A program made the translations under genes and the position numbers. Below, piece by piece: positions 1 through 64,000 of a DNA stretch of 64,000 bases; position 1 is the first letter of the stretch; each line of letters begins with the position of its first letter. The notes beneath the pieces were generated by a model. It was not told the DNA's origin, ran no database searches, and saw only the letters and a list, made by a program, of their open reading frames with translations. Source of the stretch: Methylomonas methanica MC09 (GTDB lineage: Bacteria > Pseudomonadota > Gammaproteobacteria > Methylococcales > Methylomonadaceae); NCBI RefSeq assembly GCF_000214665.1, contig NC_015572.1, forward strand, positions 2,976,001 to 3,040,000, read 5' to 3'.

Positions 1-935
1 ATCGCTTCGGCGGCGCGGACGATATTATTCGCCATGCGCTCGGAGGCCGCATCGATCAAGCGGCCGTCCAGTGCGGCGGCGCCTTTGCCTTGCGCGGCGG
101 CTTCCTGCAATGCGGCCAGAATACGTTTGGCTTTTTCCACTTCGGCCGCGGGCGGCGTGAACACTTCGTTGGCCAGCGCGATTTGCGAAGGGTGAATGGC
201 CCATTTGCCTTCGCAACCCAAGGCGGCGGCGCGGCGGGCGGCGGCTTTAAAACCTTCCGGGTCTTTAATGTCGCCGAACGGGCCGTCGATGGGGCGCAAG
301 CCGTAGGCGCGGCAAGCCACGGTCATGCGGCTGATGGCGGCATGCCACTGGTCACCCGGATAATCCGGATTCAAACCGCCGATATTGACGGTGCGGGCCC
401 GGTTGCTGGCGGCATAATCGGCCACGCCGAAATGCAGGGCTTCCAAACGACCGCCTATAGCGCCTTGCTTGGCGATATCTTCCACATTGGCCATACCCAA
501 CGCGGTTTCGATCAGACATTCGATGCCGATTTTATTGCTCAGACCTTGCTGCATTTCCAATTGATTCAGCATGGCGTCTACCATGTATACGTCGCCGTAT
601 ACGCCGACTTTGGGAATCAACAGGGTTTTGATCTTGGCCCCGGCCTGTTCGACCAAGTCGACCACGTCGCGCACCATGTATTGGGTGTCCAAGCCGTTGA
701 TGCGTACCGACAGGGTAACGCCGTGACCTTCCCAGTCCAGATCGTTAATGGCTTGAATGACATTTTTGCGAGCTTGCAGCTTATCGTCTGGTGCAACCGC
801 ATCTTCCAGGTCGAGAAACACAAAATCCACACCGCTTTTTAAGGCTTTTTCGAACATCTCGGGGCTGGAACCCGGCACCGCCAATTCACAGCGTTGAACG
901 CGTTGGGCATTGGCTTCGTATAATGTGTGGCTCAT
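1..935 (-). CDS. mcl: L-malyl-CoA/beta-methylmalyl-CoA lyase, C-terminus cut by window edge
   Basis: HpcH/HpaI (citrate lyase beta) family enzyme that splits malyl-CoA into acetyl-CoA and glyoxylate, the last step of the serine cycle. Translating the minus strand from the ATG at 935 gives MSHTLYEANAQRVQRCELAV, then the family hallmarks VFLDLEDAVAPDDK, RINGLDT, ETALGMANVEDI, FGVADYAAS and GKWAIHPSQI. About 311 residues are visible; the frame is still open at base 1 in the region corresponding to the extreme C-terminus of the Methylobacterium enzyme, so probably only about ten residues are missing. It is transcribed divergently from sgaA across 223 bp. The opposite strand carries a long open frame that is only a GC-driven shadow. 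Family assignment is firm; CoA-ester preference cannot be read from sequence. Confidence 0.93.
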   Translation of the reverse strand, partial: MSHTLYEANAQRVQRCELAVPGSSPEMFEKALKSGVDFVFLDLEDAVAPDDKLQARKNVIQAINDLDWEGHGVTLSVRINGLDTQYMVRDVVDLVEQAGAKIKTLLIPKVGVYGDVYMVDAMLNQLEMQQGLSNKIGIECLIETALGMANVEDIAKQGAIGGRLEALHFGVADYAASNRARTVNIGGLNPDYPGDQWHAAISRMTVACRAYGLRPIDGPFGDIKDPEGFKAAARRAAALGCEGKWAIHPSQIALANEVFTPPAAEVEKAKRILAALQEAAAQGKGAAALDGRLIDAASERMANNIVRAAEA

Positions 936-1158
936 GTATGTATTCCTACTGGGTTGATATCGACTGGACCATTTCCAGCCCAGGCTATAAATAAAGAACC
1001 CGTCATTTTACTTTCAGGGCAGGCAATGTCAAATGCCGCAGGCCCATGAATTCGCCGTGTTTTCGCCGGAGCCCCATGCAAACGACTTGCTGAAAGCCGG
1101 CAAATATGACACTATCCGGCGATTTTTAGCAGACTAACTCAATTAAAGGAGAAACCTG

Positions 1159-2325
1159 ATGGCGGGTCGCAATCACTTATTTATACCGGGTCCAACCAAT
1201 ACCCCCCACGAAGTTCTGAGCGCGATGCATGTACCGATGGAAGATCACCGTTCGCCGATCTTTCCCAATCTGTTTAAACCGCTGCTGGAAGATTTGAAAA
1301 AGGTATTCCGCACCGAAGCCGGCCAATGTTTCGTATTCCCTGCCACAGGCACCGCCGGCTGGGAAGTGGCATTAACCAACTGCCTGAATCCCGGCGATAA
1401 AGTACTGATTTACCGCTTCGGCCAATTTGCCCATTTGTGGATGGACGCCGCCAGAAAACTAGGCTTCGATGTCGAAGCGCACGAAGTCGAATGGGGTAAA
1501 GGCATTCCACTGGATGCAATGGAAGCCCGCCTGAAGGAAGACAAAAACCACGAAATCAAAGCAGTGCTGGCGACTCATAACGAAACCTCGACCGGCGTCA
1601 CCAGCGACATCGCCGGCGTGCGCAAAGCCATGGATGCGGCCGGCCACCCGGCGCTGCTGTTCGTGGACGGCGTCAGCTCTATTGCAAGCCTGGAATTCCG
1701 CATGGACGACTGGGGCGTGGACGGTGCTATCAGCGGTTCGCAAAAAGGTTTTATGCTGCCGGCCGGCGCCGCCATCCTGGCCTTCAGCCAAAAAGCCCTG
1801 GCAGCGGTCGAAACCAGCACTTTTCCGCGCTCGTTTTTCTCGCTGAAAGACCAGATGAATGCCAATAAAGACGGCTATACGCCTTATACGCCATCAACGC
1901 CTATGCTGCACGGATTACGTAAAGCACTGGATCTGTTGCTGGAAGAAGGCATGGACAACGTCTACGCCCGTCATCACCGCCTGGGCGAAGGCGTACGCCG
2001 CGCGGTGGCGGCGTGGGGTTTGCAAATCTGCGCGCAACCCGGCTTCGAATCGGATACCGTAACCGCCATTGTGGTACCGGCCGACAAGGACGCCCGTCAT
2101 GTCATCAGTACCGCCTACAACAAATACAATATTTCGCTGGGCGCCGGCTTGACCGAAGTGGCCGGTAAAGTGTTCCGTATCGGCCATATCGGCGACATGA
2201 ACGATGTGTCGCTGCTGGGTGCCATCGCCGGCGTGGAAATGGCCATGCTGGACAACGGTTTCGACATTAAACCCGGCAGCGGCGTAGCGGCGGCGATTGA
2301 GTATTACCGCTCTACTGCGAAATAA
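1159..2325 (+). CDS. sgaA: Serine-glyoxylate aminotransferase
   Basis: Class V PLP-dependent aminotransferase that converts serine plus glyoxylate to hydroxypyruvate plus glycine, joining the two arms of the serine cycle. The 388-residue protein starts MAGRNHLFIPGPTNTP, the standard opening of the family. The PLP-binding lysine is Lys196 within SGSQKGFMLP, preceded by the cofactor-contacting segment LFVDGVSSIAS. A good ribosome-binding site (AAAGGAGA) sits 5-12 bases before the ATG. A strong terminator follows the stop, so the gene is probably monocistronic. It faces away from malyl-CoA lyase, which consumes a later intermediate of the same cycle. Hydroxypyruvate, its product, is the substrate of hprA 6 kb downstream. 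Alanine-glyoxylate transaminase is the alternative name; the neighbourhood favours the serine-cycle role. Confidence 0.95.
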   Translation: MAGRNHLFIPGPTNTPHEVLSAMHVPMEDHRSPIFPNLFKPLLEDLKKVFRTEAGQCFVFPATGTAGWEVALTNCLNPGDKVLIYRFGQFAHLWMDAARKLGFDVEAHEVEWGKGIPLDAMEARLKEDKNHEIKAVLATHNETSTGVTSDIAGVRKAMDAAGHPALLFVDGVSSIASLEFRMDDWGVDGAISGSQKGFMLPAGAAILAFSQKALAAVETSTFPRSFFSLKDQMNANKDGYTPYTPSTPMLHGLRKALDLLLEEGMDNVYARHHRLGEGVRRAVAAWGLQICAQPGFESDTVTAIVVPADKDARHVISTAYNKYNISLGAGLTEVAGKVFRIGHIGDMNDVSLLGAIAGVEMAMLDNGFDIKPGSGVAAAIEYYRSTAK

Positions 2326-2344
2326 TTAATTTCCTGTGAGTATT

Positions 2345-2373
2345 AAAAAGGCGCCGTTCGGCGCCTTTTTTTT
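2345..2373 (+). terminator. Rho-independent terminator of sgaA
   Basis: A perfect GGCGCC / GGCGCC stem with the tetraloop GTTC is flanked by five As on the left and eight Ts on the right. The A/T flanks pair too, so it could also stop transcription arriving from the minus-strand transporter genes on the other side. Confidence 0.9.
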
Positions 2374-2378
2374 GCAAA

Positions 2379-2504
2379 TTAATTAAACAGGGCCAGCGCT
2401 TTTTTCAAGGTTGACGCCACGCCCCATAATAACGGCAACGCCACATACAGCCAGAACAATACCAACCATATTATCGAACCGGACTTTTGTTTATGGTTTG
2501 GCAT
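2379..2504 (-). CDS. Small membrane protein, putative small subunit of the OFA-type transporter
   Basis: A 41-residue open frame starting MPNHKQKSGSIIWLVLFW and ending LKKALALFN. It has one hydrophobic, tryptophan-rich membrane segment (about residues 11-30) followed by a short basic stretch. Its ATG overlaps the TGA of the upstream transporter in the arrangement TGATG, so the two are almost certainly translationally coupled. From memory, short one-helix proteins of this look (WL...W..LPL.WGV...L.KA..LF) accompany oxalate/formate-type MFS transporters and are named MFS transporter small subunit; I could not check this. Function is unknown; a role in stability or assembly of the transporter is inference. 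Confidence 0.8.
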   Translation of the reverse strand: MPNHKQKSGSIIWLVLFWLYVALPLLWGVASTLKKALALFN

Positions 2505-3901
2505 CACCCCTCCTCTTCTACGGTTGCGGGATAAATCCCATCCAATTCATCGAACTCATCGTGCTTCATATGATGTTTTTCATGCACGGGCTTGATCAGC
2601 AAATTACACACAAACCCCAGCACTAAAATTCCGGCCATAATGTACATCGTTACATTGTAGGCGTCCGCTTTTGCCACGCCGTGGTGTATTTGGTATTCCC
2701 TGATGTAATTCACCAGTACCGGCCCCAGCACGCCCGCCGTCGCCCAGGCCGTTAACAGGCGACCGTGTATGCCGCCCACATACAGGGTGCCGAAAATATC
2801 CGCCAGATAAGCCGGAATGGTGGCAAAGCCGCCGCCATACATGCTCATGATCAAGGCATACAACAACACGAACATCGCCATGTTGCCTATCATGCCCATG
2901 CTCGGAACCAAGGCGTATAAACAGGCACCCACCACAAAGAACACGAAATAGGTATTTTTACGCCCCAGATAATCCGACGCCGACGACCAGAAAAACCGCC
3001 CGCCCATATTAAACAGACTCAACAAGCCGACAAAGCCTGCCGCCGCGGCCGGGGTAACGCTGCCTTTGAACATCTCCTGTATCATCACAGACGCTTGCCC
3101 CAGTACGCCGATACCGGCCGTGACATTCAAACACAACACCAGCCACAGCAAATAAAACTGCGGCGTCTTTAGAGCTTGGTCGATATGCACATGGTTTTGG
3201 GTAATCATCTTGTTGGCGACTTGCGGCGGCGTCCAGCCTTCCGGTTGCCAATCGGCCGGAGGGATACGAATAGTCAAGGCGCCTATCATCATCGATATAA
3301 AATACAGGCCGCCCATCACCAGAAAAGCCTGCATCACTCCTACCGAATCGGCGGATTTAAACGCATCCATCAACAACACCGATAACGGCGCGCCTATCAT
3401 GGCGCCGCCGCCGAAACCCATGATGGCCATACCCGTGGCCATGCCGCGCCGGTCCGGAAACCATTTGATCAAGGTCGAAACCGGCGACACATAACCCAGT
3501 CCCAAGCCGATCCCGCCTATGACGCCGTAACCCAAGTAGACCAACCAGATCTCATGTAAATACACGCCCAACGCCGCCACCCAGAAGCCGCCGCCGAAAC
3601 AGCAAGCCGCCACAAACATGGTCAGGCGCGGACCGACTTTTTCCAGCCACTTGCCGCCGAAGGCCGCCGATAAGCCTAAGAACACGATCGCCAAGCTGAA
3701 AATCCAGCCCAGGGTGGTCAGCTTCCAATCCTCGGGCGCCGATGCCGACACGCCGATTACTCGAGTCAAGGGATCGTTAAACACGCTAAATGCATACGCT
3801 TGGCCAATGCATAAATGCACCGACAAGGCGGCCGGCGGCACCAACCAGCGGTTAAAGCCGGTACTCGCCGTAATGCGAGATTTACTGAAAAAACCAGACA
3901 T
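2504..3901 (-). CDS. OFA-family (oxalate/formate antiporter-like) MFS transporter
   Basis: A 465-residue, twelve-helix major facilitator protein. The amino end NRWLVPPAALSVHLCIGQAYAFSVF and later GLGLGYVSPVSTLIKWFPDRRGMATGMAIMGFG are typical of the OFA subfamily, which exchanges or takes up small carboxylates such as oxalate, formate or related organic acids. I start it at the ATG at 3901 (MSGFFSKS), which has GGAG seven bases upstream, rather than at the longer open frame from 3922. The substrate is not readable. Given serine-cycle genes on both sides, glyoxylate, oxalate or formate are reasonable guesses only. It overlaps the 41-residue gene downstream. Confidence 0.85.
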   Translation of the reverse strand: MSGFFSKSRITASTGFNRWLVPPAALSVHLCIGQAYAFSVFNDPLTRVIGVSASAPEDWKLTTLGWIFSLAIVFLGLSAAFGGKWLEKVGPRLTMFVAACCFGGGFWVAALGVYLHEIWLVYLGYGVIGGIGLGLGYVSPVSTLIKWFPDRRGMATGMAIMGFGGGAMIGAPLSVLLMDAFKSADSVGVMQAFLVMGGLYFISMMIGALTIRIPPADWQPEGWTPPQVANKMITQNHVHIDQALKTPQFYLLWLVLCLNVTAGIGVLGQASVMIQEMFKGSVTPAAAAGFVGLLSLFNMGGRFFWSSASDYLGRKNTYFVFFVVGACLYALVPSMGMIGNMAMFVLLYALIMSMYGGGFATIPAYLADIFGTLYVGGIHGRLLTAWATAGVLGPVLVNYIREYQIHHGVAKADAYNVTMYIMAGILVLGFVCNLLIKPVHEKHHMKHDEFDELDGIYPATVEEEG

Positions 3902-4438
3902 ATAAACTCCGAGAAATTGCATCGACTTTGCCGCGTTAGCGGAAATGCAGCTATTACAAAACGCGCCGTGGAAAACTTACGCACAACAAAACCCGGCGCA
4001 TAGATTATCAGGGGAAACCCCTAAAACAAGCGTTTTTAAGGAAAACTGCACAAATTTGCCCGCCCTCACAAGGTAGGGGGGCCGATGAATTACTGGCAAG
4101 CCGCTCGCAGATAAACGGCCCGGAAATGGGTAGGAAGGAAAATGATGAGTATCTCTGGTAACGCTTCAGTCAACGTTATAACGGAATAAGCGGCGGGATA
4201 TTAACGGATTCACCGTGTTTATCCGGTTCTGCCAGACGCACAGGGAGCGTGCTTACAATAATAAATCAGAGCAATCAAGCCTACGATTAGTCTGCAGAGG
4301 TCGATCTGTCATCGCCCATTTTGCCCTTCAAAGAGCCAGATCGACGAGAGAAATAAGCCATCCATGGCGGTTAACCCGATCTATCCTGAATTCCAGGTGC
4401 TGAAAGACCGTTTGATCTTTCAGCGACCGGGAAAATCC
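3902..4438. other. Intergenic stretch without a recognisable gene
   Basis: Between the start of the OFA transporter and the end of the VPLPA-CTERM gene I see no frame with coding character. It must hold the transporter promoter. The only clear structure is the hairpin listed at 4396-4427. Confidence 0.6.
4396..4427 (-). terminator. Hairpin just downstream of the VPLPA-CTERM gene
   Basis: GCTGAAAGA (4399-4407) pairs with TCTTTCAGC (4416-4424) around an 8-base loop, with flanking GGT/GACC partly extending the stem. It lies about 12 bases past the stop of the minus-strand gene ending at 4439. There is no T-run after it on that strand, so it may be a transcript-stabilising 3' hairpin rather than a true terminator. 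Confidence 0.5.
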
Positions 4439-5368
4439 TTAAGCAGCAACGGTTTTGCGGCGACCGACACCGAGCATGCCGACAACCCCGCTACCGAACA
4501 ACCAGACCGCGCCCGGCACGGGAACAGGGGATGTGGTGACGTTCATTACATAATTGTCGAGTCCGGTATTCCATTTTGAGAAGTTGTACCCGCCCAAATA
4601 AAGAGTGTAAACCTGACCTGCCTGGGCGATAAACGAAAAGTCTTGCGAAGCTGTTACGTCATTGGCGTATCCAATGTTAGTCAATCCCGCAGTTCCAAAA
4701 GGGTCGTCAGCGGTAAAAGCCTTACCTGCTGCAGGATTATTCCAAGAGCCGTGGTGGTTATAGCTTGCAGTGCCGGTATCCATGCCTTCGAACAAGGTCA
4801 CACCGAAAGTGCTGAATGTATCGGGGGTCAAGTTGCCCAAAGTTGCTAAATTGATATGCACGACTTGAGTCACGTCGGATTCGATCAAACCGATATCTGT
4901 TTGATGCTTCCAGCCGGTCGGTGTTATGTTGTCTTGCCATGCGCCACCACCGGTGTCTATTTCCGCTGCTACGCCGTAGCGGGCCAATGAATCCGCGGCA
5001 GAAATTTGACCGGAGTCTCCGGCACCTGTCAGTTGAATGCCCCAGTTTAACGATGACGTTGCGTTAAAGCCGAATGGCGTTGTGCTTGGGCTGGCAGTGC
5101 CGACAAAGTTTGCTGCGCGGGTAGCCGAGTTGTAGTTAACAAAGTTGCCACCGGCGGGCGCGCCAGTATTCGAATCTGCGGCAACATTAGGACCAGCAGC
5201 ACCTGTTTGCGTATTGGCCGGATCGCTCCACACCCATCCGTCTGTTTTACTGCTTAAACCATCGAAGGTATTCATGTTGTACATGGTGGTCGACGCAGCC
5301 GCGGCTGAAGACATTGCCAAGCCAGCGACAGTCAGCGAAATTGCTGTGGCTAATTTTGTTTTTTGCAT
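4439..5368 (-). CDS. Exported protein with VPLPA-CTERM sorting signal
   Basis: A 309-residue secreted protein. It has a signal peptide (MQKTKLATAISLTVAGLAMS... cut near AAA), a low-cysteine beta-rich middle, and a C-terminal sorting tail PVPVPGAVWLFGSGVVGMLG followed by GRRK. This is the VPLPA variant of the PEP-CTERM tripartite signal (motif, hydrophobic helix, basic end), recognised by an exosortase-type system that delivers proteins to the outer surface. The middle contains HQTDIGLIESDV...FEGMDTG...NHHGSWNN, which matches a segment of the protein at 9781-10626 (HNTDFGLIKSAV...FEGMHTG...NHHSIWNAG), so the two are paralogues. The ligand or role is unknown. It has a long upstream region with a CRP-like palindrome and the repeated KGTGATATGNCGCA motif. 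Confidence 0.85.
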   Translation of the reverse strand: MQKTKLATAISLTVAGLAMSSAAAASTTMYNMNTFDGLSSKTDGWVWSDPANTQTGAAGPNVAADSNTGAPAGGNFVNYNSATRAANFVGTASPSTTPFGFNATSSLNWGIQLTGAGDSGQISAADSLARYGVAAEIDTGGGAWQDNITPTGWKHQTDIGLIESDVTQVVHINLATLGNLTPDTFSTFGVTLFEGMDTGTASYNHHGSWNNPAAGKAFTADDPFGTAGLTNIGYANDVTASQDFSFIAQAGQVYTLYLGGYNFSKWNTGLDNYVMNVTTSPVPVPGAVWLFGSGVVGMLGVGRRKTVAA

Positions 5369-5555
5369 AAAAATGACTTCCTTATTTCCTTGAGATTAAT
5401 GATCGAACAGTTGCTGGATCCCCAGAAAGCCTACCCCTAAGCTTACTCGCCCTTTAACTGCCTCCTTTACTCATTCAAACATCATGCCAACAATTAAAAG
5501 CCTGATTCGACAAGGAAATAACCTCATTAGAAAGTTTTAATACGCTAAAACTTTA

Positions 5556-5571
5556 TGTGAAACCGCTCACA
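5556..5571. promoter_or_regulatory. Perfect CRP/FNR-superfamily-type palindrome
   Basis: TGTGAAACCGCTCACA matches the TGTGA-N6-TCACA consensus exactly. It is 188 bp upstream of the VPLPA-CTERM start at 5368 and immediately next to the 5577-5589 motif. The match is seen directly; binding by a CRP-like protein is inference. Confidence 0.5.
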
Positions 5572-5576
5572 TCTGT

Positions 5577-5589
5577 GTGATATGCCGCA
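5577..5589 (+). promoter_or_regulatory. Recurrent motif GTGATATGCCGCA (copy 1)
   Basis: First of a set of near-identical 13-mers found in long upstream regions in this window (also 8373, 10879, 14234, 43338, 49823). It is about 210 bp upstream of the VPLPA-CTERM gene starting at 5368. The left half TGTGA resembles a CRP-family half-site. Confidence 0.5.
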
Positions 5590-5996
5590 GTTTTTTGTTA
5601 AACATAGAAAACAATTATCCGAAACAAAGAACCTTATTACTCAGACGGTTTTGTTCTGCAATGCCGATCAAATTTCTGAGAATTCAATTGGCCGCCCTAT
5701 GGGTCAAACATTCGGTAGCAACACGGCTGAGCCCGGGGAGCTTCCTTACCAATTGCCACGCAAATCATCATCGTCTGAGCGACGCAAACATTGCCAATCG
5801 TTGGGCTATTTTACGACCTCGGCTTGATAGGCCGCGCACGTTGAGACGACAACCGTGTATTTATGCGCCTTTTGGGGGATGCAACCCCGAATTGCTCCCC
5901 CAGAATTGCTTGCCGCGAGTTTTAGCCGTTCGCAATAACGCCAAGCGTGTTTAGGCCAGGTATTTTCAATCGGCTATTTTTTTCGTTGATAGCGCC

Positions 5997-8156
5997 TTAC
6001 AAGCCGATTTCGGAACAGCTATATAACATGTCAGCCGGCGGCACCACGACCGTTGGCTCTGGAACTGCGCTGGGATCGCAGGTTGCGATTAAAGCCCTCG
6101 CCTGTTCTTTTTGATCCAATGCCAGACTCAATATACGGTTGCGCATGGCTTTAACCGGTGCAAGTAGGGCGAGTCGCTGATAATACTCAGCTTTTTCAAG
6201 TTTCTGCACCGCTTTCCAGTTAGTTCCCAACACCCCCTCTTTCAGTACTCGAATGGCATCTTGATTTTCTTTTCTGCCTAACTTGGCCAATTCACGCGCA
6301 GTCGCGTTATTGGAAATCCGCTTGGCCTGATTATCCAATTTATCGGACTGGCGAATGTTCTCCAATGCATTCAGAGTGCGCAAAAACGAAGCCAGCGCCA
6401 CCACCTGGGTGGAATCCAACTTGACACTCCGGTCTTTATCCTTGGATAGCGACCCAGGCGACGCATTGAAGGCTTCGCTGTTGTACGCGGCAATCGCTTC
6501 CTCCAAAGTACTCACCGCATTGTTATGAAAAAAGGGTGGGGTATCGGCGGCCTCGATCAGCGGCGGGGTATTAAAACGACCGTCGCCATAACACACTTGA
6601 TCGCGATGCGGTCCGCAAGCGCTTTCCGTAACACCGAAACCGCCGTCATAGGCCATATCCGGCACCAACAAGCGTGCGGGATGAATTTTCATGTTTTCAA
6701 CACCTGTGTTACGGGTTGGGTTTGCTTTGGTACTGGAGCTGCGTCCACCGGCATTTTGATGACAACCGTTACAGTTAGCCGTTTGACCGTAAGCGGGTTC
6801 TCCGTCTACCACGGGATTGGTTTTTGTATCGAACAACACTTTACCGGATTCGACCAGAGGATCGTGAAAACTGATCTGATAAACCGGATAATCCTTGCTT
6901 CTACCCAGGGATAACAAATAGGCTTCAATGGCATCGAGTTCGGCATCGCTAGGCAAGCGAAAATCGCTACCCGCTATCCGATTCATGGTTTTCGGCATAT
7001 GCTGTTTGATAGCGCCTTCGGTAAATTCGCGCAATGACCCCGAACCCGGTGCGCCATCACCGCTCCAGCCGGTCGCATGGGCAAAATCTTCATCCTCTGC
7101 AAATTCGCCACCCGCCGCAATGGTTTCTTTTGCAATGGTGGTACTTAAGGCCAGCGTATGCGGCACACTACGAAATATATCGACATTCGGGCCATCCACG
7201 TTCGTCAAAATCAGCCCGTGCTTACGCATCAAAACCGGATTCTCCAGTTCGGCCAACGCCGGATTGGTTTCTGCCACGAATAGCGGGTCTGTTGGCGGCA
7301 AACTCATGATGTAATTAGGGTCCAGCGTGAAATTGTTATCGGCCCGATGACAGGTTCCACAGGTACGCCCGTTACCCGCAAACGTTTCGTTATGGAAAAT
7401 ATGCCGGCCTTTGGCAACCAAACTACCCAGCACGGGAGTTAAATCCGACCGCGTATGGGCTTGCGCCGCCTTGGGCAACAAAAATTCAAAGGGAAAACCC
7501 TTGTCCGCGCCCGTATTCTTGAAATCGCCCATTGCCGTTGTAAGCCACGGCTTATCCGCATAATAGAGTTTAAGCATCAAATCGGGCGTACCGGCAATAA
7601 AGACGTTATCAACAGGATTTTCACCCGCCTTGGAAACAATCACCGTATCCATGTTAAACCCCAGCAACCGACTTCTTTCTAAGGTGGTTTCCAGTCGACC
7701 TTTACCACCCGCCGCTGTAAAACGGCCGAGATGGAGCGTTTTATCGCCTGCTTCCGGCAAGACCGAGCCTTCTAAATTATCAAACAACCATAAGTCGTAT
7801 TCGCCAGCATCAAAGCCTTTGGCTTGAAAAACCAACTCACCGCTTTTCAGATTGAACTGCAACTGGCCGCGTGCTTGAGTCAATTGTTTCGACAAGACTT
7901 TCGAATAACCCAAGGAAAATTTCAGTATTTCGGGGCTGCCGCCTTTGGCTTCGTAATTGGTTCGCCAGCTGTTTAAAGCCAGTTTCAAGGTATCGACATC
8001 GCCATGCCCCACACTGTCGACACTATTGATAGACTGATTAACGTCATTGATAAATAGCTGAAAATAACCGATTGTCAGCGCAAAAACCGCAATCATGATG
8101 CCGGCAAATTTAGTCATTTTTTTTCGAGTAACGTTGAGTTCGTCAACCGGTCTCAT
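5997..8156 (-). CDS. Membrane-anchored di-haem cytochrome c peroxidase/MauG-like protein
   Basis: A 719-residue protein with an N-terminal membrane helix (about residues 17-36), a beta-rich domain (about 75-200) and a di-haem peroxidase-type core. Two c-type haem sites are visible: CGTCH at residues 266-270 and CNGCH at 462-466. Both are followed by peroxidase-family features, including TPPFFHNNAVSTLEEAI, the usual 'pathway to the second haem' segment. The start has a good site, GGAG, eight bases before the ATG. Family members either reduce hydrogen peroxide or, as in MauG and MbnH, oxidise a protein substrate. The N-terminal extension makes it longer than classical bacterial peroxidases (about 330 residues). 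The partner is unknown; neighbouring VPLPA-CTERM proteins are candidates by position only. Confidence 0.82.
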   Translation of the reverse strand: MRPVDELNVTRKKMTKFAGIMIAVFALTIGYFQLFINDVNQSINSVDSVGHGDVDTLKLALNSWRTNYEAKGGSPEILKFSLGYSKVLSKQLTQARGQLQFNLKSGELVFQAKGFDAGEYDLWLFDNLEGSVLPEAGDKTLHLGRFTAAGGKGRLETTLERSRLLGFNMDTVIVSKAGENPVDNVFIAGTPDLMLKLYYADKPWLTTAMGDFKNTGADKGFPFEFLLPKAAQAHTRSDLTPVLGSLVAKGRHIFHNETFAGNGRTCGTCHRADNNFTLDPNYIMSLPPTDPLFVAETNPALAELENPVLMRKHGLILTNVDGPNVDIFRSVPHTLALSTTIAKETIAAGGEFAEDEDFAHATGWSGDGAPGSGSLREFTEGAIKQHMPKTMNRIAGSDFRLPSDAELDAIEAYLLSLGRSKDYPVYQISFHDPLVESGKVLFDTKTNPVVDGEPAYGQTANCNGCHQNAGGRSSSTKANPTRNTGVENMKIHPARLLVPDMAYDGGFGVTESACGPHRDQVCYGDGRFNTPPLIEAADTPPFFHNNAVSTLEEAIAAYNSEAFNASPGSLSKDKDRSVKLDSTQVVALASFLRTLNALENIRQSDKLDNQAKRISNNATARELAKLGRKENQDAIRVLKEGVLGTNWKAVQKLEKAEYYQRLALLAPVKAMRNRILSLALDQKEQARALIATCDPSAVPEPTVVVPPADMLYSCSEIGL

Positions 8157-8372
8157 TTATATCTCCTGGTAATTGATGGTAATTAGATAGAACTCGTTAC
8201 CATGACGGCGCGGTACTTGTCTTAACTAAAACCTCCGGGTACTTAAACGTATGATCCCCGACGAGGTTGATGAGACCAAGACAATGAGCAAAATACGGGC
8301 CATGAGATCGACAAGCGTCTCGAACCTTAACCGCCCATTGGGTTACTGCTGTTAACATAGCCAAGCAAATAA

Positions 8373-8401
8373 GGGATATGCCGCAACCTGCGCCATATCC
8401 C
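8373..8401. promoter_or_regulatory. Imperfect 13-bp palindrome containing two copies of the recurrent motif
   Basis: GGGATATGCCGCA (8373-8385) and TGCGCCATATCCC (8389-8401) face each other with a 3-base gap; the arms differ at one position. Each arm is a version of the KGTGATATGNCGCA motif, so this looks like a double site about 220 bp upstream of the di-haem gene starting at 8156. Confidence 0.55.
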
Positions 8402-8477
8402 ACATTTTTTACACTGTAATAGCGACTTAGGGTTTATTCCCTCTTTTTTATCGGGCAGCGCCGGATTAGATACCACC

Positions 8478-8606
8478 GTGTTTAAGACATACGAGGTTTT
8501 CGATTCATTTCTTAGGGAACTGGAATGGAGTACTAAAATCAGCGATTCTCATAAAAACGCCCTAGCATTACGCAAGTTTGACGAAATCAACAGTAAACGC
8601 CTCTGA
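8478..8606 (+). CDS. Short unassigned open frame, possibly a gene remnant
   Basis: An open frame with protein-like composition (VFKTYEVFDSFLRELEW ... ALALRKFDEINSKRL) ends at the TGA at 8604-8606. The only in-frame start is a GTG at 8478 with no convincing ribosome-binding site. I recognise no family. It may be the tail of a lost gene. Confidence 0.25.
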   Translation: MFKTYEVFDSFLRELEWSTKISDSHKNALALRKFDEINSKRL

Positions 8607-8685
8607 TAAGGTTGCGTTCCACTCGGAATCCTGGTTTGATTTCGCCCTTTAACCAGCCGCTTCATTGAATAACGGATATCCCAAT

Positions 8686-9654
8686 ATGAAACACCGCGTC
8701 TTCCTTACCCGCCGCTGGCCGGAGTCGATAGAAGCCAAACTGCAAGAACGCTATGACGTCAGTTTGAATCGCGACGACCGTCCGTTATCGCCCGCGGAAT
8801 TCAAACGCGCTTTACAACAATATGACGCAGTTTGCCCCACCGTATGCGACAGCCTGCCCGCCGAAGTGTTGAATGTGCCGGATAAGCGCTGCAAAATTCT
8901 GGGTAATTTCGGGGTGGGTTATAACCATATCGATATCGCGGCCGCCAAACAGCAAGGCCTGATAGTCACCAATACGCCGGGTGTTTTAACCGAAAGCACG
9001 GCCGATATTGCCATGACCTTATTGCTGATGTCCGCCCGACGCGGCGCCGAAGGCGACAGACTGGTACGCGCCGGTTTATGGAAAGGCTGGTGCCCCACCC
9101 ATATGATGAGCAGCGATGTCACCGGTGCTACGCTGGGATTGATCGGTTTCGGCCGTATCGCGCAAGCCATGGCCCGCAAGGCGCATCATGGTTTCGGTAT
9201 GAAAATAATGTATGTCAAGCCCTCACCCGCCCAACAAGAGGTTGTCGATGAATTGCGTGCGATACGCTGCGACACTGTCGAGACATTATTACCGCTATGC
9301 GATTTTGTATCGTTGCACTGCCCGGGCGGTAATGAAACCCGTCATTTAATGAATGACGAACGGCTAAGCCTGATGAAGCCGAGCGCTCATCTGATCAACA
9401 CCGCCCGGGGCGATGTCGTGGACAGTCAAGCCTTGATTTCGGCCCTGCGGGATAAGCGTATTGCCGGTGCCGGTTTGGACGTGTATGAAGGCGAACCGAA
9501 TATAGACCCCGGCTTTTTAGCCCTGGACAATGTGTCGCTGTTACCACATTTAGGCAGCGCGACGATTGCCACCAGGACAGCAATGGGACAAAAGGTATTG
9601 GACAATTTGGCCGCTTATTTTGCCGGAAAGGATCTGCCGGACAGGGTGATTTAA
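8686..9654 (+). CDS. hprA: Hydroxypyruvate/glyoxylate reductase (D-2-hydroxyacid dehydrogenase)
   Basis: Reduces hydroxypyruvate to D-glycerate in the serine cycle. This is a D-isomer-specific 2-hydroxyacid dehydrogenase of 322 residues from the ATG at 8686 (MKHRVFLTRRWPES); a TTG seven codons upstream is less likely. The nucleotide-binding loop is GLIGFGRIAQAMA (about 151-163). The catalytic triad is Arg241 (NTARGDVVD), Glu270 (DVYEGEP) and His288 (LLPHLG). After the second Rossmann strand the protein reads YVKPS, lacking the acidic residue typical of NAD-specific relatives, so NADPH use is possible. Its substrate is made by sgaA and its product is phosphorylated by gckA at 25.8 kb. Confidence 0.88.
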   Translation: MKHRVFLTRRWPESIEAKLQERYDVSLNRDDRPLSPAEFKRALQQYDAVCPTVCDSLPAEVLNVPDKRCKILGNFGVGYNHIDIAAAKQQGLIVTNTPGVLTESTADIAMTLLLMSARRGAEGDRLVRAGLWKGWCPTHMMSSDVTGATLGLIGFGRIAQAMARKAHHGFGMKIMYVKPSPAQQEVVDELRAIRCDTVETLLPLCDFVSLHCPGGNETRHLMNDERLSLMKPSAHLINTARGDVVDSQALISALRDKRIAGAGLDVYEGEPNIDPGFLALDNVSLLPHLGSATIATRTAMGQKVLDNLAAYFAGKDLPDRVI

Positions 9655-9780
9655 CACACATCAAGCGGAGAGCGTTTGCCACCAATATGGCGTTATTCAA
9701 CGCAAAGGATCAAACGGATAGTTAATCGGCTGGCATCAACTAAACAAACCGGGAACTTTGCGCTGAATAACGACCGGCAA

Positions 9781-10626
9781 TTAGACCGCTTTGGTCTTCC
9801 TTCGATTAACGCCAATCAAGCCAAGCAGAGCGCTACCAAATAACCACGCTGCCGCAGGCACCGGTACCGCGCTGATATTGACTTTATAAGCGAAAGGCGT
9901 TCCGAAATTATCGCCGTTAATATCATTACCGCCTAAATAAACCGTATATGCCTGACCGGCTTGAGCAAAAAATTCGACATAGCTGCTGTCGCCATGGGTC
10001 AAATAAGTCAATCCGCTTCCGCCAAAAGGATTGTCGGCCATTGCCGGCCCTTCGTTCAAACCAGAAATATAGCCGGCATTCCAGATCGAATGGTGATTGA
10101 TTTCGCCAGTGTGCATACCCTCGAACACGGTAATACCGTAATTAAAAATATTATCGGCCGCATTGACTTTGGAAACTTCGATTCTGACCGTGGTGTCTAC
10201 TGCGGATTTTATTAAGCCAAAGTCGGTGTTATGCGCCCAGCCGCGGGTAAAGCTGGGGTTCTGCGGATCGGCCTGCCAGGAACCCCAGGCACCATTAGCG
10301 GTATCCAGATCCACGACGGCGCCGTTGAACCGGCTGGCTGCATCAGCCGCCGATACTTCCAGAGTTTGGCCGGCATTGTCTATCATGGCCGCCCAGTTTA
10401 ACGCGTGTTTTTCAGGGGTAAAGCCCATGGGTAATGCACCGCCCGAGGTACCCAACCAAGGAATTGGAGTACCGCTAGAAATACCCGACAAGACCCATCC
10501 GTCCAAACCAGGCCAGCTGGCACTGTTATACATAACCTCGGCGGATGCAGAGCCTACCGCACCCAAGGATATCGCCGCGCCTGCGGCGGCCAAGGCAATG
10601 GCTTTAACCAAAACTTTTTGTTGCAT
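9781..10626 (-). CDS. Exported VPLPA-CTERM protein, paralogue of 4439-5368
   Basis: A 281-residue secreted protein with a signal peptide (ending near GSASAE) and the C-terminal sorting tail VPVPAAAWLFGSALLGLIG followed by NRRK. The body shares the blocks WVLSG/WVWSD, NWAAMIDNAG/NWGIQLTGAG, TDFGLIKSAV, FEGMHTGEINHHSIWN, DNPFGGSGLTY and FFAQAGQAYTVYLGG with the 309-residue protein at 4439-5368. They are clear paralogues, although hprA and a di-haem gene lie between them. It has no cysteine or metal-binding motif. The function is unknown; the tail says it is routed through an exosortase-like system to the surface. A copy of the recurrent motif lies about 250 bp upstream. Confidence 0.85.
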   Translation of the reverse strand: MQQKVLVKAIALAAAGAAISLGAVGSASAEVMYNSASWPGLDGWVLSGISSGTPIPWLGTSGGALPMGFTPEKHALNWAAMIDNAGQTLEVSAADAASRFNGAVVDLDTANGAWGSWQADPQNPSFTRGWAHNTDFGLIKSAVDTTVRIEVSKVNAADNIFNYGITVFEGMHTGEINHHSIWNAGYISGLNEGPAMADNPFGGSGLTYLTHGDSSYVEFFAQAGQAYTVYLGGNDINGDNFGTPFAYKVNISAVPVPAAAWLFGSALLGLIGVNRRKTKAV

Positions 10627-10878
10627 AAATACTCCTTATCGTCGAAAAATCAAAGTTCAAACGAAGAGATCGAACTATTTCCATCCAAGTCCGAAGACTC
10701 TTCACCCTCTACAGGGCAATTCTTGTAACACTTCGCTGTTTTGCAGCATAACTCTATATACTTTCCTTAAATATCATATAGATAAACCCCCCCCATTGAC
10801 TGAACGCCCCCTCTTACCGCCAAATGCATAGCCCGGCAAAACGGCAGCCTCCCTCAAAAAAATCCATCCCGTAATCAT

Positions 10879-10891
10879 GTGATATGCCTCA
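10879..10891 (+). promoter_or_regulatory. Recurrent motif GTGATATGCCTCA (copy 3)
   Basis: Here the motif also reads TGTGA-TATGCC-TCACC, one base short of a full CRP-type palindrome. It lies about 250 bp upstream of the VPLPA-CTERM gene starting at 10626 and just past the stop of the gene ending at 10911. Confidence 0.45.
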
Positions 10892-10910
10892 CCGTTAACG
10901 CCACGACGCA

Positions 10911-11624
10911 CTAAGCCTTTAGAGATTGTTTACGTTGCACGCCCAATACACCGGCCAGAGCACTTCCGAACAGCCAAATGGCCGCGGGCACGGGCACCAC
11001 GGTCGCTTCCAGGGTTCCGGTTACCGCGCTGTCGAAATATAGATTCTCGGATTGACCGGCAGACAACACGAAACCGAAGGAATCCACGCCAAACGCTTGG
11101 GCAAAGCCGTCATAAATGGATGTATGAACATAATCGAAGTTATCCAATGCGTAGTTTTCGTTCGAATAGGCAAAGTTGGCATCCGCATCGGCGTATTCGC
11201 CGGCGGACTGCGCGCTTAGCGTGTAGCTAAAATCGATGTTGATATCGAATATATCGTTTACATCCAACGAGATATTTTCAAAAGAAATCAACAAGCTGGA
11301 AAAGTAGTCGCTGACCGCCGCACCCAGCGGTATGCTGTCTTGCGCCTGCAAGGAGACGTTATGCAGCACCCCCAATCCGCTAAACGTCTGGTAATTTGGC
11401 GTATAGCTACTGGAACCGCTTTCCGCGTAATTGCCGGAATCAAAAACATCCGCAATCGATAAAAACTGCATATCGCCATTTGTATTGCGATTGCTCGCAG
11501 TAACCGTATAAGAAAAATCAACATTTCCGCTGTACTGACTGGATGCGTGCGCCGATGTCGCTAATGCCGGCAGCAGCAGGGCAGCCGCTGTTAAAAGCAC
11601 TGATTTTCGATTCAATCTATTCAT
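10911..11624 (-). CDS. Exported VPLPA-CTERM protein, unrelated in body to its neighbours
   Basis: A 237-residue secreted protein with signal peptide (cut after ATSAHA) and the sorting tail VPVPAAIWLFGSALAGVLG followed by QRKQ. The mature part is rich in Ser, Tyr, Asn and Asp and poor in Lys, with short repeats of Y-A-D/N type, as in many surface-exposed beta-sandwich PEP-CTERM proteins. The body does not resemble the paralogous pair at 4439 and 9781. It lies just downstream of the di-haem peroxidase gene (90 bp gap) in the same direction and may be co-transcribed with it. Function unknown. Confidence 0.82.
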   Translation of the reverse strand: MNRLNRKSVLLTAAALLLPALATSAHASSQYSGNVDFSYTVTASNRNTNGDMQFLSIADVFDSGNYAESGSSSYTPNYQTFSGLGVLHNVSLQAQDSIPLGAAVSDYFSSLLISFENISLDVNDIFDINIDFSYTLSAQSAGEYADADANFAYSNENYALDNFDYVHTSIYDGFAQAFGVDSFGFVLSAGQSENLYFDSAVTGTLEATVVPVPAAIWLFGSALAGVLGVQRKQSLKA

Positions 11625-11714
11625 TGTGTTTCCCGATATTCAAAAATTGTAAGCGAAAGACCATAGCCCGATCGCATACGGGGGCTACGGCCAATCTGAT
11701 CCGAAGGCAACCGG

Positions 11715-13976
11715 TCAAGGCGCCAGGAAAGGCTCGATAGGCGCTGCCCGGCCGCTTGCACCCACGGCCGGCAATACCACTACCGCTTCTTTTGCCAATT
11801 GAGCGGACAGCGCATGACCGGCCTGCACAAACTGATCGTCACCGTCGTGACCGTTGGGCACGATCAACTCGGGGTGGTCGAACGGCGCCTGCTCGTAGCG
11901 CACTCTGTCATCGGTTAAGGTTTTTAGAAAAGCCAGCAAATCGGCGCGCTTCTGGGCGTTGTCACTCATAGGAGTTCGGGTCAAAAAGTCGCTTTGGTTG
12001 CTGTTGTCGAAATTGCCTCCGCGGGCATAAAACTCGATAACTTGCTCCAAGGTCGCCATGCTGCCGTTGTGCATGTACGGGCCGGTCAGTTCAATATTCC
12101 GTAAGCTCGGAATTTTAAATGCCGCTTTCGAACCAATCAGAAACCGCCGATCATCCGGATTGTTAAATGCGGCAATAGCGGCATCAACGGTTGGAATATA
12201 GGCATAATCTGGATCCTGGCAATTCTGGCTGCGCAACGCGATTTCCGCAGCTCCTTCTCGACTACCGTCGGGTTCTCGCTCGGCGGAAAGAGTAAAAAAC
12301 GCAGAAAAATAGATATCAGACCCCAAATCCCAGGCCAGTGGCGACAAAAACTGGCAGCTGTGAATATGTTTGACGGCCTGGTCTTTAACTTCGCTGTCGT
12401 TACCCATTAAATACTGAACATACTGAGCGCTGTAGGACAAGGGTTTGCCGAACTCGTCCACGCCGCCCAATCCGGGGTCGGCATCCGGATCGTTCACCCC
12501 GGTATTGAAAAAGCCGAAATCGATCAACTTTTGGCCTTTTGGATTTCGCGTCACGTCCCGCATCACCACATTGGGCGTATCGGTAATACCGGCATCCTTA
12601 GCCATATCGATAAAGTTTTTACCCATGGCTTCCGGACCGAACGCGCGCAAGCTGTGTTGGGGGCCGAAAAAAGCATTGGGCGTTGGAGTGACTAACAGCG
12701 AATTGGAGACAATGGCATTGGTCGTCATAACCGGCCCCGCATGGCAAAGGTTGCAATGGCTTTCGGTGAACACTTCCATGCCGCGTCTTTCGGAATCCGT
12801 CAGGCTGACCGGCTTGTAGGTATCCGGATCGCGCACGGCGGTATCGATGGGCGCCTGATCGGAAATCAGAGTGGACTCGTACATCTGAATCGCCAATCCG
12901 AAGAACATCGGAAAATTGGCTTCCATCTGCGTATAAGCCAGCCCGCCGGCAGCAGGTGAACCGAAAGCGCCTCGGGTGGTGTTCGACCAGAATTTGGAGG
13001 CAAATGCGGTGCGCACCATATCCTTGTATGTGGTCTTCAAGCCGGGCTGCAGATTGCCTTCGGCGCTGTTGGTCAGGTTCAAGGTACCGAATACACTGTC
13101 CGTGTAGTGTACTTTTTGATATTGCAGTGGTTTGCGCAGCAGCAATTTTCGCCCGATATCGGCGATACTGCGATTGGCGCAAGTCATTTCCAATTGGCTC
13201 ATGGCGGTAGCCACAGCTTGAGAAGCCAAAGCAGAATTTTCCAAATGCAATGCCTGTTTTCGAACCGTACGCCGATTCACTTGCACCCAGACACCGGCGT
13301 TGGGATCGCGGTCACCCCAGTTGTTGCTACCGTTAAACACGTTATTTCCCCGACCGTCCCAGAAACTGCGGTGGTTAAAAACGGCGTTGATTACGCTGGG
13401 CGCGTTTCGGGGTTCTACCCGTCGCGTACCGATACCATTGACGTTGAAGACGGAATCGGCGCTACGCTGGCAATTGTCGTTGCTACCGGTAAATTGGGAC
13501 ACGCCGGTGAACTCGCCGCTGAACGTGCCTGACGACGCGACCGCATCGTCCGTTTCGAAAATTCTGCCGCTGTCCTTATTCAAGGGATCGGCATACCGCA
13601 CCAGGGGAAAATCGGCTGCGGTCAAGGTATGATTCGGTCCACCGTTACCCGACGGCAATGTGTCGAATAAGTTATCGGGATGGGGATTGAGCGTACCGGG
13701 ATTAATTTGATTTTTGACCCGGTTATCCGCGCCCGCATGAAAATGGCAAGACGCGCAAGCCATGCCGTCGCTACCGACGTTGACATCCCAAAACAAAGCC
13801 TTGCCTAATGCAATAGCCATGTCTTTATTGACAATGATCGGATCCTGACCGTCCGTAAGCCCGGGCACCGGCGGAACAGGCACGCCGATTAGCGGCACCG
13901 GCAACGGGCCGTGGGCATACCCCAGCTGAGAAACAACGGCACAACAGGCCGATAATAGAATGACGGATAACTTCAT
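11715..13976 (-). CDS. Secreted large di-haem cytochrome c peroxidase-like protein
   Basis: A 753-residue exported protein with a signal peptide (MKLSVILLSACCAVVSQLGYAHG). Haem sites are CASCH at residues 74-78 and CNLCH at 408-412. The region between them is long, and near the C-terminus is the signature GPYMHNGSMATLEQVIEFYA of the peroxidase/MauG superfamily. At about 80 kDa it has the size of the large surface-associated cytochrome c peroxidase reported from Methylococcus capsulatus, a comparison from memory. It may reduce peroxide or modify a partner protein at the cell surface. The VPLPA-CTERM gene 90 bp downstream is the obvious candidate partner, by position only. A copy of the recurrent motif is about 260 bp upstream. 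Confidence 0.85.
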   Translation of the reverse strand: MKLSVILLSACCAVVSQLGYAHGPLPVPLIGVPVPPVPGLTDGQDPIIVNKDMAIALGKALFWDVNVGSDGMACASCHFHAGADNRVKNQINPGTLNPHPDNLFDTLPSGNGGPNHTLTAADFPLVRYADPLNKDSGRIFETDDAVASSGTFSGEFTGVSQFTGSNDNCQRSADSVFNVNGIGTRRVEPRNAPSVINAVFNHRSFWDGRGNNVFNGSNNWGDRDPNAGVWVQVNRRTVRKQALHLENSALASQAVATAMSQLEMTCANRSIADIGRKLLLRKPLQYQKVHYTDSVFGTLNLTNSAEGNLQPGLKTTYKDMVRTAFASKFWSNTTRGAFGSPAAGGLAYTQMEANFPMFFGLAIQMYESTLISDQAPIDTAVRDPDTYKPVSLTDSERRGMEVFTESHCNLCHAGPVMTTNAIVSNSLLVTPTPNAFFGPQHSLRAFGPEAMGKNFIDMAKDAGITDTPNVVMRDVTRNPKGQKLIDFGFFNTGVNDPDADPGLGGVDEFGKPLSYSAQYVQYLMGNDSEVKDQAVKHIHSCQFLSPLAWDLGSDIYFSAFFTLSAEREPDGSREGAAEIALRSQNCQDPDYAYIPTVDAAIAAFNNPDDRRFLIGSKAAFKIPSLRNIELTGPYMHNGSMATLEQVIEFYARGGNFDNSNQSDFLTRTPMSDNAQKRADLLAFLKTLTDDRVRYEQAPFDHPELIVPNGHDGDDQFVQAGHALSAQLAKEAVVVLPAVGASGRAAPIEPFLAP

Positions 13977-14362
13977 GATTTAACCCTGGTAAAAAAATTC
14001 TGCTATGGTTATCAGCCGTAGCAGTCGATTCCATTGAAACCGCAGCGGCCTGATTACACGTGCCGATAGCCGCTTACGACGATATCCGGCGACTTATATC
14101 GGTCAAGCCATACGCCTGCACAAGCGATTCAGCCTATAACCGAACTCTTATTCAGCAAAATACAGGCCATTCCTAGAACACGATAAAACAACAACTTACA
14201 AATAGTGCGGGATTTAATTTCGCTGTTTCTTGTGTGATATGCCGCACTTTTATCAATAATGCTGGATATGCCCTGCTTTGGATAAACGTGCGAAGAAGAA
14301 AGGGAACAAACACCGACATTCGAATGTTTTCAGCGCTTAACAGAGGAATTTAAATGCGCGGT
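13977..14362. other. Intergenic control region upstream of the di-haem peroxidase
   Basis: 386 bp without a gene. The recurrent motif lies at 14234-14246, followed at about 14265 by a second, weaker GGATATGCC copy. Confidence 0.5.
14234..14246 (+). promoter_or_regulatory. Recurrent motif GTGATATGCCGCA (copy 4)
   Basis: Identical over 13 bases, and over the preceding TGT, to the copy at 5577-5589. It is about 258 bp upstream of the di-haem peroxidase start at 13976. Confidence 0.5.
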
Positions 14363-15955
14363 TTACACTGTTGGGAGGACATTGCCCGAAACATCCGTAC
14401 AATAACCATAGGCCTCAATATAAGGCTGTAACAGATCGTCGACGGCATCGAATTCCGCCGCATAATAGCGCCAACGCCCGACCGAACTGGCGTACAAAGG
14501 CTGCGAAACCTGACCGAAGCTGGGACTGGCAATAAATTTTTGCCCGGCCTGCTTATAAAACTGGTCCGCTTGTTGATGCCATGCCAAGCCTAAAAACTCG
14601 AACACCCGGCGAAATGTGCCCTGAAAGTCCGCGATACCGTCTTCGTAACGGAACGTCATAACATCCACACTTAGCAACGGTTTGACATGCAGCCACCACC
14701 GCATGGTTTCAGCATACAACTCGGCAGTCGAACGCCAATTGAACAAGTGCACCGTCGCCGCCGACGGAATCATGACTTGCATGTAGCAACTCAGGCAAAC
14801 GTCACGCGGATCTCTTAACATAAAAATCACTTTGGCATCCGGGAACACCGCATTGATCAGGCCGACATCAAAGGTATTCATGGTGGTTTTATCGATAAAC
14901 AATCCCTGTATCGCATGCTCCCCATACCGCTGCGCGGCCAAACGCCAATAGAAATCGCGTAAATGTTGAATGGTGTCCTGGTTGGCTAGACGCAACTGCT
15001 CCGCCACATTATCTTTGACGGAGGACATCCGATTCAGCTCGTCCTTCATCGCGACGACCAAATCGGTTTCGTCCGATATGAACACATTGGGATCAGTGGA
15101 CAGAATTTCCTGAGTCAGTGTAGTGCCGGATCGAAAAAACCCTATCAGAAACGCCGGCGCGCGCTTCTCCTCCCGCCACTTCGCACCGGACCAGCGCCGC
15201 AATAGTTCGGCATCGAAACCGGCTGTATAGGCGGCCAACAAATCATATACGAACCTCGGTTCCTGCTTTTGCACTTCCGGCAAACCGGCCGAGAGCGCCG
15301 CCGCCGCATGCAAATGCTCGAAGACCCGTGCGTATTCACCTTGCTTGTCGTAAATTCTGGCGAGCTCTTTATGAGTGCGAAACGCTTGCTCCTTGCCGAT
15401 CGCCTCCATCCGTAAGATGCGCAATAAGCGTGCAATGGCGGCGGCGTACTCTCCTCTTCCGGCTTCCAGCATGGCATGCTGAAGATTTAATACCGGATCG
15501 TCCGGCGCCAACCGTAAAACCTGCAGACTGGCGGCAAACGCCAGCTGATTTTGATTGAGTCGCGAATACGTATGCGCCAGTAATTGAAACCCCCTGACAT
15601 CCTTTTTGATCTGCACGGCTTGTTTGATCAACTCCAGCGAGCCGGGGTAATCGTTCCAGAACTGTAATTGTTCCACCAGCAGCAACAACTGCCCGGTATC
15701 TCGCTGTTTTCGGCAGGCCTTCGCCAACAAGGCACCTGCCTTGCGCAAATACTCGATGCCCAGGCTGTGCTGTCTGATCCAACAAAGCGCCTGCCCGTAA
15801 CAGGCCATGGCTTGGGCATCTTTTGGATTCTCCCGCACGGCTTTTTCAAACCAACCGACCGCCTCGGTCATATTCCGGGCGTTGACAGCTGCCTGGCCGT
15901 TTTTTAAATAGGGGGATATACCGGAAATTGCTGCAGGTTTTTTGACTGTATCCAT
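14363..15955 (-). CDS. TPR-repeat sulfotransferase-family protein
   Basis: A 530-residue cytosolic protein of two halves. Residues about 15-250 are tetratricopeptide-like repeats (AAVNARNMTEAVGWFEKAVR, KDAQAMACYGQALCWI and further helices). The C-terminal half is a PAPS-dependent sulfotransferase-fold domain: PAFLIGFFRSGTTLTQ is the 5'-phosphosulfate-binding loop and FMLRDPRDVCLSCY the 3'-phosphate-binding segment. Such fusions are common in bacteria, and their acceptors (glycan, protein tyrosine or small molecule) are mostly unknown. No signal peptide is present. It is the last gene of a run of minus-strand surface-protein genes, which hints at modification of exported material, but that is inference. 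Confidence 0.8.
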   Translation of the reverse strand: MDTVKKPAAISGISPYLKNGQAAVNARNMTEAVGWFEKAVRENPKDAQAMACYGQALCWIRQHSLGIEYLRKAGALLAKACRKQRDTGQLLLLVEQLQFWNDYPGSLELIKQAVQIKKDVRGFQLLAHTYSRLNQNQLAFAASLQVLRLAPDDPVLNLQHAMLEAGRGEYAAAIARLLRILRMEAIGKEQAFRTHKELARIYDKQGEYARVFEHLHAAAALSAGLPEVQKQEPRFVYDLLAAYTAGFDAELLRRWSGAKWREEKRAPAFLIGFFRSGTTLTQEILSTDPNVFISDETDLVVAMKDELNRMSSVKDNVAEQLRLANQDTIQHLRDFYWRLAAQRYGEHAIQGLFIDKTTMNTFDVGLINAVFPDAKVIFMLRDPRDVCLSCYMQVMIPSAATVHLFNWRSTAELYAETMRWWLHVKPLLSVDVMTFRYEDGIADFQGTFRRVFEFLGLAWHQQADQFYKQAGQKFIASPSFGQVSQPLYASSVGRWRYYAAEFDAVDDLLQPYIEAYGYCTDVSGNVLPTV

Positions 15956-16202
15956 ACGATTAGAAACGAATTTACTGAATAGACGGCACTAATGGTTACT
16001 GGAAACCCTATTGCAATACGGTCCAATTTATCGCAAAGGTTTGGAATAACTGCCGGAATTAACATCCCCCCGGCCAAAACATTGCCGTTCCGACTGGGGG
16101 GCTACCGCCTGCGTCATCGGAATACAGCGATCCAATAAGGCTTGCGGATCTGGACAATGACAGCATTATTTAGAGCTCGTCGAGGGATCTATATTAGCGT
16201 GG

Positions 16203-19049
16203 CTAAAACATATAACTCCATTTGGCAGACAAGGCACCTTCGCGTTCCAGCTGTACGCCGTTGACATTGTCCTGCAGCGGCTGTATCCACTCCACGCTAA
16301 AAGTATTGCCGGCCAAGTCGCCCCCCGGAATGGTGGCATTCAACCCCATGCCGATATCCCAGTATTTACCGCCGTGGTTGGCTGGCGTATCCATGGTACC
16401 GACAGGCACATGCAGACGATTGTATTCGCCGTGCAGCGAATCGTGGGTGGTATAAATGCCGCGTACCGTGCCGCCCAGCCAATCCAGAAACTGATAACTG
16501 CCCCAGGCGGTGGCCTGCAGCATGTCGCCCAATCTATAGCCGGATTCGTTGTGATTTTGCAGCCTTTTAATGCCCTGTATTTGCGCGCCCCAGCCCCAAT
16601 CATCGTGATGCCCGGTATAGGTCAGACTGGGGGTAAAATCCCAAGTGCCGCTGCCTAATTGCATGCCGTAATGGATAAAACCTAAATCGAAGCCATGGTT
16701 AGGCCTCAAATGAATGTCGACATCGCCTGTCGGCGCAGACACACCCAAACCCATGTGAACATGGTGCCGCTTGTCGTCGTACAACTTGACCAAAGCCGAG
16801 ATATTGGTATCGCCAATGCCTCCGGTCTGATGCTCATGGCCAGTGTGATTTAGAGCCGCCCCTGTTATTGAGGATGTGGCAGAAGGAATTTGACTTTGCG
16901 GTATACCGCCAAGCTGCCGCATATTCATGCTCATATCCATGAAGGTCGGCATCAGCATAAGGTTTAGCCAATCGGTCGGCGCATACATCACCATAAACAT
17001 ATGCATGTGCATAGTCATGTCGGTAGGCGTAACAAAGCACTGCGTACCCGCGCAATTAGGATTACGAGCTGCGTTATTAAGCGTGATAGCCGTATCGGCA
17101 ATCGGCTGACTACCTTGCAGCATATTCCCGGCTTGACGGTTATACATATATTGATAACCGATCATCCAGTCGTCAGCCATATCCAACATATGTCCGAACA
17201 TCAGACCTGCTGGTTGTGCGCCACCGTGCTGATGGTGACGATGGTGGTGGTGGTGGTGCCCCCCACTGGAATCAGCCAGACTGCGCCCAAGAGTATCCAA
17301 ATTGACTTTCAATGCCGCATTGGCGGAATAGGCGGAGAAATTCGCATAGCCGCCCTCGCCTCCGCCGCCCAATCTTAGGCCACCCTGATGGGTGTAATAT
17401 TCAAACCCCATCTCCAGGTTTAAGCCTTGGGCAAACTGCTTGTTGACAACAACGCCGCCGCTTAATGCGCCATAGGCGGATAAGCGGTGATCGCTGGAAA
17501 AATTCGGGTATTGGCGTACCAGATTACGGTAATCCGCTTCATTATTTACATTTCCCGAACCGGCATTTTTCAACACCAAAAACGGATGATAAAAATCCGC
17601 CGCGCTTTGGCTGTAATAACGAATGGTGGGCGTGACCGTCAATCCCCATGGAAGAGGTTGTACCCATTTGCCTTCAAAGGTGTGAGCATTGATACCCCAA
17701 TCATCGAAAAAATAGTTATATTTCAAATTCATCGCCGCATCCAGCGGCTCAACATGTTGCACATAGCGCAGATTCAGGTTCACCTGATTCCGTTTATTTG
17801 GCCGTTGTTCCGTGAATGCCGTAACCTGAGAGGTATATAAACCACGGTCTGCGTCAAAAGAATTAGGATCAACAAAAAAAACATACGTAGCTTTGTAAGG
17901 ATTTTCCATAAAGCCGCTACTATGCGTATACCCGACCCCTGCTTCGGCCAACGCACTCTTGCTCAAAACTTGCGTTAGACTGATATTAGTTGCAATATCC
18001 TCTCGCTTGCCGTGGAGTATCGCATTGCCACCGGATAATGGATCGACGAAGCGCTCTATATAACCACTGTCACCCTTGCCATTCAATTGATAGCCTATAG
18101 ACCCTAGATACGGCAACGAGTCATGATCCAGCAATGCGGACACCGTACTATTGGTATAACTTTGGCTAAAATTTAAGGTCGTCAGTTTATTGTTAAAGTC
18201 TAGCCGGCCGCCCCAATTAACAAAGCGCGATTCATAATCGTTTTCTACTGAAAGACCACCGCCTAAATCCACTGCAGCTTCGTCCCACTCATAGCTCAAT
18301 TTAAAATCCCCCTGCTTACGGGTTTCGGGCGAGGCCATGGTTAAGGTGTGAGTAAGTTGGTTAGCGGGTTGTTTATCAACTAGGGTATCGAAACTGGGAA
18401 CTGCAAGCCCATCTCTGCGCAACAAGACTGGATTAAATTGAGCGTCGAAAGCAAGGTCGAGACTGTTCAACTGCGGCGTTGCGCCTGTAATCGTTTGACC
18501 AATTTCAGCATCGCTATGCGAACCGTCGGATTGTAAAACGAATGGCTGATTTCCACCAAACGCAGCCGGAGCAGTAGCAACAGGCGTTGCTCCGGACCAA
18601 GTGTCTTCGGTGTAATTCGCAGTAAATTTCCAGCGGTCTCTTAATGTGGTTTTAGCTTGGGCATGAATAGTATCAACTGTAATAGGTGCGAACTGTCCAG
18701 GCAATTTTTTTACTACATTTTCACCGCCTATAAAGGAATCAGAGTTGACATTACCATTCAATGGCCCATAAATATCCCGTTTTGCTTCTTCATAGTGCCC
18801 ATACTGAATTGTCACTTCATCATCGGCCGCGTGAGCTAATGTCGGAGTCAATCCAGGTAAGAATAACGCTGCGGTAGTCAAAGCCTGTAAGGCGGGACTA
18901 ATTCGATTGGCATTAGAAGAGGACAAGTTGCTGGCTTGTTGAGGTTCAGTACTACCAGTGATCTGTAAAGAAAACATAGCGTTGCAACGGATCGAACTAT
19001 ATCGCCTTTTCGACTTTTCGTGAATAAGCGCAGCAATTGCAGCTTTCAT
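16203..19049 (-). CDS. DUF3570-type outer-membrane beta-barrel fused to a Met/His-rich second barrel-like domain
   Basis: A 948-residue outer-membrane protein. I place the start at the ATG at 19049 (MKAAIAALIHEKSK), 7 bp after the DUF4266 stop; the longer open frame from 19163 would overlap that gene. A hydrophobic export segment ends near THAHAADDE-like sequence (LTPTLAHAADDE). Residues about 80-575 look like DUF3570 (YGHYEEAKRDIYGP, many alternating strands). At about 595-610 is an almost pure histidine run. Beyond it, DMTMHMHMFMVMYAPTDWL and MPTFMDMSMNMRQ match the Met-rich 'MetA-pathway/transporter' barrel type often seen near metal genes, and the protein ends in an aromatic (WSYMF), as barrels do. 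It forms a block with the DUF4266 lipoprotein and TlpA protein. Confidence 0.75.
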   Translation of the reverse strand: MKAAIAALIHEKSKRRYSSIRCNAMFSLQITGSTEPQQASNLSSSNANRISPALQALTTAALFLPGLTPTLAHAADDEVTIQYGHYEEAKRDIYGPLNGNVNSDSFIGGENVVKKLPGQFAPITVDTIHAQAKTTLRDRWKFTANYTEDTWSGATPVATAPAAFGGNQPFVLQSDGSHSDAEIGQTITGATPQLNSLDLAFDAQFNPVLLRRDGLAVPSFDTLVDKQPANQLTHTLTMASPETRKQGDFKLSYEWDEAAVDLGGGLSVENDYESRFVNWGGRLDFNNKLTTLNFSQSYTNSTVSALLDHDSLPYLGSIGYQLNGKGDSGYIERFVDPLSGGNAILHGKREDIATNISLTQVLSKSALAEAGVGYTHSSGFMENPYKATYVFFVDPNSFDADRGLYTSQVTAFTEQRPNKRNQVNLNLRYVQHVEPLDAAMNLKYNYFFDDWGINAHTFEGKWVQPLPWGLTVTPTIRYYSQSAADFYHPFLVLKNAGSGNVNNEADYRNLVRQYPNFSSDHRLSAYGALSGGVVVNKQFAQGLNLEMGFEYYTHQGGLRLGGGGEGGYANFSAYSANAALKVNLDTLGRSLADSSGGHHHHHHRHHQHGGAQPAGLMFGHMLDMADDWMIGYQYMYNRQAGNMLQGSQPIADTAITLNNAARNPNCAGTQCFVTPTDMTMHMHMFMVMYAPTDWLNLMLMPTFMDMSMNMRQLGGIPQSQIPSATSSITGAALNHTGHEHQTGGIGDTNISALVKLYDDKRHHVHMGLGVSAPTGDVDIHLRPNHGFDLGFIHYGMQLGSGTWDFTPSLTYTGHHDDWGWGAQIQGIKRLQNHNESGYRLGDMLQATAWGSYQFLDWLGGTVRGIYTTHDSLHGEYNRLHVPVGTMDTPANHGGKYWDIGMGLNATIPGGDLAGNTFSVEWIQPLQDNVNGVQLEREGALSAKWSYMF

Positions 19050-19056
19050 AGGCTTA

Positions 19057-19269
19057 TCAATAGCAGCCACAACCGCCTCCCGCACCGGAACCACTGGTAG
19101 TGGCAGCCTCTCGGCTTCCGTAGACATGGCCGCGGAGCTCCGTTTGCAACGGATTCGGCTCAAGCGCCATTTGCGGCTTCGCTAGAGTACCACGTTCCCA
19201 GGGCGCGACCGAGCAACCGCCTTGCAAAAAGGCAGACAGCACCGCGACAATGATTAGCAGGTAATTCAT
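19057..19269 (-). CDS. DUF4266 small lipoprotein
   Basis: A 70-residue protein with a lipobox (LQGGC, Cys19). The family core follows: VAPWERGTLAKPQMALEPNP, then HVYGSREAATTSG, and the C-terminal glycine-cysteine tail GGGCGCY. The length and the terminal GGGCGC are typical of DUF4266. Its gene is 7 bp before the DUF3570-type gene, so they are co-translated. The family is known to me only as a constant neighbour of DUF3570; its biochemical role is unknown. The invariant Cys pair at the very C-terminus suggests metal or redox function, which is inference. Confidence 0.88.
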   Translation of the reverse strand: MNYLLIIVAVLSAFLQGGCSVAPWERGTLAKPQMALEPNPLQTELRGHVYGSREAATTSGSGAGGGCGCY

Positions 19270-19346
19270 GGCGTTATGCTCATATCAATTGATAAGCAAA
19301 AATATACAGTGGCTTAACTGAATGGTTTGAACTCACCTCGGTTACC

Positions 19347-19850
19347 TTAAGGTGACTCGTGCAAGAGTTCTTCCACTTGACTTCGCAGCGTTTCGACCTC
19401 GCTACCACGAAACCCTAAATGAACATAACGGACAATCCCTTTACGGTCGACCAAGTAAGTGGACGGCATGGCCTGAACATCGAATATCTTGGCGCATTGA
19501 CTTTCCTCATCACGCCCAAGTTGAAATGAAGCGGGTAAGTCTTGTAAAAAATGCTCGGCATCGGCAACATCTTCATCCACATTCACTGCAACAATGTGCA
19601 ACCCGTTCTGCTTTAACTGGTCGTGCAAGCTGTTCATAAAGGGAAAGGACTTAGCACAAGGACCACACCAGGAAGCCCAGAAATCGATATAAACCACCTG
19701 CCCACGCAGAGATTGAAAGTCGATCGGAACCTTGTTGGGATATGCAAATATTCGGCAAGCAGGTACCTTCTGCCCGACCTCCAAGGCATACGCCTCTGTC
19801 AACCAAAAGAATAAAAGCAGAAGGATTCGAATTAACAGCCGATATTTCAT
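19347..19850 (-). CDS. TlpA-like periplasmic thiol-disulfide oxidoreductase
   Basis: A 167-residue thioredoxin-fold protein. The N-terminus (MKYRLLIRILLLLFFWLTEAYA) is a signal peptide. The active site is WCGPC with cysteines 62 and 65 in DFWASWCGPCAKSFP, followed by LHIVAVNVDED and the cis-proline region AMPSTYLVDRKG. It probably keeps exported thiols reduced, for example the terminal cysteines of the DUF4266 lipoprotein whose gene is 77 bp downstream. The two genes and the DUF3570 gene run in the same direction and likely form one operon starting here. Confidence 0.88.
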   Translation of the reverse strand: MKYRLLIRILLLLFFWLTEAYALEVGQKVPACRIFAYPNKVPIDFQSLRGQVVYIDFWASWCGPCAKSFPFMNSLHDQLKQNGLHIVAVNVDEDVADAEHFLQDLPASFQLGRDEESQCAKIFDVQAMPSTYLVDRKGIVRYVHLGFRGSEVETLRSQVEELLHESP

Positions 19851-20197
19851 AGTGGATTATTATTGTGCGGGCAATTAATTTTGCAGATATTAAGATACAT
19901 GATGTGACTTGACCCAGCTAACAAAATACACCCACGCTAAGATATCAACGCGGACAAGCTACCAGTTCACAATTGCCGGCGGCCTACCTCACCTGTTATT
20001 TCTTTCAATTACACTCAAGAAAAAATGGCCGAGAATTATACCTTTAACTTGACGGTTTTTAGCAACTAAAAACCACTGAGTTTCGACTAAATTGGATCGG
20101 AAGCTAGATCAGAACAAACAAGGGCACACCGAAAAAACCAGACTGAATTATACAAAAGCTTGCTGCTCCGTTTGATCGAAACAGCAAGCCGATAAGA
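19851..20197. other. Intergenic region upstream of the TlpA-DUF4266-DUF3570 operon
   Basis: 347 bp with no gene seen. It contains the terminator of the preceding gene at its right edge and must hold the promoter of the operon starting at 19850. Confidence 0.5.
20150..20189 (-). terminator. Terminator of the small exported-protein gene
   Basis: GCTTGCTG (20158-20165) pairs with CAGCAAGC (20182-20189). Read on the minus strand the stem is followed by TTTTGTATAATT. It lies 9 bases past the stop of the gene ending at 20198. Confidence 0.75.
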
Positions 20198-20650
20198 TCA
20201 GTTATCTTGAATAGCCGAGCCCGGCGTGGTGGTTGGAGTGTGGTCGCCCGTAGCACTCTCACAATGGTACTCAATGTTGTATAATTGAGTTATAGGCTTG
20301 GTGTAATTCACGATCATCAAATAATCACCATTTCCACCATTTAGTTCGACCAACGGACTCATCGTACTGTCTCCACCAACCGGATCAACGGTAGTGATGG
20401 CGTTATTGCCTTTTACGATAACCAATGGCAACGAATTTTTATCGTTACTTCGATCCAAAATCTGTGCCGCCAAATGATGACTATCCCCCAATAAAGCGTC
20501 CCCACTACAGGTTACTTTCCAAACATCTGTGGCCGAAGCACCAAATGTTTGCCTCAATGTTTTAGTTGTCAAACTATGACCAAATGCTGTATTTACAGAC
20601 ATTATTGTCGATACAAATAAAAAAACGGAACTCGCTTTATTCAGTTTCAT
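20198..20650 (-). CDS. Small exported protein of unknown function
   Basis: A 150-residue protein with a signal peptide (MKLNKASSVFLFVSTIMSVNTAFG). The mature part has two cysteines (VTCSGD and YHCES) that could form a disulfide. Its pattern of short strands with the segments WKVTC, LVIVKG and YLMIVNYTK suggests a small beta-sandwich, and it ends with a Thr/Pro tail. I do not recognise the family. It has its own terminator and sits between the TlpA-DUF4266-DUF3570 operon and the HEAT-repeat gene, all on one strand, so it may belong to the same system. Confidence 0.6.
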   Translation of the reverse strand: MKLNKASSVFLFVSTIMSVNTAFGHSLTTKTLRQTFGASATDVWKVTCSGDALLGDSHHLAAQILDRSNDKNSLPLVIVKGNNAITTVDPVGGDSTMSPLVELNGGNGDYLMIVNYTKPITQLYNIEYHCESATGDHTPTTTPGSAIQDN

Positions 20651-20721
20651 ACTTAATTTCCTGATTTATATTAAATGTCTGATCCTCCGCCGATTAAAGC
20701 TGGAATCATTCAGTTGAACGC

Positions 20722-21582
20722 CTAATTTTCCAGCTCCTCGAGCCGGACTTTGGCCAATTGCCGTACAGCATTGTCACTATCCTGAGATGCCTGACGCAGT
20801 AACAAAGGTTCAACAGACAACTCAACAGCCCTTAAACGAACCGAGGCTACAGGATCATTGATCGCTTGATACAGTTCAGGAATGGCCGCGTCAGCCCCAT
20901 ACAATCTGACCCACCCACCTAAAGCCTGCTCGCGTACTAAAGCAGAGGCATCCTTTAAACCGTTGCTGAGCACATCATCTACATCGTCCGCGCCAGTTTC
21001 CGCCAAAGCATATAAAGCGTTACCCCGCTGCCGAGGGTCATTACTTCCAGCCTGCTCCCGCAGGCGCTGAATTTCCATTTCTCTGCCAAGTTTATCGCCT
21101 GAAACGACAACGTCAGGCTTTAAACATTCCAACGATGTTTTAGTTGCCGCGGTACTGCCGAGTATCCAAACCTCGCTGGGAACCCCTCCCTGCCTTGGGC
21201 CGAACACCAAGTTCACCGACTCACCCAGTAAGCACTTCAAGAGACTGGGCAGATTATCGGCGGCACAAGTAGCCGACACTGGCTTTTCCGCTGTAAGGCT
21301 ATGATGAATAATCACACCACTGTCAGCCTGCAACGTTTGCAGAATTGCAGGCAAAGCTACCTGCTCCGCCTGCAATTGCCAAGCACTTGGCCCGTGCCCA
21401 TGCCCATGCCGAACAAAAACGCGTCCGATAGACGATGCTTCCGCAGCTACGACCGGGACCGCAGTCAAACATGTCAACGCGACGCACTTCAGTTTATCCG
21501 AAACCGCTTTACCAATGAACCCAGCCAAAACAAGCTCTGTTGCAGCCTTAAACGATGTTATTTTTGCGACGCGACAACCCAC
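20722..21582 (-). CDS. STN-like plus HEAT-repeat protein
   Basis: A 286-residue protein. Residues about 65-145 (LQAEQVALPAILQTLQADSG ... SLLKCLLGESVNLVFG) resemble the STN domain found at the N-terminus of secretins and TonB receptors. Residues about 175-285 are HEAT-like helical repeats (RQRGNALYALAETG, LVREQALGGWVRLYG, SVRLRAVELSVEPLL, AVRQLAKVRLEELE). A hydrophobic stretch at 33-47 could be a signal sequence behind a long N-region; the annotated ATG overlaps the end of the upstream VPLPA-CTERM gene by 35 bp, and a TTG at codon 19 is an alternative start. Short His/Gly repeat HGHGHGP follows the signal. Likely a periplasmic scaffold; partner unknown. Confidence 0.65.
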   Translation of the reverse strand: MGCRVAKITSFKAATELVLAGFIGKAVSDKLKCVALTCLTAVPVVAAEASSIGRVFVRHGHGHGPSAWQLQAEQVALPAILQTLQADSGVIIHHSLTAEKPVSATCAADNLPSLLKCLLGESVNLVFGPRQGGVPSEVWILGSTAATKTSLECLKPDVVVSGDKLGREMEIQRLREQAGSNDPRQRGNALYALAETGADDVDDVLSNGLKDASALVREQALGGWVRLYGADAAIPELYQAINDPVASVRLRAVELSVEPLLLRQASQDSDNAVRQLAKVRLEELEN

Positions 21583-22252
21583 CTAAGCCGGCAACGGCAC
21601 TAGCAAACAACCAAACTGCACCCGGCAAAGGTACTGCAGAGACCGCTGCGACATCACCATCAACGAACACTTTGAAGGCGTGAGGCTGGGTTTTATCGCC
21701 GAAAGGAAACTCAGACCATCTTTCAAATCCTGGCAAACCTTCAACACCTACGTAACTAGGTATATCAACGTATCCTTCTTCGAAGGTTGTGCCAACGCCT
21801 TGTTCCGCATAACTCTGATACCATTGGCTTGAGTTAACCAGTAAATATGTGCCTTGCGTAAGATCCAAAACCTTACCCTCGTCCGAAACACCGGGACTAT
21901 TGGAGTCTTGAAAAACAAAACCGTTTTTAAGCGCAACCCCAAAATCATTCAAACCCGTAGTGTTATAGTCTAAAACTACATCGATAGCCGATTGGGCTCC
22001 ATCACCAAGCGCCTCAACATAATCGTAAAAACCGGTCGATTGATTATGCTTGAAAAGGGTCAAATGATTATCCAAACCATTCGTCAAAGTATCCGACCAC
22101 ATGCTCACCGAGCTATCGCTTAGCACGTCGAAACGAAATTCCTGTAGATCGAAGTCGCCGAAAAACGTGTCGTCAAACTCCAACTGCGCCGCTTGCGCGG
22201 AGCCGATTGACATGCCCAGCAAAGCTACTGCCGCAAATTGCTTAATTTTCAT
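21548..22252 (-). CDS. Exported VPLPA-CTERM protein
   Basis: A 234-residue secreted protein starting at the ATG at 22252 (MKIKQFAAVALLGMSIGSAQA), which has GGAG eight bases upstream; the longer frame from 22309 lacks a site. The mature part is rich in Asp, Phe and Tyr, beginning AQLEFDDTFFGDFDLQEFRFDV, and the C-terminus is VPLPGAVWLFASAVAGLGG followed by SRRK, the textbook VPLPA sorting tail. The body resembles generic FxDxY PEP-CTERM folds but not the other members in this window. It overlaps the STN/HEAT gene by 35 bp and is probably translated from the same message. Function unknown. Confidence 0.83.
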   Translation of the reverse strand: MKIKQFAAVALLGMSIGSAQAAQLEFDDTFFGDFDLQEFRFDVLSDSSVSMWSDTLTNGLDNHLTLFKHNQSTGFYDYVEALGDGAQSAIDVVLDYNTTGLNDFGVALKNGFVFQDSNSPGVSDEGKVLDLTQGTYLLVNSSQWYQSYAEQGVGTTFEEGYVDIPSYVGVEGLPGFERWSEFPFGDKTQPHAFKVFVDGDVAAVSAVPLPGAVWLFASAVAGLGGLSRRKNNIV

Positions 22253-22735
22253 ACTGTCTCCATAAATTAAAAAAACCAAAACCAACCCTGTCTCAATGTT
22301 GACGCACATAATAGTGCAACATCCAAGCCATTCAATAGCATTATCTATAATAGCTTATAATAATCAATTATTTGCACATTAAACGGAATGCTAATTATAT
22401 CTTTATTTGACGAATTTCCTACCAAACCACGCACTTATTTCTATAAAAAATCGGCATATAACATAGGTTAATTGCGTTATATAACATAGTTCATTAACTA
22501 GCAATCTAACACTATTAGTCCGCCGACTCTTTATTCATTGCTTTCTATCAAGATAAAACCACCCACCCGGCAAATTGTTACATTGATCCGTCCTGATTAT
22601 GACGAATCTGCAACTTCTGCCCTGTGAAGGCAACCCTACTTGATCGGCGTCTCGAATTGGCTTAGTCTTTAAACAAAGATTATTACCCCATCGGCTTTCG
22701 GCTCCCTTTTACACCTCGGCACCTGTCATTAGGCT
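22253..22735. other. AT-rich intergenic control region
   Basis: 483 bp, clearly more AT-rich than its surroundings and without a gene. It contains the direct repeats listed at 22457-22489 and separates the minus-strand block from the plus-strand apbE-like gene. Confidence 0.55.
22457..22489. repeat. Direct repeat TATAACATAG, two copies 23 bp apart
   Basis: TATAACATAG occurs at 22457-22466 and 22480-22489, each followed by a similar GTTAATT / TTCATTAA stretch. A spacing of about two helical turns puts both copies on one DNA face, as for a tandem operator about 210 bp upstream of the VPLPA-CTERM start at 22252. Confidence 0.5.
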
Positions 22736-23644
22736 TTGAACGCACTCAACCGGCAACACTTTCATTTCAATTTCAAAGCCATGGGTACGCCGTGCGATTT
22801 GCAATTGTTTGCACCCGACCCCGCCACCGCGCAAAAAGTCGCCGACTTGGCCATTCAGGATATTCAACGACTGGAACGGAAATATTCCCGTTACCGGGAC
22901 GACAGCCTGTTATCGGATATCAACCGGGTTGCAGACCAAGGCGGCAGCATCGCGGTGGACGAAGAAACCGCCGGTTTGCTTCATTACGCTGACGCCTGCC
23001 ACCAACAAAGCGACGGCCTGTTCGACATTAGCTCCGGGTTGTTACGCAAAGCCTGGCGTTTCGATAAAGGTCAATTGCCGGAGCAAACATTGATTGCGTC
23101 ACTGCTGGAACGGGTGGGCTGGGAGAAAGTACGCTGGTCGCCGCCTGAATTGACGTTTTTAGTGCCGAACATGGAGCTGGACTTTGGCGGCATCGTCAAG
23201 GAATACGCGGCCGACCGGGTGGCTACACTATGCCGGCAAGCCGGTTGCCGGCATGGCTTGGTGAATTTGGGCGGGGATGTAAAGATCATTGGCCCGCGCA
23301 TGGACGGCCAACCCTGGCGGATCGGTATCGCTCACCCGCGCAACAAAAATGCCTTGTTGGAAAGCCTGGCTCTGCATCAGGGCGCGGTGGCCAGCAGCGG
23401 GGATTATGAACGCTGCATTATCATAGACGGAAAACGCTACAGCCACGTGCTGAATCCGAAAACCGGCTGGCCGGTCGGCCACTTGACTTCGGTCACCGTG
23501 ATCAGCGACCACTGCGTGATTGCCGGCAGTGCGTCCACTATTGCCATGCTCAAGGAAGTTCAAGGTCCGGTTTGGCTGAAAGATTTAGGCTTGCCGCATA
23601 TCTGGACGGATATTCAGGGTCGGCAAGGCGGCTCGATAACATAA
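22736..23644 (+). CDS. ApbE-family FAD:protein FMN transferase, divergent variant
   Basis: A 302-residue protein of the ApbE family, which attaches FMN from FAD to a threonine of exported redox proteins. Family blocks are F-KAMGTPCDLQLF (13-25), LDFGGIVKEYAADRV (148-162), GLVNLGGDVKIIG (174-186), ASSGDYERC (219-227) and YSHVLNPKTGWPV (235-247). A stop codon lies one codon upstream of the TTG at 22736, so TTG is the only start that keeps the AMGT block. There is no signal peptide, unlike many ApbE proteins. The usual KGYA reads KEYA, and the usual metal-binding Asp of the ADALST block is Gly264 (VIAGSASTIAML). I know this family as a frequent neighbour of DUF4266/DUF3570 genes. It may be a divergent subfamily rather than inactive. 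Confidence 0.82.
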   Translation: MNALNRQHFHFNFKAMGTPCDLQLFAPDPATAQKVADLAIQDIQRLERKYSRYRDDSLLSDINRVADQGGSIAVDEETAGLLHYADACHQQSDGLFDISSGLLRKAWRFDKGQLPEQTLIASLLERVGWEKVRWSPPELTFLVPNMELDFGGIVKEYAADRVATLCRQAGCRHGLVNLGGDVKIIGPRMDGQPWRIGIAHPRNKNALLESLALHQGAVASSGDYERCIIIDGKRYSHVLNPKTGWPVGHLTSVTVISDHCVIAGSASTIAMLKEVQGPVWLKDLGLPHIWTDIQGRQGGSIT

Positions 23645-23673
23645 ATCCGATCGGCAGTAAAAAACCACTCCGC

Positions 23674-23704
23674 TGGCGTGCAAACCCAGGTTTGTACTCC
23701 GCCA
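23674..23704. terminator. Hairpin between convergent apbE-like and mdh genes
   Basis: CAAACC-CA-GGTTTG (23681-23694) is enclosed by TGGCG (23674-23678) and CGCCA (23700-23704). It has no long T-run on either side, so it is a possible bidirectional terminator of moderate strength. Confidence 0.45.
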
Positions 23705-23717
23705 AGTCAATCTCGGG

Positions 23718-24695
23718 TCATAATAAATGCTTGACCGCCTGCCGTTCTTCAACCAACTCGGCCTCGTTCCTGCGCAATCTTTCCAGACTGAATTCGTTCA
23801 TATCCAACCCTTTTACGATATGGTAATGCCCGTCGGATACGGTGACCGGAAAGGAAAACACTAGGCCGGACTCGATACCATAACTGCCGTCGGAAGGCAC
23901 AGCCATGCTGACCCAGTCGCCTTCGTCCGTGCCGTGTATCCAGGTAGACATATGCATGATTGCAGCATTGGCGGCCGAGGCCGCACTGGATTGACCGCGG
24001 GCTTTAATTACTTCAGCCCCCCGGTATTGCACGGTCGGCATAAATTCGTCAACAAACCAGTCTTGTTCAACCAAATCCAATGCGGGGCGCCCTTTAACCA
24101 AAGCATTATGCAGGTCGGGATATTGCATGCAGGAATGATTGCCCCACACCGTCATATTTCGAATATCCCGGGTGGGTACGCCGCATTTTTGCGCCAACTG
24201 ACTGACGGCACGGGTATGATCCAGCATGGTCATGGCCGCGAAACATTCCGGCGCCAAATCCGGGGCATGATTTATCGCCAAATAGGCGTTGGTATTGGCG
24301 GGGTTGCCGGTCACCAAAACCTTGACGTTGCGGTTGGCAACTTCATTCAAAGCTTGGCCCTGCACCAAAAAAATCTCGGCGTTTTGGGAGAGTAAATCGC
24401 TTCTAAGCATGCCTTGCTTGCGGGGTTTTGCGCCGACCAAAAAGGCATAATCGATGTTATCGAAGGCGACTTTCGGATCGTCGGTAATGATGACTTTATG
24501 CAGCAGCGGGAATGCGCAATCGTGCAATTCCATCACCACGCCCCGCAACACCTCCAAGGCCGGCGTAATTTCCAGCAAGCGCAATACGATGGGCTGGTCC
24601 GGACCTAATAAATCACCTGCCGCCAACCTGAATAACAATGAATAACTAATCTGGCCTGCGGCACCTGTTACAGCAATATCGACGGGTGTTTTCAT
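23718..24695 (-). CDS. mdh: Malate dehydrogenase
   Basis: NAD-dependent malate dehydrogenase of the cytosolic (dimeric) type, 325 residues. In the serine cycle it reduces oxaloacetate to malate ahead of malate thiokinase and malyl-CoA lyase. The start is the ATG at 24695 ([15 protein letters not shown]) with AGGAAG five bases upstream; the 22 extra codons in the open frame are not needed. Motifs are [15 protein letters not shown] (nucleotide loop), [10 protein letters not shown] (catalytic Asn), [13 protein letters not shown] (catalytic His) and [17 protein letters not shown]. It is divergent from the mtdA-gckA-glyA operon, with a shared palindromic region between them. Confidence 0.93.
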
Positions 24696-24802
24696 AGCTT
24701 CCTTAGAGTCTGGGAGCGTGTTCTCGTGAACGGCACAGCGGGATTGTGACCGTTGTTGCACACTCTTTAAATTTAAGCGAACAATAGCACATCCCCGAAT
24801 TT

Positions 24803-24835
24803 ATCCAACCGTATTGGATTATAAAGCGGTTGGAT
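24803..24835. promoter_or_regulatory. Candidate operator between mdh and mtdA
   Basis: ATCCAACCG (24803-24811) and CGGTTGGAT (24827-24835) are perfect inverted arms around a 15-base centre, which itself holds a third TTGGATTA half-site. A TATAAT hexamer at 24847-24852, 42 bp before the mtdA ATG, could be its -10 box. The geometry suits a LysR-type regulator such as the QscR protein known from Methylobacterium serine-cycle genes, but the protein is not identified here. Confidence 0.55.
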
Positions 24836-24894
24836 TAATATGCCTGTATAATGGCGCGCCTTAAAATGAATGCCTTAACTCTTCTGGTAAGTTA

Positions 24895-25752
24895 ATGAAA
24901 AAACTACTATTTCAGTTCGACACTGACACTCATCCTTCAGTTTTTGACACAGTGGTAGCTTACGACGGCGGCGCCGACCATGTTATCGGCCACGGCGGCT
25001 TAACCCCGGATAGTATCGGCGGTTTAGTCGAGGGCTGCATTTTCACCCGCGCGCCCAAGGACAAAAAAAACACCGCCATTTTTATCGGCGGCAGCAATAT
25101 GATAGCCGGTCAGAATTTACTGGCCGCGGTGCAGGCACATTTTTTTCCCGGTTTTCAAGTATCGGTCATGCTGGACAGTAACGGCAGCAACACCACTGCG
25201 GCGGCCGCTGTTTCCAGAATCGCCACCAGCACCACTCTGGCCGGTAAAAAAGCCGTAGTTTTGGCCGGTACCGGCCCGGTAGGCCAACGCGCCGCAGCGA
25301 TGATGGCCTTGGAAGGCGCACAGGTCAGCGTGACATCCCGGCAATTACTTAATGCCGAAAAAGCCTGTCTTGCCATGAAAGAACGTTTTAACGTGGACTT
25401 AGTCCCAATCGAAGCGGCGGATTTGGACGCCAGGGCCGCGGCCATTCAAGACGCCCATATCGTTTTCGCCACCGGCGCCGCTGGCGTGGAACTGCTTCAG
25501 CCGGAACAGTGGCAAAACCACCCGACTCTGGAAGTTTTGGCGGATGCCAATGCCACCCCACCGGTGGGTATAGGCGGCGCGAAAGTGATGGACAAAGGCG
25601 AAATCCGCCACGGTAAAGTCATCTGGGGGGCAATCGGTTTCGGCGCATTAAAACTGGCGCTGCACCGGGCTTGCGTTGCCAAGCTGTTTACCGATAATAA
25701 ACAGGTACTGGATGCTGAAATTATTTTCCAACTCGCCAAGCAAATGGCTTAA
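24895..25752 (+). CDS. mtdA: Methylene-tetrahydrofolate/methylene-tetrahydromethanopterin dehydrogenase MtdA
   Basis: NADP-dependent dehydrogenase acting on methylene-H4F (and methylene-H4MPT), linking formaldehyde/formate C1 units with the serine cycle. The 285-residue protein opens MKKLLFQFDTDTHPSVFD and contains VAYDGGADHV, VMLDSNGSNTTAAAA and the nucleotide loop VLAGTGPVGQRAA (Gly125-Gly130). It ends AEIIFQLAKQMA, all closely matching Methylobacterium MtdA. The MtdB paralogue is less similar at these blocks. First gene of a plus-strand operon with gckA (21 bp gap) and glyA, and divergent from mdh. Confidence 0.94.
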   Translation: MKKLLFQFDTDTHPSVFDTVVAYDGGADHVIGHGGLTPDSIGGLVEGCIFTRAPKDKKNTAIFIGGSNMIAGQNLLAAVQAHFFPGFQVSVMLDSNGSNTTAAAAVSRIATSTTLAGKKAVVLAGTGPVGQRAAAMMALEGAQVSVTSRQLLNAEKACLAMKERFNVDLVPIEAADLDARAAAIQDAHIVFATGAAGVELLQPEQWQNHPTLEVLADANATPPVGIGGAKVMDKGEIRHGKVIWGAIGFGALKLALHRACVAKLFTDNKQVLDAEIIFQLAKQMA

Positions 25753-25773
25753 TTTTCGATTCGTTACCTTTAA

Positions 25774-27141
25774 ATGACTGACACGGCGGCAATTTTGCGT
25801 GAACACTGTCTGGCGCTTTTTCAGGCCGGGATTGCCGCCGCCGACCCTTGCGCAGCGGTCGAGCAATGCTTGGTTGTCGACGACGATCAGTTAAAGATAC
25901 GTTTGGAGCCCCACTCCAGCCAATACCGCTGCGCCAATTGGCAAAAAATTCATATCATCGCCTTCGGCAAGGCCGCTTGCGCGATGGCCGGCGCCGCCCG
26001 TCGAACGATTCCCCCACATCAATTAGCCGAACCCGGCCTCGTGGTAACCACCTACGAAAACGTGGAGGCGGTGGAGGGCTTTGAAGTCTTGGCGGCGGGT
26101 CACCCCTTACCCGACCGGAACGGCCTGAATGCCGCGCAACGGATTGTCGAGAGAATCCGGACCATCCCGGCCGGCGATTTGGTTTTGGTGCTGATATCCG
26201 GCGGCGGCTCGGCGCTACTACCCTACCCGGCCGAAGGCGTCGGTCTGGCGGGTAAAATCGCCGCCACGCAATTACTGCTGGCGTGCGGCGCGGACATCAA
26301 TCAAGTCAATTGCGTGCGCAAACATTTATCCCTTCTCAAGGGCGGCGGTCTGGCCCGTCAGGCGGCGCCCGCCGACCTGCATGCACTGATTCTGTCCGAC
26401 GTATTGGGCGACGACTTAAGCAGCATCGCCAGCGGACCCACCGTCGCCGATGCCACCTCGTATGCTGACGCCATAGCGGTTTTTAAGGGCAAGCAGGTTT
26501 GGGATAAGGTGCCGGCCACGGTTAAAGACCATCTCGAGAAAGGGGTGGCGGGGCTAAGGCCTGAAACGCTCAAACCCGGCGATGCTCTGTTAAATTCAGT
26601 CTCGCACACCCTGGTGGGCAGCAACGCCATCAGCGTGTCGGCCACTGTACAAGCGTGTCGACAGCACGATTATCACACCCTGATATACAGCCATAACTTA
26701 AGCGGCGAAGCGCGAGAGGCAGCCGAACAATGGGTTATAGCCGCCAACATCTTGCTAACCAAAGGCCTTACCCAAGCCACCGCCATGATCGCCGGCGGCG
26801 AAACCACGGTTACCTTGACCGGCACCGGCAAGGGCGGCCGTAACCAGGAGATGGCCTTAGCCTTCGCGCTGGCGGCGGAAAGGCACGGCCTGCCCTGCCG
26901 ATGGACGTTTTTAAGCGGCGGTACCGACGGCCGCGACGGCCCGACCGATGCGGCGGGTGGCATCGTCGATAGCGACACGCTAAATAGTATGCGCCGCGCC
27001 GGCATCGACCCGCTTGCCGCTCTGAACGACAACGACTCATACACCGCGCTTTACGCGGCCAATGCTTTGGTCAATACCGGCGCCACCGGCACGAATGTCG
27101 CCGACCTGCAAATACTGTTACTGTATCCTTTTAGCGAATAA
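25774..27141 (+). CDS. gckA: Glycerate 2-kinase (GckA/TtuD family, MOFRL domain)
   Basis: Phosphorylates D-glycerate to 2-phosphoglycerate, the serine-cycle step after hydroxypyruvate reductase. The 455-residue protein has the family's N-terminal nucleotide-binding domain ([64 protein letters not shown]) and the C-terminal MOFRL domain ([41 protein letters not shown]). The length is normal for the family. It sits between mtdA and glyA, 19 bp before the latter, so it is part of the operon. The alternative symbol ttuD is used for the same family in tartrate catabolism; context favours gckA. Confidence 0.92.
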
Positions 27142-27160
27142 ACCCTCACCAGGAGAGACT

Positions 27161-28420
27161 ATGTTTAACCCGTCCATGACCATAGCAGGTTTTGACAACG
27201 AATTAGCCAAGGCTATCGAGCAAGAGCGCCGCCGCCAGGAAGACCACATCGAGCTGATTGCCTCCGAAAACTATGCCAGCCCTCGGGTATTGGAAGCGCA
27301 AGGTACGTTGTTAACCAACAAATACGCGGAAGGTTATCCGGAGAAACGTTATTACGGCGGCTGCGAATATGTGGATATCGTCGAACAACTGGCCATAGAC
27401 CGCGCCAAGGAATTGTTCGGCGCCGATTACGCCAATGTGCAGGCGCATTCCGGTTCGCAAGCCAATATGGCGGTATTCATGTCATTGATCCAGCCGGGCG
27501 ACACCATTTTAGGTTTAAGTCTGGCGGACGGCGGTCATTTGACCCACGGCGCCAAACCCAACTTCTCCGGAAAGATTTATAACGCCATTCAATACGGTCT
27601 GAATCCGCAAACCGGCGAAATCGATTACGAACAAGTCGAAGCCCTGGCCCTGGAACACAAACCGAAAATGATCATCGCCGGTTTCTCGGCTTATTCCCGC
27701 ATCTGGGATTGGCAGCGTTTCCGCGATATCGCCGATAAAGTCGGTGCCTATCTGGTGGTGGACATGGCCCACGTGGCCGGTCTGGTTGCGGCAGGCGTAT
27801 ATCCCAATCCCGTGCCGATTGCCGACGTAGTGACCAGCACCACCCATAAATCCCTGCGCGGCCCACGCGGCGGCCTGATTTTGTGCAAAAGCAACCCGGA
27901 ACTGGAAAAAAAGATCAACTCCAACATTTTCCCCGGTATCCAAGGCGGCCCGCTGATGCACGTGATCGCCGCCAAAGCCGTGGCTTTCAAGGAAGCCATG
28001 AGCCCGGAATTTAAAGTCTACCAACAACAAGTGGTGAAAAACGCCCAAGCCATGGCGGAAGTGTTTATCAAACGCGGTTTCGACGTGGTGTCCGGCGGCA
28101 CCGACAACCACTTGATGCTGGTGTCGCTGGTTGCCAAGGGCATCACCGGCAAAGCTGCCGATGCCGCCTTGGGCCGCGCCCATATCACCGTCAACAAAAA
28201 TGCCGTGCCCAACGACCCGCAATCGCCGTTCGTCACCAGCGGCATCCGGGTCGGCACCCCCGCCCCAACCACCCGCGGCTTTAAAGAAGACCAAATGCGC
28301 GAAATCGCCAGCATGATGTGCGACGTGATGGACAATATCGAAGACGAACACGTTATTACCGCTGTGCGCGATAAAGTGAAATTATTGTGCTCGCGGTTTC
28401 CGGTGTATTCGGAAGCCTAA
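27161..28420 (+). CDS. glyA: Serine hydroxymethyltransferase
   Basis: Converts glycine plus methylene-H4F to serine, the entry step of the serine cycle. The open frame extends upstream to 27062 inside gckA, but the start is set at the ATG at 27161 ([12 protein letters not shown]) because AGGAGAG lies five bases before it. The protein has 419 residues. Motifs are [46 protein letters not shown] and the PLP lysine Lys230 in [14 protein letters not shown]. Being third in the operon after mtdA and gckA, it is likely the serine-cycle isozyme, though a second housekeeping glyA may exist elsewhere. Confidence 0.96.
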
Positions 28421-28457
28421 GCGGTAAGAAACCGTCCCGTTGTGTCGAAAATTGGAG

Positions 28458-28483
28458 GGTGGGCAGCGTTTTTTCTGCCCACC
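28458..28483 (+). terminator. Hairpin downstream of glyA
   Basis: GGTGGGCAG (28458-28466) pairs perfectly with CTGCCCACC (28475-28483) around the loop CGTTTTTT. There is no T-run after the stem, so termination may be partial. Confidence 0.6.
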
Positions 28484-28999
28484 GATTTGCGCGATGGTTT
28501 TAATTCACGTGAGCACGAACGCCATGCGCCCACCCCTGGCTGTTTGTTAAATCAATACCAAACAATAGGTGCGCGATAACGTCACCTAAGCATTTCAATT
28601 TAGATGGCCACATGTCCGCTGGCACGACAATGTGACCATCGCCTTATATATCAAGCCAAGCGACAAAAATGGCTTAAATTCCACCTGTTTCGCAACCTGC
28701 CCCCTTAGTCAATTTCCCCTCCCGAAACCATCCGTCGGTTAGGTTGCAGGGAAAACAGGAATCGACTCGGCCAAACATAGGTTGGCGGAAGTTGTATTCG
28801 CCGGACAATGAAAAACCGGCACAAATCCAATTCCTGACTATTTTTATGAGGTATCCGCGGAAAAGCGCTCAAGAACTTGAACGATATTTATCCGCCATTC
28901 GCCAAGTAATAACTTAAAACAGCCGAAAACCTTTTTATTCGATTGCAGAAATAACGACCCAACCGCCCCTTCCACCAAACAATATTCAGGAGTAAGTGC
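28484..28999. other. Intergenic region upstream of the RoxA-like cytochrome
   Basis: 516 bp with no gene recognised. A CACAT...ATGTG inverted pair lies near 28613-28643. The promoter of the cytochrome gene must be here. Confidence 0.5.
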
Positions 29000-30835
29000 A
29001 TGAAAAACAAATATAACAAAAGCATGTCCGTAATTTTTGCTGCATCGCTGCTTTCATTGGCGGGTTGCGACACGACTAAAACAACGGAACCCGCAAAGGA
29101 TGCGCCTAAACCCGGCGAACCCACTGAAAAGCTTGTCTACTTGGAGCAGGGTTGGACGGACGACGAAATGCTGGATTTTTATAACACCTCGCAAGGTTCG
29201 CAATTAATACCTTATGCCTGGTTTTTGGCGTTGGAACAGGCGAACAGCAGCGAGTTGTTCAGGGACGACAAAAATATGAAATCCTTTGGCTATATTCCGC
29301 AACCTCCCAGACCCGGTCGTAATCCGGAGGGCTTACCGGTGGGTTTCGTGAAGGAAGATGTTCAGGAGGCTTTTTTAAATGCGGCTTTGCATGCCGAGCG
29401 GATCAACACCCACGCGCAAGCCAATCAGCAAGGCTACCAGGAGTGGATGGGGTTGACCTGCGCCGCATGTCATACCGCCGATCTGCGTTATGGCGACAAA
29501 ACACTGCGAATCAACGGCGCACCGGCGCTTGCGGATTTTTCCACTTTCATGAACCAATTGTCCGCAGCATTGACCGCAACCGTTAATGACGACGCCAAAC
29601 TGACCCGCTTCGCCCAAAAAGTACTGGCCGAGGGCGGCTACAACGACGTGGAAAAGCAATCGTTGAAATCGCAGCTGGAAGCCTATATTGCTTGGCTGAA
29701 CGGCTATATCGGCGTCAATTATGCCGGTTTGCCCACACCCTACGGTTACGGTCGTTTGGACGCGTTCGGCGCTATCCTGAACCGCGTAACAGCCAGCCTT
29801 CTGGATATGCCCGGCAATGCCACACCAGCCAATGCGCCGGTCAGTTATCCCTTCTTATGGAATACGTCGCAACTCGATTGGGTGCAATGGAACGGGTCCG
29901 CCAATAACCATATCGGCCGGAATGTCGGCGAAGTAACCGGCGTGTTTGCGCATACCGTACTAAAGACGGACAACGACGCTGACCGTTTTTATTCATCCGC
30001 CAAAATCGTCAATCTGGACCGCTTGGAACAATATATGGCCAAGTTGGAAGCGCCGAAATGGGGCGCGCCGCTGCCGGACATCGATCAGAGCAAAGCCGAA
30101 AAGGGCAAAGCGCTCTACGCCGCCAACTGCGTGGGCTGCCATGGCATTAGAGACGAGAACGGCCAATTCCCGATGACGCCGACCAACGCGGTAGGCAAAC
30201 AGTTTATTGCCACCCACATGACCGGCTTGGCCGAGATCGGCACCGATCCGTTGATGGCGACGAATTTCGTTAATCCCGCCTTTAATGTCGACCCCGGCCC
30301 GATGCGCGCCTTTCTGCCGGAGGCAATGCGCAATCTGCCCAAAGTGCCCAGAGGCGCGATGCTGAGCACCGCAACCACTAATATCATCGGCAAGCAGCTG
30401 GCAACGTTTCAGCCGCCGCTGGATCAAACCCAATTACTGGAACTGGCCGGCTATCACCTTGCCAGCGAAACCCCACCCAATTTGCTGGCTTATAAAGCAA
30501 GACCCTTAAACGGTATCTGGGCTACCGCGCCGTATATGCATAACGGTTCAATTGCCAATCTATACCAGGCCTTGTTGCCGGACACAGCACGGGAAACGCA
30601 ATTCTACGTCGGCGGCAATCGCTTCGATCCGGTTAAAGTTGGCTATGAACCGGATCAGGAAGGCAATTATTTCCTGTTTAAAGCAGTGGACGAGGATGGC
30701 GTGGCAGTGCCGGGCAATAGCAATAAAGGCCACTCGGGTAATAACTTTACCAAAACCTTGGGCGAAGACGGGCGGTGGCGCGATTTCACCGACGAAGAAC
30801 GCTATCAATTGATCGAGTATATGAAAACACTGTAA
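29000..30835 (+). CDS. Di-haem cytochrome c lipoprotein, peroxidase/RoxA-like
   Basis: A 611-residue lipoprotein: the signal ends at the lipobox LAGC (Cys23). A signature YLEQGWTDDEMLDFYNTSQG then SQLIPYAWFLALEQ follows; I associate this opening with the di-haem 'CytoC_perox'/rubber-oxygenase RoxA-like branch rather than classical peroxidases. Haem sites are CAACH at 154-158 and CVGCH at 377-381. GIWATAPYMHNGSIANLYQALL near residue 515 is the peroxidase-superfamily signature. RoxA itself cleaves polyisoprene using oxygen, but most relatives have no known substrate. It follows glyA after about 580 bp and ends at a strong hairpin, so it is probably transcribed alone. Confidence 0.82.
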   Translation: MKNKYNKSMSVIFAASLLSLAGCDTTKTTEPAKDAPKPGEPTEKLVYLEQGWTDDEMLDFYNTSQGSQLIPYAWFLALEQANSSELFRDDKNMKSFGYIPQPPRPGRNPEGLPVGFVKEDVQEAFLNAALHAERINTHAQANQQGYQEWMGLTCAACHTADLRYGDKTLRINGAPALADFSTFMNQLSAALTATVNDDAKLTRFAQKVLAEGGYNDVEKQSLKSQLEAYIAWLNGYIGVNYAGLPTPYGYGRLDAFGAILNRVTASLLDMPGNATPANAPVSYPFLWNTSQLDWVQWNGSANNHIGRNVGEVTGVFAHTVLKTDNDADRFYSSAKIVNLDRLEQYMAKLEAPKWGAPLPDIDQSKAEKGKALYAANCVGCHGIRDENGQFPMTPTNAVGKQFIATHMTGLAEIGTDPLMATNFVNPAFNVDPGPMRAFLPEAMRNLPKVPRGAMLSTATTNIIGKQLATFQPPLDQTQLLELAGYHLASETPPNLLAYKARPLNGIWATAPYMHNGSIANLYQALLPDTARETQFYVGGNRFDPVKVGYEPDQEGNYFLFKAVDEDGVAVPGNSNKGHSGNNFTKTLGEDGRWRDFTDEERYQLIEYMKTL

Positions 30836-30844
30836 TTGAAAATC

Positions 30845-30870
30845 GCCCCCGGCAAAGCCGGGGGCTGTTT
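30845..30870 (+). terminator. Terminator-like hairpin after the cytochrome gene
   Basis: GCCCCCGGC-AAA-GCCGGGGGC is a perfect 9-bp stem with a 3-base loop, starting nine bases after the stop and followed by TGTTTG. Confidence 0.75.
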
Positions 30871-30938
30871 GCTGTTCGTGACTACCAATACCTTAGGCTT
30901 GGGATACCTGTTTTTCCAAATCGAGGCCCAGCCGTTTT

Positions 30939-31325
30939 CTATTCATACCGGACTCGTCCTTGGTTACTTGGGCGGCTCAATTCCTGGTTCAGCCAACGCA
31001 TCAGCACCTCTACGATGTAGTGTTGTTCTTCGTTGCTTAATAATCTCCCTTGCGCAATGCCATGCCACTTTTGTAGACAGCCCCGGCAACAGCAGGCCGT
31101 GGCATGCTGCGCTACAAATACCGGATGGCCGGCATACGGCGTCTGTTTTCCGTCGTTAGCAATCACCGCCCCTGCCAAGCGTTTGCCGACGAAATCCGCC
31201 GCGTGTTCGCGCATGACCGGCAACCCCTTGGTGTGCAGATAGTGTAAATCCTTGGCCCGCAGATGAAATTTGCCACGAAACGTCGACTTGGCCAGCGCGG
31301 CAAACAGTTGATCCATGTCTCTCAC
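30939..31325 (-). CDS. DUF4186 protein
   Basis: A 128-residue protein matching the DUF4186 family: FRGKFHLRAKDLHYLHTKG, DFVGKRLAGAVIANDGKQTP, GHPVFVAQHATACCCRGCLQ and KWHGIAQGR...LMRWL. The central CCCRGC cluster may bind metal. I keep the GTG start at 31325 because it gives the family-typical opening MRD-D-LF; an ATG three codons later (31316) is the alternative. It lies 18 bp downstream of the dienelactone hydrolase gene on the same strand. The biochemical function is not known to me. Confidence 0.85.
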   Translation of the reverse strand: MRDMDQLFAALAKSTFRGKFHLRAKDLHYLHTKGLPVMREHAADFVGKRLAGAVIANDGKQTPYAGHPVFVAQHATACCCRGCLQKWHGIAQGRLLSNEEQHYIVEVLMRWLNQELSRPSNQGRVRYE

Positions 31326-31343
31326 GACAGCAACTGCGACGGC

Positions 31344-32129
31344 TCAGGGTTTGAGAACTTCGTCAAACAATTCCTGCATCGCTGCCCAAGAGCGGTTATC
31401 CGCGTCGGCATTGTAGGCAAGCGGCATATCGTTGGCCTTCCCAAGCCTATCGGCGTCCGGATTGGTAAAGCTGTGCTTGGCCCCAGGATAGTTAACAAAT
31501 TGATAATCCGCACCGGCCCGCGCCATTTCCTGTTTGAACGCACTGATGCTTTCAGGGGAAACAAAGGTGTCCGCCGCCCCGTTCAACACTAAAATCCGGG
31601 CTTTGACCTGGCCCGGCCGCGCAGGGGTATCGGTGGCCAGATTACCGTGAAAGCTAATTACCGCGGCCAGATCGACGCCCTGGCGAGCCATATTCAATAC
31701 CGTCGCCCCACCGAAACAATAACCGATGGCGGCGATTTTTCCGGCGTCCACTTGGGGCCGGCCGGCCAGTAATTCTCTGGCAGCCTCGAAGCGCTGCCGA
31801 GCCAATCCGGCCTGTCCCGTTACGGCCTTCATAAACGCCGCCGCGTCCTTGCCGTGTTCGCTCAGTTTTCCGTCGCCGTACATATCGACTGCCAATGCGG
31901 TGTATCCCAGCTCCGCCAGCATACGGGCCCGTTTACGGGCGTAATCGTTCAGGCCCCACCATTCGTGCACCACCAGCACGCCGGGTTGCTTGTCGCCCTT
32001 GGCGTCGTCCCAAACCAGATAACCTTTCAGCACGGTGTCGCCGGCGCGATAGTCGACATTCTCTTCATGCAGCGCAGCTTGCAAATACGGTGTAAACAAC
32101 AATGCATACAACAACACTAAATACTTCAT
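31344..32129 (-). CDS. Exported dienelactone hydrolase-family protein
   Basis: A 261-residue alpha/beta hydrolase with a signal peptide (MKYLVLLYALLFTPYLQA). It has the dienelactone hydrolase layout: VVHEWWGLNDYARKRARML, then the nucleophile Cys138 in IGYCFGGATV, Asp187 in NGAADTFVSPES and His219 in PGAKHSFTNPDAD. The start at 32129 has GGAG seven bases upstream. Substrates of exported members are mostly unknown, and carbohydrate or xenobiotic esters are possible. It forms a two-gene unit with the DUF4186 gene downstream. Confidence 0.87.
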   Translation of the reverse strand: MKYLVLLYALLFTPYLQAALHEENVDYRAGDTVLKGYLVWDDAKGDKQPGVLVVHEWWGLNDYARKRARMLAELGYTALAVDMYGDGKLSEHGKDAAAFMKAVTGQAGLARQRFEAARELLAGRPQVDAGKIAAIGYCFGGATVLNMARQGVDLAAVISFHGNLATDTPARPGQVKARILVLNGAADTFVSPESISAFKQEMARAGADYQFVNYPGAKHSFTNPDADRLGKANDMPLAYNADADNRSWAAMQELFDEVLKP

Positions 32130-32422
32130 CACCCACTCCAAATTAAAATAATAACCGGTTGCAATTGATACCTTTCTTCCAGCTTAACTTCAAGGCTGAC
32201 TTATCGCAAATAGCCTGCGCCAAGGTTAAACGGCGCAATCTGAATACGCGCATCGACAACATGACGCTCAGGGTTTTCGGCTTCGCCAAACCACCTATAA
32301 AAACTTCCCGGCGAATCATAAATTTTGCTAGTTTTAAATTTGTATTCATTTACAATTACCCCGAACTCCACTCAGGAATTTCAGCCACTTATCAGAACAA
32401 CTACAAAACAGAGGAAGAGAGT

Positions 32423-32760
32423 ATGAACGACATAATCCCGAAAGGCATGCCTTATTGCGAAGCGATTGCGGCCGGCGAGATTGTTGCCTTGAATTCCACC
32501 GAGGATGGGACGTTTTTCAGTACTACCGGCTATATTCACCGCATCTGAGACAGCTCCGGGTGATCGACGGCGGACGGAATTTAATCGACAGGCACCGCAC
32601 ACCCGTTAAAGCGTGGAAAGATAGCGTTGCCTTCCTACCCTGCGACACTGTGACGGTCAGGGCAAAATTTTCGCTGTACAAAGGCAAATTTGTCTATCAC
32701 TGCCACATTCTGGAACACTAAAACATGGGTATCATGCGCACCTTTAAAGTTGTTGATTTA
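32423..32760 (+). pseudogene. Remnant of a multicopper oxidase (CotA/bilirubin oxidase-like), C-terminal part
   Basis: Two frames together give the C-terminal third of a multicopper oxidase. The first (32423-32548) reads MPYCEAIAAGEIVALNSTED, like the segment before the HPxHLH copper site. The second (about 32524-32760) reads SPHLRQLRVIDGG, then WKDSVAFLPCDTVTVRAKF, then GKFVYHCHILEH, the type 1/type 3 copper ligand block. A frameshift joins them near 32530. A TAA at 32719-32721 replaces the usual acidic codon directly after HCHILEH, and the frame then continues NMGIMRTFKVV, as in intact enzymes. The HPxHLH ligands are also lost. The gene is dead, with most of its 5' part gone. Confidence 0.78.
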
Positions 32761-32928
32761 TATAGAGGGTGGACTAAGCTTATTTTCAACCTCGTTTTTA
32801 AAAATCGCACTGTAACTCACCGATAACCCGTTACATTTGCCACCAATCCTTTAACTAGCATACCGAATGCAGGAGTTAGAAATCGCGGATTATCCGGCTG
32901 AGCCAGACTAAGCTACTGGTAAAGTATT

Positions 32929-33462
32929 ATGATGCAAGAGCTACCCCTTGACCAAGTATACCCACTTCTGGAGCCCGGCCCGGTGGTGCTTCTGACTACC
33001 GCGGTAAAAGACCGCCCAAATGTGATGACGCTATCCTGGCACAGTATGCTGGAGTTGGATCCGCCCACGCTTGCCTGCGTAGTCAATGAAAACAACCACA
33101 GTTTCGCTGCCTTGAACGATACCCTGGAGTGCGTGATTGCGATACCTGCGCTGCATATGGCCGAAAAAGCCGTACAAATCGGTAATACATCCGGACGCGA
33201 CACCGACAAATTTTCCGCCGCCAGCCTGACGGCAAGGCCCGCGTGGCAAGTGGGTGCGCCGATAATCACCGAGTGCTTCGCCAATCTGGAGTGCCGTGTA
33301 AACGATACGCGTCTGGTTGGCGATTACAACCTGTTCGTATTGGAGATTGTGGAAGCCTGGACCGACCCCCAACAGCCCAATCCGCAAACCTTTCACCACC
33401 CCGGTTACGGCCGGTTAGTGCTAGACGGCGAGGACATCAGTTTTGCTTCCAATGTACGTTAG
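32929..33462 (+). CDS. Flavin reductase-like (FMN-binding split barrel) protein
   Basis: A 177-residue protein of the flavin reductase / split-barrel FMN-binding family. The block PGPVVLLTTAVKDRPNVMTLSWH near the N-terminus and GDYNLFVLEIVEAW near the C-terminus are typical. Such proteins supply reduced FMN to partner monooxygenases or act as stand-alone oxidoreductases. There are two possible ATGs in a row (32929 and 32932). No partner monooxygenase is adjacent, so the role cannot be narrowed. The gene stands alone between the dead multicopper oxidase and a long intergenic stretch. Confidence 0.82.
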   Translation: MMQELPLDQVYPLLEPGPVVLLTTAVKDRPNVMTLSWHSMLELDPPTLACVVNENNHSFAALNDTLECVIAIPALHMAEKAVQIGNTSGRDTDKFSAASLTARPAWQVGAPIITECFANLECRVNDTRLVGDYNLFVLEIVEAWTDPQQPNPQTFHHPGYGRLVLDGEDISFASNVR

Positions 33463-33923
33463 TGGGGCAATGCCGCATTTTGCACCAAAAAAGTGCATAC
33501 GACGTGTTATACCCGCCGGTTTTCGCTCGGTGACTGAAAACTAAAGCCTCTGAGCTCGAAAATAACACGGTCAAACCAGTTAATGCTTCGATTAACTTCC
33601 AGCCTGATAAAAAGGACAAACTTCTTTTAAACCAACACCACCGAAATCCCTCGGAAGACAGGTGGTTTCCACCCAATATGGCCCTCAGCCCGGGTAACCG
33701 GCTGGCCCTATGCCCGCAATGTTTTAGCGACACGATTAAGCGTTATAGCTGTCAAATACTGAATAACGGTACAAACTTTGCTTTAAAGTAACCACGTTAA
33801 TAAGGAATTTTGCATGATGACACATTTGCAGCTGATGGTTTTTTCAGCCTGGAATACCTTGAGGCACTGCGGTTTCCCTGCCTCAATATCCAATGCCTGC
33901 GCGCCGAACACCCAGATTAAACG
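33463..33923. other. Intergenic stretch before the glycosylglycerate operon
   Basis: 461 bp. A 98-codon minus-strand frame here has no coding character. An NtrC-like palindrome lies at 33481-33497, and GGTGG-TTT-CCACC near 33660-33673 forms a small hairpin. I tested by eye for riboswitch signatures and found none I could name. Confidence 0.45.
33481..33497. promoter_or_regulatory. NtrC-like palindrome
   Basis: TGCACCAAAAAAGTGCA has TGCAC arms separated by seven bases and resembles the TGCACC-N5-GGTGCA consensus of NtrC sites. It is 430 bp from the downstream operon and 18 bp past a stop codon, so its target is unclear. Confidence 0.3.
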
Positions 33924-34766
33924 ATGATGAGCGGTCTGCACCCCACGAGGAAATTGCTGATATCCACCGACTTGGACGGTTGCTTGCTCGACCATCACGA
34001 TTACGGTTTTGCTCCGGCCGCCGCCCTGCTGCAAAAGCTGGAAGACTTGGGTATCCCCGTGATTCCGAACTCCAGCAAAACCCTCGCGGAACTGCTGCAT
34101 TTTCGCGAAACTTTAAACAATAGCCATCCCTTTATTATCGAAAACGGCGCCGCGGTTTATATTCCCACCGGTTACTTTGCGGATAAACCCGAAGACTGCG
34201 AAAACATCGGCGACTTCTGGATCAAAACCTTCAGCCAGCCGCGCCGCCATTGGCTAAAACTGATAAGCCAAAGCCGTATTGGGAAAGAGAAGTTTCAAAC
34301 CTTTGCCGATGCCGCATTGGCGGACATCGTTAAGCTGACAGGGTTGCAACCGGATGCCGCGGCCCGAGCCAGTCAACGCCAATACGGAGAACCGGTGGCA
34401 TGGCTCGGCACGACAGCGGAAAAGGCGGAGTTTATTCAAGAACTGCGGCAATTGGGGGCCCATATACTGGAGGGGGGACGTTTCCTGCATGTATCGGGCG
34501 AATGCGACAAAGGCACCGCGATGAAATGGTTGGTAGCGCAATACCTCCAAGCCTGCGGTGCACCGATAACCACTATCGCCGCCGGCGACAGTCAAAACGA
34601 TATTGCCATGCTGGAGTCGGCGGATATCGCCGTACGGGTGCCCTCGCCCACACACGCCTTACCCGCGCTTGAGAAAGCACGACAGGTTTATACCGCAGCG
34701 CGGCAAGGCCCCAGCGGATGGTCCGAGAGCATATCGGCGATACTGGCTAACTTAAACATCAAATAA
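33924..34766 (+). CDS. Glucosyl/mannosyl-3-phosphoglycerate phosphatase (HAD-IIB)
   Basis: A 280-residue HAD-superfamily phosphatase of the mannosyl-3-phosphoglycerate phosphatase type. Motif I is STDLDGCLLDHHDYG (Asp16, Asp18), motif II-like VIPNSSKTLAEL, and motif IV GDSQNDIAMLESADIAVRV. It would dephosphorylate the sugar-phosphoglycerate made by the next gene to release glucosylglycerate or mannosylglycerate, a compatible solute. It lies 13 bp before the synthase gene, an obvious operon. Which sugar is used cannot be settled by the phosphatase, which is often promiscuous. Confidence 0.85.
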   Translation: MMSGLHPTRKLLISTDLDGCLLDHHDYGFAPAAALLQKLEDLGIPVIPNSSKTLAELLHFRETLNNSHPFIIENGAAVYIPTGYFADKPEDCENIGDFWIKTFSQPRRHWLKLISQSRIGKEKFQTFADAALADIVKLTGLQPDAAARASQRQYGEPVAWLGTTAEKAEFIQELRQLGAHILEGGRFLHVSGECDKGTAMKWLVAQYLQACGAPITTIAAGDSQNDIAMLESADIAVRVPSPTHALPALEKARQVYTAARQGPSGWSESISAILANLNIK

Positions 34767-34779
34767 AGCGAGCACTGTT

Positions 34780-36003
34780 ATGGCAGACTTTTATCAAAAC
34801 GGCATTATCACCACCCTGCATAATTTGACTGAACGGCATCTGGCCGACCTGGAAGCCGATCTGCTGCGTTTCAGCAAACAACGGCCCTTGGGGTTGTTGC
34901 TGCCTTCGCTGTATTCCGAACTGGAAGGCGACGCCTTGCCGAAAATTATCGCCAATCTGAAAACGGTACCGTATTTATCGGAAATCGTCATCGGCCTGGA
35001 CCGCGCCGATCAAGGCCAATACCAAAGCGCCCTGGCATTCTTCGATGAGCTGCCGCAACACCACCGGGTATTGTGGAACGACGGCCCTCGGTTAACGGCT
35101 TTGGATGCGGAACTGAAAGCCCTGGATCTGGCGCCCAAGGAAATGGGTAAAGGCCGTAATGTCTGGTATTGCATGGGCTATATTCTGGCATCCGGCAAGG
35201 CCGAGTCCATCGCTTTGCACGATTGCGACATCGTCACCTACACCAGCGAATTACTGGCGCGCCTGATTTATCCGGTTGCCAACCCCTTGTTTAACTACGA
35301 GTTCTGCAAAGGGTATTACGCCCGCATCAACAACGGCAAACTGAAGGGCCGCGTCAACCGGCTGTTAGTCACCCCGTTAATTCGTGCCATGAAAAAGGTG
35401 CTGGGCGACAACGATTACCTGGACTACATGGACAGTTACCGTTACGCGCTGGCCGGCGAATTCTCCTTTCGGCGCGACGTCTTAAGCGATATCCGCATTC
35501 CCAGCGACTGGGGGCTGGAAATCGGCGTATTGTCGGAAATGCACCGCAATTATGCGCATAACCGGCTGTGCCAAGTGGATATCGCCCGGGTGTACGACCA
35601 TAAACACCAGGATATGTCGCTGGACGACCAGCAGGCCGGCTTGTCGAAAATGTCGATCGACATTTGCAAGGCGCTGTTCCGCAAACTGGCCACCCAAGGT
35701 CAGATTTTGACCCCGGAGACGTTTCGGAGCATCAAAGCCACCTACTATAGAATCGCGTTGGATTTCGTGGAAACCTATCGTAACGATGCCATCATGAACG
35801 GGCTTTACGTGGATATACACGAAGAAGAAGTGGCCGTGGAAATGTTTACCAAAAACATCATGGATGCCGGCGACCTGTTCCTGAACCAGCCGATGGAAAT
35901 TCCCTTCATTCCCAGCTGGAACCGGGTGCAAAGCGCTGTCCCGGATATTCTGGAACGCTTGTACCAAGCAGTGGAAGCCGATTTTCAAGAATTTAGCCGT
36001 TGA
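34780..36003 (+). CDS. gpgS: Glucosyl-3-phosphoglycerate synthase (GT81-like)
   Basis: A 407-residue GT-A-fold glycosyltransferase that joins a nucleotide sugar to 3-phosphoglycerate. Visible features are [19 protein letters not shown] (donor-site opening), [13 protein letters not shown], the metal-binding DCD at 148-150 in [11 protein letters not shown], and the acceptor-side segments [12 protein letters not shown] and DWGLEIGVL. This architecture fits glucosyl-3-phosphoglycerate synthase of family GT81 better than the GT55 mannosyl enzyme, although I could not align them. It overlaps no gene, ends 11 bp before the phosphorylase start, and follows its phosphatase by 13 bp. Confidence 0.8.
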
Positions 36004-36014
36004 GGACTATCCCC

Positions 36015-37793
36015 ATGAAACCCACCACGGAACACTTGGCCTCGTTAACTCAAAAAGTCGTACACCATCTCGAATCGATTTACGCGTCCGCGCCGCGCCA
36101 ACCGGACAGTGCGGCGCTGGCCGACACGCTGTTAAGGATCATGCGCCTAGACGAGCATTGCGAACAGTTGCAACCCTCGAATAGCGCCTGGTCCGAACGC
36201 GATATAGCGGTGATTACATACGGCGACACGCTTCTCGCCGACAGCGAAGCCCCCCTAAGCACCCTGCATCGGTTCTTAAACGCCTATCTGCACGACACCA
36301 TCAACACGGTACACATTCTGCCGTTTTTCCCGTTTTGTTCCGACGACGGCTTCGCGGTAATCGACTATTACCAAGTCAATCCAAAACTGGGCGACTGGCC
36401 GCACATTCAAGCCCTTGCCGCAGACTATCGGCTGATGGCCGACTTGGTGATCAACCATTGTTCCACCAGCAGCACTTGGTTCCAAAACTTCATCAACGGC
36501 CGAGGTTACGGCCACGACTATTTTTATACCGCTTCGCCGAATACCAATCTGTCCGATGTCGTCAGGCCGCGCACCTCGCCGTTACTCCGCGAAACCGAAA
36601 CCGCCAACGGCACTCAATATGTCTGGTGCACATTCAGCCACGAACAGGCCGACCTGGACTTCGGCAATACCGCCGTGCTGCAAGAGTTCGTCAAAATCAT
36701 CCGCCATTATCTGGATAACGGTGTTCGCATCTTTCGTCTGGATGCGGTGGCATTTTTATGGAAAAAACTTGGCACAAACTGCCTGAATCTGCCCGAAACC
36801 CATGAAGTGGTGCGGCTGATTCGCACGCTGATCGAACATAGTTGCGCAGATGCCGTCATCATCACCGAAACCAACCTGCCGAACCGGGAAAACCTCAGTT
36901 ATTTCGGCAACGGCAACGAGGCGCACAGTATTTATAACTTCTCGTTGCCGCCGCTATTGCTGAACACCCTGGTCACCGGCAACTGCCGTTACCTGAAACA
37001 ATGGTTGATGAGCATGCCGCCTGCACAAAACGGTACCTTCTATTTTAACTTCATCGCCTCCCACGACGGCATCGGCCTGCGCCCGGCAGAAGGCCTGCTT
37101 AGCGAAGCGGAAATCGCCTCGCTGATCAGCACCATGCAGCAATTTGGCGGGCAGGTATCCTGGCGTAGCGGCGATAACGGTACCAAACGGCCGTATGAAA
37201 TCAACATCGCCCTGTTCGACGCCTTGCAAGGCACGACCAAGGGCAAGGACGCATTCGGCATCGAGCGCTTTGTCTGCGCGCACGCGATTATGCTGGCCTT
37301 GGAAGGCATACCGGCGTTTTATATGCATAGCCTGCTGGCCACCGGCAACGATTACCCACGCTTCGAAAGCACCGGTCAAAACCGCGCCATCAACCGCCAT
37401 CAATGGGACTACCCAAGCCTGACCGCCGCCTTGAACGATGCGCAAAACCACCATCATCAAGTCTTCGAACGGCTGAAAGCGCTGGTCCGCATTCGGCAGC
37501 AACAGCCGGCCTTTCACCCCAACGCTACTCAATTCACCCTGCACATCAGCGACCAGTTATTCGGTTTTTGGCGGCAGAGCATGGATCGCAGACAGAGTAT
37601 ATTCTGCATCTACAATGTCAGCGACGAGCCCCATTCATTACTGCTGTCCAACCTGAACTTGATCGTCACCGACGACTGGCGGGATCTGATCAGCGGCCAG
37701 CGCTACGACGACCCCATGATGGACAGGATCGATATCGCACCGTATCAGACGTTATGGATTACCAATCGACACGTGACCGAGCAAGCGGTTTGA
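36015..37793 (+). CDS. GH13 subfamily 18 glycoside phosphorylase (glucosylglycerate or sucrose phosphorylase type)
   Basis: A 592-residue alpha-amylase-superfamily enzyme of the sucrose phosphorylase branch. The start is the ATG at 36015 with GAGGA about eight bases upstream. The nucleophile is Asp243 ([12 protein letters not shown]), the acid/base Glu285 ([10 protein letters not shown]), and the third acidic residue lies in [11 protein letters not shown]. Members transfer glucose to phosphate, giving glucose 1-phosphate. Because it is co-transcribed with a glucosyl-phosphoglycerate synthase and phosphatase, glucosylglycerate is the likely substrate. Sucrose or a related glucoside remains possible. 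The operon would then both build and dismantle the same solute. Confidence 0.83.
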
Positions 37794-37816
37794 ACCCTAC
37801 AAATGCCCGAACCCCA

Positions 37817-38320
37817 TCACGTAAGCAACGGCTTTAGCGACTTTAAGGTTTGCCGCACGACACGCTCGACACGTCTCGGCGTAACCCGCTCCTGGTCGGC
37901 AACTTGCCGATAACTTTGACCCTCTATCCGGCAACGCACAAACATGCGGCGCTGTTGCGACGGCAATGCCAACAGCGAGCGATGGAATCGCCGCAACTTT
38001 TCCCGGCCGGCCAATACGGCATCGGGTTGCGGCTGCAAGCACAGGCAATCTTCAGTGAGCTCCTCGGCGTCCTCCCATTGCGCCCAGCGGTGTTGGCGTC
38101 GCAAATAGTCAAAAGCCAAATTACCCGCCACCCGATACAAAAACGCCCTGTGGTTGATGATCTCGTCACCCGGCTCAAGTTGAGCGATTCGCACATAAGT
38201 ATCCTGCAGCAAATCGGCGGCAGTTTCGCGGCAATTGACCTTGCGATGCAAAAACTGCCGTAACTCCAACTGGTGATGGATAAATGCCGCTTCCAGCGTG
38301 CTTTTTGTATTGGTATTCAT
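37817..38320 (-). CDS. ECF-type RNA polymerase sigma factor (downstream sigma of unit A)
   Basis: A 167-residue FecI-like sigma factor from MNTNTKSTLEAAF. Region 2 is HQLELRQFLHRKVNCRETAADLLQDTYVRIAQLE and region 4 LPSQQRRMFVRCRIEGQSYRQVADQERVTPRRVERVV. It differs clearly from the FecI at 42606 and is closest to the sigma gene at 43520 (shared opening and DLLQDTYVRIAQLE). It lies downstream of an intact TonB receptor on the same strand and has no FecR of its own next to it. No strong Shine-Dalgarno is visible before the ATG; the open frame reaches 38359. Convergent with the phosphorylase gene, 23 bp apart. Confidence 0.85.
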   Translation of the reverse strand: MNTNTKSTLEAAFIHHQLELRQFLHRKVNCRETAADLLQDTYVRIAQLEPGDEIINHRAFLYRVAGNLAFDYLRRQHRWAQWEDAEELTEDCLCLQPQPDAVLAGREKLRRFHRSLLALPSQQRRMFVRCRIEGQSYRQVADQERVTPRRVERVVRQTLKSLKPLLT

Positions 38321-38581
38321 GATGACGAAGAAACCTTTAATCCCTGTCGGCAATAACATTGACCATCATTCAACCGCCCTTCAATTAACAGCTTGATGAC
38401 ACTTGTTGTAGAGCAACGCACTGAATTCGACGCCAAAAAAATTGCCGGGCAAGCCGGGAGCAATTGCCGAGACGAATGAACCCCAACGCGACCAGCGTTT
38501 CACCACCAATCACCTCTAAAAGCCAGACATTGCAATCAATTAAACAGCTCATGATAGTCAAAGGTCGAATCGCCCAAAAAC

Positions 38582-38613
38582 GTTGGATTTCGTTACCTCA
38601 ACCTACGTCCCTG
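38582..38613. repeat. REP-like dyad, copy 1
   Basis: GTTGGATTTCGTTACC followed by TCAACCTACGTCCCTG. Related copies are at 41389, 44282 and 47379, all with the trailing AACCTACG/AG-CC. Confidence 0.55.
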
Positions 38614-38644
38614 ATTTTGCCGCGTGGGTAACGAGAAATAAAAC

Positions 38645-38679
38645 TCGAGGGGGTTGCCTGCTTTACAGCCCCCCCTCGC
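38645..38679 (-). terminator. Terminator of the intact TonB receptor gene
   Basis: CGAGGGGG on one side pairs with CCCCCTCG on the other around a loop of about 15 bases. On the minus strand the stem is followed by AGTTTTATTTC. It begins a few bases after the receptor stop at 38682. The same hairpin occurs at 44345-44379. Confidence 0.75.
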
Positions 38680-38681
38680 AA

Positions 38682-41114
38682 CTAGAACTGCAACCTTAGC
38701 GATCCCATCACAGAAAGTGGGTTGCCGGTATTAATCGAGTTACGCCCATAGCCGGCACCTGTGTAATACCCCTTATCCAACAGGTTGTGGATATTCACCT
38801 GAGTGGTCAGCCGAGTTTTACCGACAGGTATCGTATAAGCCGCCATCATATCCATCGTCACATACCCCGGCAAATCAACCGGGGTGTTGTTGTCGCCAAG
38901 ACGTTTACCTACAAGAACGCCACCAAGCCCGGCTTTAAAACGTTCGGTAAATTGATAAGTACTCCAAAGAGTAGCTTGGTGTTCAGGCACATTGATAGGA
39001 CGCTGACCTAACAGGCTTGCATTAGCGACAGTGTAACGAATATCGGTAAAAGCATAGGTTGTAACCAGATTTAACTTTTCAGTTACTTGCCCTTTCACAT
39101 CGACTTCTATGCCACGACTTCTGACTTTGCCCGCAGTAATTTTGAATCCAGGATGGTCAGGGTCATTGGTTGTCGTGTTGGCTTTAGTCAGGTCATAAAA
39201 AGATACGGTGCTGGAGAATCGTTTATCAAAGAATTCGGTCTTGAACCCGGCTTCCCATTGCTCTCCAGATTGTGGTTTAAAATTTTCACCGTTAAATGAG
39301 TACCCTGAGTTTGCGGAGCCTAAAGATTCCGTATAGCTACTGAATAAAGAAAGCCATTGCCAAGGCTGGTAAAGCACTCCGACGCGCGGACTGAATTTCT
39401 GATCGTCCTGATCGCGATAATTGGCTTTTGCTATTTCAAACGATTTGCTACTAGAACCTGTGCCATAATTGACCCAATCGTAACGGCCGCCGCCCAAAAT
39501 ATGCAGTTTATCGAACAGAGTGATTTGATCTTGAAAGTAAACGCCGAACCGTTCTTCTTTGCGCAGAAAATTAAAGTCTAAAGGTATTGCATCAATCGCT
39601 GCTTGACTGAAAATGTTATAAACCGGATTAAAAATATCAATAGGCGCCATCTTAGAGAAATGTTGATTAGGCCCATTAAACGCATTGTGGTAATAGTCTC
39701 CGCCCAAAAGGACATCATGATTGGTTCCAAGCAGATTGAATTTCCCTGACAAATCCAGGTTGGTTGAATAGGTTTCCTGATTAGAATGACCGGTTATAAG
39801 TCTGCGATCCAAGGTTCGATTATCCGCCTGCAGGCTTATAGTGCCGCCAATATCGTTATACTGAATATCCCAGTTTTCCCATAAAAATCTATTTTTTAAT
39901 GCCCAATCGTCATTGAATTTAAACGCCCAGTCATAGGCCACTAAGGTAGTATCATTTTCAGTGGGTTTATCACTGTCGAGGTAACTGCGGCTTAATGGAA
40001 CGGGAGCTGGGCGGTTACCGATGGACGGAATACCCCAGTCATTTACTTTTTTCTCATGCTTATGTTCCAGTTCAAGATTGGCTTCAAAACGATCATTGGG
40101 CCGCCAGGTTAAGGTAGGGGCAACAAAGTAACGCTCATTATTGACAAACTGCTTAAACGAGCCAATATCCTGATAAGAAAAATTAAGGCGATAGCGTAAT
40201 TTACCGTCTTTATCGATAGGGCCTGTAGCATCGGCAGTAGTGCGGTATTGATCATAGGAACCGAATTGTTGCTGCAAGGAATAAGCGGGGGCATCCCAAC
40301 CTTTTTTGGTCGTATAATTGATTAATCCGCCCGGTTGCGCACGACCATACAGCATGGAAGCAGGTCCTTTAAGGACTTCAATTTGCTCGATATTAGCCGG
40401 GTCATACGTGCCAAAACCGCGCAGTAAACCATTACGGTAAATATTGTTAGTTGAAAAACCACGAATAAGAAAAACTTCGTAAATATCCCCTGATCCATGA
40501 TCAGCTTGAACACCGCTGACATTCTTGGTTATTGCATCGGTAATGTTAATGTCTTGTTGATCGTTCATTAATGATTTTGGCACCACTTGAATATTCATCG
40601 GCGTTTCCATAATCGGCGTATCGGTCTTCGTGGCCGTTGATGCGTTAGATCGGTTGTAATCAGTGTTATACGGATCGTCAGGATCATAAACAGCCTTCCC
40701 AGTAACCCTAATCGCCGGCAAAGTCGATGCAGCATCGTTTCCCGATTCCACCACTTTAAGAACCACCGAGTTGTCACCCGTATAGCGATAAGTCAAACCG
40801 GTACCGGCCAGCAGTTTTTTAAAGCCCTCTGCGACGGTGTATTCGCCATCCAGCCCCACTGTGGTTTTGCCATCGGTCAACTTGGCTTCGGCTGAAAACA
40901 ACAACCCTGAATTAGTGGCAAACTGTCTTAAGGCTTGGCTTAATGAACCGCTGTCAATATGGTAGCTGCGCTTGACACTGGCATTATCGTTAATGCTTTC
41001 CGCATGGGGTGCAGCCGATACGGTTAACGCAGAGGCCAGTAGAATGCCTTGAATAGCCAGATGCAATCGCGAGGGTTGCAAGCCTGGGTTGCTGATGCGA
41101 ATTATCGATGACAT
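38682..41114 (-). CDS. TonB-dependent ferric-siderophore receptor with signalling domain (unit A)
   Basis: An 810-residue outer-membrane receptor of the FhuE/FpvA type. After the signal peptide it has an STN signalling domain (about 48-115: YHIDSGSLSQALRQFATNSG ... LLAGTGLTYRY), which contacts FecR. The plug domain follows (TDTPIMETPMNIQVVPKSL, GPASMLYGRAQPGGLIN), then a 22-strand-type barrel ending SLRLQF with the terminal Phe. The start has AGGAG nine bases upstream. It is controlled in trans by the FecI/FecR pair at 41634-43115. Transport of a ferric siderophore or other chelate is inferred from the family; the ligand is unknown. It is the intact paralogue of the broken gene at 44382-46821. 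Confidence 0.92.
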   Translation of the reverse strand: MSSIIRISNPGLQPSRLHLAIQGILLASALTVSAAPHAESINDNASVKRSYHIDSGSLSQALRQFATNSGLLFSAEAKLTDGKTTVGLDGEYTVAEGFKKLLAGTGLTYRYTGDNSVVLKVVESGNDAASTLPAIRVTGKAVYDPDDPYNTDYNRSNASTATKTDTPIMETPMNIQVVPKSLMNDQQDINITDAITKNVSGVQADHGSGDIYEVFLIRGFSTNNIYRNGLLRGFGTYDPANIEQIEVLKGPASMLYGRAQPGGLINYTTKKGWDAPAYSLQQQFGSYDQYRTTADATGPIDKDGKLRYRLNFSYQDIGSFKQFVNNERYFVAPTLTWRPNDRFEANLELEHKHEKKVNDWGIPSIGNRPAPVPLSRSYLDSDKPTENDTTLVAYDWAFKFNDDWALKNRFLWENWDIQYNDIGGTISLQADNRTLDRRLITGHSNQETYSTNLDLSGKFNLLGTNHDVLLGGDYYHNAFNGPNQHFSKMAPIDIFNPVYNIFSQAAIDAIPLDFNFLRKEERFGVYFQDQITLFDKLHILGGGRYDWVNYGTGSSSKSFEIAKANYRDQDDQKFSPRVGVLYQPWQWLSLFSSYTESLGSANSGYSFNGENFKPQSGEQWEAGFKTEFFDKRFSSTVSFYDLTKANTTTNDPDHPGFKITAGKVRSRGIEVDVKGQVTEKLNLVTTYAFTDIRYTVANASLLGQRPINVPEHQATLWSTYQFTERFKAGLGGVLVGKRLGDNNTPVDLPGYVTMDMMAAYTIPVGKTRLTTQVNIHNLLDKGYYTGAGYGRNSINTGNPLSVMGSLRLQF

Positions 41115-41633
41115 CGGTTTTATCTCCTTCTAAAAATGGGTGTTGTCACTACCTATGTCAATCGAGAATAAAAAAGCGGAACTCGAAATTGAAAAAAAAT
41201 TGAATTATTTTTTAAGCTATTGTTTTTTTAATGAATAAAATTGAGATATTTGATCTGAATGCGTAGATTGGGGGCGAAGCACGAACCCCAACACGACAAC
41301 CGTTGAGCCACCGGTTTACCATTAAATCGCGGCACAGCGACCAAAAAAACCATCAGAAACCGATAAAAGCTAAACTGATCAAAAATGGCGGGGGCTCGTT
41401 GTCCCCAAACCTACGCCCCTGAACTACAGTACGTAAGCTTGATCATGCGTGAGGTAGGGCGATGCTGGGATCGATTGCCGAGAGGATAGGCTTATTTTCG
41501 AAATGTGTAGCGGGTTTATCAGAGGACGGCCAAGTCGTTTGAGGCGATGGCAAGTAACTCACTCATGAAACATCAAGATGAATTTTGTTGGACGCATATT
41601 GGTGCATAGCGATGTTTAGGAGGTCTGGCCCGA
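41115..41633. other. Intergenic region between fecR and the receptor of unit A
   Basis: 519 bp, AT-rich next to the receptor start, where the ECF-dependent promoter should be. No gene seen. A REP-like dyad is at 41389-41421: GGGG-CTCGTTGT-CCCC followed by AAACCTACGCCCCTG. Confidence 0.55.
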
Positions 41634-42599
41634 TTAGCGTGGCAGGACTTTAACCCAGAGCGGCAATGGGTTTGTTATTTTGATCGGCAGACTGGCTTCC
41701 AGCGATGCAAGGATTTTGTCGGTGTCTTTGAGCGGGAACGAGCCGATGATACGCATGTCGGCAATCTCGGGCGCGCAGGTTAGATAACCTTTTCGGTAAC
41801 GATTCAGTTGCAAGAGAAACTCGCTGAGCGGGATGTTATCCGCCTCGATGACGCCCTGGCTCCAGGCAGGCCGGTCGAGCTGGATAGGCTGGATGGACTC
41901 GACACGATGGGATGCAAATCGGGCTTCCTGCCCGCCATGTAACAAATGTTTTGGAGCGCTTGGATTGGATGGCTGGATTTCAACCGTATCCGCGAACACC
42001 GCGACCTGACTGAAGTCGGTCTGTTGGCTGACGCTAAAACGCGTACCCAGCGCCCTAACCCTGCCGTCCAGGGTATCGACTACAAAGGGGCGTTGCTTAG
42101 CTGCGTTATCCTTGGCTGTTTCGATGTAAATTTCACCGGATATCAAATGCAAGCGGCGCAAATCCATGCCGAATTCGACATTCAAGGCGCTGCCGCTATC
42201 CAGAATGACGGTTGATCCATCCGCCAACGTAATGGTTTGGATTTCGCCCTGAACGACATGATAATCCGCAGTCCATTCTCGCCAATAGCCGCCACGGCTG
42301 AATTGCCAACTGGATAAGCCGACGACGCCAAGTAACACCAAGTTTTTGATCGCACGTCTGCGCTGTAAATCAGGCGCGGTTAACGCGGCTAACGCGGTTT
42401 TGGGCGGCAAAGACTTAAAGCGATCGATATGAAATTCGACTCTGGCCCAAGCAGCTTGATGGTCCGGGTGTTCGACTAACCACGCTTGCCATTCGGCCGT
42501 TTCGCTTTGGTGGACTTGTCCCGATCGGAATAAGGCAAACCACTCGGCAGCCTGTGCCAAGACCCGCGGGTCAATATCCGAGTGGCGTTTGTGCTGCAT
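41634..42599 (-). CDS. FecR-type anti-sigma/sigma-regulator (unit A)
   Basis: A 321-residue inner-membrane regulator. The N-terminal cytoplasmic part has the DUF4880-like segment AEWFALFRSGQVHQSETAEWQAW. A short membrane helix near residue 88-104 (NLVLLGVVGLSSWQFS) and the periplasmic FecR domain follow (TITLADGSTVILDSGSALNVEF, RRLHLISGEIYIETA). The C-terminal STN-like domain (DNIPLSEFLLQLNRYRKG) receives the signal from the receptor. It starts 6 bp after the fecI stop. Same arrangement and 50-60% apparent identity by eye to the unit B protein at 48063-49028. Confidence 0.9.
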   Translation of the reverse strand: MQHKRHSDIDPRVLAQAAEWFALFRSGQVHQSETAEWQAWLVEHPDHQAAWARVEFHIDRFKSLPPKTALAALTAPDLQRRRAIKNLVLLGVVGLSSWQFSRGGYWREWTADYHVVQGEIQTITLADGSTVILDSGSALNVEFGMDLRRLHLISGEIYIETAKDNAAKQRPFVVDTLDGRVRALGTRFSVSQQTDFSQVAVFADTVEIQPSNPSAPKHLLHGGQEARFASHRVESIQPIQLDRPAWSQGVIEADNIPLSEFLLQLNRYRKGYLTCAPEIADMRIIGSFPLKDTDKILASLEASLPIKITNPLPLWVKVLPR

Positions 42600-42605
42600 G
42601 GCTGG

Positions 42606-43115
42606 CTAAAACCCGGCACTCAAGCACTGAAACATGGCTTGCGCCATGTATTTTCTGACCATACGGTCGCTAACGCCAAGCTTCTGGCCAATTTCGGCAT
42701 AGGTGAGATCATCCAGTTGTGCCAATAAAAATGCTTGGCGGACTTTTGCAGGCAGTTGATTGAGTAATTCATCGATTTCCCGCAGGACTTCGAGAATGAT
42801 ACTGCTTTCCTCGGGCGAAACGGCAACTTCTTCAGGATAGACGGCGAGACGTTCCAGGTAAGCCCGTTCTATGGTGTTACGACGCCAATGATTGATCAAC
42901 AAGCGCTTGGCGATGGTGGTAAGGTAAGCGCGGGGTTCATTCAGGTTCGGAATTTCTTTTGAGCCGATAACCCGCATAAAGGTGTCATGGGCGTGGTCTT
43001 CCGCCTGCAGACGGTCTTGCACCCGTTTTTCCAGCCACATGAGCAGCCAGGAGTGATGGTCTTGATAAAGCCGTGTAAACGCTTGGCCGCTGTCGTCTGT
43101 CAGTTCTGTGCTCAC
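42606..43115 (-). CDS. FecI-type ECF sigma factor (unit A)
   Basis: A 169-residue extracytoplasmic-function sigma factor starting at a GTG (MSTELTDD). Region 2 is LYQDHHSWLLMWLEKRVQDR...EDHAHDTFMRVI and region 4 LPAKVRQAFLLAQLDDLTYAEIGQKLGVSDRMVRKYM. It should direct transcription of the receptor when released by FecR. The leader is long (about 400 bp) and carries one copy of the recurrent KGTGATATGNCGCA motif. Closely related to 49022-49525. Confidence 0.9.
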   Translation of the reverse strand: MSTELTDDSGQAFTRLYQDHHSWLLMWLEKRVQDRLQAEDHAHDTFMRVIGSKEIPNLNEPRAYLTTIAKRLLINHWRRNTIERAYLERLAVYPEEVAVSPEESSIILEVLREIDELLNQLPAKVRQAFLLAQLDDLTYAEIGQKLGVSDRMVRKYMAQAMFQCLSAGF

Positions 43116-43519
43116 GTCGCTTTATCCTATCGATTGCAGATTTTCCGTCTTCAAGCGGATTGCTGTTTTGCTATAAACTCAAACATAAAGCAAATAATAT
43201 TCCATTGATTGAAACCGGGGTTTAATCCCGAACTAGGCTGTATAATTAATCCTTAGAATTCATACGATTAGACACGGGTTTAAATCTCAACCCCGCTGAG
43301 TCTTCAACGCATTGACAAGCGTATTTGTAAGGAAAGCTGCGTCATATCACCTATTTTTAAAGGCTTGAAATCCAAATACCTTAAGCCCGGCCTCAAATTA
43401 TCCATAGCGGCCGGATGCGGGAGCGCCTTTAGCGGCAGTAAAAACTGCTTTTATTGCATAGCGGCCGAGTGGTTATGTTCAATTTTTTAACCGCGAATCG
43501 ATAGCCGGCGCAATTGGCA
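43116..43519. other. Intergenic region between sigma gene B2 and fecI A
   Basis: 404 bp, no gene seen. It holds the promoter side of fecI of unit A and the motif at 43338-43350. Confidence 0.5.
43338..43350 (-). promoter_or_regulatory. Recurrent motif upstream of fecI A
   Basis: On the minus strand it reads GTGATATGACGCA, preceded by TAAAAATAG. The same 21-base block with one change lies at 49823-49843 upstream of the other fecI. Distance to the fecI start is about 223 bp. Confidence 0.5.
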
Positions 43520-44020
43520 TCAAGCCATTCGAATTTTTAATGACTTTAACGTCTGTTGCGCGATACGTTCGGCTCGCCGAGCTGAAATGCGAGCTTCGTC
43601 GGCAATTTGGCGATAGCTTTTACCTTCGACCCTACAACCGACAAACACCTCATGCTGTTGCGGCGGTAATTGCCGAAGCAGGTAATTGAAAATCTGCATC
43701 CTTTCCCGGCTGGCCAATACGACATCCGGTTGCGGTTGCGGGCAAACACAGTCATCGGTAATTTCACCGCCATCCCATACCGCGCGCCTACATTGGCTGC
43801 GCAGATAATCCAACGCCAGATTACCGGCAACGCGATACAAGAAGGCCCTGGGGTTGACGATCTCATCGCCCGCTTCGAGCTGGGCGATGCGGACATAGGT
43901 ATCCTGCAGCAAATCGGCGGCGGTTTCGCGGCAATTGACCTTGCGTAGCAAAAATTGCCGCAACTCCATTTGATGCAGGATAAATGCCGCGACCAGCGTA
44001 GTTTTTGTATTGGTATTCAT
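43520..44020 (-). CDS. ECF-type sigma factor (downstream sigma of unit B)
   Basis: A 166-residue sigma factor starting MNTNTKTTLVAAF, with region 2 HQMELRQFLLRKVNCRETAADLLQDTYVRIAQLE and region 4 LPPQQHEVFVGCRVEGKSYRQIADEARISARRAERI. It is the paralogue of 37817-38320 and occupies the same place relative to its receptor. The coding sequence has diverged much more than the almost identical 360 bp just upstream. Still intact although the receptor before it is broken. Confidence 0.85.
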   Translation of the reverse strand: MNTNTKTTLVAAFILHQMELRQFLLRKVNCRETAADLLQDTYVRIAQLEAGDEIVNPRAFLYRVAGNLALDYLRSQCRRAVWDGGEITDDCVCPQPQPDVVLASRERMQIFNYLLRQLPPQQHEVFVGCRVEGKSYRQIADEARISARRAERIAQQTLKSLKIRMA

Positions 44021-44040
44021 GATGACGGAGAAACCTTTAA

Positions 44041-44400
44041 TCCCTGTCGGCAATAACGTTGAGCATCATTCAACCGCCCTTCAATTAACAGCTTGATGAC
44101 ACTTGTTGTAGAGCAACGCACTGAATTCGACGCCAAAAAAATTGCCGGGCAAGCCGGGAGCAATTGCCGAGACGAATGAACCCCAACGCGACCAGCGTTC
44201 CACCACCAATCACCTCTAAAAGCCAGACATTGCAATCAATTAAACAGCTCATGATAGTCAAAGGTCGAATCGCCCAAAAACGTTGGATTTCATTACCTCA
44301 ACCTACGTCCCTGATTTTGCCGCGTGGGTAACGAGAAATAAAACTCGAGGGGGTTGCCTGCTTTACAGCCCCCCCTCGCAACTAAAACTGCAACCTTATC
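44041..44400. repeat. Long direct repeat, right copy (partner 38341-38700)
   Basis: Near-identical to 38341-38700, including the REP-like dyad (44282-44313) and the receptor terminator (44345-44379). See the left copy for detail. Confidence 0.9.
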
Positions 44401-46821
44401 GATCCCATTACCGAAAGCGGATTGCCGGTAATAATCGAGCCTCGATTGCCGCCGGAGCCACTGTAATACCCCTTATCCAACAAGTTATTAATATTCACTT
44501 GAGTCGTCAGACGTGTTTTGCCGACAGGTATCGTATAAGCCGCCATAGTGTCCATCGTGAAATACCCCGGCAAATCACAACCTGAGTGTTGTTGTCGCCA
44601 AGGCGTTTACCTACCACTACGCCACCGAGTCCTGCTTTAAAACGCTCGGTGAATTGATAAGTTCCCCATAGACTGGCTTGGTTTTCAGGTACATTGACAG
44701 GCCGTTGACCCAGCAGGTTTGCATTAGCATTAACATAACGAATATCCGTAAAAGCATACGTCGCAACCAAGTCTAATTTTTCAGTCACTTGCCCTTTAAT
44801 ATCAATTTCTACCCCACGGCTTCTGACTTTGCCTGCGACAACGGAAAATCCTGGATGCTCTGGGTCGTTGGTTATCGTATTGGTTTTATTCAAGTTATAA
44901 AAAGACACTGTACTAGAGAACCGCTTCTCGAAAAATTCAGTCTTGAATCCTGCTTCATATTGCTCAGCAGTTTCTGGTTTAAAATTCTGACCGGTAAATG
45001 AAAAACCAGTGTTTGCACTACCCAAAGATTCCGTGTAACTACTGAATAAAGAAAGCCATTGCCAGGGTTGGTAAAGTACGCCTACGCGCGGACTGAATTT
45101 CTGGTCTTCCTGGTCGCTGTAGTTAGTCTTTGCCAAGTCAAAGGACGTGCTATTACTACCTGCGCCATAAGTGACCCAATCGTAGCGCCCCCCCCCAGAA
45201 TGTGCAGTTTATCAAACAAGGTGATTTGATCTTGGAAGTAAGCACCGAACCTTTCTTCTTTGCGGATATAATTCCAGCTGTAAGGCAGTGCGTTAACTGC
45301 TGCTTGACTGACAACGTTATAAACCGGATTAAAAATATTAATTGGTGGCAGAACGGCAGTGGTCGTGTAACGGTTATTAGGTGCAGCATAGGCGTTGTGG
45401 TAATAGTCACCGCCGAAAAGAACATCGTGCTTTGATCCAAGCAAGTTAAATTTTCCTGTCAAATCTAGGTTGGTTGCATAGGTTTCCTGGTTGGCTGGTC
45501 CTGTCACAAGATTACGAGTCAGGGTTTGGTTATCTGCTAACAGTTTCTTATTTCCCGTATCGTAATAGTCAATGTCCCAGTTTTCCCATAAAAATCTATT
45601 TTTTACTTTCCAGTCGTCATTGAATTTAAATGCCCAGTCATAAGCCACTAAAGTCGTATCGAGGACGGGGCCTTTAGCGCTGTCTTGATAACTACGGTCT
45701 AAAGGCACGGGTGCGGGACGGTTACCGATGGATGGAATACCGTAGTCAGTTGCTTTTTTCTCGTGTTTATGTTCCAGCTCAAGATTGGCTTCAAAACGAT
45801 CGTTGGGTCGCCAGCTTAGCGTAGGGGCAACAAAGTAACGCTCATCGTTGACAAATTGTTTAAACGAGCCAATATCCTGATAAGCAAAGTTTAGGCGGTA
45901 GCGTAATTTCCCGTCTTTATCGATAGGGCCTGTGGCATCGGCGGTGGTGCGGTATTGATCATAGGAGCCGACTTGCTGTTGTACCGAGTAAGCGGGACTA
46001 TCCAAGCCTTTTTTGGTGACATAATTGATCAAACCACCCGGTTGTGCCCGACCATAAAGCATGGAAGCAGGGCCTTTGATGACTTCAATTTGCTCGATAT
46101 TGGAAGGGTCATAGGTGCCAAAACCACGTAGTAAACCATTGCGGTAAATATCGTTGGTAGTAAAGCCGCGAAGAATAAAAGCTTCGTAAATAGTACCCGA
46201 GTCATAACGAGCTTGAACACCGCTGACATTCTTGGTTATTGCATCGGTAATATTGATGTCTTGTTGATCGTTCATTAATGATTTTGGCACCACTTGAATA
46301 TTCATCGGCGTTTCCATAATCGGCGTATCGGTCTTCGTGGCCGTTGATGCGTTAGATCGGTTGTAATCAGTGTTATACGGATCGTCAGGATCATAAACCG
46401 CCTTCCCAGTAACCCTAACCGCCGCCAAAGTCGCCGCATCCGTTTGACTGCGATTCTCCACCACTTTCAGCGTGACGGTATTGTCGCCGGTATAGGTATG
46501 GACTAATCCCGTGCCAGACAACAGTTTCCGAAGGCCTTCTTCCACGCTATATTCGCCCTGCAAACCCGGGCTGCTTTTCCCATCCGTCAGTCTGGCGTTC
46601 ACCGATAACAGGATACCCGCGCTGCCGGCAAACTGACTGAGTGCGTGACTCAGTGAACCGCTGCCGATCTGGTAATGGCGTTTGGCGCTTGCACCGGCGT
46701 TGTCTTCCGCCATGACCGAAGGCGCAACGGCCAAGGCGGAGGCCAACACCAGACCATTGACGGTTTGCTGCCAACGGGATAGCTGTTTGCCAACAGTCCG
46801 ATTCTGTTTTCGCTTTGACAT
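44382..46821 (-). pseudogene. TonB-dependent receptor of unit B, broken by two frameshifts
   Basis: Paralogue of the receptor at 38682-41114, with the same STN domain, plug and barrel. The first frame (46821 down to about 45190) runs to HILGGG and then leaves the family sequence. The cause is a run of nine Gs (45188-45196, Cs on the plus strand) where ten would restore GGGRYDW, as in the paralogue. The second frame continues correctly (about 45136 down to 44580) until NNTQV. There a 2-base insertion (GTTGTGATTTG for GTTGATTTG) shifts to a third frame that ends normally in SIRLQF. Either lesion alone destroys the barrel. A sequencing error in the homopolymer cannot be excluded for the first. 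Confidence 0.85.
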
Positions 46822-47031
46822 GGTCTTTCTCCTTTTAAAATGCTGTTCTCATTCCTATTGCCAATCGAAAACTAAAAAGGGGAACTCAAAATTGAAAAAA
46901 AATTAAATAATTTTTAACACACTGTTTTTGCTATAAAAATAAGTTAAATTCTTTGTTGTACGGCAGGGTGTTTTTCAGCGCGAATCTCAAAGGGTATACT
47001 TTAATTTCGGTCAATCCAGAGATACAACCTT

Positions 47032-47337
47032 ATGTCAACCAAAATACAAACCAGCTTGCGTCTAGAAGCGGAAAAGCTTGCGGAAGCCAAGCAAATGCCC
47101 GGTGAACTTGGTATGAATTTTAGCGAAGCGGCGCTGCGGGATGTACACGCCGGACAAGTCCCGGAAGCCATTACTCTTGAGCAACGTAAGTGTGATGGCA
47201 GTAAATCATCAAAACCCTTTCGCGGCAGAATACCTTCATCAAGGACATGCGATACTTTGTTGATCTATAGGGCTGATGAACACCCAGTATATCTAACCCG
47301 GCTTGGTAGCCATGCCCAGCCTTTCAAAGGCATGTAA
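47032..47337 (+). pseudogene. Collapsed RelB/DinJ antitoxin-YafQ toxin remnant
   Basis: A 101-codon frame whose start, MSTKIQTSLRLEAEKLAEAKQ followed by LGMNFSEAALRDV, looks like a RelB/DinJ antitoxin N-terminus. Its end, DTLLIYRADEHPVYLTRLGSHAQPF, looks like the C-terminus of a YafQ/RelE toxin. The middle of both genes is missing, so an internal deletion fused them in frame. It lies between the unit B receptor and the intact toxin-antitoxin pair. A fused regulatory protein is possible but less likely. Confidence 0.65.
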
Positions 47338-47378
47338 CCGATGAATAAATCAATATGGACGGTTCATAGGCCATTAAT

Positions 47379-47410
47379 GTTGGGGTTCGTTACCTAATCC
47401 CAACCTACAG
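47379..47410. repeat. REP-like dyad, copy 4
   Basis: TTGGG-GTTCGTTACCTAAT-CCCAA followed by CCTACAG. Related to the dyads at 38582, 41389 and 44282. Confidence 0.5.
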
Positions 47411-47441
47411 TCCTATAAACGTTAGGTAATGGTTTGTCAGT

Positions 47442-47726
47442 TCAATGGAGAACTGGTGGCCATTGCCGTGCGGTATGAACCAAGGCCAAAATCCAGAGTG
47501 TTTCCTGTTGGATTTCATAGACCAGTCGATAGCTTACGTGCGGAATTAATTCGCGTGTCCCTGGGATTTTTCCCGGCGGCCCTAGTTGAGGGTGATCGGC
47601 TAAGCTGGCTACCGCGCGGCTGAAAAGTTTATCCATTCGAATGGCCGCTTGCGGGTTATCAAGCGCGATGAAGTTCCAGACCTCTTCACGGTCTTGCAGG
47701 GCTTCAGGCGTCCAAATAACCTTCAC
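47442..47726 (-). CDS. ParE/RelE-family toxin
   Basis: A 94-residue toxin of the ParE/RelE superfamily: MKVIWTPEALQDREEVWNFI, then GTRELIPHVSYRLVYEIQQ and LWILALVHTARQWPP. ParE-type members poison gyrase and RelE types cleave mRNA on ribosomes; ParE is favoured by HTARQWP. Its ATG overlaps the antitoxin stop, the normal layout of such pairs. It lies in the extra segment that unit B has and unit A lacks. Confidence 0.87.
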   Translation of the reverse strand: MKVIWTPEALQDREEVWNFIALDNPQAAIRMDKLFSRAVASLADHPQLGPPGKIPGTRELIPHVSYRLVYEIQQETLWILALVHTARQWPPVLH

Positions 47727-48004
47727 ACTTGCTGGTCGGCTGCCTGCGCGCGGCGTGCAGAGAACGCGCTTTCAACGCTGTCATTGGATGTCCCCAGGCC
47801 TGCCTGCATGGAGGTTCGGGCAGTTTCGACTTTGTTGCGCAAAAACTCATCATATTCCCTTGTTTCGCGCTGACGTTGAATAAACTCACGCATCAATTCC
47901 CGCAATACTTGAGATGCCGGCCTGTGGGCTGCTTCGGCTTCGGCCATGAATTCGGCCCGCAACTCGGGCTCCAGTTTCATTGTAAAGACAGCTTCTTTGG
48001 ACAT
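47723..48004 (-). CDS. Antitoxin partner of the ParE-like toxin
   Basis: A 93-residue protein starting at the ATG at 48004 (MSKEAVFTMKLEPELRAEF), with AGGAGAAAC before it. The N-terminal ribbon-helix-helix pattern (FTMKLEPELRAEFMAEAEAA then SQVLRELMREFIQRQ) is typical of DNA-binding antitoxins; the acidic/polar tail should wrap the toxin. The overlap with parE by 4 bp indicates coupled translation. A TATATACTGACTTAGTATATA palindrome-like stretch at about 48025-48046 is a likely autoregulatory operator. Confidence 0.83.
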   Translation of the reverse strand: MSKEAVFTMKLEPELRAEFMAEAEAAHRPASQVLRELMREFIQRQRETREYDEFLRNKVETARTSMQAGLGTSNDSVESAFSARRAQAADQQV

Positions 48005-48024
48005 GAGGTTTCTCCTAAGCAATT

Positions 48025-48046
48025 ATATACTGACTTAGTATATACG
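48025..48046. promoter_or_regulatory. Candidate operator of the toxin-antitoxin pair
   Basis: TATATACTGACTTAGTATATA contains TATATACT / AGTATATA inverted arms with a 5-base centre, about 20 bp upstream of the antitoxin ATG. Ribbon-helix-helix antitoxins usually bind such sites. Confidence 0.55.
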
Positions 48047-48062
48047 TTTTAGTATTGGAGCC

Positions 48063-49028
48063 CTAACGCGGCAACACCTTTACCCATAGCGGCATTGGAC
48101 TTGAAATTTTGACGGGCAGGGTTTCCGCCAGCATCGTCAAAACGCGATCCGTGTCGCTGAGCGGGAAAGAACCGACGATGCGCAACCCTGCGATCCGCGG
48201 GTCGCAAGTGACGTAGCCGTGCCGATAACGATTGAGTTGCAGCAGAAATTCGCTTAACGGCATGTTGTCGGCCAGCAGAAAGCCTTGGGTCCAGGCCGGA
48301 CGGTCCTCATTTACCGCCGCTGCCGGGTCGATTCGTTCTTGAGTAAAACCCGTGCTCTGCCCGGCGTGCAGCACCCGTTTGTTCGAGCCCGGTTTGCCGG
48401 GTTCAATCTCGACCGCATCGGCAAATACGCTGACTTGGCTGTTGCCCGAAAGCTGTCTGACGCTAAAGCGGGTGCCCAATGCACCAACCCGGCCTTCCTG
48501 GCTGTCGACGACAAACGGTCGATGCATGCCGCTATTGTCCGGAGCGGTTTCGATATAAATTTCGCCGGAAACCAGTTGCAAGCGGCGCAGTTCCCCTGTG
48601 AACTCCACATTTAAGGCGCTATCGGTGTCGAGGCTGACTTTTGAGCCGTCGGCCAGGATGACGGTTCTGCTGCTGCCTAATGCGGTTTGATAATCGGCCG
48701 ACCATGCCTGTAAATACCGGCCGCGCGCCAGTTGCCAACTCGTAAAGCCAATGGCGCCGAATACCGCCAGGGCTTTCAATGTGCGCCGGCGGTAAAGGTC
48801 GGGTTGATTCAGTGCCGCCGAAGCGGCGTGAACCGGCAGATGTTGGAATTTTCCGGAGAAATATTCGACTCGGGCCCAAGCGGCTTGGTGATCGGGATGC
48901 GCCTGCAACCATGCCTGCCATTGTGCGGTTTCCGAATTCGATACCGCGCCGGAACCTAACACGGCAAACCACTCGGCGGCTTGCGCCAGGATGCCGGGAT
49001 GAATGTCAGGGCGCTCTGGATTTAACAT
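48063..49028 (-). CDS. FecR-type anti-sigma/sigma-regulator (unit B)
   Basis: A 321-residue FecR protein, the same length as its paralogue at 41634. It has the N-terminal segment AEWFAVLGSGAVSNSETAQWQAW, the membrane helix near LAVFGAIGFTSWQLA, the FecR core (TVILADGSKVSLDTDSALNVEF, RRLQLVSGEIYIETA) and the C-terminal STN-like part DNMPLSEFLLQLNRYRHG, ending PLWVKVLPR. Its start overlaps the fecI stop by 7 bp. It remains intact although its presumed receptor is broken, so it may now respond to the unit A receptor or to none. Confidence 0.9.
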   Translation of the reverse strand: MLNPERPDIHPGILAQAAEWFAVLGSGAVSNSETAQWQAWLQAHPDHQAAWARVEYFSGKFQHLPVHAASAALNQPDLYRRRTLKALAVFGAIGFTSWQLARGRYLQAWSADYQTALGSSRTVILADGSKVSLDTDSALNVEFTGELRRLQLVSGEIYIETAPDNSGMHRPFVVDSQEGRVGALGTRFSVRQLSGNSQVSVFADAVEIEPGKPGSNKRVLHAGQSTGFTQERIDPAAAVNEDRPAWTQGFLLADNMPLSEFLLQLNRYRHGYVTCDPRIAGLRIVGSFPLSDTDRVLTMLAETLPVKISSPMPLWVKVLPR

Positions 49029-49525
49029 GCCGTGGTCAGAAGATGCAGCATGGCTCGGGCCATGTATTTTTTGACCATGCGATCCGTAACGTCTAATTGC
49101 CGGCCAATTTCGATATAGGTTAAGCCATCCAGTTGCGACATCAAGAAAGCTTTGCGCACTTTGGCGGGCAGTTGATCGAGCAATTGGTCGATTTCCTGCA
49201 GCGTGGCGAGGATGATGGCGTTTTCCTCGGGCGACGGTATCAGTGCTTCGGGATAGGCGGCAATTCTATCCAGGTAGGCCTGTTCTATCGCTGCTTTGCG
49301 CCAATGGTTGATCAATAACCCCTTGGCGATCGTTGTCAAAAACGCCCGAGGCTCTTGTATCTCATCAATCTGCTTAGAGGCGATCACCCGCATAAAGGCG
49401 TCGTGCGCATGGTCCTCCGCCTGCAGGCGGCACTGCACCCGCTTAGCCAGCCAGCCCAGCAACCAGGAATGATGCTCCCGATAAAGTTGCGTCAGCACTT
49501 GATTCGAGACCAGCTCTGTCGTCAT
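49022..49525 (-). CDS. FecI-type ECF sigma factor (unit B)
   Basis: A 167-residue ECF sigma factor starting at the ATG at 49525 (MTTELVSNQ), with AGGA nine bases upstream. Region 2 is LYREHHSWLLGWLAKRVQCR...EDHAHDAFMRVI and region 4 LPAKVRKAFLMSQLDGLTYIEIGRQLDVTDRMVKKYM. Paralogue of 42606-43115. Together with fecR it is the head of the right-hand duplicated unit. Confidence 0.9.
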   Translation of the reverse strand: MTTELVSNQVLTQLYREHHSWLLGWLAKRVQCRLQAEDHAHDAFMRVIASKQIDEIQEPRAFLTTIAKGLLINHWRKAAIEQAYLDRIAAYPEALIPSPEENAIILATLQEIDQLLDQLPAKVRKAFLMSQLDGLTYIEIGRQLDVTDRMVKKYMARAMLHLLTTAC

Positions 49526-49531
49526 CGGCAA

Positions 49532-49875
49532 TTCCTAAACTTGTTTGATAAGAACCCTTCCAAAGCCGCGACGCCGGTGTTCAATCACAATCTCCGTTGC
49601 GCCGTTTGGGCTGCCGTATGCCGATTTAACACGCCGCAACCCGGCCGGCTTTTAGATAAATTTCAATTGAACAGCAAAGAGTATGCCTTTTACTTGCTAA
49701 GGAAGCGGGGCTCGACGAAACAAAAACCCATAAAGTCACCCAAATCAATAGCCTATAAATATCGTGATATTACGGCAGTTAACGCACAGTAGATTTCCGC
49801 GCCAACCCAAACGCAAAATAAATGCGCCATATCACCTATTTTTAGCTAAAAATAAATGAAATGCCGCAAGTTCTA
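49532..49875. other. Intergenic region upstream of fecI B
   Basis: 344 bp with no gene. It contains the recurrent motif at 49823-49835. Confidence 0.5.
49823..49835 (-). promoter_or_regulatory. Recurrent motif upstream of fecI B
   Basis: On the minus strand GTGATATGGCGCA, preceded by TAAAAATAG as in the copy at 43338. About 298 bp upstream of the fecI start at 49525 and 40 bp past the stop side of the next gene. Confidence 0.5.
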
Positions 49876-50766
49876 TTAGCGGGGTATCTCCCGATTTATG
49901 CCTCCCTCCCCCAGTCCGAACCTGTTTTCCAACTCCAGGTGTTGATTCATGCGAATCACGTCTTTAAAGCCTTCGAAGGATAGCTCGCTGTTGATATTTG
50001 CGGTGCTGCCGTCGGCTTTTAACGTATTAAAGCAATCGATCAACGCCTGCGTTGCGGAAAATAGGCCGGACAGGGCGAAGGCCACCAACTTGTAGCCCAT
50101 GTCATCCAATTCGGCGACCGACAGATTGGGAGTTTTGCCGCCTTCTATGATATTGGCGAACAACGGCACGCCCTGAAAATGCCGCGCCACTTCGGCCAGC
50201 TCTTCCCGCGACTGCGGGGCTTCGACAAACAACACGTCGGCACCGGCCGCCAGATAACGTTCGCCGCGCGCAATCGCACCATTCAAGCCTTCCACCGCGC
50301 GGGCATCGGTTCGGGCCACTATCACCAACCCGGAATCGCCGCGCGCATAAACCGCCGCTTTGATTTTTTCGACCTGCTCGTCTACCGATACCAAGCGTTT
50401 TCCCTCGAAATGCCCGCACTTTTTCGGCCATTCCTGATCTTCCAATATGATGCCGGCCACCGGCGATTGCACGACGTCCTGCACGGTTCTGATCACGTTC
50501 AACGGGTTGCCGTAGCCGGTATCCATGTCCGCCAGCAGCGGGATAGCCACGCTGCCGGCGATGCGTTTGGCGGCATCTATCATTTCGCTGGCGGTCAGGT
50601 AACCGAAATCCGGCTTGCCCAACAACGAGGCCGCGATGCCGAAGCCGCTGGAAAAAATGAAATCGAAACCGGCCCGCTCCGCCGCCAGCGCGCCGATGCA
50701 GTCGTAGACCGCCGGCGCGGCATGGATACCGGGCTGTTCGATCATGTGTCGCAGAATATTTTTCAT
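49876..50766 (-). CDS. Isocitrate lyase/PEP mutase-superfamily enzyme
   Basis: A 296-residue enzyme of the ICL/PEP mutase superfamily. It has LLADMDTGYGNPLNV (metal site), ILEDQEWPKKCGHFEGKRL with the catalytic KCGH loop at 116-119, IVARTDARAVEGL and DVLFVEAPQSREEL. The KCGH cysteine points to a lyase (methylisocitrate lyase, oxaloacetate hydrolase or a similar activity) rather than PEP mutase. The start is the ATG at 50766; a GTG five codons earlier is the alternative. It lies only 19 bp after the MFS exporter gene on the same strand. In a serine-cycle organism a role with glyoxylate or C3/C4 acids is conceivable, but the substrate is not readable. Confidence 0.83.
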   Translation of the reverse strand: MKNILRHMIEQPGIHAAPAVYDCIGALAAERAGFDFIFSSGFGIAASLLGKPDFGYLTASEMIDAAKRIAGSVAIPLLADMDTGYGNPLNVIRTVQDVVQSPVAGIILEDQEWPKKCGHFEGKRLVSVDEQVEKIKAAVYARGDSGLVIVARTDARAVEGLNGAIARGERYLAAGADVLFVEAPQSREELAEVARHFQGVPLFANIIEGGKTPNLSVAELDDMGYKLVAFALSGLFSATQALIDCFNTLKADGSTANINSELSFEGFKDVIRMNQHLELENRFGLGEGGINREIPR

Positions 50767-50785
50767 GTAAGTGTTATCCACAGTT

Positions 50786-52003
50786 TTAATACAAATCGCT
50801 CAAGCTGACTTTGCGCAACTTTGGCGCCAGTTTCGCCGTCGCCGCGACGACGATCAAGGTCATTGCGCCGCCGAACAACACCGACGGCACCAAGCCCAGC
50901 CAGCGCGCGGTGACGCCGGATTCGAACGCACCCAGTTCGTTGGACGAACCGATGAAAATGCCGTTAATTGCCGACACCCGGCCGCGCAAGGCGTCGGGGG
51001 TTGCCAGTTGCAGGATCGTCGAGCGCATCACCACCGATACCCCGTCGCAAACCCCGGACAGCGCCAAGAACAAAGCGCCAAGCCAAAAATTAGCAGCTAA
51101 TGCGAAAGCTATCATGCACAAACCGAACCCTGCCACCGCCGCCAATAGCCAGCGCCCGGCATGTCGGTTTATCGGGTGGCGAGCCAGAAACAGACCGGTC
51201 AGCACCGCGCCGGCCGCCGGCGCCGCCCGCAAAATACCCAGTCCCTCGGCGCCGTAATGAAACACGTCCTGAATGAAGGCCGGCAGCAGCGCCACCGCGC
51301 CACCGAACAAGACCGCGAACATGTCCAGGGACTGCGCGCCGAGCACCACTTGATTATTGAACACGAAGCGCAAACCTTCGCCTATGCTGGCGAAAATCGG
51401 CGCTGCCACGGCCGGCGGCGGCTGTTTGACCCGCAGCGTTAACAAGGCCATTGCAGCAATCAGGCATAAACCGGCGGCAACGCCGTAAGCTACTGTTTTG
51501 CCGGCCCAGGCCACCAGCACGCCGCCCAGCGCCGGCCCGCCGACCAGACCGAAATTAATCACCGAACTGCCGATACCGGACGCTTTGACGAAAACCTCGC
51601 GCGGCAATACCAGTGCAAACAAGGCGCTATAACTAGGCCCTAAAAACGCCCGCGCCAAGCCGGTACAGGCTACCGTGCCGTAGATCCACCACAACGGATC
51701 GCCTGGCAGGCGTGCATCGGCAACCAGCATTAAGGCTGCCGCATTCAGCGCCAACAGGCCGCAGGCGGCGATACCGAACCAGCGCCGCGAATAATGATCC
51801 ACCGCATAACCGGCAAACAACGCGCAGCAAAAATACGGAATCACTTCCGCCAATCCCACCAAACCCAAGGCCAGCGTGTCGTGGGTCAGTTCGTAGATAT
51901 GCCAGCCGACTACGGTAGCCATCACCTGATAGGCCAGTACGGCCAAGCCGCGGAAAGCCAGCAGTTTGAAAAAAGCGGTATTGATAATGCCGAAGGATGC
52001 CAT
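50786..52003 (-). CDS. MFS exporter (EntS-like MFS_3 family)
   Basis: A 405-residue, twelve-helix transporter of the enterobactin-exporter-like branch: FRGLAVLAYQVMATVVGWHIYELT, LGLVGLAEVIPYFCCALFAGYAVDHYSRRW and VSAINGIFIGSSNELGAFESG. Such proteins export siderophores or other small molecules. It precedes the ICL/PEPM-family gene by 19 bp. No siderophore synthesis gene is in the window; only the proximity to the duplicated iron-uptake units suggests a link to iron. An inverted repeat lies about 115 bp upstream. Confidence 0.83.
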   Translation of the reverse strand: MASFGIINTAFFKLLAFRGLAVLAYQVMATVVGWHIYELTHDTLALGLVGLAEVIPYFCCALFAGYAVDHYSRRWFGIAACGLLALNAAALMLVADARLPGDPLWWIYGTVACTGLARAFLGPSYSALFALVLPREVFVKASGIGSSVINFGLVGGPALGGVLVAWAGKTVAYGVAAGLCLIAAMALLTLRVKQPPPAVAAPIFASIGEGLRFVFNNQVVLGAQSLDMFAVLFGGAVALLPAFIQDVFHYGAEGLGILRAAPAAGAVLTGLFLARHPINRHAGRWLLAAVAGFGLCMIAFALAANFWLGALFLALSGVCDGVSVVMRSTILQLATPDALRGRVSAINGIFIGSSNELGAFESGVTARWLGLVPSVLFGGAMTLIVVAATAKLAPKLRKVSLSDLY

Positions 52004-52118
52004 GAATGTCCTGATAAGTCGGCAAGCAATTGCGCCGGGCGATGGTAAAAAAGGTTTAGTTTACGGGGCTTGCGTTAGTTTTGATGCGCATTTTTGAGGA
52101 GAGGCATTGTATGGTGAG

Positions 52119-52142
52119 GTATGACGACCATGCCAGTCATAC
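52119..52142. promoter_or_regulatory. Inverted repeat GTATGAC-N10-GTCATAC
   Basis: Perfect 7-bp arms with a 10-base centre, 116 bp upstream of the MFS gene start and 12 bp past the stop of the gene ending at 52154. It could be an operator of the exporter gene. Confidence 0.45.
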
Positions 52143-52153
52143 TGCCGATTAAA

Positions 52154-52732
52154 TTATTCCTTATTATCGTTTGTTAGCAGTTTGTTTGCCTGCTGAAAAC
52201 TCAAGCCGGATATACCGGATTTCTGCATCGATTGCTTTAAGGAATCGGCTAACGCTGCGGCTAAAACACGCGAGTAAAAAGGCAGTGTTGCCACATAGAC
52301 GGGTAGTACATCGTCTATTTTTTCGGCCTGTTGCATTTTCTCTTCAAGCTCTAGGCGTTGACGGGCAATTTCCAGCATAAGAGCGTGATCGGTGGAGCAA
52401 TCGCCCGATAATGCCAGCGTCCAGGTTAAATCTGTTTGCAATTCGCAGGCACCGATATAGCGTCCGTATTGTGCGGGCAACCATTGTTCGGGGGCAATTA
52501 AGGACAGCCGGTATCGCTTGTCCTTAAAATACAGCCAGTAGGTTTGTCCTCGTGTGGGTTTAAAGCGAATTTGACTGCTCAAAATAAACAGCGAGGTAAA
52601 TAACTCGCCGCTAATTTGCCGAATGTTCTTAGCAGGCGCTTGCAGTTGCGTTTTTACCTGTTGCAAACTATCTAATACCGCAACACAGCCTTTGCCTTGG
52701 GGATTTGCAGGTTTAATTGTCGGAGTCGTCAT
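52154..52732 (-). CDS. Protein of unknown function
   Basis: A 192-residue cytosolic protein with no signal peptide or membrane helix. It begins MTTPTIKPANPQGKGCVAVL. The middle has a compact aromatic block (QTYWLYFKDKRYRLSLIAPEQWLP) followed by a helical stretch (MLEIARQRLELEEKMQQAEKIDD) likely to form a coiled coil, and the end is charged. The composition is that of a real gene and the reading frame is well used. I do not recognise the family. It stands alone between intergenic stretches. Confidence 0.65.
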   Translation of the reverse strand: MTTPTIKPANPQGKGCVAVLDSLQQVKTQLQAPAKNIRQISGELFTSLFILSSQIRFKPTRGQTYWLYFKDKRYRLSLIAPEQWLPAQYGRYIGACELQTDLTWTLALSGDCSTDHALMLEIARQRLELEEKMQQAEKIDDVLPVYVATLPFYSRVLAAALADSLKQSMQKSGISGLSFQQANKLLTNDNKE

Positions 52733-53135
52733 TTTAGGATTCCATTAAAGCCGGTAGAGCCTAAAGCTTGGCGCATAAATATATTTTACAGGCCTCCGAC
52801 CACCTGAGTTTCGCTAATCAGAGTGAACTTGACCGGAATCAGTTGATTGCTTTGGTGCTGCGCAAATAGTTATTAAGGCAAGCCTGATTTGGGGCTTAAT
52901 CAAGGTGCAAGAGCCTGAATATCAACTCAAGCAGGTTTGCCGGAAAATTAGTTGCCAAGTTACATGAAGCACATTACCGCTTGATCAGCTTTGAATAGAC
53001 AACTTCAAAAACGAGTCGCGCACCCGACCTATGTGCTAAGGATTATTCAAATGTGTTGTCTCGGCTCATTCAATCTCCCACAGCGATTAAAATTGCACCT
53101 GCAGTCAATTCAGGTAAATTATTTCTAACCCAATC
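52733..53135. other. Intergenic stretch with possible gene remnants
   Basis: 403 bp. Short fragments such as NQSELDRNQLIALVLRK on the plus strand (about 52815-52871) look protein-like and end in stops. They recall the N-terminus of IS66-type transposases, but too little is left to say so. Confidence 0.3.
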
Positions 53136-54107
53136 CTAAGTCATTTTTCGTCGGCTGGCACTCAATGAGATCAGGGCTGTCAGAGCACTGGCCAGCAGGC
53201 CGCCAGCAGGTGGTATCGGTACGGTAAGTTGTGACGGGATCCGGTTGTTGACGATTCCGGCCCCGACACTATTGGCTGTGACCCCGTCAGGCAGCACGAA
53301 GACAGGCTCACCATGTCCTAGGATCAATGAGTGCGAGAAATCAGCCAGGGCGCTCATATTACCGCCATCCTGCGTCGAAACGCTGGCACTGGCCGCTAAC
53401 TGGATGCCCAGTGAAACAGGCGTATTTAGCGGTACCTCGAAGGTTGGCGATTCGAAGAAACGAGAGAAGCCTTGCGCCTCTGTTGGCTGCAATACTGAAA
53501 ATATCCCACTCGTTGACGAGGAGAAGGTACCATTGTTGTAGCCATAAGAGTCGGTACCGATCGTTTGCAAAACAGCTGTGCTTCCGGGGCCGGGCACACC
53601 GAGACCATAGCTAACGCTGACGTTGGCCGATGACAGACCTCTGCCAAAACTGCTGCCGGAAGCATTCAGGATGCCCTCAATAAAAATATTGGTCGAGACT
53701 AGTGCTGAGCTAGCACCATTTACCGCTCCTGAGAAAACAATATCATCGAATCTGATCAAGGCTGATCCGCCTCCGGAGGAGGTTAACCGCCCATAGCCGA
53801 AGAGCCCTTGATCGTATTCGTAAAGTTGCGGCTGCACGGAAGCAGAACCGAACGCACCCATGCGACCCGTATCTGCATAGGCTAAGCCCGCGCTTTGCTC
53901 AATGCCCCATTCGCGTTCGCGGTTGTAGGATGCGCCGGCGGTTACTCCGCTGTTGTTGGTCTGACTGTCATTGTTCTGTCCCGCTCCAGCGCTGGCGCTG
54001 AATAGTGGAGTCGCGCTTACTCGTGCCGGTAATCCGATGACACCGATAAGAAACGCTATTTTAAAAAGTATGTGCAGCCGATGTTTGATGCGATCAAATT
54101 CAATCAT
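53136..54107 (-). CDS. Exported PEP-CTERM-like protein
   Basis: A 323-residue secreted protein. It has a signal peptide after a charged N-region (cut near ARVSA) and a long Ser/Gly/Ala-rich mature part with beta-strand pattern (YEYDQGLFGYGRLTSSGGGS, VNGASSALVSTNIFIEG). The C-terminal tail is TVPIPPAGGLLASALTALIS followed by ASRRK, a VPxPxA-type sorting signal slightly different from the others. The body resembles none of the other four sorted proteins here. Function unknown. Confidence 0.78.
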   Translation of the reverse strand: MIEFDRIKHRLHILFKIAFLIGVIGLPARVSATPLFSASAGAGQNNDSQTNNSGVTAGASYNREREWGIEQSAGLAYADTGRMGAFGSASVQPQLYEYDQGLFGYGRLTSSGGGSALIRFDDIVFSGAVNGASSALVSTNIFIEGILNASGSSFGRGLSSANVSVSYGLGVPGPGSTAVLQTIGTDSYGYNNGTFSSSTSGIFSVLQPTEAQGFSRFFESPTFEVPLNTPVSLGIQLAASASVSTQDGGNMSALADFSHSLILGHGEPVFVLPDGVTANSVGAGIVNNRIPSQLTVPIPPAGGLLASALTALISLSASRRKMT

Positions 54108-54454
54108 GCTAATGCCTCCGTTTATACCTATAATTAGTAAAACATCGCCATTGAACCTCTTGCAACATCATTACCTGCGAGGTCTGGCGAATCTCATCGG
54201 CGGTTAAACCAATGGCTTTAGGGTTCGATTCTGTAAATTTTAGACGCCTATGTCAACCCATCATGTTTTTTTGACCATTGCGTGCCTGCTATTCAAAGTG
54301 CTTAAGTAATGCGCTAAGAACCGCATTGATGTGTATCGGATAAGAGTCAAAACTAATTGTCTTAAAGAGGAATGCCCGCCAAGGCAGTAAGCTGCAATCA
54401 TAGGGTGTCGATAGGCGAAGCCGCATTTCGCTGCACGTTGGCTTTAAATCATTC

Positions 54455-54482
54455 GGCGTATTACGCTATAGCTAAATACGCC
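54455..54482. repeat. Palindromic repeat GGCGTATT ... AATACGCC
   Basis: 8-bp arms at 54455-54462 and 54475-54482 around ACGCTATAGCTA. It resembles the dispersed 'GGCGTATTACGC' type of palindrome common in gammaproteobacteria and cuts across the end of the integrase remnant. Confidence 0.5.
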
Positions 54483-54644
54483 CTGCGCGGGCTTCGATTT
54501 TAGCCTCGCTATCCACAAATAATGCGGCGCGTTCGGTCAATCGGTGATATTTCGCGAACTGTTTGATCCAATCATAATGACTTGTTTCAGCCGCATCGTG
54601 CGGCGCACATCGCCCAGCAGGGCCGAAGGTTTTTGATTTGACAT
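54472..54644 (-). pseudogene. Remnant of an integron-type tyrosine recombinase (N-terminal domain)
   Basis: On the minus strand the ATG at 54644 opens MSNQKPSALLGDVRRTMRLK. A shift of frame near 54590 continues TSHYDWIKQFAKYHRLTERA and ALFVDSEAKIEA. Together these match the SAM-like N-terminal domain of integron/XerC-type integrases, which typically read LLDQVR...Y...YVDWIKRF..FH. The catalytic domain is absent. The end is replaced by a palindromic repeat. A dead relic of a mobile integrase. Confidence 0.68.
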
Positions 54645-54716
54645 GGCGAGATTACCGGCTATAGTCAGTTGCATTTTCAAATACGCAGGCATATTTGCCT
54701 GATAATCAATGAAAAC

Positions 54717-55154
54717 ATGAACCTCATCAGCGAAATCAAGAACTCGTGGAGTTGGGTTGGAATTGATCCCGAAGAGATCGTGGGAGAGAACGATTTTGGT
54801 AACCTTATGATCCGGGATTGTGAGGGTAAATATTGGCGTCTTTGTCCAGAAGACGTCTATTGCAAGGTCGTAGCAGAAAATCGAGCAGAACTAGACGCGC
54901 TATCCAGAAATCAAGAGTTTCTCGCTGACTGGTATATGGAGGCGTTGGTCACTCAGGCAAGGCAAGCTCTCGGCCCGCTTCCGGAAGACAGGAAATACCA
55001 TCTTGTTATTCCAGGAGCTTTGGGCGGTGAGTATGCGATTTCAAATATCAAAACTGCCCCACTCGTCGAGCTAGTACGGTTTTCTGGTGATATTGGGAGA
55101 CAAATTAAAGACCTTCCAGACGGCTCCCAAATTGAGCTGAAGGTGGTCGATTGA
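54717..55154 (+). CDS. Tdi1/DUF1851-like immunity protein, orphan
   Basis: A 145-residue protein starting MNLISEIKNSWSWVGIDPEE. Blocks FGNLMIRDCEGKYWRLCPED and LPEDRKYHLVIPGALGGEYAISNIKT and LVELVRFSGDIGRQIKDLPDG are those of the C-terminal domain of Tdi1-type immunity proteins, known to protect against type VI DNase effectors. There is no effector or secretion gene nearby, so it is an orphan, probably gained with the surrounding accessory sequence. The start at 54717 is preferred over the longer frame from 54669. Confidence 0.8.
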   Translation: MNLISEIKNSWSWVGIDPEEIVGENDFGNLMIRDCEGKYWRLCPEDVYCKVVAENRAELDALSRNQEFLADWYMEALVTQARQALGPLPEDRKYHLVIPGALGGEYAISNIKTAPLVELVRFSGDIGRQIKDLPDGSQIELKVVD

Positions 55155-55640
55155 AGCGTAATCCTCATAACCAGCGGGTCAACTTGACCGGCAAACGAAC
55201 AAAGGGGTCGGGTCTTGCAATATAGCACAACAACTTGACACAAATGTGCTTTGCAAAACAAACGACCTGACCCCCTCATTCGTTTTTTTGATATCAGGTT
55301 AGAACGGCTGAATAGGCAAAGCGTTCGATAGGATGAAGACGCTTGCGTTATTTTCAGATGATTCCAACAACAAACTGCGGGCGCCATCAACCTTGTCATG
55401 GTTGGCGACCAAGGACGACCTGAGCATTATCATTACACACCGTCGTCGGCCGGTTGGTTGAATCAATTTGTCCCGTAAAACGATCTAACCAGCCAGTTTT
55501 AGCAGTATCAGCGATCTCAAAAACGCCATTGAGGCTTTTATAAGCCGCCATAATCAACAAGCTCAACCCTTGAAATGGCGTCAACGAGAAGTCAAGGGCG
55601 CTCAATTAAAAATACGATATCTAATTTACGAAGTTAAACA
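55155..55640. other. Intergenic stretch with an inverted-repeat element
   Basis: 486 bp. The element at 55204-55275 is the only clear structure. A 69-codon minus-strand frame at 55396-55605 is of uncertain status and has no family features. Confidence 0.4.
55204..55275. repeat. Short inverted-repeat (MITE/REP-like) element
   Basis: GGGGTCGGGTC (55204-55214) and GACCTGACCCCC (55264-55275) are imperfect inverted arms; inside them TTGCAA (55215-55220) and TTGCAA (55252-55257) also face each other. Non-autonomous elements of this GGGGTCAGGTC type are common in gammaproteobacteria near REP-associated transposases. Confidence 0.6.
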
Positions 55641-56366
55641 CTAGCTTTCTAAGTGCCTGTACCGACCAAAAAAATCGTTTAACCGGCCGTATAATTCAGC
55701 TACCCAAGCGGGCTTGATCACAGTGGAGAGCTTGTTACGGCGCGGGTCCGTGGGGGCAATGGCCACCTGAAAATTCGATTTGCCGATATCCCAGGTCAGC
55801 ACAAACAGCTCTTCTATAACCTCATCCCCCATCGCCAGACACCCTACCGAAACGGCTTTGCCGTGAATAAAAATATTGCTGCCCGGATTCGCCCGGCGTT
55901 CGAGGTTTGCGTGGTAACGGTCGAAGTCGTTCGGGTAATTAAGCTTCAACGACAGGTGATACAAACTGTTCGGGTTAACCCCTTCGATTCGATACAGTCC
56001 TTCCGGCACTTGTTTATCCCCTTCCCGGAGTTTGGGTCCGGCCGAGCCGCTTAAGGCGCGAATCGGATAGATTCGAATTAACACCGGCCCCGCAAGCGTT
56101 TCCGCCCATAACTCCAGGCGGGCCGAGTCTTTTAGGCCCAGCAAGGTAAGCTTTTGCGGCGGATACGCCACGCCGGCGGCATCGAAGTAAGGCCGTATGC
56201 GGCGGCGCGCGGCTTCGCCATAGGTTTGCACTGCCGCCGAAACCGTGGTTTTGCCCATCGTACGCTGATATACCGGCACCCATAACGGGCGGCCGAAAAA
56301 ATATGCGGCAGCCATCCCTACTGCCAGTAGCATCGCAACCGCGATCAACGCACCTTTCTTGAGCAT
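55641..56366 (-). CDS. L,D-transpeptidase-family protein (YafK/DpaA-like)
   Basis: A 241-residue protein with an N-terminal membrane anchor (KKGALIAVAMLLAVGMAAAYFFG) and a YkuD-fold catalytic domain ending in NIFIHGKAVSVGCLAMGDE, with catalytic His168 and Cys176. The layout matches E. coli YafK (now DpaA), which cuts lipoprotein off peptidoglycan, rather than a cross-linking transpeptidase. I start it at the ATG at 56366; an upstream TTG at 56390 opens the same frame. It precedes no obvious operon partner. Confidence 0.8.
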   Translation of the reverse strand: MLKKGALIAVAMLLAVGMAAAYFFGRPLWVPVYQRTMGKTTVSAAVQTYGEAARRRIRPYFDAAGVAYPPQKLTLLGLKDSARLELWAETLAGPVLIRIYPIRALSGSAGPKLREGDKQVPEGLYRIEGVNPNSLYHLSLKLNYPNDFDRYHANLERRANPGSNIFIHGKAVSVGCLAMGDEVIEELFVLTWDIGKSNFQVAIAPTDPRRNKLSTVIKPAWVAELYGRLNDFFGRYRHLES

Positions 56367-56410
56367 ATTATCCGCCCGTCTCCGAACCAACGCCGCCGTT
56401 TTGCAGACGA

Positions 56411-56806
56411 CTAATCGACTGCTGCATCACACGCTCTTACCTGAAACACATTTCCCTCCGGGTCCATGGCATTGCACGCCACGAACCCCGGGCCCCGCCA
56501 GTTCTCGTTAAAAACCGCCCCACCGAGCTTATCGGCGACGGATCGGGCGGCGTTCAAATCGGGGACGGTAAAGAAAAACTTCAGGGCTGTGTTTTCCCGG
56601 CGGACGGGCGGCGATGCGATCGCAATATCCGCGGCGATTTCCGCCGGTATTTGATGAATCAGCAGCTGAATATCCGCGGACTGCAACACAATCAATTCCT
56701 CCCTTGTATGCAGCCTGCGCATGCCGGCCACCGCCTCGTAAAACCGCGCGATACGTTGCGCATCGACGGCGTAAACGAATAATCCCGCGCGCGCCGGTCC
56801 TGACAT
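56411..56806 (-). CDS. VOC-family (glyoxalase/bleomycin-resistance-like) protein
   Basis: A 131-residue protein of the vicinal-oxygen-chelate fold: LFVYAVDAQRIARFYEAVAGM opens the first module, TALKFFFTVPDLNAARSVADKLGG the second, and AMDPEGNVFQVRA closes it. A good site, AAAGGAG, precedes the ATG. Such single-domain members bind metals and small electrophiles or act as lyases or dioxygenases; the substrate is unknown. Possibly co-transcribed with the DpaA-like gene 44 bp downstream. Confidence 0.83.
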   Translation of the reverse strand: MSGPARAGLFVYAVDAQRIARFYEAVAGMRRLHTREELIVLQSADIQLLIHQIPAEIAADIAIASPPVRRENTALKFFFTVPDLNAARSVADKLGGAVFNENWRGPGFVACNAMDPEGNVFQVRACDAAVD

Positions 56807-56983
56807 AAACGCTCCTTTCGCTTGTCGCTATTTGATAATCGATCTGAAGAATAAGCGATAGCGACTAACCTTGCAAACCGGCGTGCCGGTCTGCAAGGCT
56901 GCAAAAGAATGGAAGCGGTTTTGAAGCGGGTTGCCGCTAAATGACCGCTGAACGGCAGGGTTTGGCCTGACTCTATTCGCCGA

Positions 56984-57439
56984 CTAAGCGAAATACAGCT
57001 CGCGCAATTGCAGCATCGACGGGGCACTTAATTCTTTGCCGTCGCTTTTGCGGCTGACCGTGTACATACCTTTGGCAAGTACGATCTCCTCGCCTTCGTT
57101 TGCGTAGCCGACCACATTATGATTGGCGTCGAACGGAATGCGATGCTCGCCGCCGCTGTGGCTATTGAAATCGGCGATAATCCCCATATGCGGCGGATTT
57201 TTAACCGAATCCCACCAAGGCAGTTTGCCTGCGTCATGCGACCAGGTTTCGCTCAAAGCTTCCGGCGGCAGGCAGCGCTCGACCAAGCGTTGGCCTACCA
57301 CCGCATATTGCAGACGGCTGATTTTCTCGGGTTCCGAGCCCACCGTATCCCGACATTCAAGAATGTCGCCGTTTAGAAATGCATCGGTTGAAGAAACGAC
57401 GCGGTTCCAAACGCCGTCAAGATTTTTGTGTTCAAACAT
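56984..57439 (-). CDS. Protein of unknown function
   Basis: A 151-residue protein. The start is taken at the ATG at 57439 (MFEHKNLDGVWNRVVSSTDA), with GGGGA before it; the longer frame from 57541 adds 34 unlikely codons. Strand-rich blocks such as LQYAVVGQRLVERCLPPEAL, KNPPHMGIIADFNSH and EHRIPFDANHNVVGYANEGE suggest a small beta-barrel, perhaps lipocalin-like. There is no signal peptide. I do not recognise the family. Confidence 0.6.
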   Translation of the reverse strand: MFEHKNLDGVWNRVVSSTDAFLNGDILECRDTVGSEPEKISRLQYAVVGQRLVERCLPPEALSETWSHDAGKLPWWDSVKNPPHMGIIADFNSHSGGEHRIPFDANHNVVGYANEGEEIVLAKGMYTVSRKSDGKELSAPSMLQLRELYFA

Positions 57440-57728
57440 TTCAGTCCCCTTGGTCAATTTGATTTGGAAAGGCATCAACAGCCTAGCAAAATAGCGACCA
57501 ATTTCCGGCGGTATCGAAACCCCAGTCCAACAAACGGACAACAGAATTTAACTGATTGTTTTTAAAACATTAAGCATATAAAAACAGCATTTGTCCGTAG
57601 AGGCGAACACGCGATCAAAGCTGACCTTAACATCGATAGCCTTAACAAAAGCAAGACAATTTATCGAATTCCCGACAAAAACAGTGGGTTTTATGGGGTT
57701 TTTGCGTACCGCTGTTTTAGTTTGGAAA
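57440..57728. other. Intergenic stretch, nothing recognised
   Basis: An 80-codon plus-strand frame crosses it into the next gene but has no start site or family features. Confidence 0.4.
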
Positions 57729-57765
57729 ACCGGCGCCCTGCACCACGATCTTAAGGTGCGCCGGT
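57729..57765 (-). terminator. Terminator overlapping the DUF1287 stop codon
   Basis: ACCGGCG (57729-57735) pairs with CGCCGGT (57759-57765), extended by GCACC/GGTGC (57740-57744 and 57755-57759). On the minus strand TTTTCC follows the stem. The TAA stop (57751-57753) sits in the loop, so the last codons of the gene are part of its terminator. Confidence 0.65.
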
Positions 57766-58356
57766 ATAGGTCTTGGGCACATAGCGATAATGCCCGGTTA
57801 TCTTATAAGACAACAGCATGTCCTCCAGTTTAGGGCCCGCGCCAATGTTGTGAACGATCATAGGGTTTCCACTAACACTGGCGATCATATTCGTAACGAT
57901 GCCGATATGCGGCAGATTTCCCGGCAGCATCCAGGTCACGACGTCACCGGGCGCGTAATCTCGGCCTTGGTCGGTCATGGGTAAGGTTTTTCCGTGCCGC
58001 GCGAAAAACACCTGTAAATTCGGAACCCTGCGGTGATCGATGTTCCGGTCGGTGGCGTTTAAACCCCAGAGTTTCCTTGACGGATACAAGCGAAAGTTTT
58101 TCAGCATATCCTCGTGAACCAATACCTGAAGATCCACGCCCAGTTTACGATACGCCCGAATAACCACATCGGTGCAAACCCCAACATTCTCCGGCACATC
58201 GCCATTCGGATAGGCTATAGAAAAATACGACCCATCGTAACGGACGGCATGATGGGTCTGCGCGATTGCAGCTGAAACGATGTCCTGTTCAAAACTTGCA
58301 GCGAGTGCGTTTTGCGAAAAAACAAGCGTAGCGATTAATAGAAATCTTACCCTCAT
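57751..58356 (-). CDS. DUF1287 exported protein
   Basis: A 201-residue exported protein starting at the ATG at 58356 (MRVRFLLIATLVFSQNALA). It matches DUF1287: YDGSYFSIAYPNGDVPENVG followed by VCTDVVIRAYRKLGVDLQ, then LVHEDMLKNFRLYP, NIDHRRVPNLQVFFAR, YAPGDVVTWML and LPHIGIVTN. The Cys in VCTD, the His in HIGIV and a nearby polar residue resemble an NlpC/P60-like catalytic set, so a cell-wall peptidase role is plausible. Function is otherwise unknown. Confidence 0.83.
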   Translation of the reverse strand: MRVRFLLIATLVFSQNALAASFEQDIVSAAIAQTHHAVRYDGSYFSIAYPNGDVPENVGVCTDVVIRAYRKLGVDLQVLVHEDMLKNFRLYPSRKLWGLNATDRNIDHRRVPNLQVFFARHGKTLPMTDQGRDYAPGDVVTWMLPGNLPHIGIVTNMIASVSGNPMIVHNIGAGPKLEDMLLSYKITGHYRYVPKTYTGAP

Positions 58357-58577
58357 TGCCCAAAGTACCTCCACGTGAGCGGTTAACCTGAGAAAGTGTA
58401 CTTCAATCGCCCGGCAAATGCTTTCCCATTGCTCGCGCCGATCCGCGCAATGAGAAACACGTTTTGCAAACGCGGGTGACGGAAAATCAGAGCTGTGGTG
58501 CTTTGATAGGAGAATAGCCGTCGGAATTGCCCGTGCAAGGCCTATAATTTCTGTAAAGACTACGCTAAATCTGCTCT

Positions 58578-58847
58578 ATGCGTGAGAGCGTAACCCGATT
58601 TCGATTGCTGATATTCCACGGGAGAATGCGCTTGTTAAGAGAAAATATCGATAGTAAGCATGAAGCAAAACTCTGCCCGCGTTGCCAACGTGAATTTATT
58701 TGCAAGGCCAATCGCATTCATTGCTGCGACTGCTCCAGTATTTGCTTGTCCTTTGAAACCAGTGAGTATATTCGTCAACGTTACGAAGAATGCTTATGTA
58801 CGGCGTGCCTGCAAGAATTAGCGGTCCTGGTTACGTCTCAAAAATAA
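58578..58847 (+). CDS. Cysteine-rich CWC-family protein
   Basis: An 89-residue protein matching the short cysteine-rich CWC family: CPRCQREFICKANRIHCCDC, then ICLSFETSEYIRQRY and CLCTACLQEL. The paired cysteines probably bind zinc. The start could be 58578 or the ATG at 58626 (MRLLREN); I keep the longer frame because the second ATG has its GGGAG too close. Function unknown. Confidence 0.72.
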   Translation: MRESVTRFRLLIFHGRMRLLRENIDSKHEAKLCPRCQREFICKANRIHCCDCSSICLSFETSEYIRQRYEECLCTACLQELAVLVTSQK

Positions 58848-58957
58848 CTTGAATTTGACTTTATCGACAGGACCGTCAATTGCAACAACGCCGCGACGTA
58901 TGCAAGCAAACTGCCCGCTACGGATACCGCGACTCCGCAACGGACAGTCGTCAGGTT

Positions 58958-60601
<1,644 letters not shown>

Positions 60602-60790
60602 AGTGTATTCGAGTCAGTGAAAAGTCGGAAGATGGATGTAAAACAGGCCGTGGAGGCGATCAGCTGCCTATTTTACCATTGATGCCGCTTACCGAGGCCA
60701 GCTTGAATGCAATAATCCCTGAGCGAGGTACAGGCCGAAACCCTGCAAGCAAACCGGATAGGCTACCGTCGGTTTGTTCATTCCTCCGTC

Positions 60791-63700
60791 TTATACTGCG
60801 TCCCTTCCCTCAAACCGCCCGTAGCGTAACAATATCGCCGGTAGCAACAACAGATTCAACAGCGTCGACGACACCAAGCCGCCGATGATGATGGCCGCCA
60901 TCGGCCCCATGATTTCCCGGCCCGGATTATCGCTGTCGAAAGCCACCGGCAACATGGCCAAGGCTGTGACCAGCGCCGTCATCAAAATCGACGGCAACCG
61001 TTCCTGGGCGCCGCGTAACGCTGTCTCGGCGGTCCAGCTCTGACCTTCCTGCTCGATCAAATGCCGGTAATGCGAAATCAACATAATGCAGTTGCGTACG
61101 GTGATGCCGAACAAGGTTACAAAGCCTACAAAAGAGCCCACCGACAAGGCTGCGCCGGTCAATACCACTGCCAGCACGCCGCCCAACAAGGCAAACGGCA
61201 GATTCAGCAAGGTCAAAACCGTGTGTCGCAAGCTACCCAACGCGATATAAATCAGCACCAGCACCCCGGCCCCGGCCAACAGCGACTGCATGATCAGGGC
61301 TTGACGGGCCCTGGTCTGCTCCAGCGCCGCGCCGATAAACTCCGGGTAGCTGTCGCTGCTCCAGCTTATATCCTGCAACAAACGGCTTTTCAGTTCCCGC
61401 ATGAAGGCGTCCATATCGCGATCCTCGACATTGCAGGTAACGGTCTGCGCCCTTAACGCGCCTTGGTGCAAAATGTTGTAACGGCCTTCGCTGTGGCGTA
61501 TCTCGGCCACCTGCCCTAACAAAACCCGCTCGCCGTCGGCATTTATCAAGGCGATTTGCCGCAAGGCGTCGGCGCGGGTTTTCAATTCGGGCGGCAAGGT
61601 CACCGCCACGTTAAATATCCGGTTGCCTCGGATATTTTTGCCGACGATACGGCCTTCATAGGCAGTTTCCAGCGCCATCATGACCTGCGCCGGACTAATG
61701 CCGCGAAATTGCAACTGCTGTAAATTCAAGCGCACATCCAGCAGCGAAGTAGCCGGCGGCGAGCGCATTTGCACGTCGACCGCACCAGGGATGGTTTCGA
61801 TAATTTTCGCCGCCGCCTGGGCTTTATTATCGAGTGCCGCCAGATCGTTGCCGTAAATATTCACCACCACCGGCGCGGTGTAGCCGGAAATGGTTTCGTC
61901 CACCCGCTCGGTCAAAAAGGTATTGGCTTCGTAATGTATGCCGGGAAAATCGTCCAGAATATCCCGCAAAGCCTCCAATACCCCTTGCTGGCCGGCGCCG
62001 GACAAGGGTTTTAACCTGACTTCGTACTCGCTGTAATGGCTGCCGTAAGTGTCCGCGCCCCGCTCCGCCCTACCCGCCCATTGCGATACCGATTCCACAC
62101 CGTCGATAGTCAGAAAACGCTCAGTCAGCAAGCTGCCAATGCGTATCGATTCGCTCAACGAGGTACCCGGCACACTGGCTGTGTGCACGATAAAATGGCC
62201 TTCGCGCAGCTCCGGCAAAAACTTGTGATCCAGGCGTAAAAAAGCCATCAGGCCCAGCACGAAAAGCACAACACAGCCCAAGGCAACCGCCTTGAAATCC
62301 CGCATCACCCATTGCAATTGCCCGGCATACAGCGGTTTCAAGCGCTTGATCAGCGGCGGATCGATGTCTGGAGACAAGTTACGTTTAAGCAATAAATGGC
62401 ACAAGGCCGGCGTCAGCGTCAGCGCCACCAGCAGCGACATCAGTATCGCCAGAATATAGGAATAACCCAAGGGCGCAAACAAGCGTCCGGCCACGCCGCT
62501 CAAAGTCAATAAAGGTACGAAAACCAGGGCGACGATAAAACTGGCGTATACCACCGAACCGCGCACCTCCAGGGAAGCCTGCTGGATAACTTCGGCTACA
62601 CCGGCCGGCCGGGGTTTAAGCTGGTTTTCCCGCAAACGGCGAAAGATGTTTTCGGTATCGATGATGGCGTCGTCCACCACTTCGCCCAGGGCAATCGCCA
62701 AACCACCCAAGACCATAATATTCAGATTGACGCCCATTTCCAGCAGTACGATTACCGCCGACATCAAGGATAGCGGTATCGCCAGCGCGGCGATAAAAGC
62801 GCTACGCATGTTGAATAAGAACAGGTATAAAATCACCACCACAAACAAGCCGCCGAACAGCAAATGGCCGGCCAGATTGTGTACCGAGGTTTCGATGTAA
62901 TCGGCCGGCCGGAACAGGTGCGAGTAGAAATCCACCCCTTGCTGTTCAAACAAGGGCTCAAAGCCGGCCAAAACGGCTTCCACCTGCCGCGATACCGACA
63001 AGGTATTGGCGCCGAACTGACCGATCACCATCAGCACCACCCCGGGCTTGCCCATGATTTGCGCGGCGCTGATCGGCGGTGCGGCAGCGTATTGGATATC
63101 CGCCACGTCGTTTAACGTAATGCTGCTGCCGTTTTGGCGCTTGACCACCAGACTTTTATACTGCTCCGGATTGACCGGCTGGCCGCTGACCTGCAAGGTA
63201 AAGCGCTGATTGCTGTTTTCAATAAACCCGGCGCCGCTGATTTGCGCCGCTCCGGCGGCAGCGGCGACCACTTCGTCCAAGCTCAGATTAAAGCGTTGCA
63301 AAGCCTCCGGTTTTACCTGCACCTGCAATTGCTGCACATCGCCGCCGAACACATTCACATCCGCCACACCCGGCACGGCCAAAAGCCTCGGTGCCAGCGT
63401 CCAGTCCACCAGACTGCGTAATTCCATCAGAGACTGCGTGTCGGAACTCACACCTATCGTCAGCACGGTTGACGACGACGAAGATAGCGGCACGGCCACC
63501 GGCGTGCCGATGCCGGCGGGTAACTGCTGCCCCACGCTGGCCAGCCGTTCGCTGATCAATTGGCGGTTACGGTAAATATCGCTGTTTTCCGCAAAAGTGG
63601 CGGTAACGATGGACAAGCCCTGAATCGACTCGGAACGCAGGGTTTCCAAGCCGATCAAGGGGCGAACGGCGGTTTCAATGGGCAATGTCACCAGCACTTC

Positions 63701-63883
63701 CACCTGTTCGGCCGCCAAGCCGGGCGCTTCGGTTTGAATGATGACCCGCTTGGGGGCGAATTCCGGAAAAATATCCAGCCCGGCACTCATAAAACGGTAA
63801 ACGCCAAAGGCCATCAGCAATACAGCCAGAGCGACAACGACACCGGAATAGCGGATGGAAAAGCGAATCAGAGTAGCGAGCAT
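60791..63883 (-). CDS. RND-superfamily heavy-metal-type efflux pump, inner-membrane subunit
   Basis: A 1030-residue RND transporter of the CzcA/CusA-like branch. It starts MLATLIRFSIRYSGVVVALA at 63883; a TTG seven codons upstream is less likely. Twelve membrane helices are arranged in two repeats. Helix 4 reads LGGLAIALGEVVDDAIIDTEN with the conserved acidic residues for proton relay, and VGFVTLFGITVRNCIMLISH is the second-half counterpart. The substrate cannot be inferred (divalent cations or Cu/Ag are usual). A membrane-fusion protein gene would be expected just beyond the right edge of the window. Confidence 0.9.
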   Translation of the reverse strand: MLATLIRFSIRYSGVVVALAVLLMAFGVYRFMSAGLDIFPEFAPKRVIIQTEAPGLAAEQVEVLVTLPIETAVRPLIGLETLRSESIQGLSIVTATFAENSDIYRNRQLISERLASVGQQLPAGIGTPVAVPLSSSSSTVLTIGVSSDTQSLMELRSLVDWTLAPRLLAVPGVADVNVFGGDVQQLQVQVKPEALQRFNLSLDEVVAAAAGAAQISGAGFIENSNQRFTLQVSGQPVNPEQYKSLVVKRQNGSSITLNDVADIQYAAAPPISAAQIMGKPGVVLMVIGQFGANTLSVSRQVEAVLAGFEPLFEQQGVDFYSHLFRPADYIETSVHNLAGHLLFGGLFVVVILYLFLFNMRSAFIAALAIPLSLMSAVIVLLEMGVNLNIMVLGGLAIALGEVVDDAIIDTENIFRRLRENQLKPRPAGVAEVIQQASLEVRGSVVYASFIVALVFVPLLTLSGVAGRLFAPLGYSYILAILMSLLVALTLTPALCHLLLKRNLSPDIDPPLIKRLKPLYAGQLQWVMRDFKAVALGCVVLFVLGLMAFLRLDHKFLPELREGHFIVHTASVPGTSLSESIRIGSLLTERFLTIDGVESVSQWAGRAERGADTYGSHYSEYEVRLKPLSGAGQQGVLEALRDILDDFPGIHYEANTFLTERVDETISGYTAPVVVNIYGNDLAALDNKAQAAAKIIETIPGAVDVQMRSPPATSLLDVRLNLQQLQFRGISPAQVMMALETAYEGRIVGKNIRGNRIFNVAVTLPPELKTRADALRQIALINADGERVLLGQVAEIRHSEGRYNILHQGALRAQTVTCNVEDRDMDAFMRELKSRLLQDISWSSDSYPEFIGAALEQTRARQALIMQSLLAGAGVLVLIYIALGSLRHTVLTLLNLPFALLGGVLAVVLTGAALSVGSFVGFVTLFGITVRNCIMLISHYRHLIEQEGQSWTAETALRGAQERLPSILMTALVTALAMLPVAFDSDNPGREIMGPMAAIIIGGLVSSTLLNLLLLPAILLRYGRFEGRDAV

Positions 63884-64000
63884 CAATAAACCAAAAGGTA
63901 ACAATCAGCGTATATTGTGCCCTGTCGGACGGGTACGGGTCTATGTCGGCAAGTTAACGGCTTCGGATAATAGCCGCTTGGCGTTTAAAACAGCTTAGGT
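63884..64000. other. Window edge upstream of the RND pump gene
   Basis: 117 bp. A minus-strand frame reading ...LSCFKRQAAIIRSR with a stop near 63957 could be the tail of the next gene (possibly the membrane-fusion protein), but too little is visible to call it. Confidence 0.3.

Follow-up and report, generated by a model that had tools for sequence, protein, structure and literature searches.

What is the function of a gene set in Methylomonas methanica MC09 in which a TlpA-like thioredoxin, a DUF4266 lipoprotein, a DUF3570 barrel and an ApbE flavin transferase lie together with a second barrel and further exported proteins? The window analysed here is the whole 64,000-nucleotide stretch of contig NC_015572.1 around this set, and its positions are used throughout. 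The set reads as follows:

16203..19049, minus strand: fusion of DUF3570 and a second barrel, 986-aa ORF (frame extends to TTG 19163; likely start ATG 19049)
19057..19269, minus strand: small DUF4266 lipoprotein with C-terminal GGGCGCY (Pfam, 76.3 bits)
19347..19850, minus strand: TlpA/ResA-like exported thioredoxin with WCGPC (Pfam)
20157..20190, minus strand: terminator-like hairpin, 14 pairs and then T-rich, between the small exported gene and tlpA
20198..20650, minus strand: small exported protein EXP150, of an unclassified family
20722..21582, minus strand: exported HEAT-repeat protein (HEAT_2, 29.5 bits) whose N-terminal part looks STN-like by eye
21548..22309, minus strand: PEP/VPLPA-CTERM-like exported protein (TIGR03370, 18.9 bits)
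22736..23644, plus strand, divergent: ApbE FMN transferase without signal peptide (Pfam, 255.7 bits)

All of these ORFs were found at their coordinates when the window sequence was re-read. The start of the fusion was revised, with the TTG lying inside DUF4266 and the likely ATG just past the DUF4266 stop. The hairpin has the longest stem of 19 terminator-like sites found (11.8 expected).

A variant of the DUF3570/ApbE flavinylation system

An earlier sequence-only reading had named a TlpA-type protein, DUF4266, DUF3570 and ApbE as recurrent neighbours with no assigned function. Pfam confirmed all four, with scores far above the cut-offs (428.7 bits for DUF3570, 76.3 for DUF4266, 255.7 for ApbE, and 76.7 for Redoxin and 67.8 for AhpC-TSA in the TlpA-like protein). 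Their recurrence exceeds chance: among the 53 fused loci that have 5.5 kb or more of upstream sequence, 51 carry DUF4266, 46 TlpA and 48 the small exported protein on the same strand, and this same-strand cluster recurs in Methylococcales and Nitrosomonas. The phrase "no assigned function" is out of date, because Meheust et al. (2021) demonstrated that a DUF3570 protein is a substrate of ApbE flavinylation (PMC8238504).

The core of the locus is a variant of that described system. Two [S/T]GA[S/T] motifs, a DUF4266 CXC tail, a thioredoxin-like protein and a nearby ApbE are shared with the Meheust clusters, whereas the fused second barrel, the extra N-terminal-His and HEAT proteins and the lack of an adjacent DsbD set the window apart. 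What is new here is the extension, consisting of the barrel fusion, the small exported family and a second N-terminal-His family. The window thioredoxin is moreover of the Redoxin/AhpC-TSA type rather than PF13899 (no PF13899 match at E ≤ 0.01; Redoxin, AhpC-TSA, Thioredoxin_8 and others matched) and has conserved Cys32 and Cys119 besides WCGPC. Meheust et al. count PF13899 thioredoxin-like proteins in 183 clusters and DUF3570 in 227, with 316 clusters lacking DsbD (PMC8238504). The PF02683 sites of the MC09 genome all lie outside the window, and one of them follows the genome's second copy of the core (G000:C1:187-192 kb), ordered TlpA, DUF4266, DUF3570 (427 aa), ApbE and DsbD.

The DUF3570 barrel spans residues 93-612 of the fusion and bears two flavinylation motifs, here SGAT and TGAT, from which covalent FMN is predicted. 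In an alignment of the window protein with 67 of 80 fused ORFs (A3, n=68), position 112 is T in all 68 and position 148 is S in 54 and T in 14; the strict motifs occur in 54 and 33 of the 68, and the target residues in 68/68 at both sites. The GGGCGC terminus that the earlier reading had seen in DUF4266 is present, and all 43 aligned sequences keep it. ApbE begins at TTG 22736, immediately past a stop, and a crude rule found a signal peptide in 0/57 of its relatives, which suggests that flavinylation takes place before export. A same-strand ApbE lies within 1.5 kb downstream in 40/70 relatives. For the extended locus as a whole, we see an even chance that it serves Cu(II) reduction at the outer membrane together with the handling or import of copper destined for copper monooxygenases.

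A methionine-rich second barrel

The second half of the fusion (residues 613-986) is Met-rich and COG4313-like, and an AlphaFold2 model of the whole protein contains two barrels (pLDDT 83). The model supports the double barrel proposed from the letters alone, and the sequence has a His/Met-rich second half and a His-rich linker. Multi-barrel outer-membrane proteins were already known computationally. Across the aligned fused proteins, Met is at least 90% conserved at 13 of 350 positions in the second barrel and at 0 of 526 in the first. Nine of the 13 fall in two strands flanking an APTDW turn (630-646 and 652-669), and in strands 585-603 and 630-646 Met lies on the more polar side. By fold, the second barrel agrees with the COG4313/PF13557 channels, and some of its relatives carry precomputed PF13557 annotation; the window domain itself had no Pfam match, PF13557 included, up to E 10. 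It differs from these channels (4rl8) and from FapF by this lack of a Pfam match and by the Met ladder, the His-rich linker and the DUF3570 fusion. Searched against PDB sequences, the 986-aa protein returned weak matches only (E ≥ 0.019), mostly around the linker.

An alternative is that the module exports electrons by flavin in a general way or controls the redox state of envelope thiols, with the second barrel serving to pass hydrophobic molecules, like other COG4313 channels, or to secrete proteins such as the small exported one, like FapF. This would leave unexplained the 13 conserved Met, the linker rich in His and the partners with N-terminal His, and we regard it as unlikely.

A search with the window domain found no second-barrel gene beside short DUF3570 genes in 11 short-type loci. 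Relatives of the domain were aligned from 15 of 120 matches listed, out of 594 (A1, with the window). The 808-aa frame of G206 was suspected to be a further fusion and was rejected, its locus having no DUF3570 match. Among 20 loci with a stand-alone barrel, two of which (L197 and L205) have a barrel ORF missed by the gene caller, three (L205, L211 and L214) carry CusA/CusB-like genes, CusA being recognised by reading and clustering; in L214 the genes run CusF, barrel, OEP, CusB-like and CusA-like. Such Cus-like efflux genes, and a channel that could conduct in either direction, would also suit a role in detoxification or efflux instead of uptake, with the module reducing periplasmic copper or carrying it out. 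Its hosts, however, are organisms of high copper demand, and a reductant would increase Cu(I), the more toxic form, making this explanation more doubtful still.

Exported N-terminal-His proteins and other neighbours

EXP150 has a predicted mature N-terminal His (AFG|HSL, by eye). Judged by a cleavage-site motif, the mature protein likewise starts with His (+1) in 62 of 66 relatives, these being the small proteins scoring above 38 bits and shorter than 200 aa within an 80-locus set. This set keeps those 80 of 356 loci that most resemble the query, which biases its taxonomy towards the window. By a crude predictor, +1 His occurs in 46/83 of the family. Alignment A2 (the window and 57 of the 66) leaves out two of the four proteins lacking +1 His, whereas the count of 62/66 uses all. 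EXP150 has one Cys pair; C24 and C106 are invariant and H1, H105 and H113 are at least 90% conserved (mature numbering). The AlphaFold2 model (pLDDT 96.1) is a beta-sandwich with a predicted jelly-roll/PPC-like fold. No Pfam family matched up to E 0.01, with a single chance match at E 0.1, and in the PDB the family profile had one hit, at E 0.64.

A second unclassified N-terminal-His family occurs in 50/80 loci, with +1 His in 43/53 by the crude predictor, compared with 3/189 among other ORFs. Its assignment by eye to YcnI/DUF1775 was rejected, DUF1775 being absent from the eight families matched by 24 members at E ≤ 10; no PDB match was found up to E 5 (alignment A4, 24 of 62 sequences). An N-terminal His is a hallmark of copper His-brace sites (PMC8424229). 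The likeness to His-brace proteins (CopC, the PCuAC domain of PmoF, YcnI/DUF1775) lies in the predicted mature N-terminal His, export and further conserved His; the differences are the absence of a supporting family match and, in the small protein, a predicted jelly-roll/PPC-like fold. We infer that both are putative periplasmic copper binders.

The HEAT part of the proposed STN/HEAT protein stood (29.5 bits against a cut-off of 27.7), while STN, seen by eye, had no match in profile searches. Its relatives cluster in 35/80 loci, all on the same strand and mostly in methanotrophs. The gene proposed as a VPLPA-CTERM sorted protein is present, at 18.9 bits against a TIGR03370 cut-off of 25.35; its 68 relatives in 30 loci score 17-32 bits; the exceptions, at 72 and 279 bits, each come from a single Methylomonas-like locus. 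On these sequence comparisons it is a peripheral, poorly conserved partner and not part of the core.

A MauG/MbnH-like diheme gene lies close to the module at 11715-13976. Surface copper binding by MopE/CorA is described in related organisms (PMC3423442, PMC3912023), and the diheme gene is a further point of likeness between the window and MopE/CorA with MauG-like enzymes. It is found at 21/42 fused loci (0/11 short-type) yet at 3/80 in the 80-locus set, and it was set aside as a module part, as was a sulfotransferase gene.

Distribution and a proposed copper route

Of 369 genomes sampled across the class, four had the fusion and the identical four the small protein, all of them positive for PmoA/AmoA (PF02461), which itself was found in 11; DUF4266 was found in 90. 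The hypergeometric probability is 4e-7, or 6e-6 within the 90 DUF4266 genomes, with phylogeny uncorrected. This sample is a less biased test than the 80-locus set, though it relied on profiles made from that set's organisms. Of 50 genomes behind the fused loci, picked by hand out of 80 before any result, 41 have PmoA/AmoA, and the nine misses are all MAGs or bins. A tree unites 16 Nitrosomonas-group sequences in a single clade with support 99, next to those of methanotrophs, a position compatible with transfer.

Within the class sample, fusion and small protein alike are confined to genomes with PmoA/AmoA, and this argues for copper rather than a generic metal. Of the earlier proposal of metal or thiol chemistry at the outer membrane, the recurrent redox cluster and the thiol and metal theme survive, with copper suggested in place of an unspecified metal. 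Least likely is iron, with the flavin barrel reducing surface Fe(III) and the second barrel passing Fe(II): Meheust et al. suggested iron for DUF3570 clusters with VIT1 (25 gene clusters; PMC8238504), but Met ladders and N-terminal His fit Cu better than Fe, the class sample shows the restriction to PmoA/AmoA genomes, and inspection by eye picked out no iron transporter among the neighbour clusters that recur in four or more of the 80 loci, a minority of these clusters having been scanned.

Copper reduction and uptake could proceed as follows. ApbE, which lacks a signal peptide, would place FMN on two Ser/Thr in the DUF3570 part of the fusion, probably while this is still in the cytosol. In line with the thioredoxin/flavin system supplied by DsbD that Meheust et al. 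proposed (2021; PMC8238504), electrons may pass from a DsbD-type protein encoded elsewhere to the TlpA-like thioredoxin, the DUF4266 CXC tail and the barrel flavins. At the outer membrane or within it, the flavin would reduce Cu(II), Cu(I) would move through the fused barrel along the Met ladder, and the exported N-terminal-His proteins may hold periplasmic copper for delivery to the monooxygenase. The full assembly is possible rather than probable: a TonB-independent copper-acquisition machine of methane and ammonia oxidisers, in which a single polypeptide combines a cupric-reductase flavin barrel with a Cu(I) channel lined by Met, together with a thioredoxin-CXC lipoprotein relay, two new N-terminal-His chaperone families and cytosolic flavinylation before export.

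We know of no route for outer-membrane copper import in gammaproteobacterial methanotrophs and ammonia oxidisers without methanobactin, and a listing-level search of the published literature found no outer-membrane copper route of this kind. If ApbE is cytosolic, the question arises of how FMN-bearing outer-membrane proteins are exported. As similar sets occur in copper-dependent methane and ammonia oxidisers, they may serve copper reduction and uptake there; DUF3570/DUF4266 systems thereby gain a candidate metal, and the named genes, the exact residues (T112, S/T148, the Met ladder and H1) and the genome-wide pattern make a flavin-driven copper route testable.

Gene set and its known core

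The locus comprises a minus-strand gene set, listed here from the most upstream gene to the most downstream, and a divergent apbE gene:

21548-22309, minus strand, PEP-CTERM-like exported protein
20722-21582, minus strand, HEAT protein
20198-20650, minus strand, small exported protein
19347-19850, minus strand, TlpA-like thioredoxin
19057-19269, minus strand, DUF4266 protein
ends at 16203, minus strand, long DUF3570 protein, fused to a second, Met-rich barrel
22736-23644, plus strand, ApbE

The locus is flanked by serine-cycle-like genes (assigned by reading the sequence), and the class-sample scan found a PF02461 (PmoA/AmoA) gene in the host genome. Within the tree set of 68 fused proteins, the closest is that of Methylomonas sp. 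WSC-6 (83% identity).

Meheust et al. (2021, PMC8238504) showed that ApbE flavinylates a DUF3570 protein at two [S/T]GA[S/T] sites. They also described clusters in which ApbE and DUF3570 occur with DUF4266 and a thioredoxin-like protein, 227 of them with DsbD, and a further 316 clusters lacking DsbD. The window protein carries SGAT and TGAT, and across the alignment of fused proteins, window included, the flavin target residues are T in 68/68 and S/T in 68/68, with the strict four-residue motif kept in 54/68 (first), 33/68 (second) and 29/68 (both). The host genome also encodes the canonical form (C1:187-192 kb: TlpA, DUF4266, DUF3570, ApbE and DsbD consecutively), which differs from the window locus in its 427-aa DUF3570 protein and in having DsbD in the row. 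The core is already known. New here are the fusion, two exported families that lack a classification, the gene cluster, and the limited distribution of that cluster across genomes.

A strong terminator-like hairpin (20157-20190, minus strand) lies directly 3' of the small exported gene and 5' of tlpA, and could maintain an excess of the small protein. Besides WCGPC, the TlpA family retains Cys32 and Cys119 (99-100% of the 71 sequences compared), which may form a second redox pair. Nearby minus-strand genes include a large MauG/MbnH-like heme-protein gene (11715-13976; CCP_MauG 54.4 bits), with a relative at 21 of the 42 fused loci in a set of 54, and a TPR and sulfotransferase gene (14363-15955; 110.6 bits) that recurs next to many fused DUF3570 genes in the genus. 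By eye we also noted another large heme-protein-like gene (5997-8156, minus), PEP-CTERM-like proteins (4439-5368, 9781-10626 and 10911-11624) and a TonB-receptor-like gene in two overlapping ORFs (44507-46821, minus); a similar uninterrupted gene lies nearby (38682-41114), and FecR-like and sigma-factor-like genes are repeated.

Conservation among relatives

A search of genome contigs with the second domain gave 356 loci, of which the best 80 were kept; going by their record titles, these belong to Methylococcales genera/Methylococcaceae, Nitrosomonas/Nitrosomonadaceae or proteobacterial MAGs (10/80). The fused ORF clustered in 78 of the 80, some truncated at contig ends; it is split over several frames in L111 and cut by the contig start in L146. 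For 53 of these loci, 5.5 kb or more of upstream sequence was available, and there we found same-strand DUF4266 (51 loci), the small exported protein (48), TlpA (46), a second N-terminal-His family (38) and the HEAT protein (25). The first four of these are present at all 12 Nitrosomonas-group loci among the 53, the HEAT protein at 1/12. ApbE lies at most 1.5 kb downstream of the fused gene in 40/70 loci. At L229 both N-terminal-His families are joined in a single 368-aa protein.

A set of 54 loci (relatives and the host's own second copy) divides into 42 of the fused type, 11 of a short type and one with DUF4266 only (L045). One locus (L053, genome G032) repeats the DUF4266 and fused-DUF3570 unit three times in tandem, one unit being split into two ORFs. 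Six DUF3570 fusions (L034, L038, L055, L065, L067 and L069; 1085-1396 aa) carry inserts of ~300-600 aa past the first flavin motif, and the second motif was not seen in their DUF3570 halves.

Restriction to copper-monooxygenase genomes

In the class sample of 369 genomes, PF02461 occurs in 11, DUF4266 in 90, second-barrel relatives in 63 (fused in 4, ORFs of 904-992 aa), the small protein in 4 and the second N-terminal-His family in 5. Fusion and small protein occupy the identical four genomes (the host genome G000 together with G308, G233 and G382), which span three families and all carry PF02461 (hypergeometric p=4e-7 of 369, and p=6e-6 within the 90 DUF4266 genomes, 6 of them PF02461-positive; both ignore shared ancestry). 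However, both are absent from 7 PF02461-positive genomes of the sample, which counts against restriction. The second family was also matched in G359, a genome without PF02461, where a fragment (C383, 17-142, plus) precedes a same-strand stand-alone barrel gene (590-1513, plus) by 448 bases; this arrangement supports the idea that the second-family protein and the barrel work together, but weakens the tie to copper monooxygenases.

Behind fused loci, 41 of 50 genomes taken from the best 80 of 356 carry PF02461; in each of the nine misses (L093, L101, L104, L106, L109, L112, L123, L138 and L159) the genome is a MAG or bin, from Nitrosomonas, Methylobacter or their kin. The midpoint-rooted tree built from the 68 fused proteins places all 16 Nitrosomonas-group sequences together (support 99), adjoining methanotroph sequences, as would be expected after a transfer.

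Predicted flavinylation and probable copper handling

Window ApbE starts immediately after a stop codon and has no signal peptide, nor did a crude rule find one in any of 57 ApbE relatives. Of the 54 relatives listed, 49 have the conserved AMG motif 9-35 residues into the ORF and 3 have it later; in the other 2 the ORF starts at AMG. A 2025 review (PMC12052999) states that most ApbEs are secreted but that cytosolic ones exist, a soluble fumarate reductase being one target. If a cytosolic ApbE serves an outer-membrane barrel, flavinylation would have to come ahead of Sec export.

CusA/CusB-like genes occur by clustering at 3 of the 20 stand-alone barrel loci fetched (L205, L211 and L214), with the order CusF (87 bits), barrel, OEP, CusB-like, CusA-like at L214. 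A RegB-like kinase cluster occurs at 7/20; the one member scanned scored 224 bits against the ActS/PrrB/RegB model, under its cut-off of 350. These neighbours point to copper, suggestively rather than strongly. For the system as a whole, the metal may also be iron, the role may be copper efflux, or the barrel may be a non-metal channel. The electron path would extend the proposal of Meheust et al., its relay drawing on a DsbD encoded elsewhere in the genome. The most likely function, to which we give about an even chance, is copper reduction and handling, probably uptake, at the outer membrane.
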